A stretch of 64,000 bases of DNA. Origin: a virus. Position numbers and translations under genes: made by a program. The notes under the pieces were generated by a model that worked only from the letters and a program-made list of their open reading frames with translations, searched no databases and was not told where the DNA came from. Location: positions 1 through 64,000 of IMG/VR virus record IMGVR_UViG_3300042309_002578, one strand, 5' to 3'. Below are positions 1 through 64,000 of the stretch, in pieces (positions within the stretch are counted from its first letter, which is position 1; the number at the start of each line of letters is the position of its first letter).

Positions 1-1
1 A

Positions 2-130
2 GCCACAAGTCAGGAGTTGTTTGATAAAGCTACCAATGCCGCTTCTTCCTTATTAGAAAGCAAATTGGAAGAGATATTGGACGCGGAAAAAAAGTGGTTT
101 CTTGAGATTGAGCAAATAAAAGTAAAGTAA
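2..130 (+). CDS. C-terminal end of an unidentified protein (cut by window edge)
   Basis: An open frame runs from base 2 to a TAA at 128-130 and gives the last 42 residues of a protein. It is rich in Leu, Glu and Lys and has the look of an amphipathic helix. The start lies outside the window. A possible 12-codon ORF at 142-180 follows, preceded by an AAGGA site. No function can be assigned. Confidence 0.6.
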   Translation, partial: ATSQELFDKATNAASSLLESKLEEILDAEKKWFLEIEQIKVK

Positions 131-322
131 AGGACAGTAAAATGGAAATTCAACCAAATGGCAAAGAAGTTTTTATATAAATGTAAATAGTCTTTGCGAC
201 CTAAGCACGTCATTAACTAACGTAACTTAGTTATTCAGTTACATCTATCAAGTCTCGCATTTGATAGATGTTGCTGGCTAATTAGTCAGATACTCATTGA
301 ACGTAAGAAAAAAGGAACAATT

Positions 323-511
323 ATGTCTAATATCACATACAAGTTTGGAGATCAAGTTCAAACAGGTGATTTCTTTCAATATGAAGTAATCGAAGATAAA
401 GGTGACACTGTAGTAGTAACACCTGCTTACGGTCATAATGTTCAATGGGGTGAAAAAGGTGGTGAAAAGTATGAGTACAAAAAAGAAGATTTAATTCCAG
501 TTATTCATTAA
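323..511 (+). CDS. Small hypothetical protein, 62 aa
   Basis: The ATG is preceded by AAAAAGGAAC, a good ribosome binding site. The product is acidic/polar, with several short beta-type stretches (QYEVIEDKGDTVVVTPAY), and looks like a small beta-barrel of the kind common among early phage proteins. I recognise no family. It is the first complete gene of a short plus-strand group. Confidence 0.65.
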   Translation: MSNITYKFGDQVQTGDFFQYEVIEDKGDTVVVTPAYGHNVQWGEKGGEKYEYKKEDLIPVIH

Positions 512-596
512 ATATCAGTTACGGGTAATTAATTTAATTTAGTTACTCGTTACTGCTAGTTAATTGCTAGTAGATAATACAAAGATAGGAGACAAA

Positions 597-782
597 ATGA
601 GAATATTTAATTTATTGGGTGTAGTAGCAATCCTTGTTATTTCCCTTGCTGTTTCCTATGTTGCTCCGACAATCGCAGCACATGATGATGATGATTTTAC
701 GGACTTTTTATTGGTTTTAGTAGGAGTCCTTACTGTTTCGGTAATCACAATCACACTCTGCTTGCTCAACAACTTACCCTGA
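597..782 (+). CDS. Small membrane protein, 61 aa
   Basis: The start ATG at 597 is chosen because ATAGGAG lies 6 bases upstream; an upstream in-frame start would lose this site. The protein has two hydrophobic segments (about residues 5-27 and 38-56) separated by the acidic stretch AHDDDDFTD. The N-terminal segment could instead be a signal peptide. The size and two-helix layout are compatible with a holin, but nothing proves that. A degraded endolysin gene lies 1.2 kb away on the other strand, which is the only contextual support. Confidence 0.6.
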   Translation: MRIFNLLGVVAILVISLAVSYVAPTIAAHDDDDFTDFLLVLVGVLTVSVITITLCLLNNLP

Positions 783-885
783 AGAGAGAAATGATTATAC
801 AAGTTAAACTGATGGTTAGAAATCGCGTCTACACAGACAAAATCAAATTCTTGATTTTTGGTTAGTCTGCGCGGGCGGAATTTGT

Positions 886-1074
886 TTGTGTAGCGGCGAT
901 TTTCAGTTACCGGGGCTTAAATGCGAGGAGGCTAAAATTAGCCGGACATATTGGAATCGGATAACAAAAGATGAAGAGGCGATCGCATACCCGACTCTAT
1001 GCAAGCTTGAAAAGGGTTTTGGTGTTAATTTTGGCGTTAATTTCAATACCATTTATGACAATTTAATTGTTTAA
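886..1074 (+). pseudogene. Truncated XRE-type helix-turn-helix regulator
   Basis: The frame contains ISRTYWNRI and YPTLCKLEKGFGV, which resemble recognition-helix and following-helix segments of XRE/Cro repressors. The part before helix 2 is missing: the upstream sequence in this frame is not repressor-like, and the only possible starts are a GTG at 886 or none. I read it as the C-terminal remnant of a repressor. A short intact regulator beginning near 920 cannot be excluded. Confidence 0.4.
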
Positions 1075-1093
1075 AAATTGGACTTTATTTTCT

Positions 1094-1122
1094 TGACTTT
1101 ATATACGATTTGATATATATCT
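1094..1122 (+). promoter_or_regulatory. Predicted sigma-70 promoter for 1256-1945
   Basis: TTGACT at 1094-1099 is followed after 17 bases by TATATC at 1117-1122. A 14-codon ORF (1154-1201) and then the 124-aa gene follow. The spacer lacks the GTTRACCA core of promoter family 1. Confidence 0.45.
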
Positions 1123-1255
1123 AATTATAGATAAATAAAAATCAAATCAACAAAATGTCAAACATAGATTATCGCTGTCCAGATGTGTCTAGACTTTGGT
1201 AATTTTGGGTAAGTTTTATAGAACGGTAAATCAAATTTCAAAATTAAGAGCAAAA

Positions 1256-1630
1256 ATGTCAACTTTAAGAATATCGAAAGAAGCTGTAGAGTACGGCGAG
1301 AATATTAGACTATTTTCAGATATATCTGAAAACTATGACATTAGGGTGAATGGGAACGGAATATTTAATTACAAGATTTCTAGCTCCCACCCAACATGGA
1401 TAGAAGTGCAAATACCAGAAAAGATTAATTTATCCGGCGAAAACATCGAAGCAAGAAATTTAATTAATGTCCAGATTGCAGACGGTTTACTTTCAGTAAA
1501 CACAGCGTCACTAATAACCACAATTAGTGATTTTGTCAAAACTAAAGGATGGAATGTAGAAGAAATTCCTGATAGATTTAGCGATCATCCTAGTAATTTA
1601 AATAACCCGACAATAACAACAATTAAGTAA
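1256..1630 (+). CDS. Hypothetical protein, 124 aa
   Basis: ATG at 1256 is preceded by AAGAGCAAAA and is preferred to a TTG at 1196. The protein alternates hydrophobic and polar residues, with no membrane segment and no recognised motif. Its gene is 9 bases ahead of the next one, so the two are probably co-transcribed from the promoter near 1094. Confidence 0.6.
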   Translation: MSTLRISKEAVEYGENIRLFSDISENYDIRVNGNGIFNYKISSSHPTWIEVQIPEKINLSGENIEARNLINVQIADGLLSVNTASLITTISDFVKTKGWNVEEIPDRFSDHPSNLNNPTITTIK

Positions 1631-1639
1631 GCAAAAATA

Positions 1640-1945
1640 ATGACACAAATTGATTTACATATAACCCAAAAAGGGGAATCTAGAAACAAAATTGGCAGCA
1701 AAGCCAACAAAGACCAAATATACACAGTTGGTTTTGGGAGTGCGTACATTTGCAAAGAAGATAGGGAGTCTGTTTTTGATTTTGAAATAGATTTAATAAC
1801 TTTGAAAGATGCTGAAAATCAAATCCATTTTGAGCCTAATACAAAATATTTTTTAGAGGTTTCAGCACCGCTGTGGAGCGCGACATGGGAAAGAGATGGT
1901 GATGGTGAATGGATTTGTATAAAATCTGGCGACGGATTTGCTTAA
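1640..1945 (+). CDS. Hypothetical protein, 101 aa
   Basis: It follows the preceding gene by 9 bases. The C-terminal half carries a Trp-rich segment (SAPLWSATWERDGDGEW). I recognise no family. Its stop codon overlaps by four bases the end of the degraded lysin gene on the opposite strand, so the two are convergent without a terminator between them. Confidence 0.6.
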   Translation: MTQIDLHITQKGESRNKIGSKANKDQIYTVGFGSAYICKEDRESVFDFEIDLITLKDAENQIHFEPNTKYFLEVSAPLWSATWERDGDGEWICIKSGDGFA

Positions 1946-2598
1946 ATTTGTCCACCATCAACACCGCTTTGAATTGGTGTAGTTAGCCTTAAAATCCGAG
2001 GGTAGCCAACGTTTACGAATCCCTCTGCGGGGGATTCGTAGATGCAGTCTAATGTTTTTCCCCTAAATCACCATCAACAGAAATTTGGTTCTTGGGGTGG
2101 CTTTATTCCACAAAATCTGGAATGCCTTAATTGAGTCTACACGAATGTCTGCTGTGCTGCTTTTACAATCAAAGTGCATTGCATCTGCATTCTCATAAGT
2201 CCAAGCAAACCCGTTTTTTTTGCATTATATCTTTAGCGTCTTTCCATTCTTCAATATCCAAGGACGCGCCCCTTTGATGGTCAGACTTGCCAGGATAGGC
2301 AACAAGATTCTTTATTAATCCCCTTTATTTTTGCGAATACAGCATCGCTTGAGCAATTACAGACCTGTAGGCACTATTTATAGTAATCGGCTTACCGTAG
2401 GCAGATATAGCAGCAGACAAAGCTTTTTTTGGTTGATGGCTGACAATACGGAAAAAGCCCATCACCAGAGTTAATTTTTAAATCCTCAAAATTAACCAAA
2501 GAATTTGGTGCTAACTCATTTAATTGCTGAAATAGCTGTAAATCAAGCCCACGCGCTTGCATTGTGTTGCCAGTTAGCAAATCCTTAACTTTTGTCAT
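1942..2598 (-). pseudogene. Frameshifted endolysin: M15-type peptidase plus peptidoglycan-binding domain
   Basis: Read through several frames, the minus strand encodes one coherent lysin. The N-terminus MTKVKDLLTGN and the segment ITINSAYRSVIAQAMLY are typical of D-Ala-D-Ala carboxypeptidase (VanY-like) M15 domains. The metal-site motif SDHQRGASLDIEEW and then WTYENADAMHFD follow, and a peptidoglycan-binding-type segment VDGDLGEKTL comes last. The frame is broken near 2425 (7 A instead of 6), near 2220 (8 A instead of 7) and near 2080 (3 T instead of 4), and a TAA interrupts it near 2330. All three indels are in homopolymers, so either decay or base-calling error is possible. If intact it would cleave host peptidoglycan at lysis. 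Confidence 0.75.
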
Positions 2599-2621
2599 AA
2601 TATTTTTTGGTAAAATAAAAA

Positions 2622-2653
2622 TCAAAAAACGGCTGGATGGGGGAAACAGCCGT
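2622..2653 (-). terminator. Intrinsic terminator after the TerS-like gene
   Basis: On the minus strand ACGGCTG pairs with CAGCCGT (7 bp, 11-nt loop) and is followed by six T. It separates the 2712-3548 gene from the lysin pseudogene. Confidence 0.75.
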
Positions 2654-2711
2654 AATATTCATATAAAACAATTTGAATTTATCTTAATCCCAAATTAAAA
2701 AAATGTCAACA

Positions 2712-3548
2712 CTATTCACTGTCTTCTGTTGATCTATTTCGCATTTCTAGAGCCTGTGCAGCAATATTATCAACATCTACTGTGCTGTCAGATTCTTCAT
2801 CGTTATCAACATCAGGAGCTACACCCACCTCTTTGTAATACTCGTCTTCTATAACCATATTAAAAGCATTTTGTATTTTTTCTGACATCGCCATCTCCGA
2901 TTCTTTGATGGCATTTATAATTCTTGGCACTATTTCGTATGGAATTATCTTTGCAGCGACTAAAGAATTGAGAGCGATAGCAATGTCGCCCATTCCAGGC
3001 TCAAACACATGATACCCTTTACGTCGCAACAAGTCTTTAGCCCAAATGTCGTCACCGACAGCCTCCCTAGTTAACTTTGTAGAAACTTCCATAAAAGTTG
3101 CTGCATCTCTAAACCCCCATCTAGAAGGTTCTATAATTATTGTTTTGCCGTCTTGTTCGGCCGTGGACCGAACAATTGGCTGTTTTAGCATTTGCTCGGC
3201 TTTATCAAGTAAAGTTCTGCTACTGTTTAAAATCCTGTCCCTGTGTTCTTCCCAATGTAGCAACATCGCTTCTTCGCGTTGATTGAGCTTATGCCTTAGC
3301 CATTCTTCTTTTCTTTTTTGCCAATTAAATTTTAAACTCCATGTCTGAATTGTTGACATAGCTTTTGTTGGTGGCAAAGATTCGCCAGGTTTTGTGTTGG
3401 CATAAATTCTTTGCAACTCAGAGTTGTTGCAATTGTAATAAATGTAATCCGTAAAAGCTATGTATGCCCTCAAGCTTTCCTCTTTCATCCTTGGGCATAC
3501 AGACTCAATAGCAGCAAATGATACTTCTTTATTTGGTTTTGTGGACAT
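2712..3548 (-). CDS. Terminase small subunit-like protein
   Basis: The 278-residue product (start at 3548; an alternative ATG lies at 3575) has an N-terminal HTH-like region. Its segment STIQTWSLKFNWQKRKEEWL is typical of phage small terminases that choose the DNA for packaging. A long helical central region (RDRILNSSRTLLDKAEQMLKQ) and an acidic tail rich in Asp and Glu follow. It lies directly downstream of the ParB-methyltransferase gene, 84 bases away, and ends at a terminator. The large terminase is 5.3 kb away on the same strand. The assignment rests on motif resemblance and context. Confidence 0.6.
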   Translation of the reverse strand: MSTKPNKEVSFAAIESVCPRMKEESLRAYIAFTDYIYYNCNNSELQRIYANTKPGESLPPTKAMSTIQTWSLKFNWQKRKEEWLRHKLNQREEAMLLHWEEHRDRILNSSRTLLDKAEQMLKQPIVRSTAEQDGKTIIIEPSRWGFRDAATFMEVSTKLTREAVGDDIWAKDLLRRKGYHVFEPGMGDIAIALNSLVAAKIIPYEIVPRIINAIKESEMAMSEKIQNAFNMVIEDEYYKEVGVAPDVDNDEESDSTVDVDNIAAQALEMRNRSTEDSE

Positions 3549-3632
3549 TTTAAAAAGAAAAAATATACTATACATCCAAGTTAAAAGTATAATATATTTT
3601 TTGTCAAATATTTAATTTTAGACAACAAAACT

Positions 3633-5051
3633 CTAAAATCCCAATTGATCCTCAGATATTTCTTCTGATGCAGAACCGTCACCAATATCAACACCATCTC
3701 TAATAATTTTGATTTTTCCTCCGTTGAAATTTTCCCATCTGGTGGCGATAACATTGGCGAAACGCTCGTCCAATTCTGTCGTGTAGCAAACTCTATTAAG
3801 CTCATCGCAAGCAATTAGTGTTGTACCGCTTCCGCCAAACAAATCAAGAACTAAATCGCCTATCTGACTAGAATTTTCTAGGAAATATTTAACCAGTGGT
3901 GTTGGCTTTTGTGTTGGATGCACATATCCATCGGTGTCACAATTTTTCTTATCTAAATGAGTTGTTGCACATTCAACAATAGTTGTCTGTTTTCTGTCTC
4001 CGTGCCATATATGCGCTGCACCTTCTTTCCATCCATAAAGTATCGGCTCGTGTTTCCACTGATAGTCAGCGCGTCCCATAATCATAGATGTTTTCATCCA
4101 AATTAAGCATGATTGCAATTTCCAGGGTTGGGCAACAAAAGCATTCCTAAAATGATGACCCATAGTGTCTGCATGACATATATATATTGGTCCTCCTTCA
4201 ATCATACATCTGTCTATAGATGCGTAGACTTTATCTAAGAATTTGCGAAATTCTACATCCGACATACTGTCGTTTTTGATTTTCCCAAGCGGAGCATTTA
4301 TTTGTCTTTCTGTTAATTCTCCACCACGAGATTCTGGGTCATAATCAACGTTGTATGGTGGATCTGTAAAACACATTGCGGCCTTATTCCCATTCATCAA
4401 AAGAGCGATATTTTTTCTGTTTGTACAGTCACCGCAGACTAATCTGTGTTCACCCATAAGAACCAAATCGCCAAGCTTGACCCTAATTTGAACAGCATCT
4501 GCCGCAGGTGCTTCATCTTCATCGCCATCTCCATCTCCTTCGCCATTCCCGTCGCCATCTCCATCTCCTTCGCTATTGTCGTCATCATTTTTATAGTTGA
4601 CACTATCTGGGTTTTTGGACGCGATCGCTATTAGTTCATCAAGTTCGTCTGGCGTGTAAGGTAGCGCGTTACCAAAGGTTTCTGGCTGGATGTTTTTAAT
4701 TTCAGCTAAAAGCACAGCCTCCTTTTCTTTGTCTGGTTTACCCCTCGTTTGGTTCATCACAATTGTCAGCCTTTTGGCATCTATGTCGCTTATGCCGTAT
4801 AAAATATTGGCGACAATAACGCCATCTTGAGACATTTCCATATAACGATGCTCCCCATCAATTATTTGATAAGCATCATTAATAGTGGGGTGTGGACGGA
4901 CCAAGACTTCAAGAACCTGCCCAAAGTCATCAAGCGATTCTTGAATTGCCTCTTGTTGCCTGTCGGTCGTTTCGTTTGGATTCCAAGGATTTGGGTGAAC
5001 TTTATTGACTGGTATTTTTACGCCATACTCAATGTTTGTAATTTTTTGCAT
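3633..5051 (-). CDS. ParB-like nuclease domain fused to a beta-class DNA methyltransferase
   Basis: Residues about 10-115 form a ParB/Srx domain (HPNPWNPNETT, then IDGEHRYMEM). A linker of Gly, Asp and Glu repeats at about 152-185 follows, encoded by short repeated DNA. The C-terminal half is an N4/N6-methyltransferase with the catalytic DPPYNV near residue 231 and the S-adenosylmethionine site LDLFGGSGTT near 410; catalytic motif before cofactor motif is the beta-class order. Such fusions are common next to phage terminases, where they modify phage DNA against host restriction. At 472 residues it is full length. The target sequence cannot be read from the protein. Confidence 0.9.
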   Translation of the reverse strand: MQKITNIEYGVKIPVNKVHPNPWNPNETTDRQQEAIQESLDDFGQVLEVLVRPHPTINDAYQIIDGEHRYMEMSQDGVIVANILYGISDIDAKRLTIVMNQTRGKPDKEKEAVLLAEIKNIQPETFGNALPYTPDELDELIAIASKNPDSVNYKNDDDNSEGDGDGDGNGEGDGDGDEDEAPAADAVQIRVKLGDLVLMGEHRLVCGDCTNRKNIALLMNGNKAAMCFTDPPYNVDYDPESRGGELTERQINAPLGKIKNDSMSDVEFRKFLDKVYASIDRCMIEGGPIYICHADTMGHHFRNAFVAQPWKLQSCLIWMKTSMIMGRADYQWKHEPILYGWKEGAAHIWHGDRKQTTIVECATTHLDKKNCDTDGYVHPTQKPTPLVKYFLENSSQIGDLVLDLFGGSGTTLIACDELNRVCYTTELDERFANVIATRWENFNGGKIKIIRDGVDIGDGSASEEISEDQLGF

Positions 5052-5122
5052 CTTATTTTTCTAATACAAGGACTAAAACAAAATTATAATTGATATTAGT
5101 AAGATTTATCACGAGATTAATT

Positions 5123-5602
5123 ATGAATGCTAATGTTTTTAGTCAAGACTACAACCCAGACGAGGATGGGTATATTACTGTAACCACAGAAAAAGGAGTT
5201 AACGACATAGCTGCAAAAGTTTTCCCTGGCGAAAATGTAACAAGGTTTAAAGAGATTGTTGACTTAAACCCAGATGAATATGGAGAAGATTATTTTGGTA
5301 AAGCAGAGCTAAAATTAGACCAAAAACCAAAGCGGATAAAAATCCCATTTGAAAGAGAAATACTAAAATTTGCACGACCACTGTTTGACAAAACAAGTAC
5401 AAAAATATCAGGAGCAAAAGATTTGCTGGTAAAGCTTGACAGTATCCCAGCATTAAGAGGTTTTTCAAGAGAAGCAATAGAAAGTCTTACTACTGCTACT
5501 TCTGATCTTTATAGCCCATCTCTTCTGAGTGATACAGCAGGTATATACGAAGACCAAGAATTACCAAGATTAATCCCTTGGCTGCTTTCTGGCAAGCAAT
5601 AA
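5123..5602 (+). CDS. Hypothetical protein, 159 aa
   Basis: ATG at 5123 begins MNANVFSQDYNPDEDGY. The protein is mainly helical in its second half, with no membrane segment and no recognised motif. It is divergent from the ParB-methyltransferase gene and followed immediately by a strong terminator. Confidence 0.6.
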   Translation: MNANVFSQDYNPDEDGYITVTTEKGVNDIAAKVFPGENVTRFKEIVDLNPDEYGEDYFGKAELKLDQKPKRIKIPFEREILKFARPLFDKTSTKISGAKDLLVKLDSIPALRGFSREAIESLTTATSDLYSPSLLSDTAGIYEDQELPRLIPWLLSGKQ

Positions 5603-5612
5603 TTTTTTTATA

Positions 5613-5661
5613 AAAAAGTAATATCCTCAAAAAATTCTGTTTTTTGAGGATATTACTTTTT
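5613..5661. terminator. Bidirectional terminator, 22-bp perfect stem
   Basis: AAAAAGTAATATCCTCAAAAAA (5613-5634) pairs perfectly with 5640-5661 around a 5-base loop. A and T tracts on both sides suit termination of both convergent genes (5123-5602 and 5691-6161). Confidence 0.85.
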
Positions 5662-5690
5662 GTCAGTGCTTTATTGGCAAAATAATGTAC

Positions 5691-6161
5691 TTATTTTTCT
5701 TCTAAGTGTGGGAAAAGATGCCATTTATCTTTTATTTCAACTCTTAAATTTGAAAAATGAATAATGGCAGCAACAGCGATCGCAGTGCCAAGAGCTTTTT
5801 TCTGGTCTTCATTTAAACTTTTTTCTATTTTAATACCAAGGAGATATTCAATAATTGGCTTAAAAACAAAAAAACAAAAATCGTCAAAAATGTTTTTTCT
5901 TTTTTTCATATAAGCAAATGTTGTCTCCCAATCTAGCTCCTCATTTGTAATGTTGTCAGGGATTGAAGAAACAAATATTCCTTGGACGAGGATATTTTCT
6001 GGGTTTGTTTTAACTAAGTTTTTAATCAAAGTTTTGGCTAAAAGGGTTAAATAGTTTGAAGATCCAGATGAAGACTCGGCTTCCTCTAAAATCTTACTTA
6101 CAACACCTTGTAAGGAAGGTGTGAGTTCGTTGTACATCTTGATGATTGTTGTTGTTTGCAT
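5691..6161 (-). CDS. Hypothetical protein, 156 aa
   Basis: The ATG at 6161 follows a family-2 promoter. The protein is largely helical, with a hydrophobic stretch near the C-terminus (KALGTAIAVAAIIHF) that could be one membrane segment. No family recognised. Confidence 0.6.
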   Translation of the reverse strand: MQTTTIIKMYNELTPSLQGVVSKILEEAESSSGSSNYLTLLAKTLIKNLVKTNPENILVQGIFVSSIPDNITNEELDWETTFAYMKKRKNIFDDFCFFVFKPIIEYLLGIKIEKSLNEDQKKALGTAIAVAAIIHFSNLRVEIKDKWHLFPHLEEK

Positions 6162-6194
6162 TTTGTTGTTTTTGTTTTGTTATCTTCTTTCAAG

Positions 6195-6223
6195 ATATTA
6201 ACACAATATTAATTTAATGTCAA
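6195..6223 (-). promoter_or_regulatory. Family-2 promoter with AATATT palindromes
   Basis: On the minus strand TTGACA (6223-6218) is separated by exactly 17 bases from TAATAT (6200-6195). AATATTGAATTAATGT lies directly upstream of the -35 and a second AATATT-type motif lies inside the spacer. It would drive 5691-6161. The same architecture occurs at 21773-21801. Confidence 0.7.
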
Positions 6224-6263
6224 CCAATATTGAATTAATGTCTGACTTTACAAATTGACACTC

Positions 6264-7037
6264 TCATGGCTGAATCCACCAAAAGGATCTAAAGGTCAGA
6301 TTCACTCGCTGCCCAATAATCTTTTTTGTTTTCGGTAGTGAGTGTAAATGTGTCCGTTGGCAACCTTCTTTCATAATCAACAAAGACCCATGTTCTAACC
6401 ACAAACTTTCAGTCTGCCTACTCTCTTTTTCCATAAAACTAAATTTGCGAATAGCACCAAAAGAAACTGATGCGATCGCCGGATCTACACCCATCCGGCT
6501 GTCATCATCGCTGTGCCAACCAATACTACTGTTCCCGTCGTTGTAAAGGTTGCCAAACACGATGTTAAATTTGTAGTCAAATACCTCCATTATTTTGCTT
6601 CGCAAAGATAAAAGTGGTGGATTCCATGTCTTTGCTCTCATCTCAATGTTTGCGTATTTGTATGATGTATCTGTATCACCATAAAGACACTCTTTTCTTG
6701 GTACATCAATCATTTTTTGATTAATGTACATTTGATTTTGTCGCCAATCTAAATCAACAAACTCCATGAAAAAATTGGTTGCCGTATTAGTATCTAAAAA
6801 ATCTGGATAGTAGATGTAATGCGGGTGTTCGACCACGTTGCTTAAACTAAATAAAGAAAGTTGTAGTGACATATTTTTTAGGCAATATTCCTGACAATTA
6901 ATTGCATCGCACTCAATTGAAAACTCGACAATACTCTTTGCTTGTCTCAAACAATCTTCTTTGTCTTCTGACTGACAGGAATCATATTTTTTACCACCTT
7001 TGAAAACTTTAGAATGGTAAAAATTGCCATATTGCAA
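6264..7037 (-). CDS. AlkB-like 2-oxoglutarate/Fe(II) dioxygenase
   Basis: The product carries the iron-binding HxD of AlkB in GWHSDDDSRMG, the following FGAIRKFSF strand, the second histidine near HLHSLPKTKK, and the Arg-containing GQRVNLTFRSF that binds 2-oxoglutarate. AlkB proteins demethylate alkylated bases in single-stranded DNA or RNA. The family's usual start is probably the ATG at 6872 (MSLQLSLF). The 55 codons before it, from a TTG at 7037, are also protein-like and Cys-rich, so an extended form is possible. Upstream genes are 7134-7325 and its promoter. Confidence 0.85.
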   Translation of the reverse strand: MQYGNFYHSKVFKGGKKYDSCQSEDKEDCLRQAKSIVEFSIECDAINCQEYCLKNMSLQLSLFSLSNVVEHPHYIYYPDFLDTNTATNFFMEFVDLDWRQNQMYINQKMIDVPRKECLYGDTDTSYKYANIEMRAKTWNPPLLSLRSKIMEVFDYKFNIVFGNLYNDGNSSIGWHSDDDSRMGVDPAIASVSFGAIRKFSFMEKESRQTESLWLEHGSLLIMKEGCQRTHLHSLPKTKKIIGQRVNLTFRSFWWIQP

Positions 7038-7133
7038 TATGACAACTCGATTAGATAATCTTGGTAAATGAAAGTTTCCGTTTCCATAGTTTTATAAAAT
7101 TAATTAGGGCATTTGAGTAATGTCCAATTACCA

Positions 7134-7325
7134 CTAAACCAAATTAAATTTTTTACGACTATCCAGAAGTAAGTCGTTTTTTATTTTCCATATTCTTTCG
7201 GCGCACAGCCAGCCGTCTTTCGTGGCTGTGTCTTCTGGTGGACAATTGACACTTTGGTAAAATAAATCAATGCCGTCATTGAATTGTTTTAAATGTTTAC
7301 CAGAACTAACTTTATTTGTCGCCAC
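7134..7325 (-). CDS. Small hypothetical protein, 63 aa
   Basis: It begins MATNKVSSGKHLKQFNDGI and contains GWLCAERIWKIKNDLLLDS. No family recognised. It is the first gene after the promoter at 7416-7443 and is followed by the AlkB gene. Confidence 0.55.
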   Translation of the reverse strand: MATNKVSSGKHLKQFNDGIDLFYQSVNCPPEDTATKDGWLCAERIWKIKNDLLLDSRKKFNLV

Positions 7326-7415
7326 AGCAACATTTTTTGGTTTGTTTAAGACTTTTCGCAGAATGTTTATTCAAAGCACTGTAATTCTCCTAATTTAATT
7401 TTTCCCTACATCAAT

Positions 7416-7443
7416 ATTATATCACACTAAATTAATATTGCAA
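7416..7443 (-). promoter_or_regulatory. Predicted promoter with AATATT palindrome upstream
   Basis: On the minus strand TTGCAA (7443-7438) and a consensus TATAAT (7421-7416) are 16 bases apart. AATATTAAGTCAATATT lies just upstream (about 7445-7461) and matches the family-2 operator. Confidence 0.65.
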
Positions 7444-7504
7444 CAATATTGACTTAATATTTTGCTTGTGGTAAAATAAAGACATGAAAAGCGGGTGAGC
7501 AAAA

Positions 7505-7633
7505 ATGCCAATACAAGAATTTGATTGCAGTGTTGTTTATAGGGGTAGAAATTTCTATGTTCAAGAAAATTTGCGACCCCTTGGGTATAATTGGGAAAAG
7601 TTCAGCTACCAAAAGAAAATATTCTGTTTTTGA
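7505..7633 (+). CDS. Very small protein, 42 aa
   Basis: The ATG at 7505 starts MPIQEFDCSVVYRGRNFYV and ends in a hydrophobic tail. It lies in the divergent gap facing the 7134 gene. Residue composition is plausible for a real small protein, but there is no strong ribosome binding site. Confidence 0.4.
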   Translation: MPIQEFDCSVVYRGRNFYVQENLRPLGYNWEKFSYQKKIFCF

Positions 7634-7689
7634 GTGTAATGAGTTTTAAATAATTATGTTAAGATATTGTTATCTTAACAAATAACAAA

Positions 7690-8130
7690 ATGAACAACAC
7701 AATACACGAAACCAGAGAAACACTCGAATTAAAATCACAACAAATTGTAGAACAAGGAGGCTTTGATAAGAATGACCTAACCTCCTTTTTTATATTCCGT
7801 TCACCCGCAGAGGTAAAGTTTGCCGAAATGCTGCGAGACGCTGGTTTTGTATTTGGCGTAAACGTAAGAATGCAGCTTCAACAACGTGACGGATCTTTTG
7901 CGTTCAGAGAGGCAGATTTTTTAATCTTTGGTGCTAAAAAAATAGTCGTTGAAATTGATGGTGCTGCATACCATCAAGACAAAGTTAAGGATGCTATACG
8001 CAACTCTTTGTTTGCTCGTAATGGCTTTGTTGTCGTAAGAATACCAGCAGGAAAACTTTATGATTCTTCTTATGCTGAAAATTGCATAAAATCAATCAAA
8101 AATTTGTCAATGAACGAGAACAGTGCATAA
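7690..8130 (+). CDS. DUF559-type endonuclease-like protein
   Basis: The 146-residue protein carries the Vsr/DUF559 fold signature: an early Glu (SPAEVKFAEMLRDAG), the catalytic strand VEIDGAAYHQD, and FVVVRIPAGKLYD. Members are PD-(D/E)xK-type nucleases, usually predicted to cut or nick DNA. The motif order and length fit a complete stand-alone domain. An inverted ATGTTAAGATA/TATCTTAACA motif at about 7656-7681 precedes the ATG and could be an operator. Confidence 0.8.
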   Translation: MNNTIHETRETLELKSQQIVEQGGFDKNDLTSFFIFRSPAEVKFAEMLRDAGFVFGVNVRMQLQQRDGSFAFREADFLIFGAKKIVVEIDGAAYHQDKVKDAIRNSLFARNGFVVVRIPAGKLYDSSYAENCIKSIKNLSMNENSA

Positions 8131-8139
8131 AGTATTTTG

Positions 8140-8168
8140 TTGACTTTTGTTATCCAGTGGTATATGCT
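8140..8168 (+). promoter_or_regulatory. Predicted promoter for the HTH operon
   Basis: TTGACT at 8140-8145, a 17-base spacer containing GTTATCCAGTGG, then TATGCT at 8163-8168. The spacer resembles a diverged family-1 core. Confidence 0.55.
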
Positions 8169-8207
8169 ATATAAAGAAGCAAAAAACACAAGCAAAAACA
8201 AAAATAT

Positions 8208-8339
8208 ATGTCAGCACCAAAAAGCAAAGAACTCACAAGAAATGAAAAGATCAGTGCTATTCTGCAAAACTTTAAAACAGTTCCTTGGCATAACGGGCTT
8301 GAAACTCTAGATTACAGTCTTCCGCTTGAACAATGGTAA
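8208..8339 (+). CDS. Very small protein, 43 aa
   Basis: ATG at 8208 opens a 43-codon frame (MSAPKSKELTRNEKISAIL...) 40 bases after the promoter's -10 box and 54 bases before the HTH gene. It may be the partner of the regulator, but it resembles no toxin I know. Confidence 0.45.
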   Translation: MSAPKSKELTRNEKISAILQNFKTVPWHNGLETLDYSLPLEQW

Positions 8340-8393
8340 TTGTTAAAGCATGATATCTCTATACAGAACAAATACTAACTAAGGACGCTAACC

Positions 8394-8831
8394 ATGATCT
8401 TAAATGAACGCCAATACATGATTACTAAATCTCAGATTAAAAAATTTCAATCAGCAACAGAAAATTTGGAAAAAGATCCCCCACAAGATAATGAAAATGA
8501 AAAGTTACGACATCAATCATATTTAGCTTCACTCAATGGTGAAATAGAAGAACTATTAGAACAAGTGGAGGAATATGAAAACCTCAAATCAAGGAAAATA
8601 GATAGGTTGGAATGTAAGTCTTTAGAAGAATTACCAGAAGCACTTATTAAAGCCCGGATTTTTCGTGGTTTAACTCAGGGACAATTAGCAGAACTTTTAA
8701 ATGTGAAGGAACAACAGGTGCAGCGTGATGAGGCTAATGGATATGCTAATTCTAGTTTCACCAAGATTTTGAAAGTTAAAAGTGTTTTAGGCATTGAGGT
8801 TATCCAATGCTCTATACATTTTCTGTATTAA
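8394..8831 (+). CDS. XRE-family helix-turn-helix regulator
   Basis: The 145-residue product has a helical, probably coiled N-terminal half (to about residue 85). A C-terminal HTH follows: IKARIFRGLTQGQLAELLNVKEQQVQRDEANGY, with a Gln-rich recognition helix. AAGGA precedes the ATG. The arrangement is that of antitoxin-like or phage regulators. It is a candidate to bind one of the two operator families of this element; the sequence does not tell which. Confidence 0.8.
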   Translation: MILNERQYMITKSQIKKFQSATENLEKDPPQDNENEKLRHQSYLASLNGEIEELLEQVEEYENLKSRKIDRLECKSLEELPEALIKARIFRGLTQGQLAELLNVKEQQVQRDEANGYANSSFTKILKVKSVLGIEVIQCSIHFLY

Positions 8832-8859
8832 TTATCTACAATAAAATAGCTGATTATAC

Positions 8860-8893
8860 AATAATCGTGAATTAAATTTAATTCACGATTATT
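8860..8893. terminator. Bidirectional terminator, 34-bp perfect palindrome
   Basis: AATAATCGTGAATTAAA is followed at once by its exact complement, giving 17-bp arms without a loop. It sits between the convergent HTH and TerL genes, with T-rich sequence to the right. Confidence 0.8.
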
Positions 8894-8895
8894 TT

Positions 8896-10467
8896 TTATC
8901 TCAACATTTGCAGAATGTTCTCGGTTTCGCTTTCTGAACTTGCGTTGGCAACACCATCGCGGATATTTTGGCGAACCCAGCCCAAAAACTGACTTGTACT
9001 ATCAATACTGTCTTTTACTCCCTTGGGAAAATTAAATAAATCCCTCTCGTATTCTGCTAACCAGGGAGAATCATACGGATGATGTACACGCTTGTTCTCG
9101 TAAGCTGTAGCCTCGACCTCCATTCTAACTTCTTTGTTTTGTTTCGGAATTATGCCAACTATCCAGGAATCAATTTTGATTATTTTTTCCCCACCATCTA
9201 AAATTATAGGTTTTCTTGCCTCTTGAATAAGGCTTGAGCCAGTAGATTTATCTTCTATCAAAATGACATCCGGCAAGAAGGAATCGTACAAACTACAGAA
9301 TGCTCTTTTGCCCTTCACATAATCAAATTTTCCAATAAAACTGTGAATTAAATAATAGTCTCGATCATAGCTTTCACCCCAGGTTGTGCAAGCCCAATTG
9401 TCGTTCTCTGTTTTGTCTTTTTGGGCTGTGTCCCAACTTTGTATAATTCTTTTTAATGCCGGTAAGTTTTTGTACCTTACAATCCATTCTGGCGAAACAA
9501 TACCACCGGAAGCAGGGACTGGTCGCTGTTGATGTCTACCTGCGAACTTGTAAGAACCAAGGACTTTTTGAGCATCTTTGACTTTTGACCAACCAAAACG
9601 CTCCTCATGTAAAAGAGTTCCTTTTTTTCTGTCAACATACCTGCCAGACATTGGGAATATAATCCGCTGGTCTTCCTCGGCTATAGTTGGTAAGCATAAG
9701 TGGGTGTATCCCCCGATTTCTGCCAACGTATGCCCTGAAATATCTTTATCGTGTAATCTTTGCATAACCGTTATAATTCCCCCTTTGTTGGGGTCATTAA
9801 GCCGCGTTCCGACGACATCATCAAACTCAGAGACAGTTCCTTCGCGCACATTGTCAGATTCCAATTCTTCGGGGTGATGAGGGTCATCAACAATAATGCG
9901 ATCGCCCCCTTCCCCAAGAACAGTTCCTCCAAACGATGAGGCAAACATTTGACCCTGGAAGTTGTTGGAAAATTCAGTTTTAAGGTTGTTGTCGCCACTT
10001 AACTCGAATTTGTGTCCCCACAAACTCTGAAACCAGTTTGATCTAATGATCGTTCTGCGCTTCAAATTATGCTTCACGCTCAATCTTGATGAGTATGACA
10101 AGCACAAATATCTAAGCGTGGGATCTGATAACCATTCCCAAACAGGAAAATTAATCGTAACAATAATGCTTTTAAGGTGTCTTGGTGCTATATTTATTAA
10201 TAATTTATTAATATGCCCTTTGTTAAAATACTCTAAGTATTCGCATATAGCCTCTTGATGCCAATTTAAATATATGTCTTTCCCTGGCTCAATTACGTGC
10301 CAAGATGCCTTAAAAAACTCATACAATGAACTTTCATAAAGAAGCTTTTTCTCTTCTGTTTGCGGGTCTTTTACGGTTTGATAATTATTTTTAATATAAA
10401 CATCACAATTCTTCTGAAGCTTGTTTAGTTGCGTAAAATGGTCAAAGTTAGGGGTTATTGTTTTCAT
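8896..10467 (-). CDS. terL: Phage terminase large subunit
   Basis: The 523-residue protein is complete. The N-terminal ATPase has an unusual Walker A (INIAPRHLKSI, near residue 96) and Walker B (DRIIVDDPHHPEE, near 192). The C-terminal RNase H-like nuclease has SWDTAQKDKTENDNW (near 345) and VILIEDKSTGSSL (near 400). It cuts concatemers and pumps DNA into the prohead. Its start codon lies inside the left end of a 21-bp inverted repeat (10466-10519). Upstream genes on the same strand are small and family-1 promoted. This is the functional terminase; a second terminase remnant lies at 49.6-49.9 kb. Confidence 0.95.
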   Translation of the reverse strand: MKTITPNFDHFTQLNKLQKNCDVYIKNNYQTVKDPQTEEKKLLYESSLYEFFKASWHVIEPGKDIYLNWHQEAICEYLEYFNKGHINKLLINIAPRHLKSIIVTINFPVWEWLSDPTLRYLCLSYSSRLSVKHNLKRRTIIRSNWFQSLWGHKFELSGDNNLKTEFSNNFQGQMFASSFGGTVLGEGGDRIIVDDPHHPEELESDNVREGTVSEFDDVVGTRLNDPNKGGIITVMQRLHDKDISGHTLAEIGGYTHLCLPTIAEEDQRIIFPMSGRYVDRKKGTLLHEERFGWSKVKDAQKVLGSYKFAGRHQQRPVPASGGIVSPEWIVRYKNLPALKRIIQSWDTAQKDKTENDNWACTTWGESYDRDYYLIHSFIGKFDYVKGKRAFCSLYDSFLPDVILIEDKSTGSSLIQEARKPIILDGGEKIIKIDSWIVGIIPKQNKEVRMEVEATAYENKRVHHPYDSPWLAEYERDLFNFPKGVKDSIDSTSQFLGWVRQNIRDGVANASSESETENILQMLR

Positions 10468-10519
10468 ATTTTAATGTAGTATAACGCTATTATAATAACG
10501 TTATACTACATTAAAATAT
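10466..10519. repeat. Perfect 21-bp inverted repeat at the 5' end of terL
   Basis: ATATTTTAATGTAGTATAACG (10466-10486) is matched exactly by 10499-10519 around a 12-base loop. In the terL mRNA it would fold next to the start codon. It has no T-run towards terL, so it is not an obvious terminator for that direction; it could be an operator or a translational hairpin. Confidence 0.8.
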
Positions 10520-10714
10520 ATGTACGTAAATTGTTTTTATTTCCGCAGGTTCATACACCAATGCTCTAGCGATAGTTAAAGCACTTGAGTCTATGGGGAT
10601 TCAATCTAAAATACCTGCGTGTGGGATTATTATTGTGTGTGAGGCTGACCAGTTAAAAACTGTTAAATCAGCTTGCCAGCTTTTTAATGCTGCTATCGAA
10701 ATTATTACAGAGAA

Positions 10715-10955
10715 TCAGAGACTTTCTTTCCCTTCTTGCGCTTCCAGAAACCCTCTATATCTTTCCGATGCAACTATTAACCTTAGAGCAGTTTCTGGAA
10801 CTGATTTTAATGGAGGCAACAAGTCTTTAGTTGTTGGAGTTTCATAAAAATTTTCTAACTCCATATTTACTAAAGTCTGCAAGTCTTTTAAAACCAATAC
10901 ATACTCCCTAAGTCTATGTTCTTGAGGCGTTAATTGTCGCCTTGTTTTTTTTCAT
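10715..10955 (-). pseudogene. Small gene needing a -1 frameshift at an A8 run
   Basis: ATGA at 10955-10952 couples this gene to the stop of the preceding one. The ATG is followed by eight A (10952-10945). As written, that frame ends after 13 codons. With seven A the frame would continue as MKKTRRQLTPQEHRLREY...LQTLVNMELENFYETP... to a TGA at 10715, 79 residues. It may be a slippage-expressed gene, a broken gene or a sequencing error. The protein is charged and helical, with no recognised family. Confidence 0.5.
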
Positions 10956-11230
10956 AATTTCTCCGCTTCTTGTACAACTATATCTTTTGTCCAAAATGTA
11001 ACGTGAGGAAGAGAATTTGCTTCTTCCATTCTCTTAGGAAGATCAGTCCTTTCGATAGCCCGTTTACTAAATAAGCTGCCATTGGGAGAAATTATCTCTA
11101 AGTATGAAGTGTCGCTAGAGCCTGTCACAAATTTGTATTTAAATTCACCATCGTGAATTTTTACTATTATTTGTTTCCCCCTTAACAATTCCGTTGTAGC
11201 ATCTTCGTGCGTAATTTGTGTTTTACTCAT
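10952..11230 (-). CDS. Hypothetical protein, 92 aa
   Basis: The ATG at 11230 (MSKTQITHEDATTELLRG) is preferred because the upstream in-frame codons overlap a family-1 promoter. The product has alternating strands (GEFKYKFVTGSSDTSYLEII) and a basic middle. Small early-type protein; no family recognised. Confidence 0.65.
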   Translation of the reverse strand: MSKTQITHEDATTELLRGKQIIVKIHDGEFKYKFVTGSSDTSYLEIISPNGSLFSKRAIERTDLPKRMEEANSLPHVTFWTKDIVVQEAEKL

Positions 11231-11261
11231 TTTCGTTTTTTTGTTTTTTTCTACTGCATCT

Positions 11262-11290
11262 ATATTGCTGTGGACAACAATAAAAGTCAA
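11262..11290 (-). promoter_or_regulatory. Family-1 promoter (variant -10)
   Basis: Minus strand TTGACTTTTATTGTTGTCCACAG then CAATAT, with the family's 17-base spacer. It drives 10952-11230 and the coupled downstream frame. Confidence 0.65.
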
Positions 11291-11342
11291 GCTGTATTTC
11301 ACAAATTAATTTATAAAATACAGCTTGACTTTTACATAAAGG

Positions 11343-11567
11343 TTAAGCCGCTTTTTTCTCTTTTACTAAACATATTACTGCCGACTTACTGCCTGTTGTG
11401 CCAGTCTGCATACAGCTTTTTTTGTCGTCCGTAATTCTCCTACAGTGGAATTTCATATCATGGAACGCAAACTGTTTGCTCCATGTAATAATGTCGCCAA
11501 CCTCTAGCTTTTCCCACACGGTGTCATAATTCTCTTGGGTTACTTTTGTGATTTTTTTGCCTACCAT
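11343..11567 (-). CDS. Hypothetical protein, 74 aa
   Basis: ATG at 11567 (MVGKKITKVTQENYD) is chosen over an earlier in-frame codon that lies inside the promoter; AGAGAG precedes it. The protein contains KLEVGDIITWSKQF, typical of small SH3-like or KOW-like barrels, and two cysteines. Function unknown. Confidence 0.65.
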   Translation of the reverse strand: MVGKKITKVTQENYDTVWEKLEVGDIITWSKQFAFHDMKFHCRRITDDKKSCMQTGTTGSKSAVICLVKEKKAA

Positions 11568-11599
11568 ATTTCTCTCTTTCTGTGTTTGTTTCTGTAAAT

Positions 11600-11628
11600 A
11601 TAATACTATGGCTAACAACAAAAGTCAA
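11600..11628 (-). promoter_or_regulatory. Family-1 promoter
   Basis: Minus strand TTGACT (11628-11623), spacer TTTGTTGTTAGCCATAG, TATTAT (11605-11600). It drives 11343-11567 and lies beside the first repeat element. Confidence 0.8.
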
Positions 11629-11659
11629 GTGTTTCTGAAAAATATTTTTATGTTGCGAT

Positions 11660-12040
11660 CACGCTAAAAATTTGGTGTGCCGATATATCCACACAGGCTA
11701 GAAACATATTGTAATCCCCGCACAGCAAGGTTTCCGGTTTTAGTTGCATTCTCCCCAACGCCGTCCCCAAAACCACAAAACTGGCATTCGCTTCCAACCT
11801 GTCACAATGCCGCCAAAACACGAATCTTGTAACACGCCTCAAACCCGCATTCTCTCGTTGAAAAATCTGTGGCGGAGTATAACATAAAGCGTGTCAAAAG
11901 TAAAGGGAAGATACAAAGAAAAAAGGGCAGTTTCCTATAAGAAAGTGATCATCTTCCCTTTACTTTATTTTTGATTAAAATCAATATATTGTGCAAACAC
12001 ACGCCTGTATTTAAAACTCTTGTAATACGTCTGTAACACG
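11660..12040 (+). repeat. Repeat element copy 1: one A unit plus B block
   Basis: One degenerate ~158-bp A unit (ACATATTGTAATCCCCGCAC at 11704) is followed by the B block. The B block holds the hairpin AAAGTAAAGGGAAGAT (11897-11912) / ATCTTCCCTTTACTTT (11951-11966), 16 bp here. It also holds an inward-facing promoter on the minus strand: TTTACT (11904-11899), 17 bases, TATACT (11881-11876). No reading frame is shared with the other copies. Confidence 0.85.
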
Positions 12041-12043
12041 AAA

Positions 12044-12394
12044 CTAAGAGACAGATAGCTTGAGATCGTTTTTCCTAAAATCCTTGTCCTCCCAATAAAT
12101 TTTTAATTGTTGAACACCACTTTCATCAAAGCTTCCGGTGACCTGGATTTTACTAAGGTTTGGTATTTGCGATCGCAGTGCCACCTCAACCCTCGCGGGT
12201 ATTACAGATGTAGCAGAGGTTGTATCGAAAATATAGCTTTTAGTTCCATAGGAAAGTGGTCGCATAACACGCTCATATTGTCTTGTTTCCAGTACGCTAA
12301 ATATGGCATCCTTCTCAATATCTGTTCCTGTAGAAAGCATAATTCTGCCATTTGAAACCTGTATTGGATATTTTGGTGTTGCTCTTTCTACCAT
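12044..12394 (-). CDS. gp25-like baseplate wedge protein
   Basis: The 116-residue protein matches the GPW/gp25 family: GRIMLSTGTDIEKDAIFSVLETRQYERVMRPLSYG is the family's characteristic opening (the motif residues are RxMRPxxG). A helix and a final strand (QQLKIYWEDKDF) follow. It is a lysozyme-fold structural subunit of contractile-tail baseplates. It is divergent from the tail-fibre genes, 52 bases away, which supports the call and suggests a myovirus-type particle. Confidence 0.8.
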   Translation of the reverse strand: MVERATPKYPIQVSNGRIMLSTGTDIEKDAIFSVLETRQYERVMRPLSYGTKSYIFDTTSATSVIPARVEVALRSQIPNLSKIQVTGSFDESGVQQLKIYWEDKDFRKNDLKLSVS

Positions 12395-12445
12395 GATAAT
12401 TTTGCGCTAAAATAATATAATAATTTTACAAATAATTTTATATTT

Positions 12446-13903
12446 ATGACACTTTTAAGCGGAAACATAGCAGATGCTGGGTCAAATCCAATAAACGGCT
12501 TTCTGAGAATTCAGCTTTTACAGCCGCTAATTTCCGGTGTTCAGTCTCCAAAAAAAGTTTCACTTCCCCTTCAGTTTGATGCCGAAATTATAAATGGAAG
12601 ATTTTCACTAGAACTTCCTGAATCCGAAACTAGAAAACAGGTTTACAGTTTTTCTATTTTTCAGAAAGCAACCACGAACTCTTTTTACTATGACAATGGT
12701 GACTTCTATGGTTACGATGGCGAGTTGCCGTATATTCTTCACGAAAACGAATATTATGTTGGATATGTTTGGACAAATGAAAGTATACATTTAAACAAGA
12801 AAACCAATACAGAAGAGGTAGAGGTAGAACCGGTTTTTTATGCTGCCATACCCAACAAGAATTCTGTTGATTTTGCAGACCTAGAAAAAACTGGATTTTG
12901 GAACGATAGAACTCCTCAAACGGCAAAGCAAGTGGCAGACATTCTTAAAAAAGATCCCGCATTTTTAGCGACAATGTTAGAAATAGTAATTCCAACATCA
13001 AACTATAGCGGGACTCAGCTATACAGAGTCGGAAATACCGTTCTTTACAATGGTTTCCGCTATGTGTGCAGAGATGATGGAATTGTTGGCATATTACCAA
13101 GCGATCGCTCAAAATGGATACCCGTTGACTTAATATTCAACGGAGGTGGAGGCCTAGTTCCTGCCACAACATCAACACTTGGTGGTGTCATTGTCGGCGA
13201 CGGGCTTGATGTTGATGCCACTGGCTTAACTGCCGTTGACATAAATTATATCCAGGACAATATTAATTTAGACATACCAATTGCCACAACATCAGCACTT
13301 GGTGGTATCATTGTCGGCGACGGGCTTGATGTTGATGCCACTGGCTTAACTGCCGTTGACATAAATTATATCCAGGACAATATTAATTTAGACATACCAA
13401 TTGCCACAACATCAGCACTTGGTGGTATCATTGTCGGTAACGGGCTTGATGTTGATGCCACTGGCTTAACTGCCGTTGACATAAATTATATCCAGGACAA
13501 TATTAATTTAGACATACCAATTGCCACAACATCAACACTTGGTGGTATCATTGTCGGCAATGATTTTACAATAAACGTATTGGGAGTTTTAAATTCTGCG
13601 CCATTTTCAATTGTAAACGTCACTCTAGTAGCGAATACGTCCATAAATTTAGGCAAAAACAATATCTTTAGAGTGAATTTAAATCTTTCTAATGCTTTCT
13701 TGACTTGCACTAATTTTGTGCAAGGTGGAAATTATATTTTTATGTTTTTTTCAGATGGTTTTGACAGAAACTTAACACTAGATCCAAATGTTTTTAAGTT
13801 TGCAAATAAATTAGTTCCAGAATTTACGATTGATGGCGTTGATATTATATCTTCGTTTGCATGCGACGACATTTTGTATTGTGCAATGAATAATGATTTC
13901 TGA
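12446..13903 (+). CDS. Tail fibre protein with chitin-binding-like module and triplicated repeat
   Basis: In this 485-residue protein the N-terminal region is a beta-rich tail-attachment-type domain. Residues about 188-225 (YRVGNTVLYNGFRYVCRDDGIVGILPSDRSKW) resemble a CBM5/12 carbohydrate-binding module. Three near-identical 40-residue repeats plus a partial fourth follow (about 240-370, TTSALGGIIVGDGLDVDATG). The C-terminus is a beta-type tip. Such repeats elongate phage fibres. It is expressed together with the next three genes. Confidence 0.8.
   Translation: MTLLSGNIADAGSNPINGFLRIQLLQPLISGVQSPKKVSLPLQFDAEIINGRFSLELPESETRKQVYSFSIFQKATTNSFYYDNGDFYGYDGELPYILHENEYYVGYVWTNESIHLNKKTNTEEVEVEPVFYAAIPNKNSVDFADLEKTGFWNDRTPQTAKQVADILKKDPAFLATMLEIVIPTSNYSGTQLYRVGNTVLYNGFRYVCRDDGIVGILPSDRSKWIPVDLIFNGGGGLVPATTSTLGGVIVGDGLDVDATGLTAVDINYIQDNINLDIPIATTSALGGIIVGDGLDVDATGLTAVDINYIQDNINLDIPIATTSALGGIIVGNGLDVDATGLTAVDINYIQDNINLDIPIATTSTLGGIIVGNDFTINVLGVLNSAPFSIVNVTLVANTSINLGKNNIFRVNLNLSNAFLTCTNFVQGGNYIFMFFSDGFDRNLTLDPNVFKFANKLVPEFTIDGVDIISSFACDDILYCAMNNDF
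13163..13560 (+). repeat. Tandem 120-bp repeats inside the fibre gene
   Basis: GCCACAACATC recurs at 13163, 13283, 13403 and 13523, a strict 120-bp period (40 codons). Units differ at only a few bases, so the array is recent and could change length by recombination, altering fibre length. Confidence 0.95.
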
Positions 13904-13905
13904 TT

Positions 13906-14658
13906 ATGTTTAGACATCTTTTGTGGAAACGCCCAGATATTGGTTTCAATAAAAAACTTTATGCGCTTTTGCCCGTCCCTTCTGTATTGCAAAATCAATT
14001 ATTAGAAATTACGCCAGATGCGATGGCATTACCTCAGCTAATTCTTGGCTCACATCCATTACCAAGGATTGATGCAATTGATTCATCAATCATAGTTTTG
14101 CCAGATCCACTAAAACTACCAGCATATTTCGTAATGCCGTCACTTCTGAGTCAATTTTTAACAAAAGTAGAGGTGTGGGCGAATTTAGATGGGGAATACA
14201 AGCTTTACCACACTTCTACAGATATGATATTTAGGAGGATTTTTGGAGTAAAAGCTAATTATAGATTGGTCGGATATTTCAAGGCTGATAATTATGTAAA
14301 CCAGGAAATAAAAACAAGTCCAATTTACGAAGCTCCTTCCGATCTTGGATTCATAGGAGCGGGTGTTGTGTCTGGATTAGCTGCTGAAGCATCCATCTTT
14401 GCTGGAGTTAATTCAATCATAAATTCTGATGTTTATTTCTATACGGGAATTTCAACCCAATCCTATGAATCACCGCTGCTTGAGGCTTCAATTTTTCCAG
14501 TTGAGACTACAACGACAAATAATGATGTTTTCTTCTTTACATCTATTTCTCAAAGAGATGCGTTAGGCGAAATAGCAGAGTCCTCTAGCTTTATTAGCTC
14601 TACAACAACAACAAATAATCAGTATACTTGGTCTACAGCAGGAACAATTTTTAACTAA
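13906..14658 (+). CDS. Putative tail/fibre-associated protein, 250 aa
   Basis: It lies 2 bases after the fibre gene and 6 bases before the next, so translation is probably coupled. The protein is beta-rich, with two related C-terminal segments (FAGVNSIINSDVYFYTGIS and VETTTTNNDVFFFTSIS) that look like fibre repeats. The function is inferred from position and composition. Confidence 0.6.
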   Translation: MFRHLLWKRPDIGFNKKLYALLPVPSVLQNQLLEITPDAMALPQLILGSHPLPRIDAIDSSIIVLPDPLKLPAYFVMPSLLSQFLTKVEVWANLDGEYKLYHTSTDMIFRRIFGVKANYRLVGYFKADNYVNQEIKTSPIYEAPSDLGFIGAGVVSGLAAEASIFAGVNSIINSDVYFYTGISTQSYESPLLEASIFPVETTTTNNDVFFFTSISQRDALGEIAESSSFISSTTTTNNQYTWSTAGTIFN

Positions 14659-14664
14659 AAAATC

Positions 14665-17600
14665 ATGAAAAATAATCAAATTGTTAATTATTTTGGTGGA
14701 TTAGAAGGCGAATTTACAATAGAAATTAAAGACGCTAAAACTCTTGAGGTTCGGCAAACTATTACACAGAAAAATACAATTACTGATCGTTTCATAAATG
14801 AAGCTTATACCGCTAGACATAGTACATACGCAAATGAATACATTGGTTATGGAGGAATAATATTGCCTTGGCTAACCTCACTTAATATTTCTTTTTCCAC
14901 AGAAGCACCTGGGAATGGGAAGCGTAGTTTATTTTGGATTGGTAACTTTATTGGGACTGCGAGTACGGATACCGTTAACATTGGTCCAAAAACTAATTAT
15001 ATTGATTTCAATAATGATGGAATAGTTGAAGAAATAACAATATCACAAAGACTGGGATTTGTGGGATCTTTGTATCCCTCCAACATTGCTTTTGACCGAT
15101 TTTTCAGAACGATAGCATTAACTAACATCGCTTCAGCAATTGATCACACAGCCGCTCAAGCTAACAGTGGAACATCTGGTGCTATATGGGCTTATATAGA
15201 TATTGGCTCTAACATCCAGCAGAAAAAGAATGAAATCATTGACGTTACTTACCGAATCAGGCTTCCTAGCAGTTACTCTGGCTATAACAATGTTCCTGCT
15301 ATTTCCCAAGACATGATTTATGCCATAAATAGAGCGAATGGATTTTCGTGGAACTCAACTTTTTATACATCTATCCGCAACTTTGTTTTCCCGCTACTTT
15401 ATGGCAATTTTAAAGAGGCAAATAAGTCTTGCCTTAACTTTTTTGTATATGGGGATGGTGTACGCAAATTTAGCGATGATTCTGAGGAAGTTCATACACA
15501 GGCGTATGGTGCAGCTCGATATGATTTTGTCGCTTCAGTGCCAAATACAAAATCGGTAGGCAGATATTACACGATGATAGGGACTGGATATCAAGCAGAA
15601 CCGTCAAGAGATCGAATTGCCGGGAGAACTGTAAGTAAACTATTTGGCAGCATTAATTATCAATCTACATCCACGCCGTTCCAAAATATGTTTTCACATG
15701 GGAATAGTGCCACATTACCTTTCCAAGATAGCAACAACTTGGCTAGTGGCAGTGGAAAACCAAATATACAAGGCTCTTGGGCGGATAATTTTCCCGAACT
15801 TTACAGAATTGAGATCCTAAACTCTGGCTCTATAGGTACTGCTACTTATGTTTTTCAAAGAAGCAGAGTGACACATTTCAACGACAATGCTTTTAATTAC
15901 ATAGAACTAGCAACAATCTTTACCCACCAAAATAATCTTGCAAACGGAAAGCCTTATCCCAGATATCATGCTGGCACGGGAGAGACAACTCATGATATTG
16001 CCTACAGTAAAACTCAAATTATCAGACATGACAGTACAGGGATAAGCATAATAAATCTTGTCAATGGAGATCACCAGGATTGGGACTCCAGCACACAACC
16101 TTCCTTGCCTGTCACAGCACTTCGTCATGTGGAATTTGTTCTGGCGACTGGGAAAATATATGCGGCCTGTGACAATACCGGATTATGGGAAATAACGCCT
16201 GGAAATTCCTCAGCAGTTATTAATTTGGTCACTACAGGGTGTCGAAGTGTTAGTGCTGGATTCTCTAATATTCTGTACGCATTATTTTGGGATGGAGCAA
16301 TTTTCACCCTGCGAAATAGCCAAGACTGGAACACAAATTTAACTTTCACATTCCCTCTATCAAACCTCAACTCAAGCGACAATCGATCTCTTTGGTTTAT
16401 CACTGCCGACAAATCAGCACCCAATAGAATAGCTCTATTCGGCACTCAATCAAATAACAACGCACTTGTATGGTGGTGGACTTTATCTGGTGGTATTGCC
16501 AACGGATACGGATTTGGTGTTGCTGGAGCAACTAATACAAATGCTTTGTCGCTACGGCAAGCTTCGCCCAAATATCTCGTTTCCTCTCCTAAAGGACAAT
16601 GGTATAGCGCAAGCATCCCCACCCCTACGTGGACACACTCAGGGATACTTCTCACTTTTGGTACAACAACTAGCGAATGGATTGTCAACAATGATTTCGA
16701 TTCAAGTGGCTTGCTAGGAGATACTCCGATATTGGACGAGAATGGGTATCTCTTGTCGGGTAAATTCATTAAAGAAGGGAAAACAACTCTATTTCAGCAC
16801 CAGACAGAGGTAGACAGTAGATACAACAGTATATGGGATAGTGTTTGCTGGTTGGGCGATGGACTATTTTTTGGATCGAAAAAGGATAAAAGCGGTGACT
16901 ATATATACAAATATGGCAACGCAAACAGAATAACAGGAATTACTGGTGCAGGAATAAACACGAGCAATGTATTTAATCCCTTTGTGTGGGAGACATTCCA
17001 CTGGAATCCGGGGACTTCGTCCTGGGTGTCGGCAGATCCAACATGGAATGGCACGGCATGGGTTCAAGCTACTAGAACTGGCAAGCCGACTCATGCAGCA
17101 ACGGAAACCTTGATTGATGGACTAACTATTAATTTCACAGAATTGGGTAATTTAGGCTTTGTTTCTGGGAATTGGTACACTCAGGTGGTTTGCTTGGGTG
17201 TACTAAAAGACAATATCAACAATGTATCAATTAAAGCATCAACATACTTGCGCCCAACGGAATTAATAACGGTATCTGAAACTCTTACCATTTCTACAGC
17301 AGAACCTTATTCTGCAATAGTGAGCAAATCTTCTGCCGGTGGTTCTAACCCAGATCCTTCTTTTAGATGGCTTGATGTAGAAGTTATTCCTATCTCTGCC
17401 CAAATATCAGGCTATGGAACTCCAGCGACAGTCCGCACCAATGATGCTATTGTCCCAGCAATTAACGAAATCGTGGTGAATGGATCTACCGGAACTTTAA
17501 TCTGTAACTCTGCGGACGCTGGTAAAACAATAACCATTCCTCAGTACATGATTGTTAAAGGCGATGAACCACGAATAGCCCCAGCGCAAGCCACTTTTGC

Positions 17601-18282
17601 AAACGTCTACAGACCTGTATTGCTACTACGCCATGATACTGGGGTGATTGTTGACGCTGGGAATATTGTCACTCGTTGGAATGATCAGAGTGGATACGGA
17701 AATGACGTTGTTGCTCCCACAGGTCAAAATCCAACATCGGATGGGACTGCTTTGCGAAGAGGTCTGCCGACAATCAGGTTTACGGACAATCACAAAAGGC
17801 TTGTTTTGCCTGATTCAAGCCCAATTGACATATCTCGTGGATTTACCTGCGTTGCGGTTATTAATCGCACGAACGGAAGAGCATTTCAATACATTTTGAC
17901 GCTAGGGAATCTAGCTGTGTTTGGGTTTGTTTATAATAGTTTATTACTAGCGAATTACGGTGCGAATAACCAGCAATATAATCTATTCAAAGAATACGGA
18001 AAAAATGGGACTTGGGCTGTTGTTTCGGCAACTTTTAACCCTAATACTGGGAAAGCGTCACTAAGAGTCGACAGTGTGAATATTGGATCGGAACTACACC
18101 CTTCTTACACAGGCAGAGGCTTTGGTAATCGTGTTGGCAGCCAGGGATACCAATGTATTGGCGGAGATGGTGTAAATGATCGCACATTTATCGGGAATAT
18201 GAGTTTCTTGGCTGCCTATAATAATTACATGACTACACCAGAATTAAAAGCCGTAGAACAGGCTGCATTAGCGATCGCATAA
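14665..18282 (+). CDS. Large tail tip/adhesin protein with C-terminal LamG-like domain
   Basis: The 1205-residue protein has an N-terminal domain starting MKNNQIVNYFGGLEGEFTIEIKDAKTLE. A long beta-propeller-like centre with repeated strand-turn segments follows (about 400-700). A C-terminal concanavalin/LamG-like domain lies at about 980-1205 (VTRWNDQSGYGNDV, LPTIRFTDNHKRLVLP), a fold that usually binds sugars. It is the longest tail gene and the most likely receptor-binding component. Confidence 0.75.
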   Translation: MKNNQIVNYFGGLEGEFTIEIKDAKTLEVRQTITQKNTITDRFINEAYTARHSTYANEYIGYGGIILPWLTSLNISFSTEAPGNGKRSLFWIGNFIGTASTDTVNIGPKTNYIDFNNDGIVEEITISQRLGFVGSLYPSNIAFDRFFRTIALTNIASAIDHTAAQANSGTSGAIWAYIDIGSNIQQKKNEIIDVTYRIRLPSSYSGYNNVPAISQDMIYAINRANGFSWNSTFYTSIRNFVFPLLYGNFKEANKSCLNFFVYGDGVRKFSDDSEEVHTQAYGAARYDFVASVPNTKSVGRYYTMIGTGYQAEPSRDRIAGRTVSKLFGSINYQSTSTPFQNMFSHGNSATLPFQDSNNLASGSGKPNIQGSWADNFPELYRIEILNSGSIGTATYVFQRSRVTHFNDNAFNYIELATIFTHQNNLANGKPYPRYHAGTGETTHDIAYSKTQIIRHDSTGISIINLVNGDHQDWDSSTQPSLPVTALRHVEFVLATGKIYAACDNTGLWEITPGNSSAVINLVTTGCRSVSAGFSNILYALFWDGAIFTLRNSQDWNTNLTFTFPLSNLNSSDNRSLWFITADKSAPNRIALFGTQSNNNALVWWWTLSGGIANGYGFGVAGATNTNALSLRQASPKYLVSSPKGQWYSASIPTPTWTHSGILLTFGTTTSEWIVNNDFDSSGLLGDTPILDENGYLLSGKFIKEGKTTLFQHQTEVDSRYNSIWDSVCWLGDGLFFGSKKDKSGDYIYKYGNANRITGITGAGINTSNVFNPFVWETFHWNPGTSSWVSADPTWNGTAWVQATRTGKPTHAATETLIDGLTINFTELGNLGFVSGNWYTQVVCLGVLKDNINNVSIKASTYLRPTELITVSETLTISTAEPYSAIVSKSSAGGSNPDPSFRWLDVEVIPISAQISGYGTPATVRTNDAIVPAINEIVVNGSTGTLICNSADAGKTITIPQYMIVKGDEPRIAPAQATFANVYRPVLLLRHDTGVIVDAGNIVTRWNDQSGYGNDVVAPTGQNPTSDGTALRRGLPTIRFTDNHKRLVLPDSSPIDISRGFTCVAVINRTNGRAFQYILTLGNLAVFGFVYNSLLLANYGANNQQYNLFKEYGKNGTWAVVSATFNPNTGKASLRVDSVNIGSELHPSYTGRGFGNRVGSQGYQCIGGDGVNDRTFIGNMSFLAAYNNYMTTPELKAVEQAALAIA

Positions 18283-18302
18283 TCAAAAAACAGAGGAATA
18301 TT

Positions 18303-18653
18303 ATGGCTTTAGTATTAAAAGACGGCTCAAGTTTTGTTAGTTCGACCAGCAATGAATCGTACCAACAAGGATATTTGCGAATTTCGTCAATTCAATATGA
18401 TTTTGATTCAAAAACTGCGAATGTATATATCTCTGTATACACATCGAAGGAAGAGTCAGACGCTAAAATAAAGCCACCAATTGATAGTCAATTGGTGTTA
18501 GTTACTTCAGAGGAGTTTAATCTTTGGCTTGATCTTCCTGTTTTAGAATTGTCTGGAAATATTATCAGACAAGCATATCTTTATCTTATGCAAAAGCGTG
18601 GGATGTATATCGGAACTTTGCTATTTGGAGACGATTGGGAGTCGGACGAGTAA
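18303..18653 (+). CDS. Small protein at the end of the tail operon, 116 aa
   Basis: GAGGAATATT precedes the ATG. The protein has strands in its first half (YLRISSIQYDFDSKTANVYISVY) and helices in its second. As the last gene before the terminator it is probably a fibre chaperone or tail accessory protein; no family is recognised. Confidence 0.6.
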   Translation: MALVLKDGSSFVSSTSNESYQQGYLRISSIQYDFDSKTANVYISVYTSKEESDAKIKPPIDSQLVLVTSEEFNLWLDLPVLELSGNIIRQAYLYLMQKRGMYIGTLLFGDDWESDE

Positions 18654-18657
18654 AATA

Positions 18658-18697
18658 AAAACATTAGCTAATATGCAGTCATATTAGCTAATGTTTT
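18658..18697. terminator. Terminator closing the tail operon
   Basis: AAAACATTAGCTAATATG (18658-18675) pairs with 18680-18697 around CAGT, followed by T residues. Confidence 0.85.
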
Positions 18698-18749
18698 TTA
18701 GTCTTTATAAGGGGAGAAAATGAAGAAAATTTTATGGTTGGCTTGCGAT

Positions 18750-18935
18750 TTAGCAGCGATGACCCCAGCTATCAGAATCTTCCCTCCATCCCAATTCTTC
18801 TAGTTTAGCCAAATCATCAGCACTTATTTTACCTGGTTCGTAAGGTGCATACCAAACTTGATCATGCGCTGCTGCAAATTCATCATCAGGATAATACTTT
18901 GCTAAAATGCTTAATCCTTCTATTATGGGATTCAT
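18750..18935 (-). CDS. Small hypothetical protein, 61 aa
   Basis: The protein reads MNPIIEGLSILAKYYPDDEFAAAHDQVW and ends GWREDSDSWGHRC. Its even composition and typical phage look support a real gene. A competing 27-codon plus-strand frame at 18721 overlaps it and is less convincing. Confidence 0.6.
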   Translation of the reverse strand: MNPIIEGLSILAKYYPDDEFAAAHDQVWYAPYEPGKISADDLAKLEELGWREDSDSWGHRC

Positions 18936-19022
18936 ATTTTGTACTCCAATGTTTTTATATTTTTCTTTGGCAATTGCTTAAGTCCTGGTAAATAACGCAG
19001 AAGGCAAAATGTTCCTGCGGTG

Positions 19023-20027
19023 TCATTGCGACATTTCAGAAATAAACACTTTAAAGTCTAATTCTCCACCACCACGCTTGAGTTTAAATTCAAGATCGCT
19101 TAATCCTATTAAGCATTTCACAATCCATTCTAGTTTAATATTTTTTACCTCTTGAGATAGAAAATAGACTCTTTGTGGATTGCCTATACCAGCCTCGGTC
19201 GCAATTGATGTGTTGTCAGTTTTACCCATCAACTCTTTTACAAACAGCCACGTCCTAATCGTTGAAGCCATCGCTGCGTGCAATTTCAACGGATGTTCAT
19301 TTGCCTGAAAAAGCGCATCAATTAAAATCAACGCCTTTTGTTTTTCACCTGCTGCGATCGCACTAATGCACTTGAAAATATTACCAGATATGTCTGGCAG
19401 CATTTCCATCACGTCCGCTTTTTCTATCAACCCACCGTTTTTGTAAATAAATAGCTTTTCAAGCTCGGAAACAATGCGATAGGTGTCCGAACCTGTGACA
19501 GCCATTAGAGCGTCAATTGCGTCGCTAGATATTTTTACCTCAAGATGCTGTGCAACCTTCAAAATATGTCGCCGGATATCGTCTTCTTTCCAACTTGGTA
19601 TTATTTCATATCCAATGATTTCACCCTGCGTTTTAAGCAGTTTGACGACTTTTGTGCGCTCGTCTGGCTTGCTGTCGCACACAATTACCAATGTTGATGT
19701 TTGGGGGATTGGCAGGTATCTCTCAAACAAATCTATGTCATCAGCTTTTATCGTTTGCTTAACAATAACAACTCTATTTAGAGAACCAAATGGTGCTTCT
19801 AGCGCGGTTGTTAAACCATCCGAAATATCAGAAACCTCATTGAAGTTAAATTCCCTAAAATCAGAAACCGAATCAGAAAATGTTTTTACTTTCTTGTTTA
19901 TTAAAAACTCGTCGTTACCCCACAAAATAAAAATTTTACCACCATCTGCCCCTATATCTCGCTTTTTAGCCGGCGGTTTTTTTGCTGACTCTTTTTTCGC
20001 TTTTGGCTCTGCTGTTTTTCTGGACAT
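19023..20027 (-). CDS. holA: DNA polymerase III delta subunit-like clamp-loader protein
   Basis: The 334-residue product opens with a Lys/Ala-rich tail and then KIFILWGNDEFLINKKVKTF, the typical start of HolA. TLVIVCDSKPDERTKVVKLLKTQGEII and ITGSDTYRIVSELEKLF-like segments follow, then the C-terminal oligomerisation domain (HPLKLHAAMASTIRTW). Delta opens the sliding clamp during loading. It is encoded just after delta' and a 64-aa protein in one minus-strand operon, so the element supplies part of its own clamp loader. Confidence 0.85.
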   Translation of the reverse strand: MSRKTAEPKAKKESAKKPPAKKRDIGADGGKIFILWGNDEFLINKKVKTFSDSVSDFREFNFNEVSDISDGLTTALEAPFGSLNRVVIVKQTIKADDIDLFERYLPIPQTSTLVIVCDSKPDERTKVVKLLKTQGEIIGYEIIPSWKEDDIRRHILKVAQHLEVKISSDAIDALMAVTGSDTYRIVSELEKLFIYKNGGLIEKADVMEMLPDISGNIFKCISAIAAGEKQKALILIDALFQANEHPLKLHAAMASTIRTWLFVKELMGKTDNTSIATEAGIGNPQRVYFLSQEVKNIKLEWIVKCLIGLSDLEFKLKRGGGELDFKVFISEMSQ

Positions 20028-20029
20028 AA

Positions 20030-20224
20030 TTAAAAATACTCAATTATTTCTTGAAGTGTTTGTGTGTATTCTGCGGTGACAACAACCCTATTTTCGTCAA
20101 CAGGTCTTACCAATATCCTCTTGGGACTTTGCGCTAAGTGTTCTAAAATTTTGTTATTTGCATTTTCTGGTGTCACAACATCAGAAATTATAAGGCATAT
20201 TTCTGTCGTCTCAGTATTCTCCAT
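20030..20224 (-). CDS. Small protein between the clamp-loader genes, 64 aa
   Basis: It starts 4 bases after holB and ends 2 bases before holA, so the three are surely one operon. Sequence MENTETTEICLIISDVV...; no family recognised. It may be an accessory to the clamp loader, but only position suggests this. Confidence 0.65.
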   Translation of the reverse strand: MENTETTEICLIISDVVTPENANNKILEHLAQSPKRILVRPVDENRVVVTAEYTQTLQEIIEYF

Positions 20225-20228
20225 ATTC

Positions 20229-21122
20229 TTATGTATTCAATAGGCTTAGGTAAAGTGCCTCCAAAGTTAAGCGCGACTGCATTCCGCTTTTTAGCTTATT
20301 AATTGAGTCGTTAAAAATAGTGACAAACCCCATGTTGAAATAAGTCGTCCAAATCATGCTAACCGCGTACTCCATTAGCACGATTTGTTGACTACTAGAA
20401 AGCGCAGAAATGTCTCTTGCAATTTGTAAGCAATCAATAACTTTCGTTGGTATTGTTGAAGCGGAACAAATAATTTGTTCCGGCACTTCCTCTAGTACGG
20501 CTTTAATGGCGATCGCGTCACCATAACTGCCGTCACAAATGTTCAAGATATTATCATTGATGTCTAAAAAATTAATTTTTGCAATTTCCAGCAAATTTTC
20601 TTTTGAAAGTCTGCTGAAATTTAAAACTTGGCATCTTGAGGATATTGTGTCAGAAACCTTGCCAGAAGCAACGAGGATAAAAACCGTGTGTGCGCCTGGC
20701 TCTTCTAGGTTTTTAAGCAATGCGTTCATGCTATCTTCCTTTAGTTCTTGGCAGTCATCAATTATGACAATATTTTTGGATGGGAAACCATAATTATTGC
20801 TGATGCCCAAAGGTCTGCGAGAGATAAAACCGTCCAGATCCCTTATTTGCTCAATTCTAATAACTGGTTTTGTTCTTTTATTTAATCCTTTTTCAAAAGC
20901 CTCTTCAATAGTTAAAATTTCACCATCTTCTGTGTATGTTGGAGCAACAATATGTATGTCCGCCATTGGATTTTTTGTTAGGGTGTTGGCGAAAGATTTG
21001 GCAACTGTAAATTTACCAACACCTTTGCGCCCGGTGAATAGATATGCAGACGCAATTCTATTTTTTTTGGCAGCGTTAATTAAAAAGCTTAAATTGTCTT
21101 GATGAGATATGATTGTTTTCAT
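20229..21122 (-). CDS. holB: DNA polymerase III delta' subunit-like clamp-loader ATPase
   Basis: The 297-residue AAA+ protein has Walker A YLFTGRKGVGKFTVAKSF (residues 27-44), a DD-type Walker B (NIVIIDDCQELKEDSMNALLKNLEEPG) and the sensor-1 region VFILVASGKVSDTISSRCQVLNF with the SRC motif. The zinc-binding cysteines usual in bacterial delta' are absent. It is the first gene of the clamp-loader operon and has a conserved leader shared with gene 25068-25751. Confidence 0.9.
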   Translation of the reverse strand: MKTIISHQDNLSFLINAAKKNRIASAYLFTGRKGVGKFTVAKSFANTLTKNPMADIHIVAPTYTEDGEILTIEEAFEKGLNKRTKPVIRIEQIRDLDGFISRRPLGISNNYGFPSKNIVIIDDCQELKEDSMNALLKNLEEPGAHTVFILVASGKVSDTISSRCQVLNFSRLSKENLLEIAKINFLDINDNILNICDGSYGDAIAIKAVLEEVPEQIICSASTIPTKVIDCLQIARDISALSSSQQIVLMEYAVSMIWTTYFNMGFVTIFNDSINKLKSGMQSRLTLEALYLSLLNT

Positions 21123-21196
21123 AAGAACTCCTGGTAAGTGTGAAACTCAGTCACTTTAGTGCCGAGAGGGAAACGACACGCGCGGTTTTAACCGCA
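21123..21196 (-). promoter_or_regulatory. Conserved 5' leader, copy 1 (holB)
   Basis: The ~57 bases before the holB ATG match those before gene 25068-25751 with about 10 differences. Shared features are CTTCCCTCTC-like and CACTAAAGTG (self-complementary) segments, then CACTTACC and a GAG Shine-Dalgarno. Just upstream is the hairpin GCGGTTTTAACCGC. AAGTG can pair with either the CACT before it or the CACTT after it, so two alternative folds are possible. Confidence 0.6.
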
Positions 21197-21216
21197 TTGA
21201 TAATTAGACCTGTTTC

Positions 21217-21735
21217 TTATTCCTTGCCCTTGTCGCGGGGTTCAATTACAAATACATCTTGTGGTACATCGCTCAAAAACTCCTCGATAATAGGTTTCAC
21301 ATCGCCCCATTTTAGCCCAGCTACACCGCACCCAAGGGCAGGGATAGATATTGATTTTAATTCGGGCATGGTTAGCAACACCCGTCTCAAATCCTCTAAG
21401 CCAATTTTTACAAGGTTCAATTTCCCTGCGTAATCTAGCTTATTGAATTCTTGAAATGTGCCGATTGTGGGGAGCGCGAAAATGTATTTGATGTTTGGGT
21501 TTCCTGCGGTTGGTTTCGCGGGTATTACACCGACAATCCCAGGCGCGATCGCCTTATCGGCGCACATTCTTTCGTAAACTTCGGTTTCTTTGGGAAACTT
21601 GATGGAAACAAAATATGCTATGCCTGAACCAGATATTCCCTGACAATTTACAGCGTTTACAATTGACTCAGTTTTTTCTAGGAAAAGGTCTGTACCAGCG
21701 GGTCTGTAATTAATCATTTTCTTTGTGTGTGTCAT
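21217..21735 (-). CDS. DarG-like macro domain protein
   Basis: The 172-residue protein is a macro domain: ESIVNAVNCQGISGSGIAYFV (substrate loop), GNPNIKYIFALPTIG, and IPALGCGVAGLKWGDVKPIIEEF near the end. DarG macro domains remove ADP-ribose that DarT toxins attach to thymidines in DNA. The C-terminal DarT-binding part of DarG is absent and there is no DarT nearby. An ATG at 21717 (MINYRPAG) is the more family-like start. Confidence 0.85.
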   Translation of the reverse strand: MTHTKKMINYRPAGTDLFLEKTESIVNAVNCQGISGSGIAYFVSIKFPKETEVYERMCADKAIAPGIVGVIPAKPTAGNPNIKYIFALPTIGTFQEFNKLDYAGKLNLVKIGLEDLRRVLLTMPELKSISIPALGCGVAGLKWGDVKPIIEEFLSDVPQDVFVIEPRDKGKE

Positions 21736-21772
21736 ACGTTTTTTTGTTTTTGCGTTTTTTGTTTATATAACT

Positions 21773-21801
21773 ATATTAACTCAATATTAATATTTTGTCA
21801 A
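21773..21801 (-). promoter_or_regulatory. Family-2 promoter of the macro domain gene
   Basis: Minus strand TTGACA (21801-21796), 17 bases, TAATAT (21778-21773). The operator-like AATATTAACTTAATATT is directly upstream and AATATTAATATTGAG fills the spacer. Confidence 0.75.
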
Positions 21802-21835
21802 GCAATATTAAGTTAATATTTTGGTTTTTTCTTAT

Positions 21836-21955
21836 CTAAAACAACGAAATTGTAATGCGAATAAACAGCGGAATAAAGGATTCGTCTATCTGCCCATTGA
21901 TTGCGGCGATCGCTATAGAGAACAGGTCTTCAGCGTTGTCGTGTAAATACTTCAT
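21836..21955 (-). CDS. Very small protein, 39 aa
   Basis: It starts MKYLHDNAEDLFSIAIAAINGQID. It is probably co-transcribed with 22011-22487, 55 bases upstream. Plausible composition but no clear ribosome binding site. Confidence 0.45.
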   Translation of the reverse strand: MKYLHDNAEDLFSIAIAAINGQIDESFIPLFIRITISLF

Positions 21956-22010
21956 AGATTGTTTTTATTGGCAGGGAAAATTTTTATTTGTATTCCCTGC
22001 TAATTGATAT

Positions 22011-22487
22011 TTAGATATTCGCCAGCATTTTGCCCACTGATTCGTATATATCCCATTTTGCCTGAGACATTATCGCTCTGTGTGAATTAGTTGGTCTACC
22101 TTCGCCTGGATTTAGCTCTGTTGCAGTTCTGAGGCTTTCAAAGCCGATGCGCTCGTTGGTTTTCAAGTCGTACTCTTTATACCAAATATTTTTGTGATCT
22201 AGGTCTGTCAAATCAATTTGGACGTAATAATCAGCGAACGCTCTGAGCAGGGTTTTATATATTTCTCTGCCATCAACGTCTTGGGTAACGTTTAGCCCAT
22301 TTGTTATTGCCTTTTGGGGCGTTGTTACGTATTCCCAACTAACTTTTATGTTTTCTCTTTTCGTGCCGTTTGTAATCAAAAATCTCGCAAACCAAGCCGC
22401 TTCGTCCGCTTCATTAAATGTCTTTTCAATCACTCCGCCAATTCTTACTACCGCTTTTTTGGTTTTTACTGTTGTTATAGTGGTCAT
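22011..22487 (-). CDS. Hypothetical protein, 158 aa
   Basis: The ATG is 38 bases after a family-1 -10 box. The N-terminus is a basic strand (KKAVVRIGGVIEKTF), followed by helices and a Trp-rich middle (VQIDLTDLDHKNIWYKEYD). No family recognised. Confidence 0.65.
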   Translation of the reverse strand: MTTITTVKTKKAVVRIGGVIEKTFNEADEAAWFARFLITNGTKRENIKVSWEYVTTPQKAITNGLNVTQDVDGREIYKTLLRAFADYYVQIDLTDLDHKNIWYKEYDLKTNERIGFESLRTATELNPGEGRPTNSHRAIMSQAKWDIYESVGKMLANI

Positions 22488-22525
22488 TGTATTTTTGTGT
22501 TTTTTGTGTTTTTGTTTATATGTCT

Positions 22526-22554
22526 ATAATACTATGGTTAACAAAAAAAGTCAA
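22526..22554 (-). promoter_or_regulatory. Family-1 promoter
   Basis: Minus strand TTGACT (22554-22549), spacer TTTTTTGTTAACCATAG, TATTAT (22531-22526). Consensus member of the family, driving 22011-22487. Confidence 0.8.
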
Positions 22555-22583
22555 GCGATTATTTAATAAAAATAATTTAATAA

Positions 22584-22612
22584 TTGACAAATATAGTGTG
22601 CCGCAGTATTAT
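22584..22612 (+). promoter_or_regulatory. Strong promoter of the predicted ncRNA
   Basis: TTGACA at 22584-22589, exactly 17 bases, TATTAT at 22607-22612. It is divergent from the neighbouring family-1 promoter and has no protein-coding gene downstream on this strand. Confidence 0.75.
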
Positions 22613-22618
22613 AGATAT

Positions 22619-22806
22619 TAAGTTCTAGAGGTTGGGTTCAATCCCCAAGGGAGGATGGAACGCAAACACGAAATCGGAAACCCACTCGATAATCGCCCCT
22701 CGTCACAAGGTGAGACTAGCTAGGACTTATATTACCGATCTATTTTTAAAATTTTGACCTGTAAACAAAACAGCGATCGCACAGTGCTACGCGATCGCTG
22801 TTTTTT
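22619..22806 (+). ncRNA. Predicted ~185-nt noncoding RNA with a tRNA T-arm-like hairpin
   Basis: The region lies between a near-consensus promoter and a strong terminator, with no reading frame. TAAGTTCTAG (22619-22628) pairs over all 10 bases, one G-T included, with CTAGGACTTA (22720-22729), closing a domain of about 110 nt. Inside is TTGGG-TTCAATC-CCCAA (22632-22648), which has the stem length, loop length and loop sequence of a tRNA T arm, followed by GGGAGGA. No anticodon arm is found. It is not a tRNA or tmRNA by my reading, and the family is unknown. Confidence 0.65.
22767..22806 (+). terminator. HIP1-containing terminator of the ncRNA
   Basis: AAAACAGCGATCGC (22767-22780) pairs with 22791-22804 around a 10-base loop and runs into six T. 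It also overlaps the stop of the Dam gene by two bases. Confidence 0.9.
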
Positions 22807-23728
22807 ATGACATTAAATACATACAAGTGAAATCGTAGTTTGAAATTAAAAGCTCTCTGTTTGGGGTTATAAATTGCTTGTCCACATTATTAATTGAGTA
22901 GCGGATCTCAAATTCTTTTATATTCGCAAAACTAAATAAGTCTCTAATAGTTTTGCAATCATCACAAGTAAGAAGCCACTGATGTTGACATTTTTTCAAA
23001 TTCTCCGCCAGCAAGGCGTGGTCAAATAACAAATGTAGTAATCCGCCCTTACGCCCGTAAAGACGGCTATTTCTGTTTTTGTGGTATGGCGGATCTAAAA
23101 ATGTAAACACATCGCTGCCACCATCTAAAAGCATTTCGCTATAATCAACACAGGTAATCTGCGCTTCATTAAAAGTCCCAGACATCTGCGCTAATCGCTC
23201 GACGGACGAGTCCGTGAATCTTTTGTCAAATGCATATTGAGAATATCCGCCACACTCTATTGTTCCACTAAAAGTAGTCCTACTTAGAACAAAAAATCTA
23301 GCAGCGCGTTCCAGTGGTGTCAATTTCTCGATATCAATGAATCCGCTTTTTTGGGGATTAGAATACACCAAATCTATCCAAAGCGATCGCCCCTCTCTAT
23401 TATGTGAATCTTTTTTAATTCTGGCAACCAGATCAACAAGTGCAGGGAGATTTGATTGAACCTGTTGCCAAAAAAAATAAACCTCTTGGTTTAAATCGTT
23501 TACCCAAAATTTGTCACATTTTTGCTGCGATTTCACCTCAAGAAATACAGAACCACCACCTAAAAACGGCTCACGATATTCTTTATACTCCTTGGGGAAA
23601 CACTCTTTTAGGTACTTTATAACCCTCTGCTTTCCACCAGGATATCTTAGTGGGCTTTTTGAGCGTCTTTGATATTGAAAAAGATTTAAAACCTTTATTT
23701 TGGAATTGTCAACTTTTCGATTGTTCAT
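22805..23728 (-). CDS. Dam-type DNA adenine methylase (D12 class)
   Basis: The 307-residue protein has SPLRYPGGKQRVIKYL near residue 27 (cofactor site), REPFLGGGSVFLEV, and the catalytic TFLDPPYHKNR near residue 211, the alpha-class order. It methylates adenine N6, in Dam relatives at GATC; HIP1 (GCGATCGC) contains that site. The role may be protection from restriction or replication control. Confidence 0.9.
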   Translation of the reverse strand: MNNRKVDNSKIKVLNLFQYQRRSKSPLRYPGGKQRVIKYLKECFPKEYKEYREPFLGGGSVFLEVKSQQKCDKFWVNDLNQEVYFFWQQVQSNLPALVDLVARIKKDSHNREGRSLWIDLVYSNPQKSGFIDIEKLTPLERAARFFVLSRTTFSGTIECGGYSQYAFDKRFTDSSVERLAQMSGTFNEAQITCVDYSEMLLDGGSDVFTFLDPPYHKNRNSRLYGRKGGLLHLLFDHALLAENLKKCQHQWLLTCDDCKTIRDLFSFANIKEFEIRYSINNVDKQFITPNRELLISNYDFTCMYLMS

Positions 23729-23749
23729 ATCACAAGGTTAATTAAAAAT

Positions 23750-23774
23750 AGGTGGCACGATGGGTGTGCCACCT
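23750..23774 (-). terminator. Terminator after 23800-24222
   Basis: AGGTGGCAC / GTGCCACCT, 9 bp, followed on the minus strand by ATTTTTAATT. It separates the upstream minus-strand genes from the Dam gene. Confidence 0.7.
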
Positions 23775-23799
23775 AAAGAAATAAGTGTTAACAACACTA

Positions 23800-24222
23800 T
23801 TATATAACAGCTAGGCACATCTGCACAAATTTTGCCGGATTATTTTTGTGATGCTCATTAATAATTCTTGTTATAATATTTATTACCGCATCGCAAATAT
23901 CATCAAGTTCCTCTTCTACTAAAACGTCCGCTTCATCGCTAGTAATGCTGTCCTCGTCATCATTGTCATAGTAATATTTGTCAAAATCTATGTTGTAGAC
24001 AAATAAATCAGACTCTGTACAGACTGAAATACACCGATTATCAACATCTGGACTTATCTTTACGTCTGAGTTTTCTACTAGCAAAGTTTCATCATCAAAT
24101 TCATCACCAAATCCCAATTCTTGAAAATCACCAAGATACAGAAAACTAAGACTATCTTGCAGCGAGGAGGCAATTAAAAAATTCTCTGGCTTTAGCCAAT
24201 TCTTGTATATTTTCTCCATCAT
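23800..24222 (-). CDS. Acidic hypothetical protein, 140 aa
   Basis: Very acidic, with YYYDNDDEDSITSDEAD and EEELDD tracts. It shares one base with the preceding DUF2786 gene, so the two are coupled. The charge is reminiscent of DNA-mimic proteins, but that is only a compositional resemblance. Confidence 0.6.
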   Translation of the reverse strand: MMEKIYKNWLKPENFLIASSLQDSLSFLYLGDFQELGFGDEFDDETLLVENSDVKISPDVDNRCISVCTESDLFVYNIDFDKYYYDNDDEDSITSDEADVLVEEELDDICDAVINIITRIINEHHKNNPAKFVQMCLAVI

Positions 24223-24935
24223 TATTCCGCCCCTTTTATCTGCTTATTTAAATTTATTTTATCCCCAGCATCAAAACCGTCCCTGTATGCGATCGCGGAA
24301 GCAGTATCTTTTATTTGTGGTTTGTTTTTCCTGCCTTTTTTTACTTTTTTACTTTCTAAATAAACCTCAATCTCAGCAGTATTTTTTTTGTGCAACGAAG
24401 ATACTACAATTGCAGAGACACTACAGTCGGGTCCAGAGTGTATACCGTTTTCTTCTTGTTGTTTTAATTCTTCTTGTAATCGTTGAGATATTCTAACTGC
24501 ACACCCAAGCATGAAATTTGTTTTGTATGTATGAGATTTGTCTACCGAAAGTCTAGCAAGCCTCTCTATTTCATTTCTTAGATAGGAATACAATATTTCG
24601 GCAACAATAGAGTTTGCTGGTTTACCAACAAAAAAAACACACTTTCTTTTTTCACCCAAAGGTTTAACGATTGGTACACAAAAATTTGATGACGCGATCG
24701 CAAACAGCAGTGCTTTCTTCCACATTGGGATATTCCCAAATGTCTCAACTTTATGTTCAATTACATTATTATCTTCGTTGTCAATATCAGAAAACGATAT
24801 GTTATGAAAAACTAAAAGTTCTTGGGCTTTTAAAGCTGCGTGAAGAGCCTCATTTTCATTTGGTGATTGTGAAAGCTTTAGTAACCTTTTAATTCTTGCT
24901 ACAATTTTGGATTTGTCTTGATTTGTTGTTGTCAT
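24222..24935 (-). CDS. DUF2786-domain protein
   Basis: The N-terminus KIVARIKRLLKLSQSPNENEALHAALKAQELL is the DUF2786 signature, found in many phage and plasmid proteins of unknown function. A longer alpha/beta region follows. The stop overlaps the next start. Confidence 0.75.
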   Translation of the reverse strand: MTTTNQDKSKIVARIKRLLKLSQSPNENEALHAALKAQELLVFHNISFSDIDNEDNNVIEHKVETFGNIPMWKKALLFAIASSNFCVPIVKPLGEKRKCVFFVGKPANSIVAEILYSYLRNEIERLARLSVDKSHTYKTNFMLGCAVRISQRLQEELKQQEENGIHSGPDCSVSAIVVSSLHKKNTAEIEVYLESKKVKKGRKNKPQIKDTASAIAYRDGFDAGDKINLNKQIKGAE

Positions 24936-24965
24936 TTTTTGTGTTTTTTGTGTTTTCTGTCTTTC

Positions 24966-24999
24966 ACAATATTAACTCAAAGTTGATAATAAAGTCAAG
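24966..24999 (-). promoter_or_regulatory. Predicted promoter of the DUF2786 gene
   Basis: Minus strand TTGACTTTATTATCAACTTTGAG then TTAATA, 17-base spacer. The opening is family-1-like but the core GTTAACCA is replaced. Confidence 0.55.
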
Positions 25000-25067
25000 C
25001 TTTTATTTCATCAACTGCGCTCATATTTCTCTACATATCTGTAATAGGTTTAACGCCCAAATCTTCA

Positions 25068-25751
25068 TCAAGAACCAATTTTGCCAAGTATATTTATTTC
25101 CCAGTCCCTAATATTTACTGGGGTTAGTAAATCCTTGATCGTTACCATCAAAGCTGCTTGCACTTGCTTGTGAAAATCGCCAGCTAAATTATTGACATTT
25201 TCAACATTATCAAAATACCAAGTCCTGAAAGCCACAAACTCTACTTGACATTCATTCAAAAACTTGTCAGCCAGTTCTTTTGGTAGCTCAATGTCTGCAT
25301 CCACATAAATTTCTAAATTGTTTGATATTAGCCAAGATTTTAGATATTCTAATTCTTCAGGTGTGTTCTTCCAGCCATATTTAGGAAAAACTATTTTATT
25401 GTTTTCTTTGCACCAAGCATTGAATCTTTCCTCAAACTCATATCCAATTACTTTGCTCTCTTGATAGAGTTTTTTTCTAGTTTCGCTATCAACCCAGCAC
25501 TTAAACGGATAGCTTTCATGATGTGGGAACACCGCTAATGCTACCGATTCTAATGGTGTTGATAAACAATAAACAGCCAAATCTTTATATTCATCTCTTT
25601 TCTCTGGAGAATCCCCAAACCTGCGATACAAATAAGCAAATGCTTCACCATAATTTAAGTTGCGGTTATAGGCGATCGCTGCTGTGATATCTTCGGGAAT
25701 TTCTGGCGAATAATATGTTTGATTCTCGTCAAATTTGAAAAATGTTGTCAT
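25068..25751 (-). CDS. Hypothetical protein, 227 aa
   Basis: A soluble, aromatic- and acid-rich protein (MTTFFKFDENQTYYSPEIPEDITAAIAY...). No motif recognised. It shares a conserved leader with holB. Confidence 0.6.
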   Translation of the reverse strand: MTTFFKFDENQTYYSPEIPEDITAAIAYNRNLNYGEAFAYLYRRFGDSPEKRDEYKDLAVYCLSTPLESVALAVFPHHESYPFKCWVDSETRKKLYQESKVIGYEFEERFNAWCKENNKIVFPKYGWKNTPEELEYLKSWLISNNLEIYVDADIELPKELADKFLNECQVEFVAFRTWYFDNVENVNNLAGDFHKQVQAALMVTIKDLLTPVNIRDWEINILGKIGS

Positions 25752-25847
25752 AAGACCTCGCGGTAAGTGGGAAATTCAAACACTTTAGTGTTGAGAGGGA
25801 AGCGACACAGTAACTCAGTCCTTTTAGGGCTGAGTTACTGTGTCGCC
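25752..25847 (-). promoter_or_regulatory. Conserved 5' leader, copy 2, with 17-bp hairpin
   Basis: The 57 bases before the ATG match the holB leader. Immediately upstream GCGACACAGTAACTCAG (25803-25819) pairs perfectly with 25831-25847, overlapping the 3' end of the upstream gene. There is no T-run after the hairpin on the minus strand, so processing or regulation is more likely than termination. Confidence 0.6.
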
Positions 25848-26189
25848 ACAATCCAGTATATTTATTGGCAAATCTATTCTTAAATCTGAGATGTACTTTG
25901 GCGAGACAAAGGCCATCACCATTCGCAAATGGCTTGTTAGGTAGAAGCAATCAAGTTCAGCTTGCAGCCTTTCCCAGCACTGGGTAATATTAGTCCGAAA
26001 CTCGCCTATTGACAATTGTGTCGAAGTCTTAATAGATAGATTTTCGGCGGACGACAAATTTACAAATACTCCCACAACATCCCCGTAGAAAGTAGGCAAG
26101 ATGATAATGTTGCCAAGTTGAACCTGTCTTCTGAATTTAGGCAGACTATTCCTGATTTCTGATAACGGTATTGTCTTAATTTTCTGCAT
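25824..26189 (-). CDS. Phd/YefM-antitoxin-like protein
   Basis: The first 45 residues (IPLSEIRNSLPKFRRQVQLGNIIILPTFYGDVVGVFVNL) resemble the Phd/YefM DNA-binding fold. A second, weaker copy may follow (SIGEFRTNITQCWERLQAE...). At 121 residues it could be a duplicated Phd domain. No toxin gene adjoins it. The call is tentative. Confidence 0.4.
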   Translation of the reverse strand: MQKIKTIPLSEIRNSLPKFRRQVQLGNIIILPTFYGDVVGVFVNLSSAENLSIKTSTQLSIGEFRTNITQCWERLQAELDCFYLTSHLRMVMAFVSPKYISDLRIDLPINILDCGDTVTQP

Positions 26190-26404
26190 AATACTATTTT
26201 CTTTTGTCTCTAACAGTATAGCATTGTTTTACATATTGTCAAAAAGTTGTGTCGGGGTGTTCGCTCGTCGTTGGCGCATAATTTGACGGCTTTATAGTTT
26301 ACCCAACTTGGGGGCGATCGCCTCACACACCCCAAAACTGGGGCGATAGCTTCACGGAACGATGGTTTTGTACTACATGATTGGCGACAGCTATTTATCA
26401 AAAA

Positions 26405-26545
26405 AATAAAATAAAGTTGGGAAGATGATCACTTTCTTATAGGAAACTGCCCTTTTTTCTTTGCATCTTCCCTTTACTTTTGACACGCCTTATGTTATAA
26501 TCCGCCACAGATTTTTTAACGAGAGAATAGGGGTTTCAGCCTCTT
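26405..26545 (-). repeat. Repeat element copy 5: B block only, reversed
   Basis: It contains GGGAAGAT (26419-26426) and ATCTTCCC (26465-26472), the conserved inner sequence, and the conserved promoter TTTACT (26473-26478), 17 bases, TATAAT (26496-26501), here facing right. There are no A units; the RNA would run towards 26.6 kb, where only weak sequence and the replication gene's terminator lie. Confidence 0.85.
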
Positions 26546-26658
26546 ATGTGCGACTAGTCTAAAACTACAAATGTATTACATTGCTTTTGCTTGTGCCTAA
26601 ACAAGCACACAAAATGAAAAAATCGAGGTTTTTGCTATAATTCTGCCAAAAATTCCCA

Positions 26659-26697
26659 CCAAAATAGACACAGACGTTAAATCTGTGTCTATTTTGG
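26659..26697 (-). terminator. Terminator after the replication gene
   Basis: CCAAAATAGACACAGA (26659-26674) pairs with 26682-26697 (16 bp). A second hairpin GCGGTTGAT/ATCAACCGC lies at 26711-26732, next to the stop codon. Confidence 0.75.
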
Positions 26698-26731
26698 TTA
26701 GTTTTGCCAGCGGTTGATCAATATCAACCGC

Positions 26732-29700
26732 TTAAGCAATTGGGACTTTTTCGTTCTCTATTATCGTCACTTTCTCGTCAGGCTTCGCTAGATTTTTGTT
26801 ACCCCAGGTAATGATATCTTTCAGATAGTTCGCTGATGTCGTGCCGTAGAAGCTGTTGGGTATGGAAACTAGTGCAGAAACTACCGCTGGCATTGATTGT
26901 TGGAGTATGGCGTAAATGCTGTATTGATCTTGCCATACCACCTCTAAAGCCTTAAATACCTCGTATGGATAAGTGTATTTGTAGTCTTTGTCCGGCTCTT
27001 TTGCGGGTTCAACCTCTAGGTTGAACACCGTCGCTCCCTTCTCAATAATTGTGTCGGGTATTGTTTGTACTTTGATATCGCTATACTTGACCTTGAGGCA
27101 ATCTTGGCAAGCTTGGTGATATGGGCTGAAAGATTGCAGATCAATCGAGTATTTAAATCCGCTTGATTTCTTGGATTTGACTTTTAGCCCCAGCCATTGA
27201 ATAATTTTTATGATTTGTTTTGTGGCTGCCGATGCGGGGTTTTTTGATTTTGCTGTTTTCTTGATTGGGAATTGCTTACCAAAAATTTCTAAATTTTTGT
27301 TGAAAAATATCAAGAAATCAAATACTTTTTGTGCTACTGGGTCATTGCTTTTATTAATAAATTTTGTGCCATTAAAATCATCAAACCATTCATTTTTTAC
27401 ATACCAATTGTTATCTGGATTTAAAAACCAAGAGATGTTGCTTTCCTGTAAGAGCCTGATTTGTGTATATTGATTGTTTACATCAAATGTCACGCTTTCG
27501 TATTTGTTGCTAAATATTGCATAGGAAACGTTGTTTTTATGTCTATTCAATTCATACTTCATCAAGGCATCTTGGTTGTTGAAGAGGTAGAATCTATTTT
27601 GCCCTCTTAAAAATGCCCTGTCGCCATATTTTACGTGATAGACAAAATCTGCATCCCATATAGATTTGTCTGTAATACCTGGAACTATGAAGTTGATGCC
27701 AGTTTTCTCAAGATTGTATCTTGTCGCGCTTGATATATTTATTTTTGCCGATTCCAGATCATATTGTTTGGAGTCTAGCACCTCTGCTTGTGCTATATTT
27801 GCGGATTCTTCTTTTTTGAAATTATCAGAAGCCTCTTTATTGAGTTCTGTAGCTTGCTTGGACTCTAAAAGTGCTACCTCTAAAATTTTATGTCCAGAGC
27901 TTTTTAGAATGTTTAACAAGCACCCGCGAGGTTCACTTTTCTCATATTTAATTTTTAAAATTAAATCGGAGCATAATGTTGAGTGAATCTCTTCAAAAGT
28001 GCTTGTTTCAACAACTTTTTTTGAAGCTTCAACAAGCATTTGTACTTCGTTGATTGGTGTCCCTTGAAGTTCAGCATCCTTTCGCATCTGAATTAAGTAT
28101 GCTTTTTGTTGCGTCAGGAATATGTTTCTATACTCTTTGGTTGAGCATCCTGTGTACTCGTAGTCTGTACCCATTGGGTGTGGGTACAGCCAAACTGTTC
28201 GTGGGCATTCTGGGTCACGCAATCGAGCGATCATTTGCGATTGTCCAAATGTACCAATTACGTTAAAGAATAGGCAGTATTGGTGAGTGAAGTAGTTAGG
28301 TATGCGTTTGTGGATAGAGATGTCTATCCCTGCCTCTGCTGTTGGGGTGTAAATCAGGTATTCGAGTTTGTATTTTTCAATAAACCCGTCTACATCTTTG
28401 ATGAAGTTTTGCACCGATGACTCTGGATCGGCAGCGCATAAAAGCCAGTTTTCCCTGTAGCTGATGCTGTTTACAACAAGCCCGAATCTTCCCTGGTCTT
28501 TTAGCCTTTGGTTTAGGGACATTGATTGGTTTAAGCTATCTGTTGCAATACAGATATTACCAATTGAGTTGTTGATTGCATTTAGAACAGGTGAGCGATC
28601 GCGCACCTTTATTTTAATTTTCTCGCCGTTTTCACTCGTGCCAGCGTTTATTTCTTCTTGGGTGTAATAGTCGCTGGCTATGTCGTCGTAAGATCCATTA
28701 ACAAAAGTGATATCAAACTTTCTTCCTTGAAAGTTATTTTTGTATTTGATTATTTTTTTCTCTGGCGCGAGTTGATGTACATAGTCAGCAAGGCTGTCTG
28801 TTAAGTGACCATCCATGAAGATTGCGGCAGCACATTTTTTAAGAGATTCCTTGAAAAATTCAAGCAGCCTAACTCTGCCTTTCTCTAGGCTTTTCTTGGT
28901 CATCATCTCCTGTATCGTGCTGAACGACTCATCCACGATTATGATTTTGCCGTCAAGATTTGGTAGGGAAACCTTGTGTAAAGAGTCAATGCAGAATGCC
29001 ATGCCCTGGAAAACTTGTGTGTCATTTTGGTATTTGAAGCCGCTTTCGTTCCCGTGTGAGCATTCAATGCCTCTTTTTTTGCACTGTTCGATGAATTGCT
29101 CACAAAGGGAATTTCTGAAGGTGACGTAGAGGAATGGCGCATCCATTTCTTTGAGCATTTCTAAAGCCCACCAAGTTTTCCCTGTCCCTAATCCAGAATT
29201 AATTGTGTAGATGCTGTTTGCCTCTATTTTGCGATCAATGCTTACGTATGGATCGTTGAACTCATGGGTTGGTGTGTACTCAATTCTGCGCTTCCAGGTA
29301 TTGAATTTTTTCTTGTCAGATATGTCAAAGTTTACGGCATTGTTTTCTGCCGTATTTTTTCCTTTTTGTTCTTCATGGCAAGATGATTCACTCTCATCAT
29401 CTTGCCTTGGGGTAAAATTTCTGTCTTCCTCAAATTCTGATCCGAATGCAAAATCGTCAATAATTGATTGATCAAATACTGGCAATTCAATGTTGTCTGG
29501 TTTTTCCGCAGCAAAGATTGGTTTTTTTCTTTGGGTGAGGTTTTTGTAATTTTCCCACCATTTCGCCTTGTTTTTTGTTCCGTTTACGCCATCTATAAGT
29601 TCCTGTAGGCTTTCTCTTGCCTCTGATTCTTTTACAAAATTAGTTTTAAAATCTTTTTTGGGTCTTTTGGCGATAATTTCTTCTGAATACGCCAAATCTA

Positions 29701-30913
29701 TCCATTGATCCCATGTTAGATATTGGATTTTTTCAAAGTCTGGCTTACTGTGACCAAATCCTGGATGGAATCCGTCAAGCTCGTCAATGTCAGAAAATTG
29801 TGGACCACTTTGTAAAAATTTGCTTTCAGTTTTCGCAATTTGACCCCACCATGCGATTTTAAAGTCAATCCCCTCATTCTCAAGTAATTGTCTGACCCGA
29901 TTGTAGATCGTGATCACATTAGAATTTATAATCGCCCCTGCATCAGCATACAAAACAACATTTCTTGTGTTAAAGTAGTTGATAGCTGCAAAAAGTTGTT
30001 CTGGTGAGGAGTACCACGATCCGCCAGGAGAACCTACAATGGCCTGCTCAAATCTGTATGCTGCTATATCTGGCTTTAATACACCTTCTGCCAGATATAG
30101 CATTTCAACATCTTTAAGGTTGTGCGGATTTGCGATATGAAGAGGTTTTTCACCATTCTCTGGTAAATGTATGCTTGGATAAAACAGACGCTTATTTTCA
30201 GCGCCTGTTTTAAGTGTTTGTGGGTATCCCGACCATAGGTACTTGCCGAAGTCTTCGCCACTTTTATTTTTGTCTTTCTGTGTTTCGGTATTGCGAATTT
30301 GAAATGCGACGATGTTTTGATCTAGGTCGCGTACAGGAAGGAGAATCCCCCTCCCGCCATAATTTATTACCGTTTCTCCCAGGTAGTTTACAAAAATACC
30401 AGGAGTTTTTGGGGATATAGATGGATCTACGGCTTCAAATTTGCCAACCGATCTGTATCCATTGATTTCTATTTGTTCGTGTAAAAAACCTCTTGTTCCG
30501 TTTAGGTGTCCTTTATGTATGTCACTTATGCTCATTGATTTGAGCATTTTTGCGTACTCAATGTGCCTCTGTTTTGGGCTTAATTGTTGTGAAATTCTGT
30601 TTTTATGATATTCCTCAGCAAGAAATGCTTCTTTTTCTGCTACTTCTCGCGCTTTTTGGCGTTCCTCTTGGGAGATTGTTGGAATATATTCTTCTGTGTT
30701 TTTGTATTGATTTTGTTCGCCATCAATATCTATCGGACTATACATATAGAAGCCGATGGATGAAAGACCGAGATTTTTGTAGTTTGGTAGCTCAATATTT
30801 TCTCTGCAGTGATATTGGATTACTTGCGAAAGTGAATCGCTTAAAGTGGAGCAGCGTTTTTTTCTTCCGTTGCATATTGGGCAGTTTTTGCCGATGCTAG
30901 TAAAGTTCCCCAT
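26732..30913 (-). CDS. CyRepA1-family plasmid replication protein (primase-helicase)
   Basis: The 1393-residue protein has an N-terminal zinc-binding CPICNGRKKRC. It then has a DUF3854/Toprim-like region with GGRGILLPVRDLDQNIVAFQIR, the acidic YLAEGVLKPDIAAYRF near residue 275 and GSPGGSW. A helicase region follows with Walker A YTINSGLGTGKTWW near 575 and Walker B KIIIVDESFSTIQEM. This is the layout of the replication initiators I know from cyanobacterial plasmids. It should start replication of the whole element. The divergent HU gene begins about 360 bases upstream. Confidence 0.85.
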   Translation of the reverse strand: MGNFTSIGKNCPICNGRKKRCSTLSDSLSQVIQYHCRENIELPNYKNLGLSSIGFYMYSPIDIDGEQNQYKNTEEYIPTISQEERQKAREVAEKEAFLAEEYHKNRISQQLSPKQRHIEYAKMLKSMSISDIHKGHLNGTRGFLHEQIEINGYRSVGKFEAVDPSISPKTPGIFVNYLGETVINYGGRGILLPVRDLDQNIVAFQIRNTETQKDKNKSGEDFGKYLWSGYPQTLKTGAENKRLFYPSIHLPENGEKPLHIANPHNLKDVEMLYLAEGVLKPDIAAYRFEQAIVGSPGGSWYSSPEQLFAAINYFNTRNVVLYADAGAIINSNVITIYNRVRQLLENEGIDFKIAWWGQIAKTESKFLQSGPQFSDIDELDGFHPGFGHSKPDFEKIQYLTWDQWIDLAYSEEIIAKRPKKDFKTNFVKESEARESLQELIDGVNGTKNKAKWWENYKNLTQRKKPIFAAEKPDNIELPVFDQSIIDDFAFGSEFEEDRNFTPRQDDESESSCHEEQKGKNTAENNAVNFDISDKKKFNTWKRRIEYTPTHEFNDPYVSIDRKIEANSIYTINSGLGTGKTWWALEMLKEMDAPFLYVTFRNSLCEQFIEQCKKRGIECSHGNESGFKYQNDTQVFQGMAFCIDSLHKVSLPNLDGKIIIVDESFSTIQEMMTKKSLEKGRVRLLEFFKESLKKCAAAIFMDGHLTDSLADYVHQLAPEKKIIKYKNNFQGRKFDITFVNGSYDDIASDYYTQEEINAGTSENGEKIKIKVRDRSPVLNAINNSIGNICIATDSLNQSMSLNQRLKDQGRFGLVVNSISYRENWLLCAADPESSVQNFIKDVDGFIEKYKLEYLIYTPTAEAGIDISIHKRIPNYFTHQYCLFFNVIGTFGQSQMIARLRDPECPRTVWLYPHPMGTDYEYTGCSTKEYRNIFLTQQKAYLIQMRKDAELQGTPINEVQMLVEASKKVVETSTFEEIHSTLCSDLILKIKYEKSEPRGCLLNILKSSGHKILEVALLESKQATELNKEASDNFKKEESANIAQAEVLDSKQYDLESAKINISSATRYNLEKTGINFIVPGITDKSIWDADFVYHVKYGDRAFLRGQNRFYLFNNQDALMKYELNRHKNNVSYAIFSNKYESVTFDVNNQYTQIRLLQESNISWFLNPDNNWYVKNEWFDDFNGTKFINKSNDPVAQKVFDFLIFFNKNLEIFGKQFPIKKTAKSKNPASAATKQIIKIIQWLGLKVKSKKSSGFKYSIDLQSFSPYHQACQDCLKVKYSDIKVQTIPDTIIEKGATVFNLEVEPAKEPDKDYKYTYPYEVFKALEVVWQDQYSIYAILQQSMPAVVSALVSIPNSFYGTTSANYLKDIITWGNKNLAKPDEKVTIIENEKVPIA

Positions 30914-31272
30914 ATTTTTCTACTTTTTTTGTGCTTTGTGTTTTTTGATGTTTGTAGCGTTTAGCAAAATTTAATAATGGTGATGAGATTTACTGATGGT
31001 GTGTAGTTGTGCTTTTCATGTTTGTTTCTTTTTTTTGTGTTTTTGCTTTGAATGTTCTGCTGTATAAAACCATATTCATGTTTATTTTATATAACAACTC
31101 TATTAAACCACACTTTTGGGCAAAATAGTCAATGTAATACAATGATTACAAAGTAATTTTTTGAAATTGTTTTATAGGCGGGCTTCAGCGATTACCGATA
31201 TTAACTTGATATATATGCTATTATTATTATTGACTAAAACAATATCGCATTAATGTTGCGAACTCTATCAGT
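30914..31272. promoter_or_regulatory. Divergent control region between the replication gene and HU
   Basis: A 359-base AT-rich gap. Towards the replication gene TTGACT (near 31120, minus strand) and AT-rich -10 candidates can be seen. Towards HU, GATATTAACTTGATAT and TTGACT with AATATCGCATTAATG precede the ATG and resemble family 2. No clear iterons are visible, but the region is a natural place for the origin. Confidence 0.45.
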
Positions 31273-31656
31273 ATGCCAAGAAAGAAAAAGTTAGGCGTGG
31301 GCAAGGTTTCTAAATCGCGTATAATTTCAAACGTTGCAAAAAATACGAAACTACCTCAAACTACAGTTAAGCTAGTTTTTGATGAAATTTTTAGTGCATT
31401 TATTGCGGAGTTGTCCGCAGGAAATACAGTTACTATTCATGGGTTTGGAAGTTTTGATCATAAATTTACCGAGGGTAAAGTCTGTAAAAATCCAAAAACC
31501 CAAGAGAAAGTTAATGTCCCTCAAAAAATAGTCCCATATTTCGCTCCTGGCCGCAATTTGTCGGCTGCTTTTGAGGAAAATAGGGAGATTTTACTATCAC
31601 TTTTAGCATCTAAGCCAGATTCATACAAACAAGACGAAGAACTAGAGCTTAATTAA
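31273..31656 (+). CDS. HU/IHF-family histone-like DNA-binding protein
   Basis: The 127-residue protein has the full HU fold: ISNVAKNTKLPQTTVKLVFDEIFSAF (helices), TVTIHGFGSFDHKFTEGKVCKNPKTQEK (strand and DNA-binding arm) and VPYFAPGRNL (C-terminal strand). A Lys/Arg-rich head and an acidic tail extend it past the usual 90 residues. It bends and compacts DNA and commonly helps initiator proteins. Confidence 0.9.
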   Translation: MPRKKKLGVGKVSKSRIISNVAKNTKLPQTTVKLVFDEIFSAFIAELSAGNTVTIHGFGSFDHKFTEGKVCKNPKTQEKVNVPQKIVPYFAPGRNLSAAFEENREILLSLLASKPDSYKQDEELELN

Positions 31657-31701
31657 GAATAGCTAATGTCAACGTTTGAAGATAAAATTAACAAAACAAA
31701 A

Positions 31702-31739
31702 TATTCTACACAGCCCAGACAAAGGCACTGTGTAGAATA
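31702..31739. terminator. Bidirectional terminator between HU and the helicase
   Basis: TATTCTACACAG (31702-31713) pairs with CTGTGTAGAATA (31728-31739) between two convergent genes. Confidence 0.75.
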
Positions 31740-31742
31740 GCT

Positions 31743-33245
31743 TTAAATCATTACAATTAGTTTCTCTTTTGCTCTTGTCATGCAGGTATATATCAATTCC
31801 TGTAGTGTCGAGCCATCGCTACATTTGACGATATCTGGGAGTAAAGCGTAAGCAGACTTCCATCCACTTCCTTGGGCAGTGTGAATTGTGGAAGCGTAGG
31901 TATATGTGAGGGCTGACAACTCGCCCTTGTCCCAATTTATGAACATATCCCTATGTCTGGCTATATCCCTTTTCAAAGCCGTTTTTATTGGGCTGTATTC
32001 AACGTGGAGATATTCTGATATCTGCTGCCTGAGAACCTCTAAGTCGCCGTTAAAGTTTTTCATGCTTGAGTCATCCAAGCAGTATCCCTGGTACGACATA
32101 GGGATAATATGCCCATGAACAGTAACATCGTACCACTCCATGCTTAGAAACCAAGCATTGTAATCATTGTGAACCGTCTTGTACGCTTCCGTTATTTTTG
32201 CTTCGGTACTGTTGTGAACGCGCACAACGCGCTTGCCTTCTAGTTTATCCCACTCATTGATGGCTTTTTTAAATATGATGTAGATACCGTTTTCGTATTG
32301 GGGTATTTCGACTATTGGTGCATTTACCCCAGCATAACTAAGATTGTGTTTTCTCAATCCTGATTCGTAGTGAACAAAATTATTTACAAACTTAACACCC
32401 TTGTTTGTGAATGCCAAAGCTCTTGCACTTGGTGTCTCGTTGTTGGAAAATTCGTCAACAAGCATATTAAGCCATTTGTCTCTGTTGCATACAATCAAAT
32501 TCTCCCCATCCGCAAATGGTATGGGATTTACAAATGTCTTGCTCTTCCGCAATGCTTCGACATACTCACCTATTACGCCTGTGTAACGCATTGCTTTAGT
32601 TAAGAAGACTGCACGCTTAACTTCAAAGAATATTGGTGACTTCTCGCTTGATTCTACAGGTTTTAGTTGGCTGCGATCGCACGAAATTATCATTGGTGGG
32701 CAGTCGGGGATGTTGTTCAGGTATGACCATTGCGTTGGGTTGATCATTGACCCCTCGTCCGCGAGGACAATATCGTTTTCTTGAATCTTGCGTTTGCGGT
32801 TGTCAAAGAAAAATTCGTCCTCGCCCATGTCATCAAGGGCTGTTTTAAGACCTAGCTGGGACTGTAGTGTTGAGATTTTCAAATCCCACATCGCATTTTC
32901 AACCGCGAGGTCTATCAGGACACGCTTCGCTTTGTGCGTTGGTGCTGTGGCAGCAATTACACACTTTTTTATATTCGTAAGTTCTCTTACGAAGGTCATT
33001 ATGATCGTTGATTTTCCAGCCCCAGGAACGCCTTCAAGCCTAATTGATCTGTCTCGGACAGGGACTTCTCTGGGGATAACCATTGCCTGGATAGCCCAGT
33101 TCACAAGAACCTCTACCGCAGATGTTTGCTCTTTTGTTAGGAGCATACCATTAGGGCTAACAAGTCTTTCTACTGGAGAAGTGTATTTTGGTAGGCTAAA
33201 ATCTGATTCGCTTAACTCAGCAATTGAGTTTGGTAATATAGTCAT
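31743..33245 (-). CDS. Dda/RecD-like superfamily 1 helicase
   Basis: The start ATG at 33245 (MTILPNSIAELS) is chosen over an in-frame ATG at 33293. In 500 residues it has Walker A EGVPGAGKSTIIMTF near 75, motif II DIVLADEGSMI, and the C-terminal UvrD_C_2-type segment LTYTYASTIHTAQGSGW with YTCMTRAKEKLIV. This is the layout of T4 Dda, a 5'-3' helicase of phage replication and recombination. Confidence 0.9.
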   Translation of the reverse strand: MTILPNSIAELSESDFSLPKYTSPVERLVSPNGMLLTKEQTSAVEVLVNWAIQAMVIPREVPVRDRSIRLEGVPGAGKSTIIMTFVRELTNIKKCVIAATAPTHKAKRVLIDLAVENAMWDLKISTLQSQLGLKTALDDMGEDEFFFDNRKRKIQENDIVLADEGSMINPTQWSYLNNIPDCPPMIISCDRSQLKPVESSEKSPIFFEVKRAVFLTKAMRYTGVIGEYVEALRKSKTFVNPIPFADGENLIVCNRDKWLNMLVDEFSNNETPSARALAFTNKGVKFVNNFVHYESGLRKHNLSYAGVNAPIVEIPQYENGIYIIFKKAINEWDKLEGKRVVRVHNSTEAKITEAYKTVHNDYNAWFLSMEWYDVTVHGHIIPMSYQGYCLDDSSMKNFNGDLEVLRQQISEYLHVEYSPIKTALKRDIARHRDMFINWDKGELSALTYTYASTIHTAQGSGWKSAYALLPDIVKCSDGSTLQELIYTCMTRAKEKLIVMI

Positions 33246-33411
33246 TGTTTTTGTTTGTGTTTTGGTTTTTGTGTTTATCGTGCAAACGCACAATTTTATA
33301 TCTAAAAATCCTGCTGTGGTTATAGCTTTCTTGGTGGATTATTGATATAGTTAATTAAAGCCAGATGTCAGTAAGTTTGTTTTGCTGTATTTGTGTTTTT
33401 TGTGTTTTTTT

Positions 33412-33444
33412 AGTGCCAGGGTTATACAACATAACCTTGGCACT
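33412..33444. terminator. Hairpin after the 33458 gene
   Basis: AGTGCCAGGGTTAT (33412-33425) pairs with ATAACCTTGGCACT (33431-33444) with one G-T pair. T residues follow only on the plus side, so termination of the minus-strand gene is uncertain. Confidence 0.5.
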
Positions 33445-33457
33445 TTTGGTTTAGCCT

Positions 33458-34483
33458 TTAGTATGGAGGCATATCAGCATCGCTTACTTCAATTTTTGCT
33501 GTTACTTGTGTGCCAGCCATGTATGCAGATGCTGGGACTTTCGGTCGCCCAGATGTTGCAGTACCAAACTCTTCGACATCATCTAAGATGTCTAGATTTG
33601 TTGATCCTATTTTCGGAGTGTATTGCTCGTACTTATTGTGGATCGCAATTATAAGCTTTGATAGCTCGGTTTTGCCTTTGATTAGATTCTGCCCCAATTT
33701 TTCTGGGGTAGGGACTTCATATCTTGAAAAGTCGCACACATCCTTGACGTTTGGTGGCGTACCCGCTGGTTTGCTAGTAATTGTCGGCGCAAAGATGCCG
33801 TGTGCGTACCAGATTGAGTTCATTTTCTTGGGTTTCTTTTCGCCACGAAGTTGGGCGTAGGCAAGTTCTAGTTCGGCTATAAAGCCTTTCTCAAGCTTCA
33901 GTTCTCTGTCGTATGATCTGTAAGAGACCCCAAACCTCGTTCCCCCTGCGCCACCTAATTTTATTTTTAAGGGCATTGGTAAGGCTTCTTCGGATTCTGG
34001 ATCAAATTCGTCACCCTCTGGGATTGAATGAAGCAATTCGTTGTTCTTGCCGAGTATTAGAATGAATGCTTCAGTGAAAGTCTTGTGAAGCAGGTTGTTG
34101 TACACCTTTTCATCAAATTTTCCAACAGTCCGCTTGGTACTTTTGTCAAGCACAAAGACTGGTGTTTTCTTTACTATAACAAAGCGCGGTTTCCGAGTCA
34201 TCCAGAGTTTTTCTGATCCACTAGTGAACTTATAGTCCACTTCTTCCCAGCCATTCTCTGTTAGGCTCGTGCTCGTCAATCCAACCTTTTCTGCGTTGTC
34301 TAGCCGTATTGCAAGTCCGTATGGTTGAAGTCTTGAATTGCCTTCTTCGTCTGAGATAGGCATAGATGGGTTTATTAGTTGAGCAAAGGGATGACCTTCA
34401 TTTCTCTTACTCTCGAATGATTCGTCAAATCCAAATTCATTTTCTGCTGCTGCTGTGTTTATTGCTGTATTTGAGGCAACCAT
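33458..34483 (-). CDS. DUF5895-like protein
   Basis: 341 residues from MVASNTAINT (34483). Recognisable segments are PYGLAIRLDNAEKVGL, WMTRKPRFVIVKKTPV and GGTRFGVSYRSYDRELKLE. The sequence resembles proteins listed as DUF5895 in cyanobacterial plasmids, where they lie near CyRepA1-type genes. The same operon holds the helicase, so a replication or single-strand DNA role is possible. The family match is from memory. Confidence 0.6.
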   Translation of the reverse strand: MVASNTAINTAAAENEFGFDESFESKRNEGHPFAQLINPSMPISDEEGNSRLQPYGLAIRLDNAEKVGLTSTSLTENGWEEVDYKFTSGSEKLWMTRKPRFVIVKKTPVFVLDKSTKRTVGKFDEKVYNNLLHKTFTEAFILILGKNNELLHSIPEGDEFDPESEEALPMPLKIKLGGAGGTRFGVSYRSYDRELKLEKGFIAELELAYAQLRGEKKPKKMNSIWYAHGIFAPTITSKPAGTPPNVKDVCDFSRYEVPTPEKLGQNLIKGKTELSKLIIAIHNKYEQYTPKIGSTNLDILDDVEEFGTATSGRPKVPASAYMAGTQVTAKIEVSDADMPPY

Positions 34484-34625
34484 ATTTTTTGTGCGTTTTT
34501 TGAGTTTTGTTTTTGTGTGTGTCTCCACATTTCTATAATAGCAGCAATATTTGGATTTGGCAAGATAAATAAACTAATAACATATATTTTATACGGCAAA
34601 ATATATGTTATTATATAAATAATGT

Positions 34626-35471
34626 TTATATATTAATGTTTGGCATAAAAGACCTCCTAACAATTTCGATCATTTTTTCTCCTGGTATTTCCATCTCTCG
34701 TGAGAGGATGACAACGGTCGCAATATGTGGATCAGACCCAGACAACAAATTAAAAGCGAGAGCTTTAGCTTTTGACTCCTCTTCGTATCCTGAAATTTTC
34801 ATAATTTCAGAAAGTAGGTGATCATGTCCATGTCTTTTTATGTATCTGTTAACTACATCGCGCAGCTTTAATCCAGATTCTTTTATTGGATATTCTATTG
34901 GATCAGTTTCATGCGGATTGTTTATTCTTTCGGCTTCATTTTTTTTGGATTCAGCGATCGCCTCTTTAGCCATATTCAGAATTTGATCGAAAGTGTAATC
35001 TTTTGTAAAATTACTTAATATTTTAATGGCTTTCTCATTTGCCGTTCTGTGTCTTGTTTTAACACTGCTGTCACCACTATGTAAAACGCGATTAATAACA
35101 TCCCTGTTTAGTCCTTTCTTCCCAAGAAAGTCGCCAGTTAATGCCGCAAAATCATCAAGGGTTAAACCTTTTGCCTCACTTGGCGGGACAGTTGTTCTCC
35201 CATATTTTTTTTCTTGCCTAATTCCCGACCATTTTTTCGCAAAAGTTTGATATTTAATTTCTACCTCACTATCTTTAAGATCGGGATAAGCTCCTTCTAT
35301 CCTTTTTTCTGGAAAATGTGGATCATTAATAATTTGTGAAATTGTCGTAGCTATTTTTGTTTTGTGGTTTTTTTTCCGCAATAATTCACTCCACTCTTCT
35401 GTAAGTAATTCGTCTTTTGCCTCTTCGCTTTGTACCTCTTCGCTTTGTTCTGTTTCAGCATCTGTTAGCAT
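34626..35471 (-). CDS. Hypothetical protein, 281 aa
   Basis: The protein has an acidic N-terminal tail (AETEQSEEVQSEEAKDE) and a helical body. A GLTLDDFAALTGDFLGKKGLNRDVINRVLH segment looks like an HTH, suggesting DNA binding. CTCCTTTGG-type sequence before the ATG supplies GGAG on the minus strand. It is the first gene of the minus-strand replication block. Confidence 0.6.
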   Translation of the reverse strand: MLTDAETEQSEEVQSEEAKDELLTEEWSELLRKKNHKTKIATTISQIINDPHFPEKRIEGAYPDLKDSEVEIKYQTFAKKWSGIRQEKKYGRTTVPPSEAKGLTLDDFAALTGDFLGKKGLNRDVINRVLHSGDSSVKTRHRTANEKAIKILSNFTKDYTFDQILNMAKEAIAESKKNEAERINNPHETDPIEYPIKESGLKLRDVVNRYIKRHGHDHLLSEIMKISGYEEESKAKALAFNLLSGSDPHIATVVILSREMEIPGEKMIEIVRRSFMPNINI

Positions 35472-35528
35472 TATTTTCTCCTTTGGTCGTATAATTGAGC
35501 TACAAAATAATATTATTACATTTTTATA

Positions 35529-35572
35529 GAAGATTCACTATATATTTTTCAAAAAATATATAGTGAATCTTC
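35529..35572. repeat. Perfect 21-bp inverted repeat in a divergent promoter region
   Basis: GAAGATTCACTATATATTTTT (35529-35549) and its exact complement (35552-35572) with a 2-base loop. It lies between the divergent 34626-35471 and nrdA genes, so it cannot terminate either; an operator or origin-associated cruciform is more likely. Confidence 0.75.
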
Positions 35573-35649
35573 GCTTTGGTTTTTGAAGTCCTTAAAAATA
35601 AATTTTCAATTTTACAATATAATTGTTTGATAACCATTTTTCAATTCCA

Positions 35650-37410
35650 ATGACAGACACAAAAAATGCTACAAGAGTTTCGCCAGAAATTCAATCCCTG
35701 CTTGACTCTCAGTACGTTGCCCCAACAGGCAGAATTAAAGATTTTATTTTAAATCCAGAGTATAAAACTAACGCCCCTAGTTGTATGCTTCGTGTTTGGG
35801 ACAAAAAAATAGGTCTAGGCGCGATGGTAAGTGCAATATCATATTACATCCGCAAAGGTGCAGGAGTTAAAATTCAGTTTGGTGCTGAAAAGGTTGTGTT
35901 TTGGGAAGCTGTCCCTATAGTTTGGAATTTTTACTGTGATCCAAGCCATCCAGACATTGATAAAATGTCTCAAGAGAACAAGGAGGTATATGTAGATAAG
36001 CAAAAATGGGGAGAAATTTTAGAGAAGCAAAATATGTCTTCCGACAAAAATGTTGCAATTATTTTTGTCGGTGACGATATGGATTCAATTGAGGGTAGTT
36101 GGAGATCTTTTATTGATGCAGCCTTGCTAGGCAAACAAATATTTTTGGATTTGTCTGCAATTAGACAGGCTGGGGAGCAGACCTCTACCAAAACTGTCAG
36201 CACGGGTATTTTTGGGCTTGGCAGCACAGACACAGGGTTTATAGAAATATATCGGTGGCTGGCTAAATGTATTGAGAGTGGCGACGTTGGTAGCGTTTTA
36301 CAGCTTTTAAATGGTATCTGTAAAGTTCTAGCTCGTGGTGGGACGACAAAAAAACGGGGCGGGATTGTAACAACCGCGATGGATTACACAAATCCAGATA
36401 TTGAAGAGTATTTAAATTATCCATTAAGCAAAATTTTGGGCGGAAGTAAAAAAGGTCTCCGATACTCTTCGGAGATATTTTCAAACACCAAATTGGTGAA
36501 CTTGGTGATAGAAAAAGTTAACAACGAGTCCTTGATGCTAGAAAAAATAAAAGCACCTGGTCTGTATGCCAATGTCTGTATGGGTATTTATTTAGAAGAT
36601 AAGGCTTCTTGTTTGGTGTCCCCAGTAAATGCTGGGCAAATTGAAAAGCCCGAAGATTTGCCAGAGGCATTATGTGCCGTTGTCAAGTTGCTTGCTTTAA
36701 TTCACTATTCTTGGCGAGATGCTGTTAATGCAAACCCAGAATTATATCTGCCGGCAAACGAGGACAGGCAGATTGCTGTTGGTTGGTTAGGTTGGGCTAA
36801 TTTCCTAAGAAGGCAGGGCGTAACCTATCTAGAGTGCGCCAACAGCATGAGAGCGTTAAGATTGAATGATACTATCAAATATCTTGATAATGGTGGCAGC
36901 TATAAGGGAGTAGAAATTGCGTCATGGCTTAAAACTGCTTATGAAAAGGGGGCTGAGATAGGCGGAGAATTTAATTTAGAAAGAATTTATAGTATTGAAC
37001 CAAACCAGCGTGTCTATTTGGATTACAAGGATATTGATGGGTTTACAACTTGCAGAAATATAAATCCACCATACTCTCGCACACAAGTTCGTGCATCAGA
37101 AGTATACGGAGATGCAATTACAGAGCATGGAGATGTTGAGGTTATGTCCGAGGTTGGGCATGATACTATTCAGCTTTTGTGGGAGGAATTTCAACTTCTC
37201 GCTGAATACACTGGACTGGCTCATGCGGGTAGTTTTGATATTCACCGTAGAATAGACAAAGACTGGTTTGAGGATTTTACATTGCGATCGCCATTGCCAA
37301 CAACATACTATCAAATGGCAGATAGTGTAAATCAGGAGTATTTAAATAAGGGTATTGCAATGACAGCCCAATGCGAAGAGGAAATTTGTATGGTTTGCGG
37401 CGAAGGCTAA
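35650..37410 (+). CDS. nrdA: Class I ribonucleotide reductase alpha subunit, divergent
   Basis: 586 residues from ATG 35650, shorter than host NrdA (about 750). Recognisable parts are PTGRIKDFILN, GIFGLGSTDTGFIEIYRW, PDIEEYLNYPL and the radical-site loop APGLYANVCMGIYLED. The canonical loop is NxCxE; here the Glu is replaced by Gly (NVCMG). The C-terminus CEEEICMVCGEG has the paired redox cysteines. It reduces ribonucleotides for phage DNA synthesis together with the next gene. Confidence 0.8.
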   Translation: MTDTKNATRVSPEIQSLLDSQYVAPTGRIKDFILNPEYKTNAPSCMLRVWDKKIGLGAMVSAISYYIRKGAGVKIQFGAEKVVFWEAVPIVWNFYCDPSHPDIDKMSQENKEVYVDKQKWGEILEKQNMSSDKNVAIIFVGDDMDSIEGSWRSFIDAALLGKQIFLDLSAIRQAGEQTSTKTVSTGIFGLGSTDTGFIEIYRWLAKCIESGDVGSVLQLLNGICKVLARGGTTKKRGGIVTTAMDYTNPDIEEYLNYPLSKILGGSKKGLRYSSEIFSNTKLVNLVIEKVNNESLMLEKIKAPGLYANVCMGIYLEDKASCLVSPVNAGQIEKPEDLPEALCAVVKLLALIHYSWRDAVNANPELYLPANEDRQIAVGWLGWANFLRRQGVTYLECANSMRALRLNDTIKYLDNGGSYKGVEIASWLKTAYEKGAEIGGEFNLERIYSIEPNQRVYLDYKDIDGFTTCRNINPPYSRTQVRASEVYGDAITEHGDVEVMSEVGHDTIQLLWEEFQLLAEYTGLAHAGSFDIHRRIDKDWFEDFTLRSPLPTTYYQMADSVNQEYLNKGIAMTAQCEEEICMVCGEG

Positions 37411-37443
37411 TTATTTTTTAAACACGAAACTCACGGATACAAA

Positions 37444-38238
37444 ATGATGAATTTAACTCAGCAAAAGAATAGTGTAAGTTTACAAAATCTGTATGATTTT
37501 AAATGCAAGGAAAATGGGTCACCGCACTTCTGGACACCGCAAGAACTCGACGCGCACGAATATACCTTTGGTGGTGATTTTGGAATCTCTGAAACAATTT
37601 CTAGGGTGCTATCTTTGGCAGACGTACTAGAAGTTGAGGTTGGTGCATATATTGGTGAATTTATCAGGAAGCTTGATGAAAAAACCACGGACGGAATTGT
37701 TGGGAAACTTCTCAAGGCATTTATAAAAGATGAGGCGGTTCACGCACATCAAATTAAATACGCTTTACAAACATATCCGGTGTCCGATTGGCATCGGAAT
37801 GAGGCTGCACTAATTAATGAAGAGTGGAAAAGCGCGGGAGGGCATCCTTTGCAAAAGTCATCAACTTTAGAGGTTGGCGTGTTCCTTGGCTGTTCGCTGC
37901 CAATACTTCTGCGGCTGGGCGGACATTCCTTGTTGTGGGTTAGCGAAATGATTGCAAAGGATGAATTTTTGCACGTTGCTGGTGGCAGGGGAATTTTAAA
38001 TAAGCTTAATTATGGTGCAGTTGATAATTTGATCAGGTTACAGCGCAAAACTGTCGCCTATATCACGGAAAAACTGAATATTCCCTCTCAGCATTTTGGC
38101 TTTGAGGTAAACACTGATTGGTTTCTTCAGCAGTCCAATGAGTTGATTGTTAGTGGTAGCTCTGCGCCACTAACAAGATGGACTGATATCTCGATTTATC
38201 GGGCAAAATTTGAAAACAGCAACAAGTTTATGTATTAA
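37444..38238 (+). CDS. nrdB: Ribonucleotide reductase beta subunit, lacking a canonical radical Tyr
   Basis: The 264-residue ferritin-like protein lies 33 bases after nrdA. Metal-ligand motifs are visible: EVGAYIGEF, KDEAVHAHQIKY (ExxH), LEVGVFLG, and SEMIAKDEFLHV (ExxH). Four residues after the first ExxH histidine, where E. coli NrdB has Tyr122, there is Ile. The protein is about 100 residues shorter than host NrdB. It may use a metal-centred radical as in class Ic, but this depends on the alignment. Confidence 0.75.
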   Translation: MMNLTQQKNSVSLQNLYDFKCKENGSPHFWTPQELDAHEYTFGGDFGISETISRVLSLADVLEVEVGAYIGEFIRKLDEKTTDGIVGKLLKAFIKDEAVHAHQIKYALQTYPVSDWHRNEAALINEEWKSAGGHPLQKSSTLEVGVFLGCSLPILLRLGGHSLLWVSEMIAKDEFLHVAGGRGILNKLNYGAVDNLIRLQRKTVAYITEKLNIPSQHFGFEVNTDWFLQQSNELIVSGSSAPLTRWTDISIYRAKFENSNKFMY

Positions 38239-38289
38239 ATTAATTATTTGATGATTTGGCATTATTTTCAAATCATCAAATAATTAATT
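38238..38289. terminator. Bidirectional terminator, 21-bp perfect stem
   Basis: AATTAATTATTTGATGATTTG (38238-38258) pairs exactly with 38269-38289 around 10 bases, between convergent nrdB and 38306-38626. Confidence 0.85.
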
Positions 38290-38305
38290 TGTTAAGGCTT
38301 TGGAT

Positions 38306-38626
38306 TTAGTTGTCACGCGTTGCCAATTCTTCAAAACTCAAAACTTCTGGACAGTTAGCAACATCCGTTAATGTTCGCAATCTTTTTCCAATAATAGAAA
38401 GCATTGTTAGTTTTTGAGCAATAGATTTGTTTCGCAGATCGCGTCTAGCAATGTGAAAGTCAATATTTAGTATTTCATTAATTGAAGCCTCTGTGCTTGA
38501 ACTAATTGTTTTTAGGTCAGCGATTCTGTTTAGTGCGTCTTGCTGACTTGTGGCGTTTAGTTTCATGTAAAGCTGCGCCAATTTATCTGATTCAGTTTCA
38601 CATTCAAAAGGTTCTTGTGAATTCAT
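38306..38626 (-). CDS. Hypothetical protein, 106 aa
   Basis: AAAGGAC precedes the ATG at 38626. All-helical, with KLNATSQQDALNRIADLKT and IAQKLTMLSIIGKRLRTL; possibly a small regulator, but no HTH is certain. Confidence 0.6.
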   Translation of the reverse strand: MNSQEPFECETESDKLAQLYMKLNATSQQDALNRIADLKTISSSTEASINEILNIDFHIARRDLRNKSIAQKLTMLSIIGKRLRTLTDVANCPEVLSFEELATRDN

Positions 38627-38648
38627 TTTTTTGTCCTTTTATCGTTAT

Positions 38649-38723
38649 TTAGTAAAGCTCACTTCCATTTTTAATTTGTTGTGAGGCTTCATAATCTGGA
38701 ACTCCTTGCGTCCAGAAAACCAT
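38649..38723 (-). CDS. Micro-protein, 24 aa
   Basis: ATG at 38723 opens MVFWTQGVPDYEASQQIKNG, the first frame after a family-1 promoter and 22 bases before gene 38306-38626. It may be a leader peptide. Confidence 0.4.
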   Translation of the reverse strand: MVFWTQGVPDYEASQQIKNGSELY

Positions 38724-38760
38724 AAAATCTCGCACGTTTTGTTTTTGATTTCCTTGCTCT

Positions 38761-38789
38761 ATAATACTGTGGTCAACAAATAAAGTCAA
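38761..38789 (-). promoter_or_regulatory. Family-1 promoter
   Basis: Minus strand TTGACT (38789-38784), spacer TTATTTGTTGACCACAG, TATTAT (38766-38761). Confidence 0.8.
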
Positions 38790-38955
38790 GCGACTGGGAA
38801 AATAAAATAATAAAATTGTTCGCAGATTTAAATATATAATATAAATAATTCCCCGTGAATTTACAAATCTCAATATTGGATTAATGTCAGGAGTTTTGGT
38901 ATGTTGGAATCTACATCAAGACTTTTGGCATTTTTTAAATCAAAAATAAAATTAT

Positions 38956-39807
38956 ATGCAAAGACCAACCGCAAATTACTGGAGCGCGATCGCAGATTTA
39001 ATAAAACTTTTACCATATATTCGTGAGCTTGTAACGCGGTCACACGCTATACAGGTGGCAACAGTTACAGACAATCAAGATCCTGCAAATGATCGCCGGA
39101 TAAGGGTTTCAACGGAAGCTATGGGTGGACAAGGACAAAGCTATTGGATTCAAGCTGGGCGCAGTACAAGTTACAGCGACGAGCCAATACCACCGATAGG
39201 AACAACGGTTCTAGTTTGTTTTGTGGAGGGCAATTCGAGTGACGGTTTTTTGCTGAGGACTTTGGCGAACAATAAAAACCCAGCAGACTTATCGCAAACA
39301 AGCCCAGTAAATGATAATACCCAAGAAATACCCGGAGACGAGCGACGGTTGATTGCTGGTGATTGTAAAATTGGGGTTGGCGGAGACAAAGACATAATAG
39401 TGGAGGGGGATTTTACAATTAAATGTAATGGCGAAAAAATAGTTATTAATGCTCCGCAAGGAGATATAGAAGTTGTCTCTTCAGGCGGAGGCAATATCAA
39501 AATTGATGGCAGCTTTAATGTTGATATCAAAACAAAAAAAACAATCAACATAACAGGGAATGAAAAGATTACATTGTCGCAAGGTGGCGCGACTTTTATC
39601 GCAGCGAATGGATATTGGGAAATTAAAAACGCTTCAGGACAGCGATTTAGATTTGGGGGTTCAAATGGTGGTGTCATGGAGCTTGATTTAAATGGATCAA
39701 ACATGAATTTGATAAACGCAACAGATATACAAATTAATGGGAAAAGTATTGCTACTATTGGAGCTACAGATAGTCATGGAGACACAATAGTTAGCCGAGG
39801 ATGGTAA
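38956..39807 (+). CDS. Baseplate spike protein, gpV/gp5-like
   Basis: The 283-residue protein has an OB-fold domain at residues about 35-120 (DPANDRRIRVSTEAMGGQGQSYW and PPIGTTVLVCFVEGNSSDGFLL). A triple-stranded beta-helix of short repeats follows (KIVINAPQGDIEVVSSG, FNVDIKTKKTINITGNEKI). The end has paired His/Asp residues (DSHGDTIV). This is the layout of the membrane-piercing spike of contractile-tailed phages. It is the only virion gene in this part of the window. Confidence 0.85.
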   Translation: MQRPTANYWSAIADLIKLLPYIRELVTRSHAIQVATVTDNQDPANDRRIRVSTEAMGGQGQSYWIQAGRSTSYSDEPIPPIGTTVLVCFVEGNSSDGFLLRTLANNKNPADLSQTSPVNDNTQEIPGDERRLIAGDCKIGVGGDKDIIVEGDFTIKCNGEKIVINAPQGDIEVVSSGGGNIKIDGSFNVDIKTKKTINITGNEKITLSQGGATFIAANGYWEIKNASGQRFRFGGSNGGVMELDLNGSNMNLINATDIQINGKSIATIGATDSHGDTIVSRGW

Positions 39808-39845
39808 GATGTGGTATAATATTTGCAGCACCAATTTACTACCTA

Positions 39846-39879
39846 AAAACGCTAGATGCAAATATCAAGCGTTTTTTTT
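39846..39879 (+). terminator. Terminator after the spike gene
   Basis: AAAACGCT (39846-39853) pairs with AGCGTTTT (39868-39875) and continues into T8. Confidence 0.75.
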
Positions 39880-39930
39880 GTTTTCGCCACCAAATATAAA
39901 TATAATATTGATGCGATATTGATGTTTTTG

Positions 39931-39959
39931 TTGACAATATTGCTTCAATATGTTACAGT
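39931..39959 (+). promoter_or_regulatory. Family-2-type promoter of the helicase
   Basis: TTGACA (39931-39936), 17-base spacer containing ATATTGCTTCAATAT, TACAGT (39954-39959). AATATTGATGCGATATTGATG lies just upstream. Confidence 0.65.
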
Positions 39960-40004
39960 TGTTGTAGAAAACAAGAATAAAAACAAACACAAAAAACACA
40001 AAAA

Positions 40005-41882
40005 ATGATACCAGTAGTGCAAAAAAGTATCCGAGAACTTTCTGAAGAAGAGATAATATCAGACTTGAGATATTATCAAAAAGACTTGTATTTAGGCGTT
40101 AGAGACCAATTTAAGTCTGGAAAAAAATCTGTGATTGTTCAGCTTGCCACAGGTGGCGGTAAAGGCAAAATAATCGCCAAAATAATTACAAAAGCGTGGT
40201 TAAGTGGGTCAAAGATATTATTCCTGTCACATAGAGGCGAGATAATCAAACAGATCCGCCAACATTTAATTACGGCTGGTATAGATAAAAGTGATATCGG
40301 GGTTATTCAAGGACCAAATAGCGGGACTTGGCCATTCACACCATTCAGACCGATTCAAGTTTCTATGATTCAGTCCGTCGCCCAAAATTGGGAACAATGG
40401 AAAGCGGACAGGCTACCATTTAACTTTCAGCTAATTATTATTGATGAATGCCACTTGGCAACCTCAAACAGTTTTGTAGACTTGTTTGCAAACTTGCCAA
40501 AAGCTTACAAGATAGGTTTCACGGCCACACCTGAACCCCCTTATGGAAAAACCTTCAAGGGAATATTTGACACTATTTTATGTGGGGTTTCCCATGCAGA
40601 ATTAATAACTAAAGGGTTTCTGCCAGAAATCGTTTATTATGCGACAACACCTCCCGATCTTGAGGATGTGCCAGTCTATAACGGTGATTATGTTGCAGAA
40701 AAGCTGCAAAACAAGATCAACACCAAGGAACTGCGAGGCGAACTCGTGGCTACATGGGTTAAGCGGGTTAGGAACCCGTACGGGAATCTGCCGACGATTG
40801 TGTTTGCCGGTGGCGTTATCCACTCCAAGGAGATAGCTGCCGAATACAACCAGGCTGGTATCCCTGCGGTTCATATTGATGGCAAAATGCGCCAACCAGA
40901 GCGTAAAGAGGCTCTGCGTAAATTTATCTCTGGTGAGGCACACATATTGTGCAACTGTGACGTTCTCACCGAGGGGTTCGATCTCGAAACATACTGCGAG
41001 ATTTTAGAACTACCTTCAATATCGGTGGGTTGTGTGCAATTAGCATCACCAACAAAACGGATCACAAAAGCCAACCAAAGACGGGGACGAGCAAGGGGTG
41101 TCAAGATAAGTGGCACTAAAAAAGCCATATATTTGGATCACGCAGGAATTATAGATGAACATGGTATGCCTGACGATCCACACCTCTGGACATTGGACGG
41201 GATTAAGAAAGCAAAACCCACCAGCAAGCGATGCCCAGAGGGTGAGAAAGACATTAACGGTGCTTGGGGCTGTGGACGGGCTGATATTCCCAAACTAGAA
41301 GAATACTGCCCACACTGTGGCTTTGAGTTTGATTTATCGAAGCCTGAACCAGAGCCAAAGAAGGGTGGGAGCGATCGCAAAAAAGTTAGACAGAACAAGA
41401 AAATTGAGCTTCAGTTAATTGAGACAAGTTTGAGTGAGAGATTTATAAATCTCATTCAGGAAAGCAGAAATTATCAATGGGCGTTTGAGCAGCTTGGTAA
41501 TTTTTCCCCAGACTACGAAGAGTTGTATTGGGCGTGTAAAAAATGCACCACTAAAGAAGGTAAGCCGTTTAAAGTGACTGCGGCATTTATTCAATGGGTG
41601 CGGGGACAGAAGATTGAGAAGGGTTACCGCTGGACACCAAGTGAAGATCACTTGTTTTATATTATGGGTTTTTTGTTGGAACACAACGAACGCCCTGGCA
41701 ATACTTTCAAAGCGTGGGTTGGGCAAAACCGGAAAATAAACACAGAATGTTTTAGAAATATATCAGAGGCATACGAGTTATGCGCCAAGGTTGCCGAATT
41801 TTGTGGGTATAGTCAACGCTGGGTAACAGACGAAGTTGATAGGTTGACAGCGGTAAATAACGACGAGTATTTCATAGGGTAA
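40005..41882 (+). CDS. Superfamily 2 DEAH-type helicase (UvsW/SSL2-like)
   Basis: The 625-residue protein has Walker A QLATGGGKGKIIAK (near 47), LFLSHRGEIIKQI, motif II IIDECHLATS (near 146), motif III GFTATPEP and motif VI NQRRGRARG (near 361). A cysteine-rich region follows (CPEGEKDINGAWGCG...CPHC), which probably binds zinc. The C-terminal ~180 residues are of unknown fold. Relatives drive branch migration and replication-fork rescue in phages. Confidence 0.9.
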   Translation: MIPVVQKSIRELSEEEIISDLRYYQKDLYLGVRDQFKSGKKSVIVQLATGGGKGKIIAKIITKAWLSGSKILFLSHRGEIIKQIRQHLITAGIDKSDIGVIQGPNSGTWPFTPFRPIQVSMIQSVAQNWEQWKADRLPFNFQLIIIDECHLATSNSFVDLFANLPKAYKIGFTATPEPPYGKTFKGIFDTILCGVSHAELITKGFLPEIVYYATTPPDLEDVPVYNGDYVAEKLQNKINTKELRGELVATWVKRVRNPYGNLPTIVFAGGVIHSKEIAAEYNQAGIPAVHIDGKMRQPERKEALRKFISGEAHILCNCDVLTEGFDLETYCEILELPSISVGCVQLASPTKRITKANQRRGRARGVKISGTKKAIYLDHAGIIDEHGMPDDPHLWTLDGIKKAKPTSKRCPEGEKDINGAWGCGRADIPKLEEYCPHCGFEFDLSKPEPEPKKGGSDRKKVRQNKKIELQLIETSLSERFINLIQESRNYQWAFEQLGNFSPDYEELYWACKKCTTKEGKPFKVTAAFIQWVRGQKIEKGYRWTPSEDHLFYIMGFLLEHNERPGNTFKAWVGQNRKINTECFRNISEAYELCAKVAEFCGYSQRWVTDEVDRLTAVNNDEYFIG

Positions 41883-41941
41883 ACCAATCAATCAAGTAAT
41901 GCAGTAAAAGCTTAATTACTGCATTAAAAAATAAAACAAGG

Positions 41942-42858
41942 GTTGACTTTTGTTGTTAGCCGTAGATTTGTACTCACACCACGTCAACGCCCAGCACCAT
42001 CGGTAAAAAAGCCCGACGGATGCCACCCTTGGCGACAAAAACATATTGTAATCCCCGCACAGCAAGGGTTTCGTGTTTTTGGCAATATTCCCCCGCAGCC
42101 GTCCCCCAAGCCGCAAACCAACCATTTGCACCAACGCCCTAACAACGCCCGTGCCACCAGCTAAAAACCTAAAATCTGCCCAGTCTTGGCGATAAAAACA
42201 TATTGCAATATCCGCACAGCAAGGGTTTTGTGTTTTTAGCGATCGCTCCCCCGCAGCCGTCCCCCAAGCCGCAAACCAACCATTTGCACCAATGCCCTAA
42301 CAACGCCCGTGCCACCAGCTAAAAACCTAAAATCTGTCCAGCCTTGGCGACAAAAAACATATTGCAATATCCGCACAGCAAGGGTTTTGTGTTTTTAGCG
42401 ATCGCTCCCCCGCAGCCGTCCTCAAAGTCATAAACCAACCATTTGCACCAACACCCTGACAACGCCCGTGCCACCAGCTAAAAACCTAAAATCTGTCCAG
42501 CCTTGGCGACAAAAAACATATTGCAATATCCGCACAGCAAGGGTTTTGTGTTTTGGCAATATTCCCCCGCAGCCGTCTCCAAACCGGCAAAACAGACATT
42601 CGTTCTCAGCCTGGACTAACGTCGATAAAATCAAAATCTTGTAACACGCCTCAAACCCGCATTCTCTCGTTAAAAAATCTGTGGCGGATTATAACATAAG
42701 GTGTGTCAAAAGTAAAGGGAAGATACAAAGAAAAAAGGGCAGTTTCCTATAAGAAAGTGATCATCTTCCCAATTTTATTTTTGATTAAAATCAAAAAATT
42801 ATGCAAGTACGCACCTATATCCAAAATTTCTGTAATACGTTTGTAATATAAAAATAAA
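41942..42858 (+). repeat. Repeat element copy 2: four A units plus B block
   Basis: ACATATTG marks recur at 42041, 42198, 42357 and 42516 (157-159 bp apart). The B block follows with GGGAAGAT (42717-42724)/ATCTTCCC (42763-42770) and a minus-strand promoter TTTACT (42716-42711), 17 bases, TATAAT (42693-42688), pointing into the A units. The left edge carries a decayed family-1 promoter (TTGACT at 41942). The units contain GCGATCGC and many CCGCAGCCGTCCC blocks. No conserved reading frame. Confidence 0.9.
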
Positions 42859-42870
42859 TCAAAAATGCGC

Positions 42871-42899
42871 TTGACTTTATTTGTTAACCATAGTAATAT
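42871..42899 (+). promoter_or_regulatory. Family-1 promoter
   Basis: TTGACT, spacer TTATTTGTTAACCATAG (17), TAATAT. It lies about 100 bases beyond the B-block hairpin and drives 42944-43162. Confidence 0.85.
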
Positions 42900-42943
42900 A
42901 TATTCAGTAAAGAAAAACAAAATACAAAACAAGCGAGAAAAAG

Positions 42944-43162
42944 ATGACTAAGCCATTTGCAAATCTGGAAACCACCGAAAAGAACCACACTGCCGAGTAT
43001 GGAATCCGAATTAAATCTATAGTAATGTGGGAAATAAGGACGGAAATTTTGTTTGTGTATGTAGCTGGAGTTGCAGAACCAGTAGCTTTTTATGTTAACG
43101 AGTCTGTCGAGCTAATAGCCGAACTTAGGAAACAAAGCGAAGACTTTAGACCTCAAAAGTAG
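42944..43162 (+). CDS. Hypothetical protein, 72 aa
   Basis: GCGAGAAAAAG precedes the ATG. A beta-strand pattern (ILFVYVAGVAEPVAFYVNESVELI). It is the first gene of a short operon of early-type genes. Confidence 0.65.
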   Translation: MTKPFANLETTEKNHTAEYGIRIKSIVMWEIRTEILFVYVAGVAEPVAFYVNESVELIAELRKQSEDFRPQK

Positions 43163-43250
43163 GCAGCAATTAAGCAATACAATAACTAATGAGTTACTGT
43201 ATTGCTTACTAAACAAAGAGATAAATACTCAAACCAAAAAACAAACAAAA

Positions 43251-43499
43251 ATGGAACTAATTTCAATCAAAAGAAAAAGCCCAACTAATGATTTTGTTTC
43301 CGATTTATTAGACTGCTTGAATGGCTACACGCCATTTACATTTTATGCTGCTAATGATCAATGCGTTAAGCAAGGAATGAATCAGCTTGGTTTCCAGAAT
43401 TTATTAAAGAGAGCAATTCCGTTTTTGTTCCATACGAAGCTGGGACTGGCAAGTATGACGATTTCTTCTGGTCTGATTGGAAATAAAAACAGCGGTTAA
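43251..43499 (+). CDS. Hypothetical protein, possibly frameshifted
   Basis: The frame gives 82 residues (MELISIKRKSPTNDF...). From about 43370, however, another frame, ending in TAA near 43490, reads ESAWFPEFIKESNSVFVPYEAG and then GKYDDFFWSDWK, which looks more like protein than the end of the annotated frame. A single-base indel near 43355-43390 may have split the gene. Confidence 0.45.
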   Translation: MELISIKRKSPTNDFVSDLLDCLNGYTPFTFYAANDQCVKQGMNQLGFQNLLKRAIPFLFHTKLGLASMTISSGLIGNKNSG

Positions 43500-43553
43500 A
43501 TTTATTTTTTAGCCGTAGCATTGCACAAACATAATAAAAACCCCAAACCAAAA

Positions 43554-44000
43554 ATGAAACTAACAAAGCTAACAGCCTACGAATTGAGAGAATTAATAAG
43601 TCTTTTTGATTCCCTAGAAAGACATCCCGAAAACAAGAATACTGTAACCACAGGAGAGCATTTGCTTGAAAAAATAATTAAAAACACGCCATCTTTCGAC
43701 ATTCATGTTACTGACAACAATAAAGTGATACAAAATTATGACACCCTGCTTTGGGTGTACGAGGTTTTATTAACTAAAAACCCCTATTGTTACAGTCCAA
43801 TTTTTAATAGCATTTGTGATTCTGATCAATCAGTTCCTTTGTCGGTAATATACGATGATAGTAAGTTATTTAACTATCTGCGCTACTATCCAGAATATTT
43901 GAGCGAACTAAGAAAAGTTCAAAAAAATATTCACAAGCACGGCATACCCATTCATTTCATAGGAGATGAATCTATAGAATTTTATCTGAAAAACAGATAA
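43554..44000 (+). CDS. Hypothetical protein, 148 aa
   Basis: ATG at 43554 (MKLTKLTAYELRELISLFDSLERHPENKN) follows an A-rich leader of the type seen at other genes here. Helical; no family recognised. Confidence 0.6.
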   Translation: MKLTKLTAYELRELISLFDSLERHPENKNTVTTGEHLLEKIIKNTPSFDIHVTDNNKVIQNYDTLLWVYEVLLTKNPYCYSPIFNSICDSDQSVPLSVIYDDSKLFNYLRYYPEYLSELRKVQKNIHKHGIPIHFIGDESIEFYLKNR

Positions 44001-44149
44001 AATAAAGTTTGGTTTAAAACATAAAATAATCAACTATCACACGCTACTTTTGTGTTTATAGTTGACAAACTTTAAACACAAAAAACAAGCAAAATGAAAT
44101 TATCAAAACAACAAACAAAGCTGCATTCACAGGCAGAAGTTGGGGTTTT

Positions 44150-44655
44150 TTGTCGGTAGAACATATTGCAATCTAGCCACAGCAAGGCTTTTGTGTTTTA
44201 GCGATATTTCCCCCGCAGCCGCACCAAAATTATAAAACGAGCATTTGTACTCACACCACGTCAACGCCCAGCACCATCGGCAAAAAAGCCCGACGGATGC
44301 CCAGTCTTGTTACAAAAACATATTGTAATCCCCACATAACAAGGCTTCTGTCTTTGGGTCGGCTGCGGGGAGACATTCCCAAAATCATAAAGCGGATATT
44401 CGTTCCCAGTTTTGGATAATGCCCCATAAAACTAAAATCTTGTAACACGCCTCAAACCCCTATTTTACTGTTAAAAATTTGGGGCGGATTATATCATAGT
44501 GAGCGTACCAAAGTCAAGGGAAGATGTGAAATAAAAATGGCATTTCCTTAAAGAAACAATGCACATCTTCCCAAATATTTTTTCCTTTTTTATAAAAATA
44601 TTATGCAAGTACGCACCTAGATAAAAAACCTGTAATACGCCTGTAATATACAAAA
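44150..44655 (+). repeat. Repeat element copy 3: two A units plus B block
   Basis: A-unit marks at 44161 and 44318. Hairpin GGGAAGAT (44518-44525)/ATCTTCCC (44565-44572). The inward promoter is TTGACT (44517-44512), 18 bases, TATAAT (44493-44488), so the promoter elements are kept although the surrounding bases have changed. An 18-codon ORF starting at 44095 runs into the element, as if a gene had been cut by it. Confidence 0.85.
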
Positions 44656-44672
44656 TGATTTTCAAATACCGC

Positions 44673-44701
44673 TTGACTTTATTTGTTAACCACAGTATTA
44701 T
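44673..44701 (+). promoter_or_regulatory. Family-1 promoter
   Basis: TTGACT, spacer TTATTTGTTAACCACAG (17), TATTAT; drives 44744-45133. Confidence 0.85.
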
Positions 44702-44743
44702 AAGTGAAGTAGAAAAAACAAAACACAAAACAAGCGAGAAAAA

Positions 44744-45133
44744 ATGACAATCAATAAATACTATTTTAATAGACAGCGAGTTGAATCCGCGTTGGCGGAT
44801 CTTGAACGGAATAAAAACCTCAAACTAGAGCAAGCCCGATTAAATGGGTGGGAAGTGGAGGTTTTGTCCAAGTGTGGACTGACGACTTGGAGGAAGAAGT
44901 TTGGGTTCTTCGTCCTGTCACAAGACATGGTTGGGCAAAAAGGATTGTCCACGTTCGACATTCCAGATCGAACGTGGGTGATCAACACGAATTTCAGGGA
45001 TCTATCTGATCTAGAAAGAGATGGATGGATTTCATCGGAAAAAGAAGCTGCGCTTCAATCTGCACTTCTTAGACCAGCAAGACGAACCACCTATCAATCT
45101 GCACTTCTTAGACCAGCAAGACGAACCACCTAG
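44744..45133 (+). CDS. Hypothetical protein with duplicated C-terminus
   Basis: GCGAGAAAAA precedes the ATG. The 129-residue product ends with two copies of QSALLRPARRTT from a 39-bp tandem duplication (45056 and 45095). The rest is helical with a Trp/Lys-rich middle; no family recognised. The duplicated tail is probably not needed for function. Confidence 0.65.
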   Translation: MTINKYYFNRQRVESALADLERNKNLKLEQARLNGWEVEVLSKCGLTTWRKKFGFFVLSQDMVGQKGLSTFDIPDRTWVINTNFRDLSDLERDGWISSEKEAALQSALLRPARRTTYQSALLRPARRTT

Positions 45134-45138
45134 TTCAG

Positions 45139-45196
45139 AAAGACTCGTTGTTACGACGGGTCTTTTTTTGTGCTTATAGGCGATCGCCTATAAGCA
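45139..45196 (+). terminator. Terminator plus 26-bp HIP1-centred palindrome
   Basis: AAAGACTCG pairs with CGGGTCTTT and runs into T7 (45139-45169). It is followed by TGCTTATAGGCGATCGCCTATAAGCA (45171-45196), perfectly self-complementary. Confidence 0.75.
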
Positions 45197-45216
45197 CCCC
45201 ACGTGACGAATTAAAA

Positions 45217-45339
45217 ATGTACTTTAGAGATGCATTTAGAGGGTATTGCTTCCAAGAGAGCCTTTTTTCAAATTTAGAGGAACGCCCTATTTTTTATGAA
45301 ACGCTACCAAAAAAGAAACATTTTTTGAAACCTTGGTAA
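45217..45339 (+). CDS. Possible very small protein, 40 aa
   Basis: ATG at 45217 opens MYFRDAFRGYCFQESLF. No ribosome binding site is evident and a terminator lies just upstream; weakly supported. Confidence 0.25.
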   Translation: MYFRDAFRGYCFQESLFSNLEERPIFYETLPKKKHFLKPW

Positions 45340-45493
45340 GCATCGCACTTTTAGCCGCATAATAAAAAACAATCTATTGAAGCTAGAAGCACACAAAGTT
45401 TAACCCCAAGCTAAAATAATTTTTATCCGCAAAACAGCCTTGTAGAATTTAGTAATTTCTTTTTAAAATTGGTAAAATATTTTAAAAAATGAC

Positions 45494-45522
45494 TTGCTTT
45501 TATTTCTAAAAAATAGTATATT
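45494..45522 (+). promoter_or_regulatory. Promoter of 45558-46286
   Basis: TTGCTT (45494-45499), 17 bases, TATATT (45517-45522). Confidence 0.6.
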
Positions 45523-45557
45523 ATATATAGACAATAAAACATTAAAAACGCAAAACA

Positions 45558-46286
45558 ATGGCAACTAAAACCGCAAAAACAAATCCGCTCTGGGAGCAAA
45601 TCTACACCAGACAAGAAGGTATTGATTTAGGACTGGACCCGGATAATCTAGAATTTTTAGTTAAAAGAATTGCTGAAGAAATCCAGCAAAATGTAGATCC
45701 TGAATTTGTTGTTACAGGTAATGTGGTTCTCACTCAGTGCGGGAAATCTGAAATTGCTTTTACCACGACACAACAAGGGTTTCGTGTTTTTAAAAAGTAT
45801 GTTTTTGAGCTTTCAATCCCATCGTTTACAACAGATGGCGATGTTACAGTTACTATTTCCCCAGAAGAAAAACTTCCCTGCGGAAGACTGTTGACAGATT
45901 ACATCGACAAGGGCGCAGACAAAAAGCGGAAAGTTAAAACGATCAAGATTGCATTAGGCAGGGGCGAGAAAGTGATCGCATCCGCAATCTATAAATATTT
46001 CCCCGAATACGCTGACCTCTATGACGAGTCAAAAACCGAAAGAGATAGAGTTTGGGCAAAAATTGAGAAAGTAAAATCGGTGATTGAGTCCTTGGCAATT
46101 GCAGCCAACGCGGATGTTTCTGGCGACGGGATGTCATTTGAAATTGACACTGAAAACGCCATGAGAAAAGGGTCTGTCAACGTTGTCTCAACTGAAACTG
46201 GACAGTTCAAGTTGGAGTTCTTCACGGACAAACCCGACGATCTATCAAGAGCGATCGCGTTTTTAACTGGTAATACCTTAGAGTAA
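45558..46286 (+). CDS. Hypothetical protein, 242 aa
   Basis: A soluble alpha/beta protein (MATKTAKTNPLWEQIYTRQEGIDLG...) with a basic patch (KGADKKRKVKTIKIALGRGEK). No family recognised. It has its own promoter, and a 13-bp hairpin (46291-46303/46321-46333) follows. Confidence 0.6.
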   Translation: MATKTAKTNPLWEQIYTRQEGIDLGLDPDNLEFLVKRIAEEIQQNVDPEFVVTGNVVLTQCGKSEIAFTTTQQGFRVFKKYVFELSIPSFTTDGDVTVTISPEEKLPCGRLLTDYIDKGADKKRKVKTIKIALGRGEKVIASAIYKYFPEYADLYDESKTERDRVWAKIEKVKSVIESLAIAANADVSGDGMSFEIDTENAMRKGSVNVVSTETGQFKLEFFTDKPDDLSRAIAFLTGNTLE

Positions 46287-46420
46287 AAACGCCTCAATAA
46301 TAGTAAAACGTATCATCGTGCTATTATTGAGGCACTACTTTGCAATTGGTAAATAATGACACTTATTAAAAACGGATGTCATTATTTTTTTACTATAAAA
46401 TAAAATTTGTTGGTGAGAAT

Positions 46421-46813
46421 ATGGACAACACAAAATACAGTCAGTTACTGGCAGAGAGTGCGCCCCAAGTAATCGAAACCGAGGAAGAATACGAAAGGCT
46501 ACTAAAAATAGCCGAGAGACTTGTATTCAAAAATGATTTAACACCCGAAGAAAGGGCGTTAAGCAAGTTAGTAGTTTTTCTTGTTGAGGATTATGAGACA
46601 AAAAACTATCCAATGGACGACGAATCAACTCCCCAAGCAATCCTAAAGCACATCATGGATTCTAGTGGGAATAGTCAAGCAGATTTGGCGAGAATCACTG
46701 GTTCTAGCAGTGGAGTAATTTCAGAAATATTAAGCGGTAAGCGCGACATCTCCAAAAAACAAGCAAAGGCTCTGTCCGCACACTTTAAGGTTGATCCTAG
46801 TCTGTTTATCTAG
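46421..46813 (+). CDS. HigA-type antitoxin/XRE regulator, orphan
   Basis: ATG at 46421 gives 130 residues. The N-terminal helical part (VIETEEEYERLLKIAERLV, LTPEERALSKLVVFLVEDYE) and C-terminal HTH (SQADLARITGSSSGVISEILSGKRDISKKQAKALSAHF) match HigA of HigBA modules. No HigB toxin lies beside it, so it may be a lone regulator or guard against a host HigB. Confidence 0.8.
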   Translation: MDNTKYSQLLAESAPQVIETEEEYERLLKIAERLVFKNDLTPEERALSKLVVFLVEDYETKNYPMDDESTPQAILKHIMDSSGNSQADLARITGSSSGVISEILSGKRDISKKQAKALSAHFKVDPSLFI

Positions 46814-46905
46814 CATACCAGACTCTGCTTTTATATAAGAATCATTAAAATTTCACAATATACATGATATATTAAATTATCAAACATTAATGTAGGGTAA
46901 ATATT

Positions 46906-47340
46906 GTGAAACGAGAAACAACAAATGCGCGAGGGAGCAAAAAGCAGGAACACTTTAAATATAGCGAGAATTGGCACTCGAAGGTAAAGCACACAACTAA
47001 AATGCAGCCGCTTTGCACTAATAACCCTTTTCATGGGGATGCACAGATAGTTCACCATCTCCATTACAGGCGATCGCTATTAAGGAGAACGCTGGGGTTG
47101 TTGCTGCTGAACTTGCCAGTGAAATCAATTTCTGGTTTTGAGATTCCAGGGTTTGATATTGTTCCCATTTGCAAAGAGTGTCATCAAAATAGTTATGGAA
47201 CTAGCAAAAGCCGCAGGTCATTGCATTATCATAAAATCTGGATACAGCGCGGGGGAATTGATAATCATCAACATTGGTTTACTGCTTGGCGATTAAGAAT
47301 AAATTATCTTATTCTGTTTTTGTGGGGGATTGTATTTTGA
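46906..47340 (+). CDS. HNH endonuclease-like protein
   Basis: A GTG start. CTNNPFHGDAQIVHHLHYRR and IVPICKECHQNSYG supply the HH and CxxCH parts of an HNH zinc-finger nuclease. The protein ends with a hydrophobic tail. Possibly a homing or packaging-associated HNH; 144 residues. Confidence 0.7.
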   Translation: MKRETTNARGSKKQEHFKYSENWHSKVKHTTKMQPLCTNNPFHGDAQIVHHLHYRRSLLRRTLGLLLLNLPVKSISGFEIPGFDIVPICKECHQNSYGTSKSRRSLHYHKIWIQRGGIDNHQHWFTAWRLRINYLILFLWGIVF

Positions 47341-47406
47341 TGCAAATATAGAATTAGATGCATACTATTAAAATTAAGGCGAGATAGTTAATTTAATTGT
47401 TCATGT

Positions 47407-47916
47407 ATGTCAACTCCAAATTTTCAAATCAAAGGCGAAGACGGCAAAAATTACTGGATATCCCGCAGCGTAGCGGTGGTGGTTATCCCATTGTTTAAGT
47501 GCGAAGGGTTGACCTATGTGCCACTCGGTAAACGCTCAAAAGAATTAAATTTATATCCAGAACACTGGGGTATTCCTTGCGGTTTTCTAGATTGGGGCGA
47601 GTCTGCTTATGAAGCTGCTGAAAGAGAGGTTCTTGAGGAATTAGGCATAAAATTGTCTGATTTTTGTTTCAATAGAAATCCTCAGCCAGATGCGGTTATG
47701 TCTGACCCCAATCCGAGCGAAAACGAGACGGTATCGCTGCGATTTATTGTTAATTGCAAGGTAGAAGAACTCCCAGAACTAAAAACTAGCTCTGAGGTCA
47801 CAGAAGTTAAGTGGATGGAAGTAACTAGGAATGGATGGAAGCAGGAAAAACTCGCGTTTAATCACACCGATATTATTGACTGGGCTTTGTGCCGCAGCCA
47901 TATTGATGGCTTCTAA
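47407..47916 (+). CDS. Nudix hydrolase
   Basis: The 169-residue protein carries the Nudix box GFLDWGESAYEAAEREVLEELGI, with the conserved G, E and REVxEEL residues in place. It hydrolyses nucleoside-diphosphate-linked substrates. The N-terminal ISRSVAVVVIPLF strand is typical. Target unknown; NAD+/ADP-ribose and nucleotide sanitising are both possible. Confidence 0.9.
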   Translation: MSTPNFQIKGEDGKNYWISRSVAVVVIPLFKCEGLTYVPLGKRSKELNLYPEHWGIPCGFLDWGESAYEAAEREVLEELGIKLSDFCFNRNPQPDAVMSDPNPSENETVSLRFIVNCKVEELPELKTSSEVTEVKWMEVTRNGWKQEKLAFNHTDIIDWALCRSHIDGF

Positions 47917-47984
47917 AAATTTGATTTAGCCGTGAATCTGTGGATTTAGCTTAAAGATCCACAGAAAAAATTAAAAAAATGTAG

Positions 47985-48013
47985 TTGACTTTCTTTGTTA
48001 ACCATAGTATTAT
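47985..48013 (+). promoter_or_regulatory. Family-1 promoter
   Basis: TTGACT, spacer TTCTTTGTTAACCATAG (17), TATTAT; drives 48047-48298. Confidence 0.85.
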
Positions 48014-48046
48014 ACAAGAATAAAGAAAAAACAAAAATCAACTAAC

Positions 48047-48298
48047 ATGGCAGACATTAAAAAACTAAAACCAGGACAGCTTGTTTACAGCGTCGAAACT
48101 CAAAAACTTGGAAACACTGAATTAAGTATTCGCGCATTATACAGAGTCAGGATATTAGAAGTCAACCTTGAAATAGGTTTCGTGATAGCATCCTGGAACA
48201 GTAATCCTCGACAAAAATTCTACGAAACCAGCATCAAAAAATGGAAAACAGAAAGACCAGAACCAAAAAAGAAGGTTATGGGACTGGATAGTTATTAG
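48047..48298 (+). CDS. Hypothetical protein, 83 aa
   Basis: A basic beta-type small protein (MADIKKLKPGQLVYSVETQKLG...) of early-gene type; no family recognised. Confidence 0.65.
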   Translation: MADIKKLKPGQLVYSVETQKLGNTELSIRALYRVRILEVNLEIGFVIASWNSNPRQKFYETSIKKWKTERPEPKKKVMGLDSY

Positions 48299-48299
48299 T

Positions 48300-48548
48300 C
48301 TGCAAAGCCAATGGTTCACTATAAAAAATCAACAAGAAGGAGAAAACAAAAGGGCTAAAATTGTAAGAACGGAATTTGTGTCTGTTTGGGGTAGAGATGA
48401 GGAAGTCCTAGTTTCTGAATTGCCACCCCAAACCCAAGAGGCTATAAAGCGGTCTGACGACTTTTGGACACAGATGAATACCTTAGAAGAAGCCGGAGAC
48501 ACTGAGGGGATTCACAACCTTTGTGAATCACATTCTGCTAATCAGTAA
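48300..48548 (+). pseudogene. Coding-like frame without a start codon
   Basis: A protein-like frame (KRAKIVRTEFVSVWGRDEEV, SELPPQTQEAIKRS) ends at TAA 48546-48548. It has no ATG/GTG/TTG near AGAAGGAG (48332); a short MVHYKKST frame starting at 48313 precedes it in a different phase. A one-base indel near 48350 would join them. Confidence 0.4.
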
Positions 48549-48663
48549 ACTTTTTTTTTGATGGTTTTTAGTCTTCAAGACTTGGGGATTTCTCAGATGT
48601 CCCAAACATAAGTCAGACATACAGAACTTTAGTGATTAAATTTATGTGCAAATAACAAAAAAT

Positions 48664-49248
48664 ATGAACACAAAAACAGAAATCAAAAATCAAAGATGGA
48701 TTGATTTTTCTTTGAGAATGGCTAAAACCTGTTATCGCCACTCACAAAGACCGTCCTTAGAGTGGATAATTAGCAGCATCAACGCTGTTTTTGAAACCAT
48801 CCACGATGACTTGAGCCTCTACGAATCCTGGGATAATGTTTTGCCATATTCCCCGAACGATAAAATATACACATGGAAGAGGTATAACAAAGATAAGCCA
48901 GAATACCCCGTTTATCTCTCCACAGTATTGAGTGAATGTATTGAGCAGGACATATATTGGAGTCCATACGAACACGCCAACAGAAGCCAGAAAAAGGTTA
49001 TAGATAAATACGGAGACTCTATGAGCGAGGAGGAGTATGACAGCCTCAAAGAAAGGATAGTGTCGGATTGGTCAAGTCCAGTTCATTGTTGCATAAGAGC
49101 GGGGATAGATGCAGCAAAAGGTGGTAGCTTTGGTGTTATTGGGTTTACATTTAGAAACATTCTAGATATGTATCCAGAGGGCTTGCCTGATTGGATAAAA
49201 GAAAATTTAGTAGAGGGGTTAAAACCCAAGGATTTTATTCTTTTGTAA
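48664..49248 (+). CDS. Hypothetical protein, 194 aa
   Basis: It begins MNTKTEIKNQRWIDFSLRMAKTCYR. Soluble, helical, Trp-rich; no family recognised. It is the last gene before the relic region. Confidence 0.6.
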   Translation: MNTKTEIKNQRWIDFSLRMAKTCYRHSQRPSLEWIISSINAVFETIHDDLSLYESWDNVLPYSPNDKIYTWKRYNKDKPEYPVYLSTVLSECIEQDIYWSPYEHANRSQKKVIDKYGDSMSEEEYDSLKERIVSDWSSPVHCCIRAGIDAAKGGSFGVIGFTFRNILDMYPEGLPDWIKENLVEGLKPKDFILL

Positions 49249-49340
49249 TTTACATCAATCAACGCAGTTTATATTTGCTATATTTTTATGTAAATACCCG
49301 CTATATTTAATTAAATGTAGCGCGTATTTACATTGACTAA

Positions 49341-49622
49341 ATATACCATTCAATAGGCTCGTATCCTATTTTGCTAACGATATCAAATGAGTTTTTGTTG
49401 ATTACTACCCAAGGCAGATTCAGTATTTCACAATCCTCGGTATATCGCTATTCTCCTTGTGCGCGATCGCTTTCTGGAATAATCTTCTTGGCTAATGAAG
49501 TGCCGTAAATGCACTCTAGCTTCTCTCGAAGATAGCTTTCGTTGTAGCCAAAAAATACTAGGTTTTGCCCACAATGAATATTGGCTTTCGTGAAGTCAAT
49601 ACCTTGGTCTAGGGTTATCTTA
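49341..49622 (-). pseudogene. Interrupted minus-strand gene fragment
   Basis: The minus strand reads DQGIDFTKANIHCGQNLVFFGYN-type protein, a stop (TAG near 49450), then RYTEDCEILNLPWVVINKNS and a final IEWYI. It has no start. The intein remnant begins at its edge, so this is probably a recombination junction. Confidence 0.5.
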
Positions 49623-49639
49623 TGATCTTGAGGTTGATG

Positions 49640-49932
49640 AGTGGGATAACTTTGCTTTAGCTGCTGGTATCATTGTTCATAATTCTAAAGACATCTGTGA
49701 TGCAGTAGCGGTGGTAGCCTGGCACTTAATGAGCGACTTAAGCGCAGCTATACCTGGCACAGCTATAAGAACTGAGAGTAGAGAGGCTAGAATGAGTCCA
49801 GGTGATGCTAACTCTGATATAGCTTTTGGAGGAGCTGGGCGTGAACTAGCTGCACAGATAAAGACAGCTTATAAAGGCTGGGGTACTAGTAGAAATGATG
49901 GTGGAAGCTGGAGTGGAGATGATTACTTCTAG
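49640..49932 (+). pseudogene. Intein C-terminus joined to a terminase large-subunit C-terminus
   Basis: DLEVDEWDNFALAAGIIVHN is the typical C-terminal motif of inteins (final His-Asn), immediately followed by SKDICDAVAVVAWHLMSDL. The SKDxxDAVA sequence resembles the C-terminal end of terminase nuclease domains. The Ser after HN is the expected splice nucleophile. The N-terminal intein half and nearly the whole terminase are missing. The fragment is unlike the resident TerL. Confidence 0.8.
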
Positions 49933-50108
49933 TCTAGTTTTAGGGTGTTTAAGTCCCCTCTAACTGATCCACGTCGTATGAACTTTCTCACAACAATATT
50001 GTCTTTGTTAGTTTCCAAGAACTCTGCCAGGTAGTCAATATCAATTCTGGCAACGCTACCATCTTTGAGATGTACAGTTCCTTTAATGGTTTCTTCTTGT
50101 TCTTGCAT
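49929..50108 (-). CDS. Small hypothetical protein, 59 aa
   Basis: ATG at 50108, TAG at 49929. MQEQEETIKGTVHLKDGSVARIDIDYLAEFLE has normal protein character. It is convergent with and overlaps the end of the terminase fragment. Confidence 0.6.
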   Translation of the reverse strand: MQEQEETIKGTVHLKDGSVARIDIDYLAEFLETNKDNIVVRKFIRRGSVRGDLNTLKLD

Positions 50109-50131
50109 TAATACCAGCCTAGGTTTAAAAC

Positions 50132-50204
50132 TCCCCCGGCACGACTCGAACGTGCGGCATCGAAATTAACAGTTTCGCGCTCTAACCAACTGAGCTACAG
50201 GGGA
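50132..50204 (-). tRNA. tRNA-Asn (GUU)
   Basis: TCCCCTG/CGGGGGA acceptor, GCTC D-stem, anticodon loop CTGTTAA between 5-bp stems, T arm GCACG-TTCGAGT-CGTGC. 73 nt, no encoded CCA. Confidence 0.9.
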
Positions 50205-50226
50205 ATGACTTCTAGCTAACTAGAAC

Positions 50227-50296
50227 GAGGCTAGGGAGGATCGAACTCCCAACTTAAGATCGACAATCTTAGGGTTTACCATTAACCTATAGCCCC
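50227..50296 (-). tRNA. tRNA-Asp (GUC)
   Basis: GGGGCTA/TAGCCTC acceptor, GGTT/AACC D-stem, loop TTGTCGA between TAAGA and TCTTA, T arm GGGAG-TTCGATC-CTCCC. 70 nt, a compact molecule. Confidence 0.75.
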
Positions 50297-50481
50297 TGTG
50301 CTTTCCCTTACACCACAAAGGATGCTAACGTTAAACTCCTAGTTGTTCAGGCATTGCTGCTAGGGTGAGAAAACTACCGGGCTTTATTCTGTTCACAGCT
50401 TTGCCATTCTGTGTCTACATTGGCTGCTGGCATGGAGCCACACAACTTCAGTGTAGTGCTGTTTTTCGTTATACGAGAAGT

Positions 50482-50552
50482 ATCCCTGGAGAGGATCGAA
50501 CTCTCTTTGCTAGGATGAAAACCTAGTGAACTACCCAATGTTCGACAGGGAC
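50482..50552 (-). tRNA. tRNA-Glu (UUC)
   Basis: GTCCCTG/CAGGGAT acceptor, anticodon loop TTTTCAT in CTAGG/CCTAG, T arm GAGAG-TTCGATC-CTCTC. 71 nt. Confidence 0.85.
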
Positions 50553-50720
50553 TTGTTGGCAGTAGAGAGAAGGTCAAGTGTATACCCTCTCGCTCCCTCC
50601 ACTAAAACTAGTGTAGCACAACTTTAACGAACTGTCAACTTGATTGAGAAAGTTTTAGACTAGCTTTGCCCCAACTAGCCTAAAACGTATAACCTTCAAG
50701 GAGCATTTATGGGCAATTAG

Positions 50721-50815
50721 TAGGGTTAGGAGTCGAACCTAACTTTCCTTGTGCCACCGCACTGTTCACGTCTAAACAGCACTAGACAAGAGCGTCTCCG
50801 ATCTGCCACCTACCA
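50721..50815 (-). tRNA. tRNA-like sequence with abnormal central part
   Basis: The ends fit a tRNA: GGTAGG pairs with CCTACT, and a perfect T arm TTAGG-TTCGACT-CCTAA is present. The middle has either an 8-nt anticodon loop with GTGC/GCAC variable arm (Leu/Ser type) or CTTGT/ACAAG enclosing a 33-nt loop. The anticodon is therefore uncertain and it may be a tRNA pseudogene. Confidence 0.45.
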
Positions 50816-50927
50816 ACCAGCTTACCTTTATACTGGGCGCATATACTCTCAGCGCGGACTATCCGTTCTGCTTAAAGCAAGGCGTTTTGCGGTCCCTTAG
50901 TCTTATTATAACTTAGTTGTTAAAAAC

Positions 50928-51317
50928 CTACCAACCTTGCATTTCTACTAGTTCCATACACAGGTCATTAATCTTGTTTTGGTTAGGGTGGTGGGGCAGT
51001 GTTGATTGCTCGTACACTACAATCATCTGGGCAAGCAGGTCTTCTGACAGTTGTTTTAGTTCCTCATAGGAGTAGTCGCCTTTTAAGATAGCCTTTAACT
51101 CAGCAGCATCACCAGCCAGGTTTCTGTCAACCAAGACTCCCTTACCCTGCAGAATCTCTACACCACCTTTTAACAATCTAATGCAGTGCATTCCGTGTTT
51201 AAGATCATAGCCAGCCAGCCGCTCCATACCAGCCCTAGCAGGGTTTCTATTCTTCTGCCAGGATAGATAAGCATTCCATTCTCTTAAAGGGTTCTTGCCC
51301 TGACTTCGTTTGCCCAA
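50928..51317 (-). pseudogene. RlaP-like RNA-repair nucleotidyltransferase, C-terminal fragment
   Basis: From a TTG at 51317, 129 residues: YDLKHGMHCIRLLKGGVEILQGKGVLVDR and KGDYSYEELKQLSEDLLAQM resemble the C-terminal half of the DNA-polymerase-beta-type RNA-repair family (RlaP). The N-terminal catalytic part with its GSxxxG motif is missing, and TGA lies just upstream. It adjoins the tRNA array; both probably came from the same phage. Confidence 0.6.
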
Positions 51318-51644
51318 AGGGCGAAATCATATCTGACAAGCGTATACTTTCCGAGAGTCCCCCGGTAGGTTTTTGTGTCTTGTACTGACAACTTAATTGT
51401 AACACAATATTGAAGGCGAATCAATTCGCCCGTGTGCGTTTTCCCCTTCGGTCTGAAGACGCGAAGCTCCCAACGCTACCGCTTTCCTCTTGGCGGACAA
51501 TCGCCACTAATTAAAACCAATATATTGTTTTTGTGTATCTAATATTTATTTAATATTGAATCAATATCACAAACAGGGCAAAAATAATGGTGAAATTTTT
51601 CACCATTATCAAAGTGTCTCTAGATTCTTAACTACCACCGACTA

Positions 51645-52142
51645 TTATAACAGCAAACTTTTAATTCTTGCCATCATTGCGCGATCGCATGAGTTTAGTT
51701 TACAGTCTGCAACTTTGCTTAGAAAAATATCATCTTCACCCCAGTTGTCGTAAATAATTTTATCGACAATCAGGACTAAATTAATGTCGTTTGAAATAAT
51801 CATATTGATTAGTTTCAGGTTGATTGAGTTGTTGCCAAGAACTAAAAAACCTTGTTTTAAATAACATTGTTCTCGAAGTGAAGCACTTGCCGAAGATATT
51901 CTTCTCCATGAGATTCCCGTTAAATATTCTAATTCATCTAAGGCGGTTTGGTATTTTTTATTGTTACCGCTTGGCGTTACATTATATACTCTTTTTAAAA
52001 TATATCTTGTTGGCGGTTTTTTCCCTTTTGAGTTTTTGTACTCAAGAATATTTTGCTCAATCAGAGCCTTTGCTGTTGTCTCGTTGTATTGTCCATTGAT
52101 AAACAATGTCTGAATTTTCCCAGCCTGTGTGGATCTTTTCAT
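51645..52142 (-). CDS. Hypothetical protein, 165 aa
   Basis: Basic N-terminus (MKRSTQAGKIQTLFINGQYNETTAKALIEQ), which looks like a winged-helix or DNA-binding start, with an acidic/aliphatic second half. No family recognised. A 300-base AT-rich gap follows upstream. Confidence 0.6.
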   Translation of the reverse strand: MKRSTQAGKIQTLFINGQYNETTAKALIEQNILEYKNSKGKKPPTRYILKRVYNVTPSGNNKKYQTALDELEYLTGISWRRISSASASLREQCYLKQGFLVLGNNSINLKLINMIISNDINLVLIVDKIIYDNWGEDDIFLSKVADCKLNSCDRAMMARIKSLLL

Positions 52143-52604
52143 AAAAATTCTAAATAGATTAAACTGTGTTCAAAATATATTGTATATCATTCTGTTGCTA
52201 TTTATTTTAAAAAAATATTTTTTTTCTGGATAATTCTATAAATTAAAAATCAGTTGCGACACATCAAAAAGCATAAATTATATTTTATGGCTCGCGTCTA
52301 CATTTATTGTTGTGAGTTGCTGCAAATATTCGCAAAAGCGCACAACTCGCAAGCAACATATTTTATTTTGCGAAACGGCACAAATTTTGTGTCCATGTTT
52401 TTATTTTTTTGCACTTGGACTTTCAATTAAGATGCGCGATTCCAATTTTAGCAATATTTAATCAATATAAATACCATATTGATTTTACAAAATCAATATG
52501 GTAAAATCATGGAACAAAGTAGACTTTTGTACTTAGACGACGGACAAGAAGTTTATGTATAAAAAGCAAAACAAGACACAGTAAAAACACAATACAAAAA
52601 TACA
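52143..52604. other. AT-rich gap with inverted repeats and a 17-codon ORF
   Basis: Contains GAGTTG...CAACTC and related short inverted motifs (about 52310-52370). It also has a perfect 14-bp inverted repeat ACCATATTGATTTT (52473-52486)/52489-52502 and a 17-aa frame (52509-52562) ending GQEVYV. CAATATTTAATCAATAT lies at about 52452. No larger gene seen. Confidence 0.5.
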
Positions 52605-53441
52605 ATGATAAAGCCATACAAATTGCCACAGGATTATATAAAATGGGCGAACTTTTTAGACCACTCAGACAAAATATCATTGTTGTCCGCACAAAAACCT
52701 TGCGATTTAACAAATGACATAAATGTTGGTAAAAACCTTGCTTACTTGTATGAAAAATGGTTTATCGGTTATCCAGTTTATTGTGTGCGCCGATCGCTAA
52801 TTGAAGAGATGTTAGAAACTGATGTTGGTGATAATATTTCGCTGTTTAAAAACATTGACTTGGGCGTACCAACGTATTTGCTATGTTTCCCAGAATCCAC
52901 AATAAAATCACCAGTGGGGAACGGATTTATTGACTATTTAATAGTTGATATAGTCGAAAATGATGTCAAGAACAGCGAAAACAACGAATACAAGTATTTA
53001 ATTTTTTGGGGGTGCTTCGACTCAAATAACACATTACTTTTTTCTGGTAAGGGCATCAGGTGGGATGGAACTATAAAGCGATCGCCATTTATTCTGTCAG
53101 GACTTGAAAAGGATGCAGCGTTTTTAGTTAGAAATATTGTTTTGCAGTCAATATTATTGTTGCAATATTATCCAGAGATCCAGCAAGAAATGAAAAGCCC
53201 GACACAATCAAGGGGATTTGGTATGGCAAAACCATCAGAATATAGATTTCCAAGATGGTTAGGCAACGAAAAAACCAACAACAGGATAACCGAGAGGGGA
53301 GAAGGACAAAAGGAAACGGCAAAAAAATCAAAGCACTATCGTTCGCATCATTGGAGATTGCAGCCCTGTGGGGAAGGAAGAAAAGATATTAAGCCAGTTC
53401 GAGTTAGAGGAGCGTGGGTCAATCCAGACTTTGAAGGTTAG
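52605..53441 (+). CDS. Hypothetical protein with basic C-terminal tail, 278 aa
   Basis: The body has mixed strands and helices. The C-terminal 70 residues are Arg/Lys-rich and end SHHWRLQPCGEGRKDIKPVRVRGAWV, a tail seen in several phage proteins of unknown role. A 17-bp terminator follows. Confidence 0.6.
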   Translation: MIKPYKLPQDYIKWANFLDHSDKISLLSAQKPCDLTNDINVGKNLAYLYEKWFIGYPVYCVRRSLIEEMLETDVGDNISLFKNIDLGVPTYLLCFPESTIKSPVGNGFIDYLIVDIVENDVKNSENNEYKYLIFWGCFDSNNTLLFSGKGIRWDGTIKRSPFILSGLEKDAAFLVRNIVLQSILLLQYYPEIQQEMKSPTQSRGFGMAKPSEYRFPRWLGNEKTNNRITERGEGQKETAKKSKHYRSHHWRLQPCGEGRKDIKPVRVRGAWVNPDFEG

Positions 53442-53456
53442 TAATAAGCAAGAATT

Positions 53457-53495
53457 ACAAGCAGCACCATAAATTAATTTTATGGTGCTGCTTGT
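53457..53495 (+). terminator. Terminator, 17-bp stem
   Basis: ACAAGCAGCACCATAAA (53457-53473) pairs exactly with 53479-53495 around TTAAT, and T residues follow. Confidence 0.8.
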
Positions 53496-53509
53496 TTATG
53501 TCTTTTGGG

Positions 53510-54325
53510 AGAAAAACATATTGTAATCCCCGCACAGCAAGGGTTTTGTGTTTTGGTAATATTTCCCCCGCAGCCGACCCAAAACTATAAACCAAACATT
53601 TGCACCAACACCCTAACAACGCCCCGTGTCATCGGCTAGAAAACCTAAAATCTGCTCAACTTTGGTGGTAAAAACATATTGCAATCCCCGCACAGTAATG
53701 GTTTCAGCTTTTGGTAATATTTCCCGCAGCCGTCCCCCACAACCCAAACATTTGTACCAACGCCCTAACAACGCCCGTGCCACCGGCTTAAAAACCTAAA
53801 ATCTGTCCAGCCTTGGCGACAAAAAACATATTGCAATATCCGCACAGCAAGGGTTTTGTGTTTTTAGCGATCGCTCCCCGCAGCCGTCCCCCCCAAGCCG
53901 CAAACCAACCATTTGCACCAACGCCCTACTAACGCCCGTGCCACCGGACATAAAACCTAAAATCTGTCCAGCCTTGGCGATAAAAACATATTGCAATCTC
54001 CGCACAGCAAGGGTTTTGTGTTTTTAGCGATCGCTCCCCGCAGCCGTCTCCAAACCGGCAAAACAGACATTCGTTCCCAGCCTGGGCTAACGCCGATAAA
54101 ATCCCAATCTTGTAACACGCCTCAAACCCGCATTCTCTCGTTAAAAAATCTGTGGCGGATTATAACATAAGGTGTGTCAAAAGTAAAGGGAAGATGCAAA
54201 GAAAAAAGGGCATTTTCCTATAAGAAAGTGATCATCTTCCCAATTTTATTTTTGATTAAAATCAAAAAATTATGCAAGTACGCACCTATGTCTAAAATTC
54301 TTGTAATACGTCTGTAATACAAAAA
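53510..54325 (+). repeat. Repeat element copy 4: four A units plus B block
   Basis: A-unit marks at 53516, 53674, 53826 and 53986. Hairpin GGGAAGAT (54188-54195)/ATCTTCCC (54234-54241). Inward promoter TTTACT (54187-54182), 17 bases, TATAAT (54164-54159). Confidence 0.9.
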
Positions 54326-54341
54326 TAAATTAAAAATGCGC

Positions 54342-54370
54342 TTTACTTTATTGGTTGTCCGCAGTAATAT
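54342..54370 (+). promoter_or_regulatory. Family-1 promoter (TTTACT variant)
   Basis: TTTACT, spacer TTATTGGTTGTCCGCAG (17), TAATAT; drives 54402-54653. Confidence 0.7.
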
Positions 54371-54401
54371 ATATTTAAGTAGAGAAAAGAAGAGGTTAGT
54401 A

Positions 54402-54653
54402 ATGAAATCAGAAATAGAAAGGTGGTTTATTGGAACTTACGGAAAAGATAATCACAAGTATTACATGGTCAATAATTATGAAAACATTGATATATCCACT
54501 GAAGACGGTGATATTGAGCTAACATTGCCTAAAGACTTTCCAGTTAAGCATATACCAACGATTGTGAATGCTCATCTTAATGCTATTGAGTGCGGAATAG
54601 CTATAGGCAAAAAAATCCAAATAGATCACATCTCAAAGGTTTTGTTCGGATAA
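54402..54653 (+). CDS. Hypothetical protein, 83 aa
   Basis: ATG at 54402 (MKSEIERWFIGTYG) follows AGAGGTTAGTA. Acidic alpha/beta protein; early-type position after repeat copy 4. Confidence 0.65.
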   Translation: MKSEIERWFIGTYGKDNHKYYMVNNYENIDISTEDGDIELTLPKDFPVKHIPTIVNAHLNAIECGIAIGKKIQIDHISKVLFG

Positions 54654-54781
54654 ATACCAAAACTATAGTTAATAATTTTCGCTTGTTTTTGAAATATTAC
54701 AACAAACCCTATTGTGCTTTGTCTGTAAACAATGTATAATATATGAATCTGCAAAAACTATAAAAACACGCGAAAATACAA

Positions 54782-56602
54782 ATGTCAAACTCTAAAAGCA
54801 TTCAGACAACATTACCATTATTTGATTTAGCTTCAGAAACACAAAATGAGATTCCTGTTGTTGTTTCTGCTAAAGCCCCTGACCATAGGTTATTACATCT
54901 TTATCGGCTAAACTCTGGAACAGAAAATGTATCAACATATAGCGACAAATTTTGGCAGTTGCTAAACAATAGGGGTATTACTAATAAAGAACAATTTTAT
55001 TTGTTCGCTGATCCAGAAAAAACTCAGGTTGATAACCCCGAATTGCATTTTAAGGACTTAGCTACAGCAAAGGAATTAATCATAAACGCGATAAATAACA
55101 AAGAGAAGATTGCTATTGTCGGTGACTATGATGCGGATGGAATGACATCAACAGCACTTTTAATTAGGACATTTAGGAACTTAAATGCAGATATTAGTTA
55201 TCAAATCCCAGATCGCATAACTGAAGGTTACGCCATCAATCCGGCTATTGTTGAGAAATTGGCATTGGATGGAGTAAAACTGATTATCACGGTAGACAAC
55301 GGCATAACCTCTGTAACATCTGCCGACAAGTGCAAAGAACTGGGTGTAAAACTAATAATCACCGACCACCACGAAATTCCAGAAATTTTACCAAATGCCG
55401 ATGCGATCTTAAATCCTAGATTGCTGCCAGAGGATTCAATATATGAAAATTTAGCGGGTGTTGGTGTGGCATATATTCTGGCAGCAGCAGTTGCATTGGA
55501 TTTAGGAAAAAAGGATTTTATCGTTCAAGCAATCACCCTGGCCGCACTTGGCACTATTGCCGATATGGCCACATTGACTGGGATAAATCGTCGGTGGGTG
55601 CGGCGAGGGATGAAAAACATAGGTAATTGTGGTATCCCAGGCGTTGCGGCTCTAATTGCCCAGTCTCAAATCAGAAACAGTAATTCAGTCTCGACCGCTG
55701 ATATTGGTTTTAAAATCGCCCCAATGATCAATGCCATTGGTAGGATTGGCGATCCTAAAATTATTGTGGAATTACTAACCACGGACGATCCGCAAATTGC
55801 TAAGGAGTTGGCAATTAAGTGCGCGGCTTGCAACTATGAACGACAGATGTTGTCAAAAAGTACAACAGAACAGGCGATCGCCCAAGTTGAATTTAAATTC
55901 AAGCAAGCCTTAAAACAGGATAAAGTGCTTTTTCTGATTGCTGAAAATTGGCATCCTGGTGTTGTGGGACTGGTTGCTTCTAAGTTGGTCGAGAATTACG
56001 GTGTGCCAGCATTTGTGGGTGTGATAGTGGAAAAAGACGGGCAGAAACAGATAAAATTTTCTGCCAGAGGGATACCAGAATTTCCCGTTGGGGATGCAAT
56101 GAGAGCCAACAGCGATTTATTTATAAAATTTGGCGGACACCCACTCGCCGGTGGTGGTTCATTAAATTTTGACAACTATGATGCTTTGCGACAAGGATTA
56201 ATAAATTTTGCCAATGGGTGCATCAGAGAGGAAGACGTGAAACCTCTTTACAGGGTAGATACAGAGATAAACTTTGCAGAAATACCCCAGATTTTTGTCG
56301 AAAGCAAAATACTCGCACCTGTTGGCATTGGCAACCCTGAGCCTGTATTTTTAGCTAAAAATGTCAAGGTTGTCAAGCAAGAGTTAATGGGGAGAGATAA
56401 AACGCACGCCAGTATTACACTGTCCCAGGTTGTTGATGGTATATACCACGAAATCAGGTGCGTTGCGTGGAGCTATGCACGATATTTTCCGCTTCCAGAA
56501 ATGTTGGATGTTGTTTTTAAACTTGACGACAATTCTTACATGGGAAAAACCACAATCCAGCCACAAATTATTAGCCATTCAATATCAAAAAGTAGCTTAT
56601 AA
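54782..56602 (+). CDS. recJ: RecJ single-strand exonuclease
   Basis: The 606-residue protein has DHH-family motifs IAIVGDYDADGMTSTALL (near 114) and IITDHHEIPEI (near 195). The DHHA1 part GVVGLVASKLVENYGVPAF and FGGHPLAGGGSLNF (near 450) and the C-terminal OB-like domain follow. It is full length. It degrades 5' ends of single strands in recombination and repair, and fits the replication set of the element. Confidence 0.95.
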   Translation: MSNSKSIQTTLPLFDLASETQNEIPVVVSAKAPDHRLLHLYRLNSGTENVSTYSDKFWQLLNNRGITNKEQFYLFADPEKTQVDNPELHFKDLATAKELIINAINNKEKIAIVGDYDADGMTSTALLIRTFRNLNADISYQIPDRITEGYAINPAIVEKLALDGVKLIITVDNGITSVTSADKCKELGVKLIITDHHEIPEILPNADAILNPRLLPEDSIYENLAGVGVAYILAAAVALDLGKKDFIVQAITLAALGTIADMATLTGINRRWVRRGMKNIGNCGIPGVAALIAQSQIRNSNSVSTADIGFKIAPMINAIGRIGDPKIIVELLTTDDPQIAKELAIKCAACNYERQMLSKSTTEQAIAQVEFKFKQALKQDKVLFLIAENWHPGVVGLVASKLVENYGVPAFVGVIVEKDGQKQIKFSARGIPEFPVGDAMRANSDLFIKFGGHPLAGGGSLNFDNYDALRQGLINFANGCIREEDVKPLYRVDTEINFAEIPQIFVESKILAPVGIGNPEPVFLAKNVKVVKQELMGRDKTHASITLSQVVDGIYHEIRCVAWSYARYFPLPEMLDVVFKLDDNSYMGKTTIQPQIISHSISKSSL

Positions 56603-56625
56603 TTTTAAGTATTGAGATAAATTTG

Positions 56626-56664
56626 ATAGGTATGAGAAAAAATTAGTTCTCATACCTATTTTTT
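56626..56664 (+). terminator. Terminator after recJ
   Basis: ATAGGTATGAGAA (56626-56638) pairs with 56647-56659 and runs into T6. Confidence 0.85.
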
Positions 56665-56707
56665 AATTTGACATTGACGGCATTTTTTAGGGATTATCTC
56701 GTCGGAT

Positions 56708-56941
56708 TTAAGATTTTGCTTCCCAGTGGACACAGCCAAATAATTCCCCCATCCAAGGTGGTGCAGCGAACCCATCACTATCTTCATAAAATAATTCTTC
56801 ACCAGAACAATTATTTGGCAAATTTCTGTCGGTGTTGTTATATTTTATTTTTGGATTACCACACGTAGCAAATCTGACATTATTAGACTCTATTGCGCTT
56901 TCACTTTCCCAATAATTACATTTAGAGCAAGTTTGATTCAT
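56708..56941 (-). CDS. Small zinc-ribbon-like protein, 77 aa
   Basis: Cysteines in CSKCNYWESE, FATCGNPK, NNCSGEE and FGCVHWE are spaced as in small phage zinc-binding proteins. Function unknown. Confidence 0.7.
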   Translation of the reverse strand: MNQTCSKCNYWESESAIESNNVRFATCGNPKIKYNNTDRNLPNNCSGEELFYEDSDGFAAPPWMGELFGCVHWEAKS

Positions 56942-57013
56942 GTCAAAATAAGTCTCATGAAATTAATATGTATATTATAAGATTTATGATTATAAAATAA
57001 CCAAAAATAATGC

Positions 57014-57042
57014 TTGACTTTATTTGTTAATCATAGTAATAT
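57014..57042 (+). promoter_or_regulatory. Family-1 promoter
   Basis: TTGACT, spacer TTATTTGTTAATCATAG (17), TAATAT; drives the broken gene at 57078. Confidence 0.8.
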
Positions 57043-57077
57043 TAATGTATAGAAAACAAACACAAAAACACCAAACA

Positions 57078-57372
57078 ATGACAACTACAAAAACCCAGAA
57101 AACGCTAAATGTTTGCGAGTTGATTGATCTAGCAAAAAATAAGAACATAAAGGGTGTTATTCACAAAGAGGTTGATAGCTGTCATACCATTTTAGATATT
57201 AAACCTTAGATTGTGACATTTCAATACGAAGATGAGGTGTATAGCATTACCTTTATAGACCAGAAATTAAGATGGTTGGCGAAGATTCAGATGGAAAAAA
57301 GGAATTTTTTAGTGTTGACGGTGAATTTGCAGAACTATTAATAACAATTTTATTAAAAAATCCTCTAAAATT
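57078..57372 (+). pseudogene. Broken small gene (nonsense codon and frameshift)
   Basis: MTTTKTQKTLNVCELIDLAKN... ends at TAG 57209. The same frame continues directly as IVTFQYEDEVYSITFID, then one base is missing near 57266, after which another frame reads PEIKMVGEDSDGKKEFFSVDGEF to about 57350. The pieces form one coherent ~95-residue protein. Confidence 0.6.
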
Positions 57373-58353
57373 ATGCCTCTTAAACTCACTGATTGGGATC
57401 AAGATTTACCAATAAAGAAAGATGAAGAATACCAAGCCTTTATTCGTACACTTCAGTTTACAGACGGCTTTAGTATATTATTTGTGCGTTGTTCTCCTGC
57501 TGAAGGTGAACAATTAATTAGTCAAGTGAAAGCAGATATTCATGATCAAAATATAGAAGTTATCAAATTAGATAAAGATGTGACGAATTTATATGCAATA
57601 GTTGATAAATTGCCTAACAAAAACAATATCAATATATTATTTATTACAGGCTTAGAGTCTTCATTCTATAAATACGAAGAAGCCAAAACTTTAGCAGGTT
57701 GGAATAGTCGACAAACTCATCATTATAGTTGGGAAAGTGTACCACCGTTTTTAATTAATATCAACCAACAACGAGAACGGTTTAGAGATAGTTTTAATAT
57801 TTGTTTTGTATTTTTATTACCGCAGTTTGCAATTAAATATTTTATTCACCGCGCCCCCGATTTCTTTGATTGGCGTTCTGGTTTATTTGATTTTCTTTTA
57901 GATTCAAAAACTCTAGAACAAGAAGCTACAAGGATTATTCAAGAAGGAGCTTATGAGAAATATGCAAATTTAACCAATGAAGAAACAAATCAGAAAATCT
58001 TAGAAATTATAGATATTATTGAACATGAAATAGATAATGAACAAAAAGCTGAATTATTTTTTGAATTAGGTTATTTGCAAAGAGTTAGAAAAAATTATGA
58101 AGAAGCCATATCTTCCTACGACAAAGCTGTGGAATTTAAACCTGATTATCACCAAGCTTGGTACAGCCGGGGCATTTCCCTAGATGATTTAGGCAGGTAT
58201 GAAGAAGCCATATCTTCCTACGACAAAGCTGTGGAATTTAAACCTGATTTACACGAAGCTTGGTACAACCGGGGCATTTCCCTAGATGATTTAGGCAGGT
58301 ATGAAGAAGCCATATCTTCCTACGACAAAGCTGTGGAATTTAAACCTGATTAA
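57373..58353 (+). pseudogene. TPR-repeat protein truncated by a nonsense mutation
   Basis: The first ~200 residues look like a degenerate NTPase/sensor region (FSILFVRCSPAEGEQLI). TPR repeats follow (NYEEAISSYDKAVEFKPD and two near-identical copies from a 102-bp DNA repeat). At 58351 GATTAA replaces GATTTA of the preceding unit. Beyond it the frame continues HEAWQRQLNSQGEYAAQQV to 58436. It resembles cyanobacterial chromosomal TPR proteins and is probably acquired. Confidence 0.7.
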
Positions 58354-58514
58354 CACGAAGCTTGGCAAAGACAATTAAATAGCCAAGGCGAATATGCAGC
58401 ACAACAGGTGATAAACAAGCTGCAACAAAAACAATAATCGCGCTTTTTAATAATATTTAGCCAAGATAGTGCTATTATTATATCACACAATCATTCATTT
58501 ACATAGAGAATAAA

Positions 58515-58736
58515 ATGGAAACCGAAGAGAAGCAGTATTACATAGAGAATAAAATGGAAACCGAAGAGAGGCAGTATGGTCGCGTAACAGTTGATGATGT
58601 TAGTGACACTATTTTACTTTTAAAGAGATTGAGTAATCAACATGGGATATCACTTGATCAAACAATTGCGATCGCAGCCCTCCTGGAACAAGCTAGATCC
58701 AATGATATAGCGATCGCCACAACTATTGATCAATAA
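58515..58736 (+). CDS. Hypothetical protein with duplicated start region
   Basis: A 39-bp tandem duplication (58502 and 58541) repeats the sequence from CATAGAGAATAAAATGG, so two start codons with the same upstream context exist. The 73-residue form (or 60 from the second ATG) has a helical region LLLKRLSNQHGISLDQTIAIAALLEQ. Confidence 0.55.
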   Translation: METEEKQYYIENKMETEERQYGRVTVDDVSDTILLLKRLSNQHGISLDQTIAIAALLEQARSNDIAIATTIDQ

Positions 58737-58763
58737 GCTTTCACCAAACAACAACACTAAATA

Positions 58764-59013
58764 ATGGAAGGTAAAAACATGAGTTTAACCACAGAAGAAA
58801 ATACGGTATACCAATCTTTGAAAGACTCCTTGTGTGTGTAAGGTGGGTTTTTAGTTTTACATAACACAGCGGGAGAAAGCTACGAACTGAATATGTTGTG
58901 CAGCAGAAACTTTATGGAGTCAGCTAAGGTTTAGATGTCAAAGAAGATAACCATATTGTCTTGTCTTTGCAAAAAGTAAAATCATATTTTAGCAAAAAAG
59001 GATTGAAAATATA
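58764..59013 (+). pseudogene. Degraded small gene
   Basis: Three short frames read as one protein: MEGKNMSLTTEENTVYQSLK, then GGFLVLHNTAGESYELN, then GLDVKEDNHIVLSLQKVKSYF, separated by frameshifts near 58840 and 58930. Confidence 0.5.
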
Positions 59014-59184
59014 GCGTCGGCTAAAGTTGTCGCTGATGCTGCTAAAAACCGATTGATAAAGGTGTCGTAAAAATATTTAGCCAAAGTAGTAACTTTTATC
59101 TAAATATTTTTACGATGTAGATTGCGCCCCAGATAATATTGTGATAATATTTGTATATCTAAATAAATATTGTGTGAGGGAAAA

Positions 59185-59757
59185 GTGCAAAAAAACAAAA
59201 AATCGAAATGGTGTCCAAAACCAGTATATGTTACTAAATATTATTCTCTGGAGACGCTAATACAAGAGAATAAGTGCTTAGATAATGACATCGCCGACTT
59301 GGTAACAGAAGATGTAGTCAAAGACGTTAATGAAATTATTGCTGCCCAAGTAGAAAATACGTTTGGGACTAATAAATTAAGGGTTGGCGACTTAATAATG
59401 GATAAATCTTTGTCGCCATCTGAAAGGGAAGATGGGTGCGTTTTATTATTAAAATGCCATCTTGGCGATGAATTTGTTTTCCTGGAGTCTTTAACGTTTC
59501 CAGAAATATATCTGAAAGACGGGGAAATAAACGTAACTTTAGTTGACTCGACTAAAAAATATATTATTGGTAAAAGACTGAATGACGGTAATGTAGGCTT
59601 TTCTAGGCTTGAATTTCAGAAGCCGCATGACAGGATATTTTGTTTGCGATTAACAAGCAACAGAGGGATTCTAATTAAAGTCCCAGTAAAATTTTGGTTC
59701 ATAACAGCACAAGGAGACACAAATGCTTGCAACAATAGATCAACAAACATCTACTGA
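59185..59757 (+). CDS. Hypothetical protein, 190 aa
   Basis: The GTG at 59185 follows GAGGGAAAA. Beta-rich centre (RVGDLIMDKSLSPSEREDGC, VFLESLTFPEIYLKDGEIN). No family recognised. A 15-bp hairpin (about 59067-59115) lies upstream and the next gene's ribosome binding site overlaps its end. Confidence 0.6.
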   Translation: MQKNKKSKWCPKPVYVTKYYSLETLIQENKCLDNDIADLVTEDVVKDVNEIIAAQVENTFGTNKLRVGDLIMDKSLSPSEREDGCVLLLKCHLGDEFVFLESLTFPEIYLKDGEINVTLVDSTKKYIIGKRLNDGNVGFSRLEFQKPHDRIFCLRLTSNRGILIKVPVKFWFITAQGDTNACNNRSTNIY

Positions 59758-59922
59758 TTCTATAAATTTCTCAGTTCCTAGTTTGGGCAAATTTCAAAAC
59801 TCAGGAATACGATCACTACACCAAAATTCGGTATTGGCGACGATGTTGCTATTAAGCAGGAAACAAATATTTTCTCACAGTCACCAATTATAGACAAAAC
59901 ATCGAGTAGTGATATCGAGTAG
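59733..59922 (+). pseudogene. Small gene with a one-base deletion
   Basis: A strong site AAGGAGACACAA precedes ATG 59733. MLATIDQQTSTDSINFSVPSLG is followed in another frame by QISKLRNTITTPKFGIGDDVA. A missing G near 59790 would explain it. The end contains a 13-bp tandem duplication (ATCGAGTAGTGAT twice). Confidence 0.5.
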
Positions 59923-59925
59923 TGA

Positions 59926-60624
59926 TTATGTTGCGGATTCTCCAATTATCTGATCAATTTTATTACAATAATCTAAATAATCAAAGCTTTTTCCGCCTAT
60001 GAAATATTTAATATTATTGAATAATCTAAATCCATTTCCCGTTTTCTCAATAAGCAAAAAACCGTACTCGTTTGTACAATAAAATGAGTATCCTGTAGTT
60101 CCGCGCTTCTCTAGAAAGACCAAACATACTTTCCCGTCTTGAATTTTGTTGTATGAAGCAATCTTCTCCCTCCTTTGAGCAAGACGATTAATTTCTTCTG
60201 AGACAAAGGCAAAACTTAATTCATTGTTGGATTCGTTAACGCTTCCAATATTTTTTTCAGCTGCAATCCACAATGTGAAGGAATCCGCTTTAATGAGTTC
60301 ATTGTGAAAATGCGGATTATCTAGGAAAAACAAACTAACCCTATCAATATCGGATTCAGCAAGCATAGCCCGCATATATTCCTTGATTTTAGCCTCTTGA
60401 TCTGGGTTAAATGTTGGGCGATTCTTTCTATCCGATTGTATTTTTTCAGCTATCTGCTTTAAGTAAGGTATAATGCCATTCTTTACGACATGATTAATAT
60501 AAGCAAACAAGATTGTAGCTACAACTGGAAACAGCAAGTCTACGACAACCTCTAACCCTTGTTCGTAAATATGTCGCTGTAAACTTTGGAGTGGTGAAGG
60601 TTGATCCGTTCTTTGGTTGTCCAT
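59926..60624 (-). CDS. Membrane-anchored hypothetical protein, 232 aa
   Basis: One clear transmembrane segment (VVVDLLFPVVATILFAYINHVV) follows a short N-terminus. A cytoplasmic domain comes next with RVSLFFLDNPHFHNELI and GKVCLVFLEKRGTTGYSFY strands, reminiscent of GAF-like sensors but not proven. Not an obvious phage gene. Confidence 0.6.
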   Translation of the reverse strand: MDNQRTDQPSPLQSLQRHIYEQGLEVVVDLLFPVVATILFAYINHVVKNGIIPYLKQIAEKIQSDRKNRPTFNPDQEAKIKEYMRAMLAESDIDRVSLFFLDNPHFHNELIKADSFTLWIAAEKNIGSVNESNNELSFAFVSEEINRLAQRREKIASYNKIQDGKVCLVFLEKRGTTGYSFYCTNEYGFLLIEKTGNGFRLFNNIKYFIGGKSFDYLDYCNKIDQIIGESAT

Positions 60625-60649
60625 AGAAATTGAAACGGATAAGTAGGAT

Positions 60650-60990
60650 TTAAGGTTAGGTAAAAGTGATCGCCAGCGATGTTGCGATCACTAAAGTTAA
60701 GAGTGTATCTGTGATAATTCTATTATAGCAATTTTATCGGCTTATGTGTTTGTTGCCGCGAAAATCCCTGTTGATTTGCGGTTTAGCTCCACATAACAAA
60801 ATAACCATTGGATTGATCCAATGGTTATTAGGCAAAAGTTAATATCTGTTTCACCGGGTAATGGGCATGGGCATTTTAGAGAATAGAGGTTGTGCGGGCT
60901 TTTCCCCTCAACACTTTTCTCCACATCCTGGCTGTCAATCTCGATTAAATTCAGCTTGAATACGAGATTGATAACAGGTATCAGGAGAAT
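60650..60990. other. Gap with two hairpins
   Basis: Contains TGATCGCCAGCGATGTTGCGATCA (about 60668-60691), in which TGATCGC pairs with GCGATCA. It also holds a 13-bp perfect hairpin AATAACCATTGGA/TCCAATGGTTATT (about 60801-60830). No convincing gene. Confidence 0.5.
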
Positions 60991-61182
60991 TTGATCAAAT
61001 TAAAGGAGGAACGCGAGGATCTTCTTAACGCCAGAAATAAGAAACTAAAGATTTTGGCAGAGGCTAAAAAGCGTGGTGAAACTGTTACGCCGGATGATGC
61101 TGGCGTGGATTACTATATTAGTTGCCATGAAGAAGAATTGCTAAGTAAAAAAGAGTGGGAAGAGAGCAAAAATATAAGATAA
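60991..61182 (+). CDS. Small coiled-coil protein, 63 aa
   Basis: A TTG start follows AGGAG; no ATG is available. MIKLKEEREDLLNARNKKLKILAEAKKRGE is a charged helix. It could be the C-terminal end of a longer broken frame. Confidence 0.45.
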   Translation: MIKLKEEREDLLNARNKKLKILAEAKKRGETVTPDDAGVDYYISCHEEELLSKKEWEESKNIR

Positions 61183-61281
61183 TCATTTTGTATTTTTTGC
61201 CACTAAAAACACAATATCTGTGCTAAGATATAGATGTTATGGATACCAAGAGTAATACCACTTGGCGTTACTCTATTTTAA

Positions 61282-61354
61282 GCAGGATTGGCCGAGAGGT
61301 TAAGGCAACAAACTCATAATTTGTGGTAGACAGGTTCGATTCCTGTATCCTGTA
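61282..61354 (+). tRNA. tRNA with CAU anticodon (Met or Ile2)
   Basis: GCAGGAT/ATCCTGT acceptor with one G-T, GCC/GGC D-stem, ACAAA-CTCATAA-TTTGT anticodon arm, ACAGG-TTCGATT-CCTGT T arm; 73 nt, no encoded CCA. Whether it is elongator Met or lysidine Ile cannot be told. Confidence 0.9.
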
Positions 61355-61359
61355 TTTCT

Positions 61360-61404
61360 AAAAATATTGACGATAAAAATCAGATTTTTATCGTCAATAT
61401 TTTT
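61360..61404 (+). terminator. Terminator after the tRNA, 22-bp perfect stem
   Basis: 61360-61381 pairs exactly with 61383-61404 around a single-base loop, followed by T. Confidence 0.85.
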
Positions 61405-61511
61405 TGTATTTATTTTTGGAAATATCATGTTTTTTGCACAATATCACCAAAAATCGTATATAATAACATTAATATTGAGAGTATATTGTAAGTATTTTGG
61501 AGAGAAGTGCA

Positions 61512-63530
61512 ATGGTCAAGGTATCCATAGAGGACAGAATTTCTGGCAGCGAAAGCAACGCGCTCAAAGCGATGTCTTTGATGCCCTATGATTTAAAATT
61601 TTCCATCATAGTTGGATTATCAACATTAAGTCTTGTTGGGGCAATTATGTCTCATAAAGGAACTGCTGTTTCTACCACAAACTATATATTTTGTGGTAAG
61701 CAGATTGTTAACAAAAAAAATAGAGAAATTAAAACTTTCTGCGACAAATGGAAAAAGCCTTATGTTTTTAACGCTGAATTAACATCGGCAAAACTTCCAA
61801 AGGGAGCGAAAATAATTGAAGATACCCCAGCCACGTCCCCGCTACAGGGCTGGATTACCCTTGGTTCGGGACTAATGTTCGCTGGCGTTGCTGTGCTATC
61901 GAATAGCATAGCTGAGGACAGAAGAATTACAGACCCTCACAGACGAATTGGTGAAATGCGAGACTATGAATTGTCTCGCGGTGTTGCTGCCATTCAAGTC
62001 AAAGAAAAATCACAAGCACTCACCCAGGAAGTATTTACCGGTAGCGCGAACTCGCAGAATGTTTTGCCACCAGTTTCAGAGCAAGTCAACTTAAGCAGCG
62101 AAGAGGTGATCAGAAGACTATTTAGTTTATTTTCAAACAGAAAACTTGATGCTCAATACTATGGTTCTGTAAATGCACCAAGCTTCAATCGCATTAAAAT
62201 TGGCATTGGAAATGGCACAAAATATAGCGTTCTTGACAAGCTATCTAAGGATATTAAAATTGCCTGTGCATTGCGGATTGATCCGTTAATTTCTGCCCAG
62301 ACTGGCTATGTGGCCATAGATATTGCTAAATCTTCAGCAGATAGACGAATAATTCACTACGAAGATTATTCTCTGAAAATGGACAGAGAAAGGCTAACAT
62401 TTGCGATTGGGGTAGATATTGAATGCAAGCTTGTCGAGGTTGATATGTCTTCGCCAGACAGTGTTTGTCCAAGTTTTTTGATTGGCGGAACACCAAGATG
62501 TGGAAAATCTCAGCTTGTTATGAGCTTTGTAATATCCGTGATGGATCGATTTACACCAGAGCAAGTTCAATTTATAATTATTGACCCCAAGCAAGTAGAT
62601 TTTAGAATCTTTGAAAATTTGGCGTGGGTAAAAGAATATAAGTGCTTTGCCGAAGATGCAATAGAAGTTTTGAATGACTTACTCGAAGAATCTCAAGACA
62701 GATATTCAAAATTTGCCAAAGTCGGCGCACGAAATTTGGCAGAATATCAAGATATGGGATATAAAATGCCTCGGCTGGTTGTGATTTATGACGAGTACGC
62801 CGACCATGTTGGCGACAAGGAAAACAAAGCGACACTTGAGAAGGTGTTGCCCAGGATTGCAGCGATCGCATCAGCAGCAGGGATTCATTTAGTATTCTCA
62901 ACTCAACGCCCAGATAAGGATGTTGTGACCCCATTGATTAGATCAAACCTGCCCGGAAGGATAGCCCTCAGAACAAAAACAGCCGCCGATGGTGCAATTA
63001 TTATGGGTCGGGAATGTGCTGCGAATTATTTGCTTGGGCGTGGCGACTTGATTTACGATTCCCCAGAGGATGGATATGTTCGGTTGCAGTCACTTTTTGT
63101 TGGTGATATCAACAAAGTTAAGGAAATTGTTGCTGGACTTTCTGAAAAATACCCCAATAAAAATATTTTTTCAAGAACAAAAATTGCCGAAAAAATAGAC
63201 AGAGAAAAAGTGTATAACTCAAATGATATTATTGCCAGAACTAAAGCGGCTATGACAAATAAATCTCGAATAGGTGAGGGACTTTTAACAGTTACACAAG
63301 CGCAAACGGAGGAAGAGGTTTTAGTTGTCATCAGGCTGGCTTTACTAGAGGAGCAAAACCATGTTCTTTTGGTAATTAAATTGTGGGGAAATTTAAGTGA
63401 TTATCCGCCAGGAAATGCTAAATGTTTGATGGAGAAATATAGCAATTTACTGAAAGACTGCATAGTTGAAATAGAAAAACAAGGGTTTTCAAAATCAAAT
63501 AATTGGGGTTTTTCTGTAGAAAACATATAA
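61512..63530 (+). CDS. FtsK/SpoIIIE-like DNA translocase
   Basis: ATG at 61512 follows GGAGAGAAG. The 672-residue protein has N-terminal membrane segments (FSIIVGLSTLSLVGAIM and GWITLGSGLMFAGVAVL). The motor has Walker A FLIGGTPRCGKSQLVMSF (near 325), IIIDPKQVDF and Walker B RLVVIYDEYADH (near 421), with IHLVFSTQRPDKDV. These pumps move double-stranded DNA. Relatives on plasmids act in transfer or partition; on this element a segregation or dimer-resolution role is an inference. Confidence 0.9.
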   Translation: MVKVSIEDRISGSESNALKAMSLMPYDLKFSIIVGLSTLSLVGAIMSHKGTAVSTTNYIFCGKQIVNKKNREIKTFCDKWKKPYVFNAELTSAKLPKGAKIIEDTPATSPLQGWITLGSGLMFAGVAVLSNSIAEDRRITDPHRRIGEMRDYELSRGVAAIQVKEKSQALTQEVFTGSANSQNVLPPVSEQVNLSSEEVIRRLFSLFSNRKLDAQYYGSVNAPSFNRIKIGIGNGTKYSVLDKLSKDIKIACALRIDPLISAQTGYVAIDIAKSSADRRIIHYEDYSLKMDRERLTFAIGVDIECKLVEVDMSSPDSVCPSFLIGGTPRCGKSQLVMSFVISVMDRFTPEQVQFIIIDPKQVDFRIFENLAWVKEYKCFAEDAIEVLNDLLEESQDRYSKFAKVGARNLAEYQDMGYKMPRLVVIYDEYADHVGDKENKATLEKVLPRIAAIASAAGIHLVFSTQRPDKDVVTPLIRSNLPGRIALRTKTAADGAIIMGRECAANYLLGRGDLIYDSPEDGYVRLQSLFVGDINKVKEIVAGLSEKYPNKNIFSRTKIAEKIDREKVYNSNDIIARTKAAMTNKSRIGEGLLTVTQAQTEEEVLVVIRLALLEEQNHVLLVIKLWGNLSDYPPGNAKCLMEKYSNLLKDCIVEIEKQGFSKSNNWGFSVENI

Positions 63531-63548
63531 AAAGTTTCACCAAAAATA

Positions 63549-63577
63549 TTGACTTTTTATATGTTTTTGGGTATTAT
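63549..63577 (+). promoter_or_regulatory. Promoter of the last gene
   Basis: TTGACT (63549-63554), 17 bases, TATTAT (63572-63577); the spacer lacks the family-1 core. Confidence 0.7.
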
Positions 63578-63623
63578 ATATACAGAAAAATAAAACACCA
63601 AATTCAATCAAAAAAGAAGCAAA

Positions 63624-63962
63624 ATGGATACAAGTCAAAAAAGAAGCAAAATGGATACAAGATCGCAGCTAAAAAAAGACGTTTCTGGCTTCATAAAAGA
63701 AGTTGTAGGAGTTGATGACCAAGACTTTAGAGATAAAGTCTTGGATGTAATCTGGAATTGTCCATTCGATGGTTATGACATAACTGGCGAGGAAAACAAA
63801 AACATCAAAGACTTAAACGAGGAGTACATAAAACAGATTCCTAAAGAAGAACACAAGAGTTTTATTCCTCGACTAAAAATTCTTCACCCTAGGTACTACC
63901 TAACTCTAAGAATTTTTGTGAGAAGGTTTGAGGCAATAGTCAAAAATGAATTAAAACATTAA
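63624..63962 (+). CDS. Hypothetical protein with duplicated start region, 112 aa
   Basis: A 27-bp tandem duplication (63608 and 63635) gives two ATGs, each with an AAGAAG ribosome-binding-type stretch before it; the second start is at 63651. The protein is helical and charged; no family recognised. Confidence 0.6.
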   Translation: MDTSQKRSKMDTRSQLKKDVSGFIKEVVGVDDQDFRDKVLDVIWNCPFDGYDITGEENKNIKDLNEEYIKQIPKEEHKSFIPRLKILHPRYYLTLRIFVRRFEAIVKNELKH

Positions 63963-64000
63963 TTGTGTCACACAGCAATGATAGTATAGCTAACGACTAT

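Follow-up and report, generated by a model that had tools for sequence, protein, structure and literature searches.

A shared spacer element in a family of dispersed promoters of a likely cyanobacterial myovirus

Introduction

The promoter at positions 42871–42899 raises the question why the sequence between its −35 and −10 boxes recurs at other promoters of the same virus. According to a review, the spacer of σ70 promoters has no consensus for most of its length, and a Z-element (−24 to −18) is reported to contact the zipper of the β′ subunit, the sequence specificity of this contact being open (PMC4496709). A preliminary description had listed nine promoters of this kind within the window, by which we mean the whole stretch of DNA analysed, i.e. 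bases 1–64000 of a virus record that is 138,383 bp in full. Here, the family is defined over the full record (remainder: pieces L009–L012) and possible functions of the shared spacer sequence are weighed against each other.

Results

A promoter family with constant spacing

The nine promoters were located as described, at 11262, 11600, 22526 and 38761 on the minus strand and at 42871, 44673, 47985, 54342 and 57014 on the plus strand, and in every one of them 17 bases lie between the boxes. The decayed copy announced near 41942 was found at 41943. The sites in the window are as follows.

11262–11290, minus strand: family promoter TTGACTTTTATTGTTGTCCACAGCAATAT; drives 10952–11230 (92 aa)
11600–11628, minus strand: family promoter TTGACTTTTGTTGTTAGCCATAGTATTAT; drives 11343–11567 (74 aa)
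22526–22554, minus strand: family promoter TTGACTTTTTTTGTTAACCATAGTATTAT; drives 22011–22487 (158 aa)
38761–38789, minus strand: family promoter TTGACTTTATTTGTTGACCACAGTATTAT; probably drives 38306–38626 (106 aa)
42871–42899, plus strand: family promoter TTGACTTTATTTGTTAACCATAGTAATAT, spacer element at 42883–42893; drives 42944–43162 (72 aa)
44673–44701, plus strand: family promoter TTGACTTTATTTGTTAACCACAGTATTAT; drives 44744–45133 (129 aa)
47985–48013, plus strand: family promoter TTGACTTTCTTTGTTAACCATAGTATTAT; drives 48047–48298 (83 aa)
54342–54370, plus strand: family promoter TTTACTTTATTGGTTGTCCGCAGTAATAT; drives 54402–54653 (83 aa), then probably the RecJ-like gene 54782–56602
57014–57042, plus strand: family promoter TTGACTTTATTTGTTAATCATAGTAATAT; drives 57078–57209 (43 aa), then probably the TPR protein gene 57373–58353
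41943–41971, plus strand: decayed member TTGACTTTTGTTGTTAGCCGTAG followed by ATTTGT; −35 box and spacer element intact, −10 box lost
8140–8168, plus strand: degenerate relative TTGACTTTTGTTATCCAGTGGTATATGCT of uncertain membership, upstream of the HTH gene 8394–8831

A consensus search allowing up to three mismatches recovered seven of the nine sites, with 0 expected from the 100 dinucleotide shuffles used as control. A weight matrix built from the nine window sites was then run over the whole record; the nine score 34–43 bits, as against 17.5 bits for the best match in ten Markov sequences of 138 kb. This motif search, which had been proposed in the preliminary description, added 13 members beyond the window (65686−, 73129+, 79853+, 80014+, 81814+, 86845+, 87410+, 91409+, 94373+, 97019+, 102593+, 115191− and 115863−), so that the family comprises about 22 promoters genome-wide.

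Box spacing is exactly 17 nt in 20 of the 22 members of this record. The exceptions are 87410, with 18 nt, and 94373, with 16 nt in the record. As a sister contig has 17 nt at the latter site, it was dismissed as evidence for flexible spacing, which leaves only 87410 in support of an element that moves with the −10 box. The −35 box is TTGAC in 21 of 22 members (TTTACT at 54342) and the −10 box is of the TAWTAT type. Among the nine window sites the −10 sequence originally given, TATTAT, holds for five; three have TAATAT, and 11262 has CAATAT, which reads TAATAT in a sister contig. Upstream DNA is A-rich. TTGACA-like and TATAAT-like boxes about 17 nt apart are those expected of promoters for host SigA (type I). 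The classical extended −10 motif (TGn) is absent, position −15 being T or C and position −14 being A in 18 of 20 aligned sites each.

Two of the window sites lie in unusual surroundings. The promoter at 11262 has its −35 box in the right arm of a 54-bp hairpin (11281–11334) whose loop is inverted in sister contig L016. The decayed site at 41943, which is identical in a sister contig, has lost its −10 box at the edge of an array of ~160-bp repeats.

Sequence and geometry of the spacer element

The common spacer sequence that had been put forward, GTTAACCA, is exact in only four of the nine window sites (22526, 42871, 44673 and 47985), the other five reading GTTGTCCA, GTTAGCCA, GTTGACCA, GTTGTCCG and GTTAATCA. 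While the family itself is real, its conserved element is therefore better described as GTTRNCCRYAG, an 11-bp sequence immediately preceding the −10 box, at −23 to −13 when counted from the presumed start. When the 20 sites with a 17-nt spacer are aligned and the 29-mer is numbered from 0, G12, T13, T14 and G22 never vary and C17 and C18 hardly do, and positions 15, 16, 19 and 20 are variable. The element columns carry 1.34 bits on average and about 15 bits in sum, an amount of asymmetric sequence that would be most typical of a protein-binding site.

The suggestion that the element is an operator for a dimeric HTH regulator, usually palindromic, did not hold. Its GTTAAC core is broken on one side only in 11 of 22 sites, and these uncompensated changes in half of the family rule out a dimer-bound palindrome. 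Similarly rejected was a DnaA box. The portion TTRNCCAYA bears a resemblance to the DnaA box, TTATNCACA, but the family is free at position 4, where DnaA is strict, and fixed at position 5, where DnaA is free.

The element adjoins the −10 box and is oriented with transcription in 22 of 22 sites. Copies of at least 12 bits outside promoters number 5, as compared with 7.0 expected, and hence a set of solitary operators does not exist. An asymmetric, −10-abutting and non-solitary element would fit either an operator bound by a monomer or direct contact with RNA polymerase.

The second of these options is that the polymerase holoenzyme itself reads the element, which would mark early promoters as extra strong for the cyanobacterial SigA polymerase, in the way that the extended consensus marks those of T4-like phages. 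The element covers the Z-element together with the position that adjoins the −10 box on its upstream side, and contact of the zipper with the Z-element is reported for −24 to −18 (PMC4496709). By analogy, T4-like phages retain a GT-rich stretch ahead of −12 in their early promoters (PMC1524935), and all 20 aligned sites of the family with a 17-nt spacer have G at −13. The rigid register to the −10 box, which includes the 18-nt spacer of 87410, the constant direction and the lack of excess copies elsewhere likewise speak for a reading by the polymerase. The missing TGn motif counts against it, as does the occurrence of an unrelated spacer class in the same virus (see below). Moreover, we know of no spacer contact of RNA polymerase that comes anywhere near 15 bits. 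On balance we regard direct reading by the polymerase as somewhat unlikely, yet as the main rival, ranked next after the promoter-embedded operator favoured below.

A second promoter class

Promoter-like sites in front of genes were filtered for TTGACW and TA..WT boxes, a strict filter that misses some of the 22 members; 14 of the sites retained contain the element and seven do not. Three of the seven element-free sites have a different spacer in common, AATATYGNGTTAATAT, which is built around the palindrome CAATATTG. Copies of AATATTG are enriched between genes, 73 of 124 being intergenic, with intergenic DNA making up 24% of the genome. The palindrome is often paired at distances of 11, 21 or 31–32 bp around TTGAC...TTAATAT boxes, and such pairs look like a classical, helically phased operator. 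Positions are as follows.

6210/6231, minus strand: CAATATTG pair, window
7434/7445, plus strand: CAATATTG pair, window
21788/21809, minus strand: CAATATTG pair, window
39904/39936, plus strand: CAATATTG pair, window
59135/59166, plus strand: CAATATTG pair, window
84130–84162, 91038 and 116796–116865: CAATATTG sites, full record

Since similar boxes occur with other spacers in the same virus, it is the spacer sequence that sorts promoters, which suggests that the promoter classes of this virus may be set apart by their spacers rather than by their boxes. When the other upstream regions were subjected to motif discovery, the outcome was for the most part the A-rich leader. Leaders are A-rich and poor in Shine-Dalgarno sequences, an SD-like stretch being present in 14 of 69 confident genes.

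Conservation beyond the flanks

The shared spacer might also simply reflect recent cassette copies homogenized by repeat recombination, with an element that has no function. Six members are indeed located in larger shared repeats, and for this reason pairwise identity was compared among the 14 unlinked 17-nt members with those six left out. Upstream of the −35 box identity amounts to 28% at −100 to −41 and 35% at −40 to −1; it rises to 98% in TTGACTTT, falls to 53% over the four bases that follow and reaches 79% in the element, followed by 86% in the −10 box, 45% in the next 40 bases and 29% beyond, with 27% predicted from composition. An element at 79%, as against upstream flanks near chance and four less conserved adjoining bases, is thus conserved independently of its flanks, and pure copying as the whole explanation is ruled out. 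These figures, along with the existence of similar boxes lacking the element, also bear out the earlier view of a coordinated family whose spacer sequence is dispensable for a minimal σ70 promoter.

Some exchange between loci may nevertheless occur. Promoter sites in sister contigs are mostly identical to those of this record, but in sister contig L014 (371–399) the 81814 promoter is surrounded by the flank and leader otherwise seen at the 42871 copy, with the same element. This difference represents either cassette recombination between loci or an assembly that crosses a repeat. Even so, a functionless element is improbable in our judgement.

Other repeats were observed in the same DNA. Arrays or fragments of a ~160-bp repeat are located in the window at 42023–42591, 53505–54048, 44160–44650, 11699–12047 and 26394–26539, and beyond it at 8305–8808 and 16677–17800 of L009 and 11848–12251 of L011. 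They are apparently mostly noncoding, and several copies carry a conserved promoter-like sequence, CATCTTCCCTTTACTTTTGACACACCTTATGTTATAAT, facing into the array. They constitute a putative multi-copy RNA family; no Rfam match was obtained for the repeats of the window. In addition, perfect or near-perfect two-copy tandem duplications coincide with, or lie close to, the ends or starts of genes at 45055–45132 (39 bp), 58499–58577 (39 bp) and 63608–63661 (27 bp).

Genes behind the promoters

The first genes behind the window members encode proteins of 43–158 aa without significant family matches. The statement that all members serve short genes of unknown function is therefore accurate for these first genes and fails genome-wide, where members precede dnaX (102668), the gene before DnaE (97081, then 98046) and a C5-methyltransferase gene (87470). 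Within the window a recognizable gene follows the first one behind 54342 and behind 57014.

54782–56602, plus strand: RecJ-like exonuclease (phrog_2484, 9.9e-96)
57373–58353: TPR protein with cyanobacterial-type repeats (best match Planktothrix, 57% identity over 29%), containing 102-bp repeats that are 97% identical

No family member is associated with capsid, portal, sheath or baseplate genes anywhere in the genome. Because replication genes are served and structural genes are not, the promoters probably belong to an early, pre-replicative gene set.

The virus and its likely host

The virus encodes a DnaE-type polymerase, DnaX, a DNA polymerase III delta-like protein, RecJ and an FtsK-like protein, along with tail sheath, baseplate, portal and capsid proteins. 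The tail is contractile, and the capsid protein has relatives in Mu-like phages such as B3. The tail sheath matches only cyanophages, with phages of Nostoc, Anabaena and Dolichospermum at the top, and a DUF5895 protein matches only plasmids of the cyanobacteria Nostoc and Chroococcidiopsis, for which reasons the host is likely to be a filamentous freshwater cyanobacterium.

A domain search detected neither σ70 region 2 nor region 4 in the virus. The family was consequently rejected as the regulon of a phage-encoded σ factor, and the same result is no more than an indirect pointer to a use of host SigA.

Candidate regulators

Two XRE proteins are encoded in the virus, and both had been named as candidate regulators.

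8394–8831, plus strand: XRE-type HTH protein
46421–46813, plus strand: HigA-antitoxin-like XRE HTH protein (E. coli HigA, 8.3e-08)

The two are not detectable paralogs, and no link of either to the element was found. The upstream neighbour of the latter, gene 45558–46286, gave no NCBIfam match and was not recognized as a HigB-like toxin. Phage_integrase and Resolvase domains were not found in the virus record, which may be incomplete, and a lysogeny (immunity) repressor thus has no specific independent support.

Distribution of the family

Exact pattern scans of IMG/VR found no contigs with the family other than those of the same virus, i.e. near-identical strains. It is absent from the scanned stretches of the Nostocales phages A-1(L), Elbi and Dfl-JY23 and from the surroundings of distant DnaE homologues on contigs at 28–44% identity, orthologous promoters being unmapped in both sets. 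When intermediate relatives were sought via the capsid, sheath, DUF5895, DnaE and RecJ proteins, only the same virus or distant, family-free phages emerged; one distant RecJ locus was covered by the pattern scan of its collection. Contigs L020, L021 and L022 matched a relaxed pattern, but were dismissed as relatives because they are unrelated and have single sites.

These scans bear on the idea that the phage exploits the site of a host transcription factor, for instance a regulator that responds to light, nitrogen or stress. Recruitment of host regulators is common among phages, and the host would be a cyanobacterium. However, an exact scan for the full promoter pattern found none in 84,980 prokaryote genomes, and the element does not appear to match the sites of NtcA, LexA and RpaB (HLR1). 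A host factor site is the least probable of the explanations considered here.

Discussion

We favour, at a probability of roughly 45%, the view that the family represents dispersed strong promoters under host SigA in which the element is a promoter-embedded operator for a sequence-specific protein. In this scenario the polymerase with the primary σ factor of the host would read about 22 strong promoters of a cyanobacterial myovirus, and GTTRNCCRYAG upstream of the −10 box would mark them as one class. They would drive pre-replicative genes, mostly small ORFans together with the DnaE operon, dnaX, RecJ and the DNA methyltransferase, and a phage or host protein may bind the element and thereby control the whole set together. 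Shut-off would be likelier than turn-on because the boxes alone should already give a strong promoter. Whereas an operator is thus retained from the original proposal of an operator or activator site, an obligatory activator is unlikely given how close the boxes come to consensus, the 17-nt spacing and the A-rich DNA upstream.

Several observations argue against an operator. The register to the −10 box is strict in 22 of 22 sites, and an operator that acts by steric hindrance alone would be free to drift. Copies linked to repeats may exchange promoter cassettes between loci, which could homogenize some of them. Solitary sites are not above chance, unlike in L5-type regulons. Cluster A mycobacteriophages (L5, TipsytheTRex) nevertheless offer a parallel, having more than 20 asymmetric short sites oriented with transcription, operators and stoperators that are bound by a monomeric repressor (PMC9283540). 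By analogy, asymmetric, transcription-oriented sites such as those described here could be read by a monomer. L5-type stoperators differ in that they also occupy intergenic gaps off promoters (PMC9283540); in the present family all strong sites are promoter spacers and no surplus of such extra intergenic sites was seen. Furthermore, neither a candidate repressor nor an integration gene was found in this virus.

Early phage promoters that are dispersed and share an extended consensus are already known, and what is new here is the conserved element in mid-spacer. T4, RB69, RB49, 44RR and Aeh1 have dozens of dispersed host σ70 promoters with an extended consensus, A-rich DNA upstream and a conserved stretch upstream of −12, many of them before novel ORFs (PMC1524935). 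The present family resembles them in consisting of many near-identical σ70 promoters dispersed before novel ORFs and genes that we consider early. In the T4-like phages, whose hosts are not cyanobacteria, the −35, −10, upstream and GT-rich parts are conserved, and an element like GTTRNCC in mid-spacer is not described (PMC1524935). Likewise, Kayvirus vB_SauM-515A1 possesses 58 early σ70 promoters with TTGACW and a 17-nt spacer (16 or 18 nt as rare exceptions), separate from those of structural genes, but its conserved addition is an ordinary TRTGN extension instead of an 11-bp spacer element (PMC7698491). The Microcystis myovirus Ma-LMM01, another freshwater cyanophage, is thought to use host SigA throughout, and differs in that a phage-specific motif was not found there (PMC5780444). 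Our literature searches turned up no phage with a conserved promoter spacer, and an 11-bp asymmetric spacer element at 22 sites beside a second spacer class was not described in the literature examined.

It is tempting to speculate that promoter class is encoded in the spacer alone (GTTRNCCRYAG versus AATATYGNGTTAATAT) while the boxes are equal, and that cyanobacterial RNA polymerase directly reads GTTRNCC as a sequence-specific Z-element, a combination that appears quite unlikely to us. The family nonetheless provides natural, replicated templates for the question whether RNA polymerase reads mid-spacer DNA sequence-specifically. The same templates bear on how a freshwater cyanophage that encodes no σ factor could coordinate classes of genes by means of the host polymerase only.

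What the first reader, a model, noticed from the sequence alone, without database searches (positions are those of the whole stretch)
49640..49932. Intein fragment cemented to a foreign terminase end
The final ~20 residues of an intein (ending VHN) and its C-extein SKDICDAVA... remain from a terminase unlike the resident one. The insertion point, just before SKD in the nuclease domain, is a classic conserved site. The resident TerL has no intein.
Basis: partly seen in the sequence, partly recalled or inferred. Interest (0 to 1): 0.6.

Follow-up and report, generated by a model that had tools for sequence, protein, structure and literature searches.

The report
Foreign terminase tail stranded in cyanophage
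A large virus of bloom-forming cyanobacteria carries a dead scrap of another virus's DNA-packaging gene, cut off inside a self-splicing protein insert; it was most likely dragged in next to a block of tRNA genes and is ordinary virus-to-virus patchwork.

Summary
Confirmed. Window 49621-49929 (+) encodes the last 21 residues of an intein and an 82-residue TerL C-extein (SKDICDAV...YF). IMG/VR locus L003 has the intact gene: a 739-aa TerL with a 138-residue mini-intein, matching the fragment at 88% aa and 86% nt. That TerL is distantly related to Microcystis phage Ma-LMM01 (36%) and unlike the resident 523-aa TerL. The fragment is the left end of a 1.67-kb scrap island (about 49620-51288) holding three tRNA genes, spacers colinear with the terL-tRNA loci of L003 and L004, and a nucleotidyltransferase C-terminal third. 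Both edges are blunt joints: a 5'-truncated phage gene on the left, a truncated dispersed repeat known from Dolichospermum on the right. No start codon precedes the intein piece and no N-terminal TerL or intein half was found in the 138-kb record, so a live split intein is not supported. Best explanation: illegitimate recombination with a co-infecting cyanophage captured a tRNA block; the terminase/intein tail is a recent passenger. Misassembly is not excluded, since no independent contig spans either joint. Low-to-moderate interest: a new example of known phage mosaicism.

The parts
49448..49606 (-). C-terminal half of a small phage gene (DUF7421-like), 5'-truncated at the island's left edge; natural stop kept
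   Evidence: Homolog L042 is 60% identical over query residues 8-46 and has about 55 further N-terminal residues that are absent here; weak phrog_37280 match to profile positions 72-104 of 108
49621..49683 (+). C-terminal 21 residues of an intein (blocks F and G, ending VHN)
   Evidence: TIGR01443 at 23 bits; identical in protein to the L003 intein over these 21 residues
49684..49932 (+). C-extein of a foreign TerL (SKD..., 82 aa plus stop), with the conserved acidic end of the nuclease domain
   Evidence: 88% aa identity to L003 TerL over 103 aa including the intein end; 47% to L004
49620..51288 (.). whole scrap island: TerL tail, tRNA block and spacers, nucleotidyltransferase tail
   Evidence: Strong nucleotide homology to L003/L004 at 49620-49976, 50299-50336, 50321-50480, 50557-50716 and 50640-50890, in order; ends cut genes on both sides
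50130..50205 (-). tRNA-Asn (gtt)
   Evidence: ARAGORN, Rfam 65.9 bits
50226..50296 (-). tRNA-Asp (gtc)
   Evidence: ARAGORN, Rfam 64.4 bits
50480..50552 (-). tRNA-Glu (ttc)
   Evidence: ARAGORN, Rfam 55.4 bits
50928..51288 (-). C-terminal third of a nucleotidyltransferase, 5'-truncated at the right joint
   Evidence: phrog_388 profile positions 234-332 of 351; 71% nt identity to an intact 368-aa Dolichospermum gene over exactly 50929-51289
51289..51497 (-). truncated copy (about 205 of about 306 bp) of a dispersed repeat shared with Dolichospermum
   Evidence: 98.6% identical to a fuller copy at record position 96037-96344; three full copies in L039-L041
8896..10467 (-). resident, intein-free TerL
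   Evidence: phrog_38, E 5e-80

Best explanation
The fragment is the 3' end of an intein-containing terminase gene from a different freshwater cyanophage, distantly related to Ma-LMM01. It entered this genome by illegitimate recombination during co-infection. The likely cargo that was kept is the tRNA block that lies directly downstream of terL in that lineage; the terminase/intein tail is a hitchhiker at the edge of the captured segment. Shown: the identity of the fragment, the foreign origin of the segment, the colinear tRNA/spacer block, truncated features at both edges, and no start codon for the intein piece. Inferred: co-infection as the occasion, the tRNAs as the selected cargo, and a recent event (the frame is still open and differences from L003 are mostly synonymous, so most divergence predates the break). 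The nucleotidyltransferase tail may have come with the same segment or from a second, possibly host-related, event.
For: Intact gene in L003 with the same intein end and extein, 88% aa and 86% nt. terL followed by tRNAs in L004 (9 tRNAs) and L003, with spacers colinear to the window. Strong nucleotide similarity between the record and L003's 196,877-bp contig is confined to the island; the only other matches are two at 67-69% near 106-107 kb. Donor TerL lineage: LMM01-type, 36%. Left gene 5'-truncated. Right edge: the nucleotidyltransferase homology ends and the dispersed repeat begins at the same base, 51289. dN 0.068 and dS 0.577 against L003; 28 of 42 differences at third positions. No TerL N-part or intein N-part in the record. 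No ATG/GTG/TTG between the stop at 49591 and 49711 in the frame.
Against: The three island tRNAs are not clearly orthologous by sequence to those of L004; only Glu clearly fits its namesake best, 53 of 82 columns. L003 carries other tRNA types. So the tRNA genes have turned over and the cargo argument rests on order and spacers. The nucleotidyltransferase was not found in the donor-lineage records examined; its best match seen is a Dolichospermum gene. No independent contig spans either joint, and an exact island word was found in no other IMG/VR contig.
Confidence: 0.72

Rival explanations
1. The island is an assembly chimera: a contig of an LMM01-like virus was wrongly joined into this record.
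For: It is a metagenomic virus record; all four partners at the two joints are truncated, as in a blind join; a dispersed repeat sits at the right joint; no independent contig confirms either joint.
Against: Two joints would be needed. At the right joint nucleotidyltransferase homology and repeat meet with about 1 bp of overlap, judged against the Dolichospermum homolog. At the left, gene homology ends at 49604-49606 and intein homology starts at 49620. Neither shows the long shared word an assembler needs. Dispersed repeats tie both flanks to the same genome.
Confidence: 0.17
2. Relic of an ancestral own terminase: the phage once packaged with an intein-bearing TerL here, later replaced by the resident TerL at 8.9 kb.
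For: Two other genes show distant similarity to the L003 record (47% over 101 aa, 46% over 957 aa).
Against: The fragment is 86% identical in nucleotides while the rest of the two genomes shares almost nothing at that level. The segment is cut on both sides and joined to unrelated truncated features.
Confidence: 0.07
3. Live split intein: the piece is an IntC half that trans-splices with an IntN-bearing terminase half.
For: An intein C-terminal end with intact splice residues (H-N and +1 Ser) followed by a clean extein.
Against: No start codon in frame before 49711. Only 21 intein residues remain. No IntN or TerL N-half elsewhere in the record with five TerLs as queries. The relatives keep the intein contiguous.
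Confidence: 0.01
4. The 73-aa frame from the GTG at 49711 is a small expressed protein with a new role.
For: Open frame and low dN/dS against L003.
Against: Low dN/dS is expected from the donor gene's past. The start lies inside the nuclease domain. By eye no ribosome-binding site precedes it (not computed).
Confidence: 0.03

Closest known systems
Intein-bearing TerL of IMG/VR locus L003 and its LMM01-type relatives (Microcystis phage Ma-LMM01, Microcoleus phage My-WqHQDG)
   Same: Same extein family, same intein insertion point (before SKD) as L003, and the same downstream tRNA/spacer block as L003 and L004
   Different: Here only the last 21 intein residues and the C-extein survive, in a phage that has another TerL; Ma-LMM01 and My-WqHQDG TerLs show no HNSKD intein end
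TerL of Microcystis phage Mic1 (PMC7156551)
   Same: A freshwater cyanophage terminase with an intein in the nuclease domain, next to the same conserved Asp
   Different: Inserted a few residues further on, before CDALRY, with Cys as the +1 residue; intact gene with two inteins
Natural split inteins
   Same: Fragment is an intein C-terminal end plus C-extein
   Different: No start codon, only 21 intein residues, no partner found
Illegitimate-recombination joints and gene fragments in mosaic tailed-phage genomes (general knowledge, recalled)
   Same: Foreign segment with genes cut at its edges and little or no homology at the joints
   Different: Marked by an intein end and abutting a truncated host-type dispersed repeat

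Membership tests
Intein C-terminal splicing region (TIGR01443) | Score above the curated cut-off | tested here: met
   23 against 15.6 bits
Functional intein | N-terminal splicing block with its first Cys/Ser in the same protein | tested here: not met
   Frame closes at 49591; no N-part in the record
Natural split intein | Separately translated IntC with its own start, and a partner IntN | tested here: not met
   No ATG/GTG/TTG before 49711; five TerL queries found no partner in the record
LMM01-type cyanophage TerL | Homology of the fragment to that TerL lineage | tested here: met
   88% to L003 TerL, whose full protein is 36% identical to Ma-LMM01 terminase over residues 79-517. The fragment alone has no direct TerL hit in named phages; its one hit is an intein-end-like stretch, residues 4-37, in a Streptococcus phage
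Illegitimate-recombination joint | Genes or elements cut on both sides of each joint | tested here: met
   Left gene and terL; nucleotidyltransferase and dispersed repeat
Illegitimate-recombination joint | Little or no shared sequence at the joint | tested here: inconclusive
   About 1 bp at the right against a 71% identical homolog; left parent known only at 60% aa identity
Miniature mobile element (the right-hand repeat) | Near-identical copies at unrelated sites | tested here: met
   L039-L041 copies 96-98% identical over about 306 bp with unrelated flanks
Miniature mobile element (the right-hand repeat) | Known transposase or terminal signature | not tested
   No transposase partner was sought; Rfam listed only tRNAs at gathering score in 46001-64000, and sub-threshold matches in the copies

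The most novel reading that the evidence does not exclude
Phage tRNA blocks next to terL act as a portable exchange unit between unrelated cyanophages of one host, with the intein-bearing end of terL as a frequent breakpoint and as a lasting footprint of the donor, so that stray intein/terL tails could be used to trace tRNA-block exchange.
Probability: 0.12. Interest if true: 0.45.

Novelty: new member of a known kind. Interest (0 to 1): 0.24.

Why it matters
It gives a directional example of gene exchange between unrelated large cyanophages of bloom-forming freshwater cyanobacteria. It also warns that an intein C-terminal end in a contig need not mean a split intein, and that a second terL fragment in a viral contig need not mean a second virus or a prophage.

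Tried and rejected
Split intein: rejected. Minus-strand frame at 49340-49639 as the cause of the fragment: it is a separate 5'-truncated phage gene with a natural stop. HEARO/omega-RNA identity of the right-hand repeat: suspected, not supported. Individual tRNA orthology to L004: not supported except weakly for Glu. Searches that gave nothing: relatives of the ORFs at 48646-49248 and 50928-51317 in IMG/VR; P0001 in genome contigs; the left-gene peptide in named phages; exact joint and island words in IMG/VR; resident TerL in the Dolichospermum genome. Literature search for palindrome-associated elements in cyanobacteria: 0 papers.

Full report
What is there. The window is the first 64,000 bases of a 138,383-base virus record. 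At 49612-49932 (+) the frame reads ...YDLEVDEWDNFALAAGIIVHN|SKDICDAV...GDDYF*. The first part matches the curated intein C-terminal model above its cut-off. A 739-residue TerL in IMG/VR locus L003 carries the same intein end followed by the same extein: 88% aa identity over 103 residues and 86% nt over 357 bases. The L003 hit in the real record scores 193 bits; 20 shuffles of the record gave at most 28.5.

Donor lineage. Six IMG/VR loci encode relatives of the fragment. In 5 of the 6 (L003, L005, L006, L007, L008) an intein ends exactly at HN|SKD; L004 has no intein there but has one in its ATPase region. L006 and L007 look like the same virus. In named phages the L003 TerL is closest to Microcystis phages of the Ma-LMM01 kind (36%) and Microcoleus phage My-WqHQDG (32%). 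The fragment itself hits no named TerL; its only hit is 59% over residues 4-37 in a Streptococcus phage, which is mostly the intein-end stretch. The resident TerL at 8896-10467 belongs to phrog_38, is closest among named phages to Roseobacter phage terminases at 36%, and is absent from the five related records searched: 1 of 6 matched, the record itself.

The island. Nucleotide comparison of the whole record with the L003 contig finds similarity of 80% or more only at 49620-49976, 50321-50480, 50586-50635 and 50640-50890; two weaker matches of 67-69% lie near 106-107 kb. L004's contig matches 50299-50336 and 50557-50716. These blocks are in the same order as in L003 and L004, downstream of terL, where L004 has nine tRNA genes and L003 three (one by ARAGORN; two others by Rfam). 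The window has tRNA-Asn, Asp and Glu there. The single tRNA genes are not clear orthologs of L004's, so it is the spacers and gene order that carry the homology.

Edges. Left: the minus-strand gene ending at 49448 is the C-terminal half of a small phage protein. Its homolog L042 has about 55 more N-terminal residues, and here homology stops at 49604-49606 while intein homology starts at 49620. Right: the nucleotidyltransferase at 50928-51288 matches only profile positions 234-332 of 351 and is 71% identical in nucleotides to an intact 368-residue gene of a Dolichospermum genome over exactly 50929-51289. At 51289 a dispersed repeat begins. Its fuller copy is at 96037-96344 of the same record, and three near-identical copies of about 306 bp lie at unrelated sites in Dolichospermum sp. 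ST_sed8. The window copy lacks about 100 bp at the joint. The whole Dolichospermum assembly holds at least 6 copies at 87-89%, which suggests a Nostocales host; that is inference.

Is it alive? There is no ATG, GTG or TTG in the frame between the stop at 49591 and 49711. None of five TerL proteins finds an N-terminal TerL or intein part elsewhere in the record. dN is 0.068 and dS 0.577 against L003, with 28 of 42 differences at third positions. This fits divergence while the gene was still functional, followed by a recent break. The piece is best read as a passenger. The tRNAs as the kept cargo is inference.

Artefact? No other contig found in IMG/VR spans either joint (the tool may leave out very near records), and the one contig of the same virus that was found (42,356 bp, 99% over the parts compared) stops near window 42.58 kb. 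On the other side, the joints show no long shared word, and dispersed repeats at 53.5-54.3 kb recur near 11.7, 42, 72, 80.7-81.5 and 116 kb, which ties both flanks to one genome. I put misassembly at 0.17.

Literature. In mycobacteriophages TerL inteins lie in the ATPase domain (PMC5050341, passages). Mic1 has a nuclease-domain TerL intein (PMC7156551, passages), which by its sequence sits just downstream of the site seen here. So the insertion region is known, and the exact site is shared within this IMG/VR family. No claim is made that the arrangement is absent from print; of the papers listed only search listings were seen, apart from passages of four papers, two of which are used here.

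Noticed in passing
window 51289-51497 and record position 96037-96344: A dispersed repeat of about 306 bp shared between this phage and Dolichospermum sp. ST_sed8 (at least 6 copies at 87-89% in that assembly); class unknown, no Rfam match at gathering score in the window copy.
   Followed up: partly
window 53505-54330 and 42029-42600; record 80678-81542, 72559-72881; window 11699-11779: A second family of dispersed/tandem repeats spread through the record.
   Followed up: no
L004 3040-6246: A relative TerL without the SKD-site intein but with a large intein in the ATPase region (GRRGGK|C...HN|SWA, read by eye).
   Followed up: no
L008 1885-6285: A 1466-aa TerL that appears to carry two inteins (ATPase region and SKD site).
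   Followed up: no
L059 and L060 (Dolichospermum genome): Inteins in an RtcB-like protein and in a GyrB-like protein (names by eye) whose N-terminal part resembles the TerL mini-intein (46% and 34%).
   Followed up: partly
L004 11075-11369: A HEARO RNA (RF02033) in the contig of a TerL relative.
   Followed up: no
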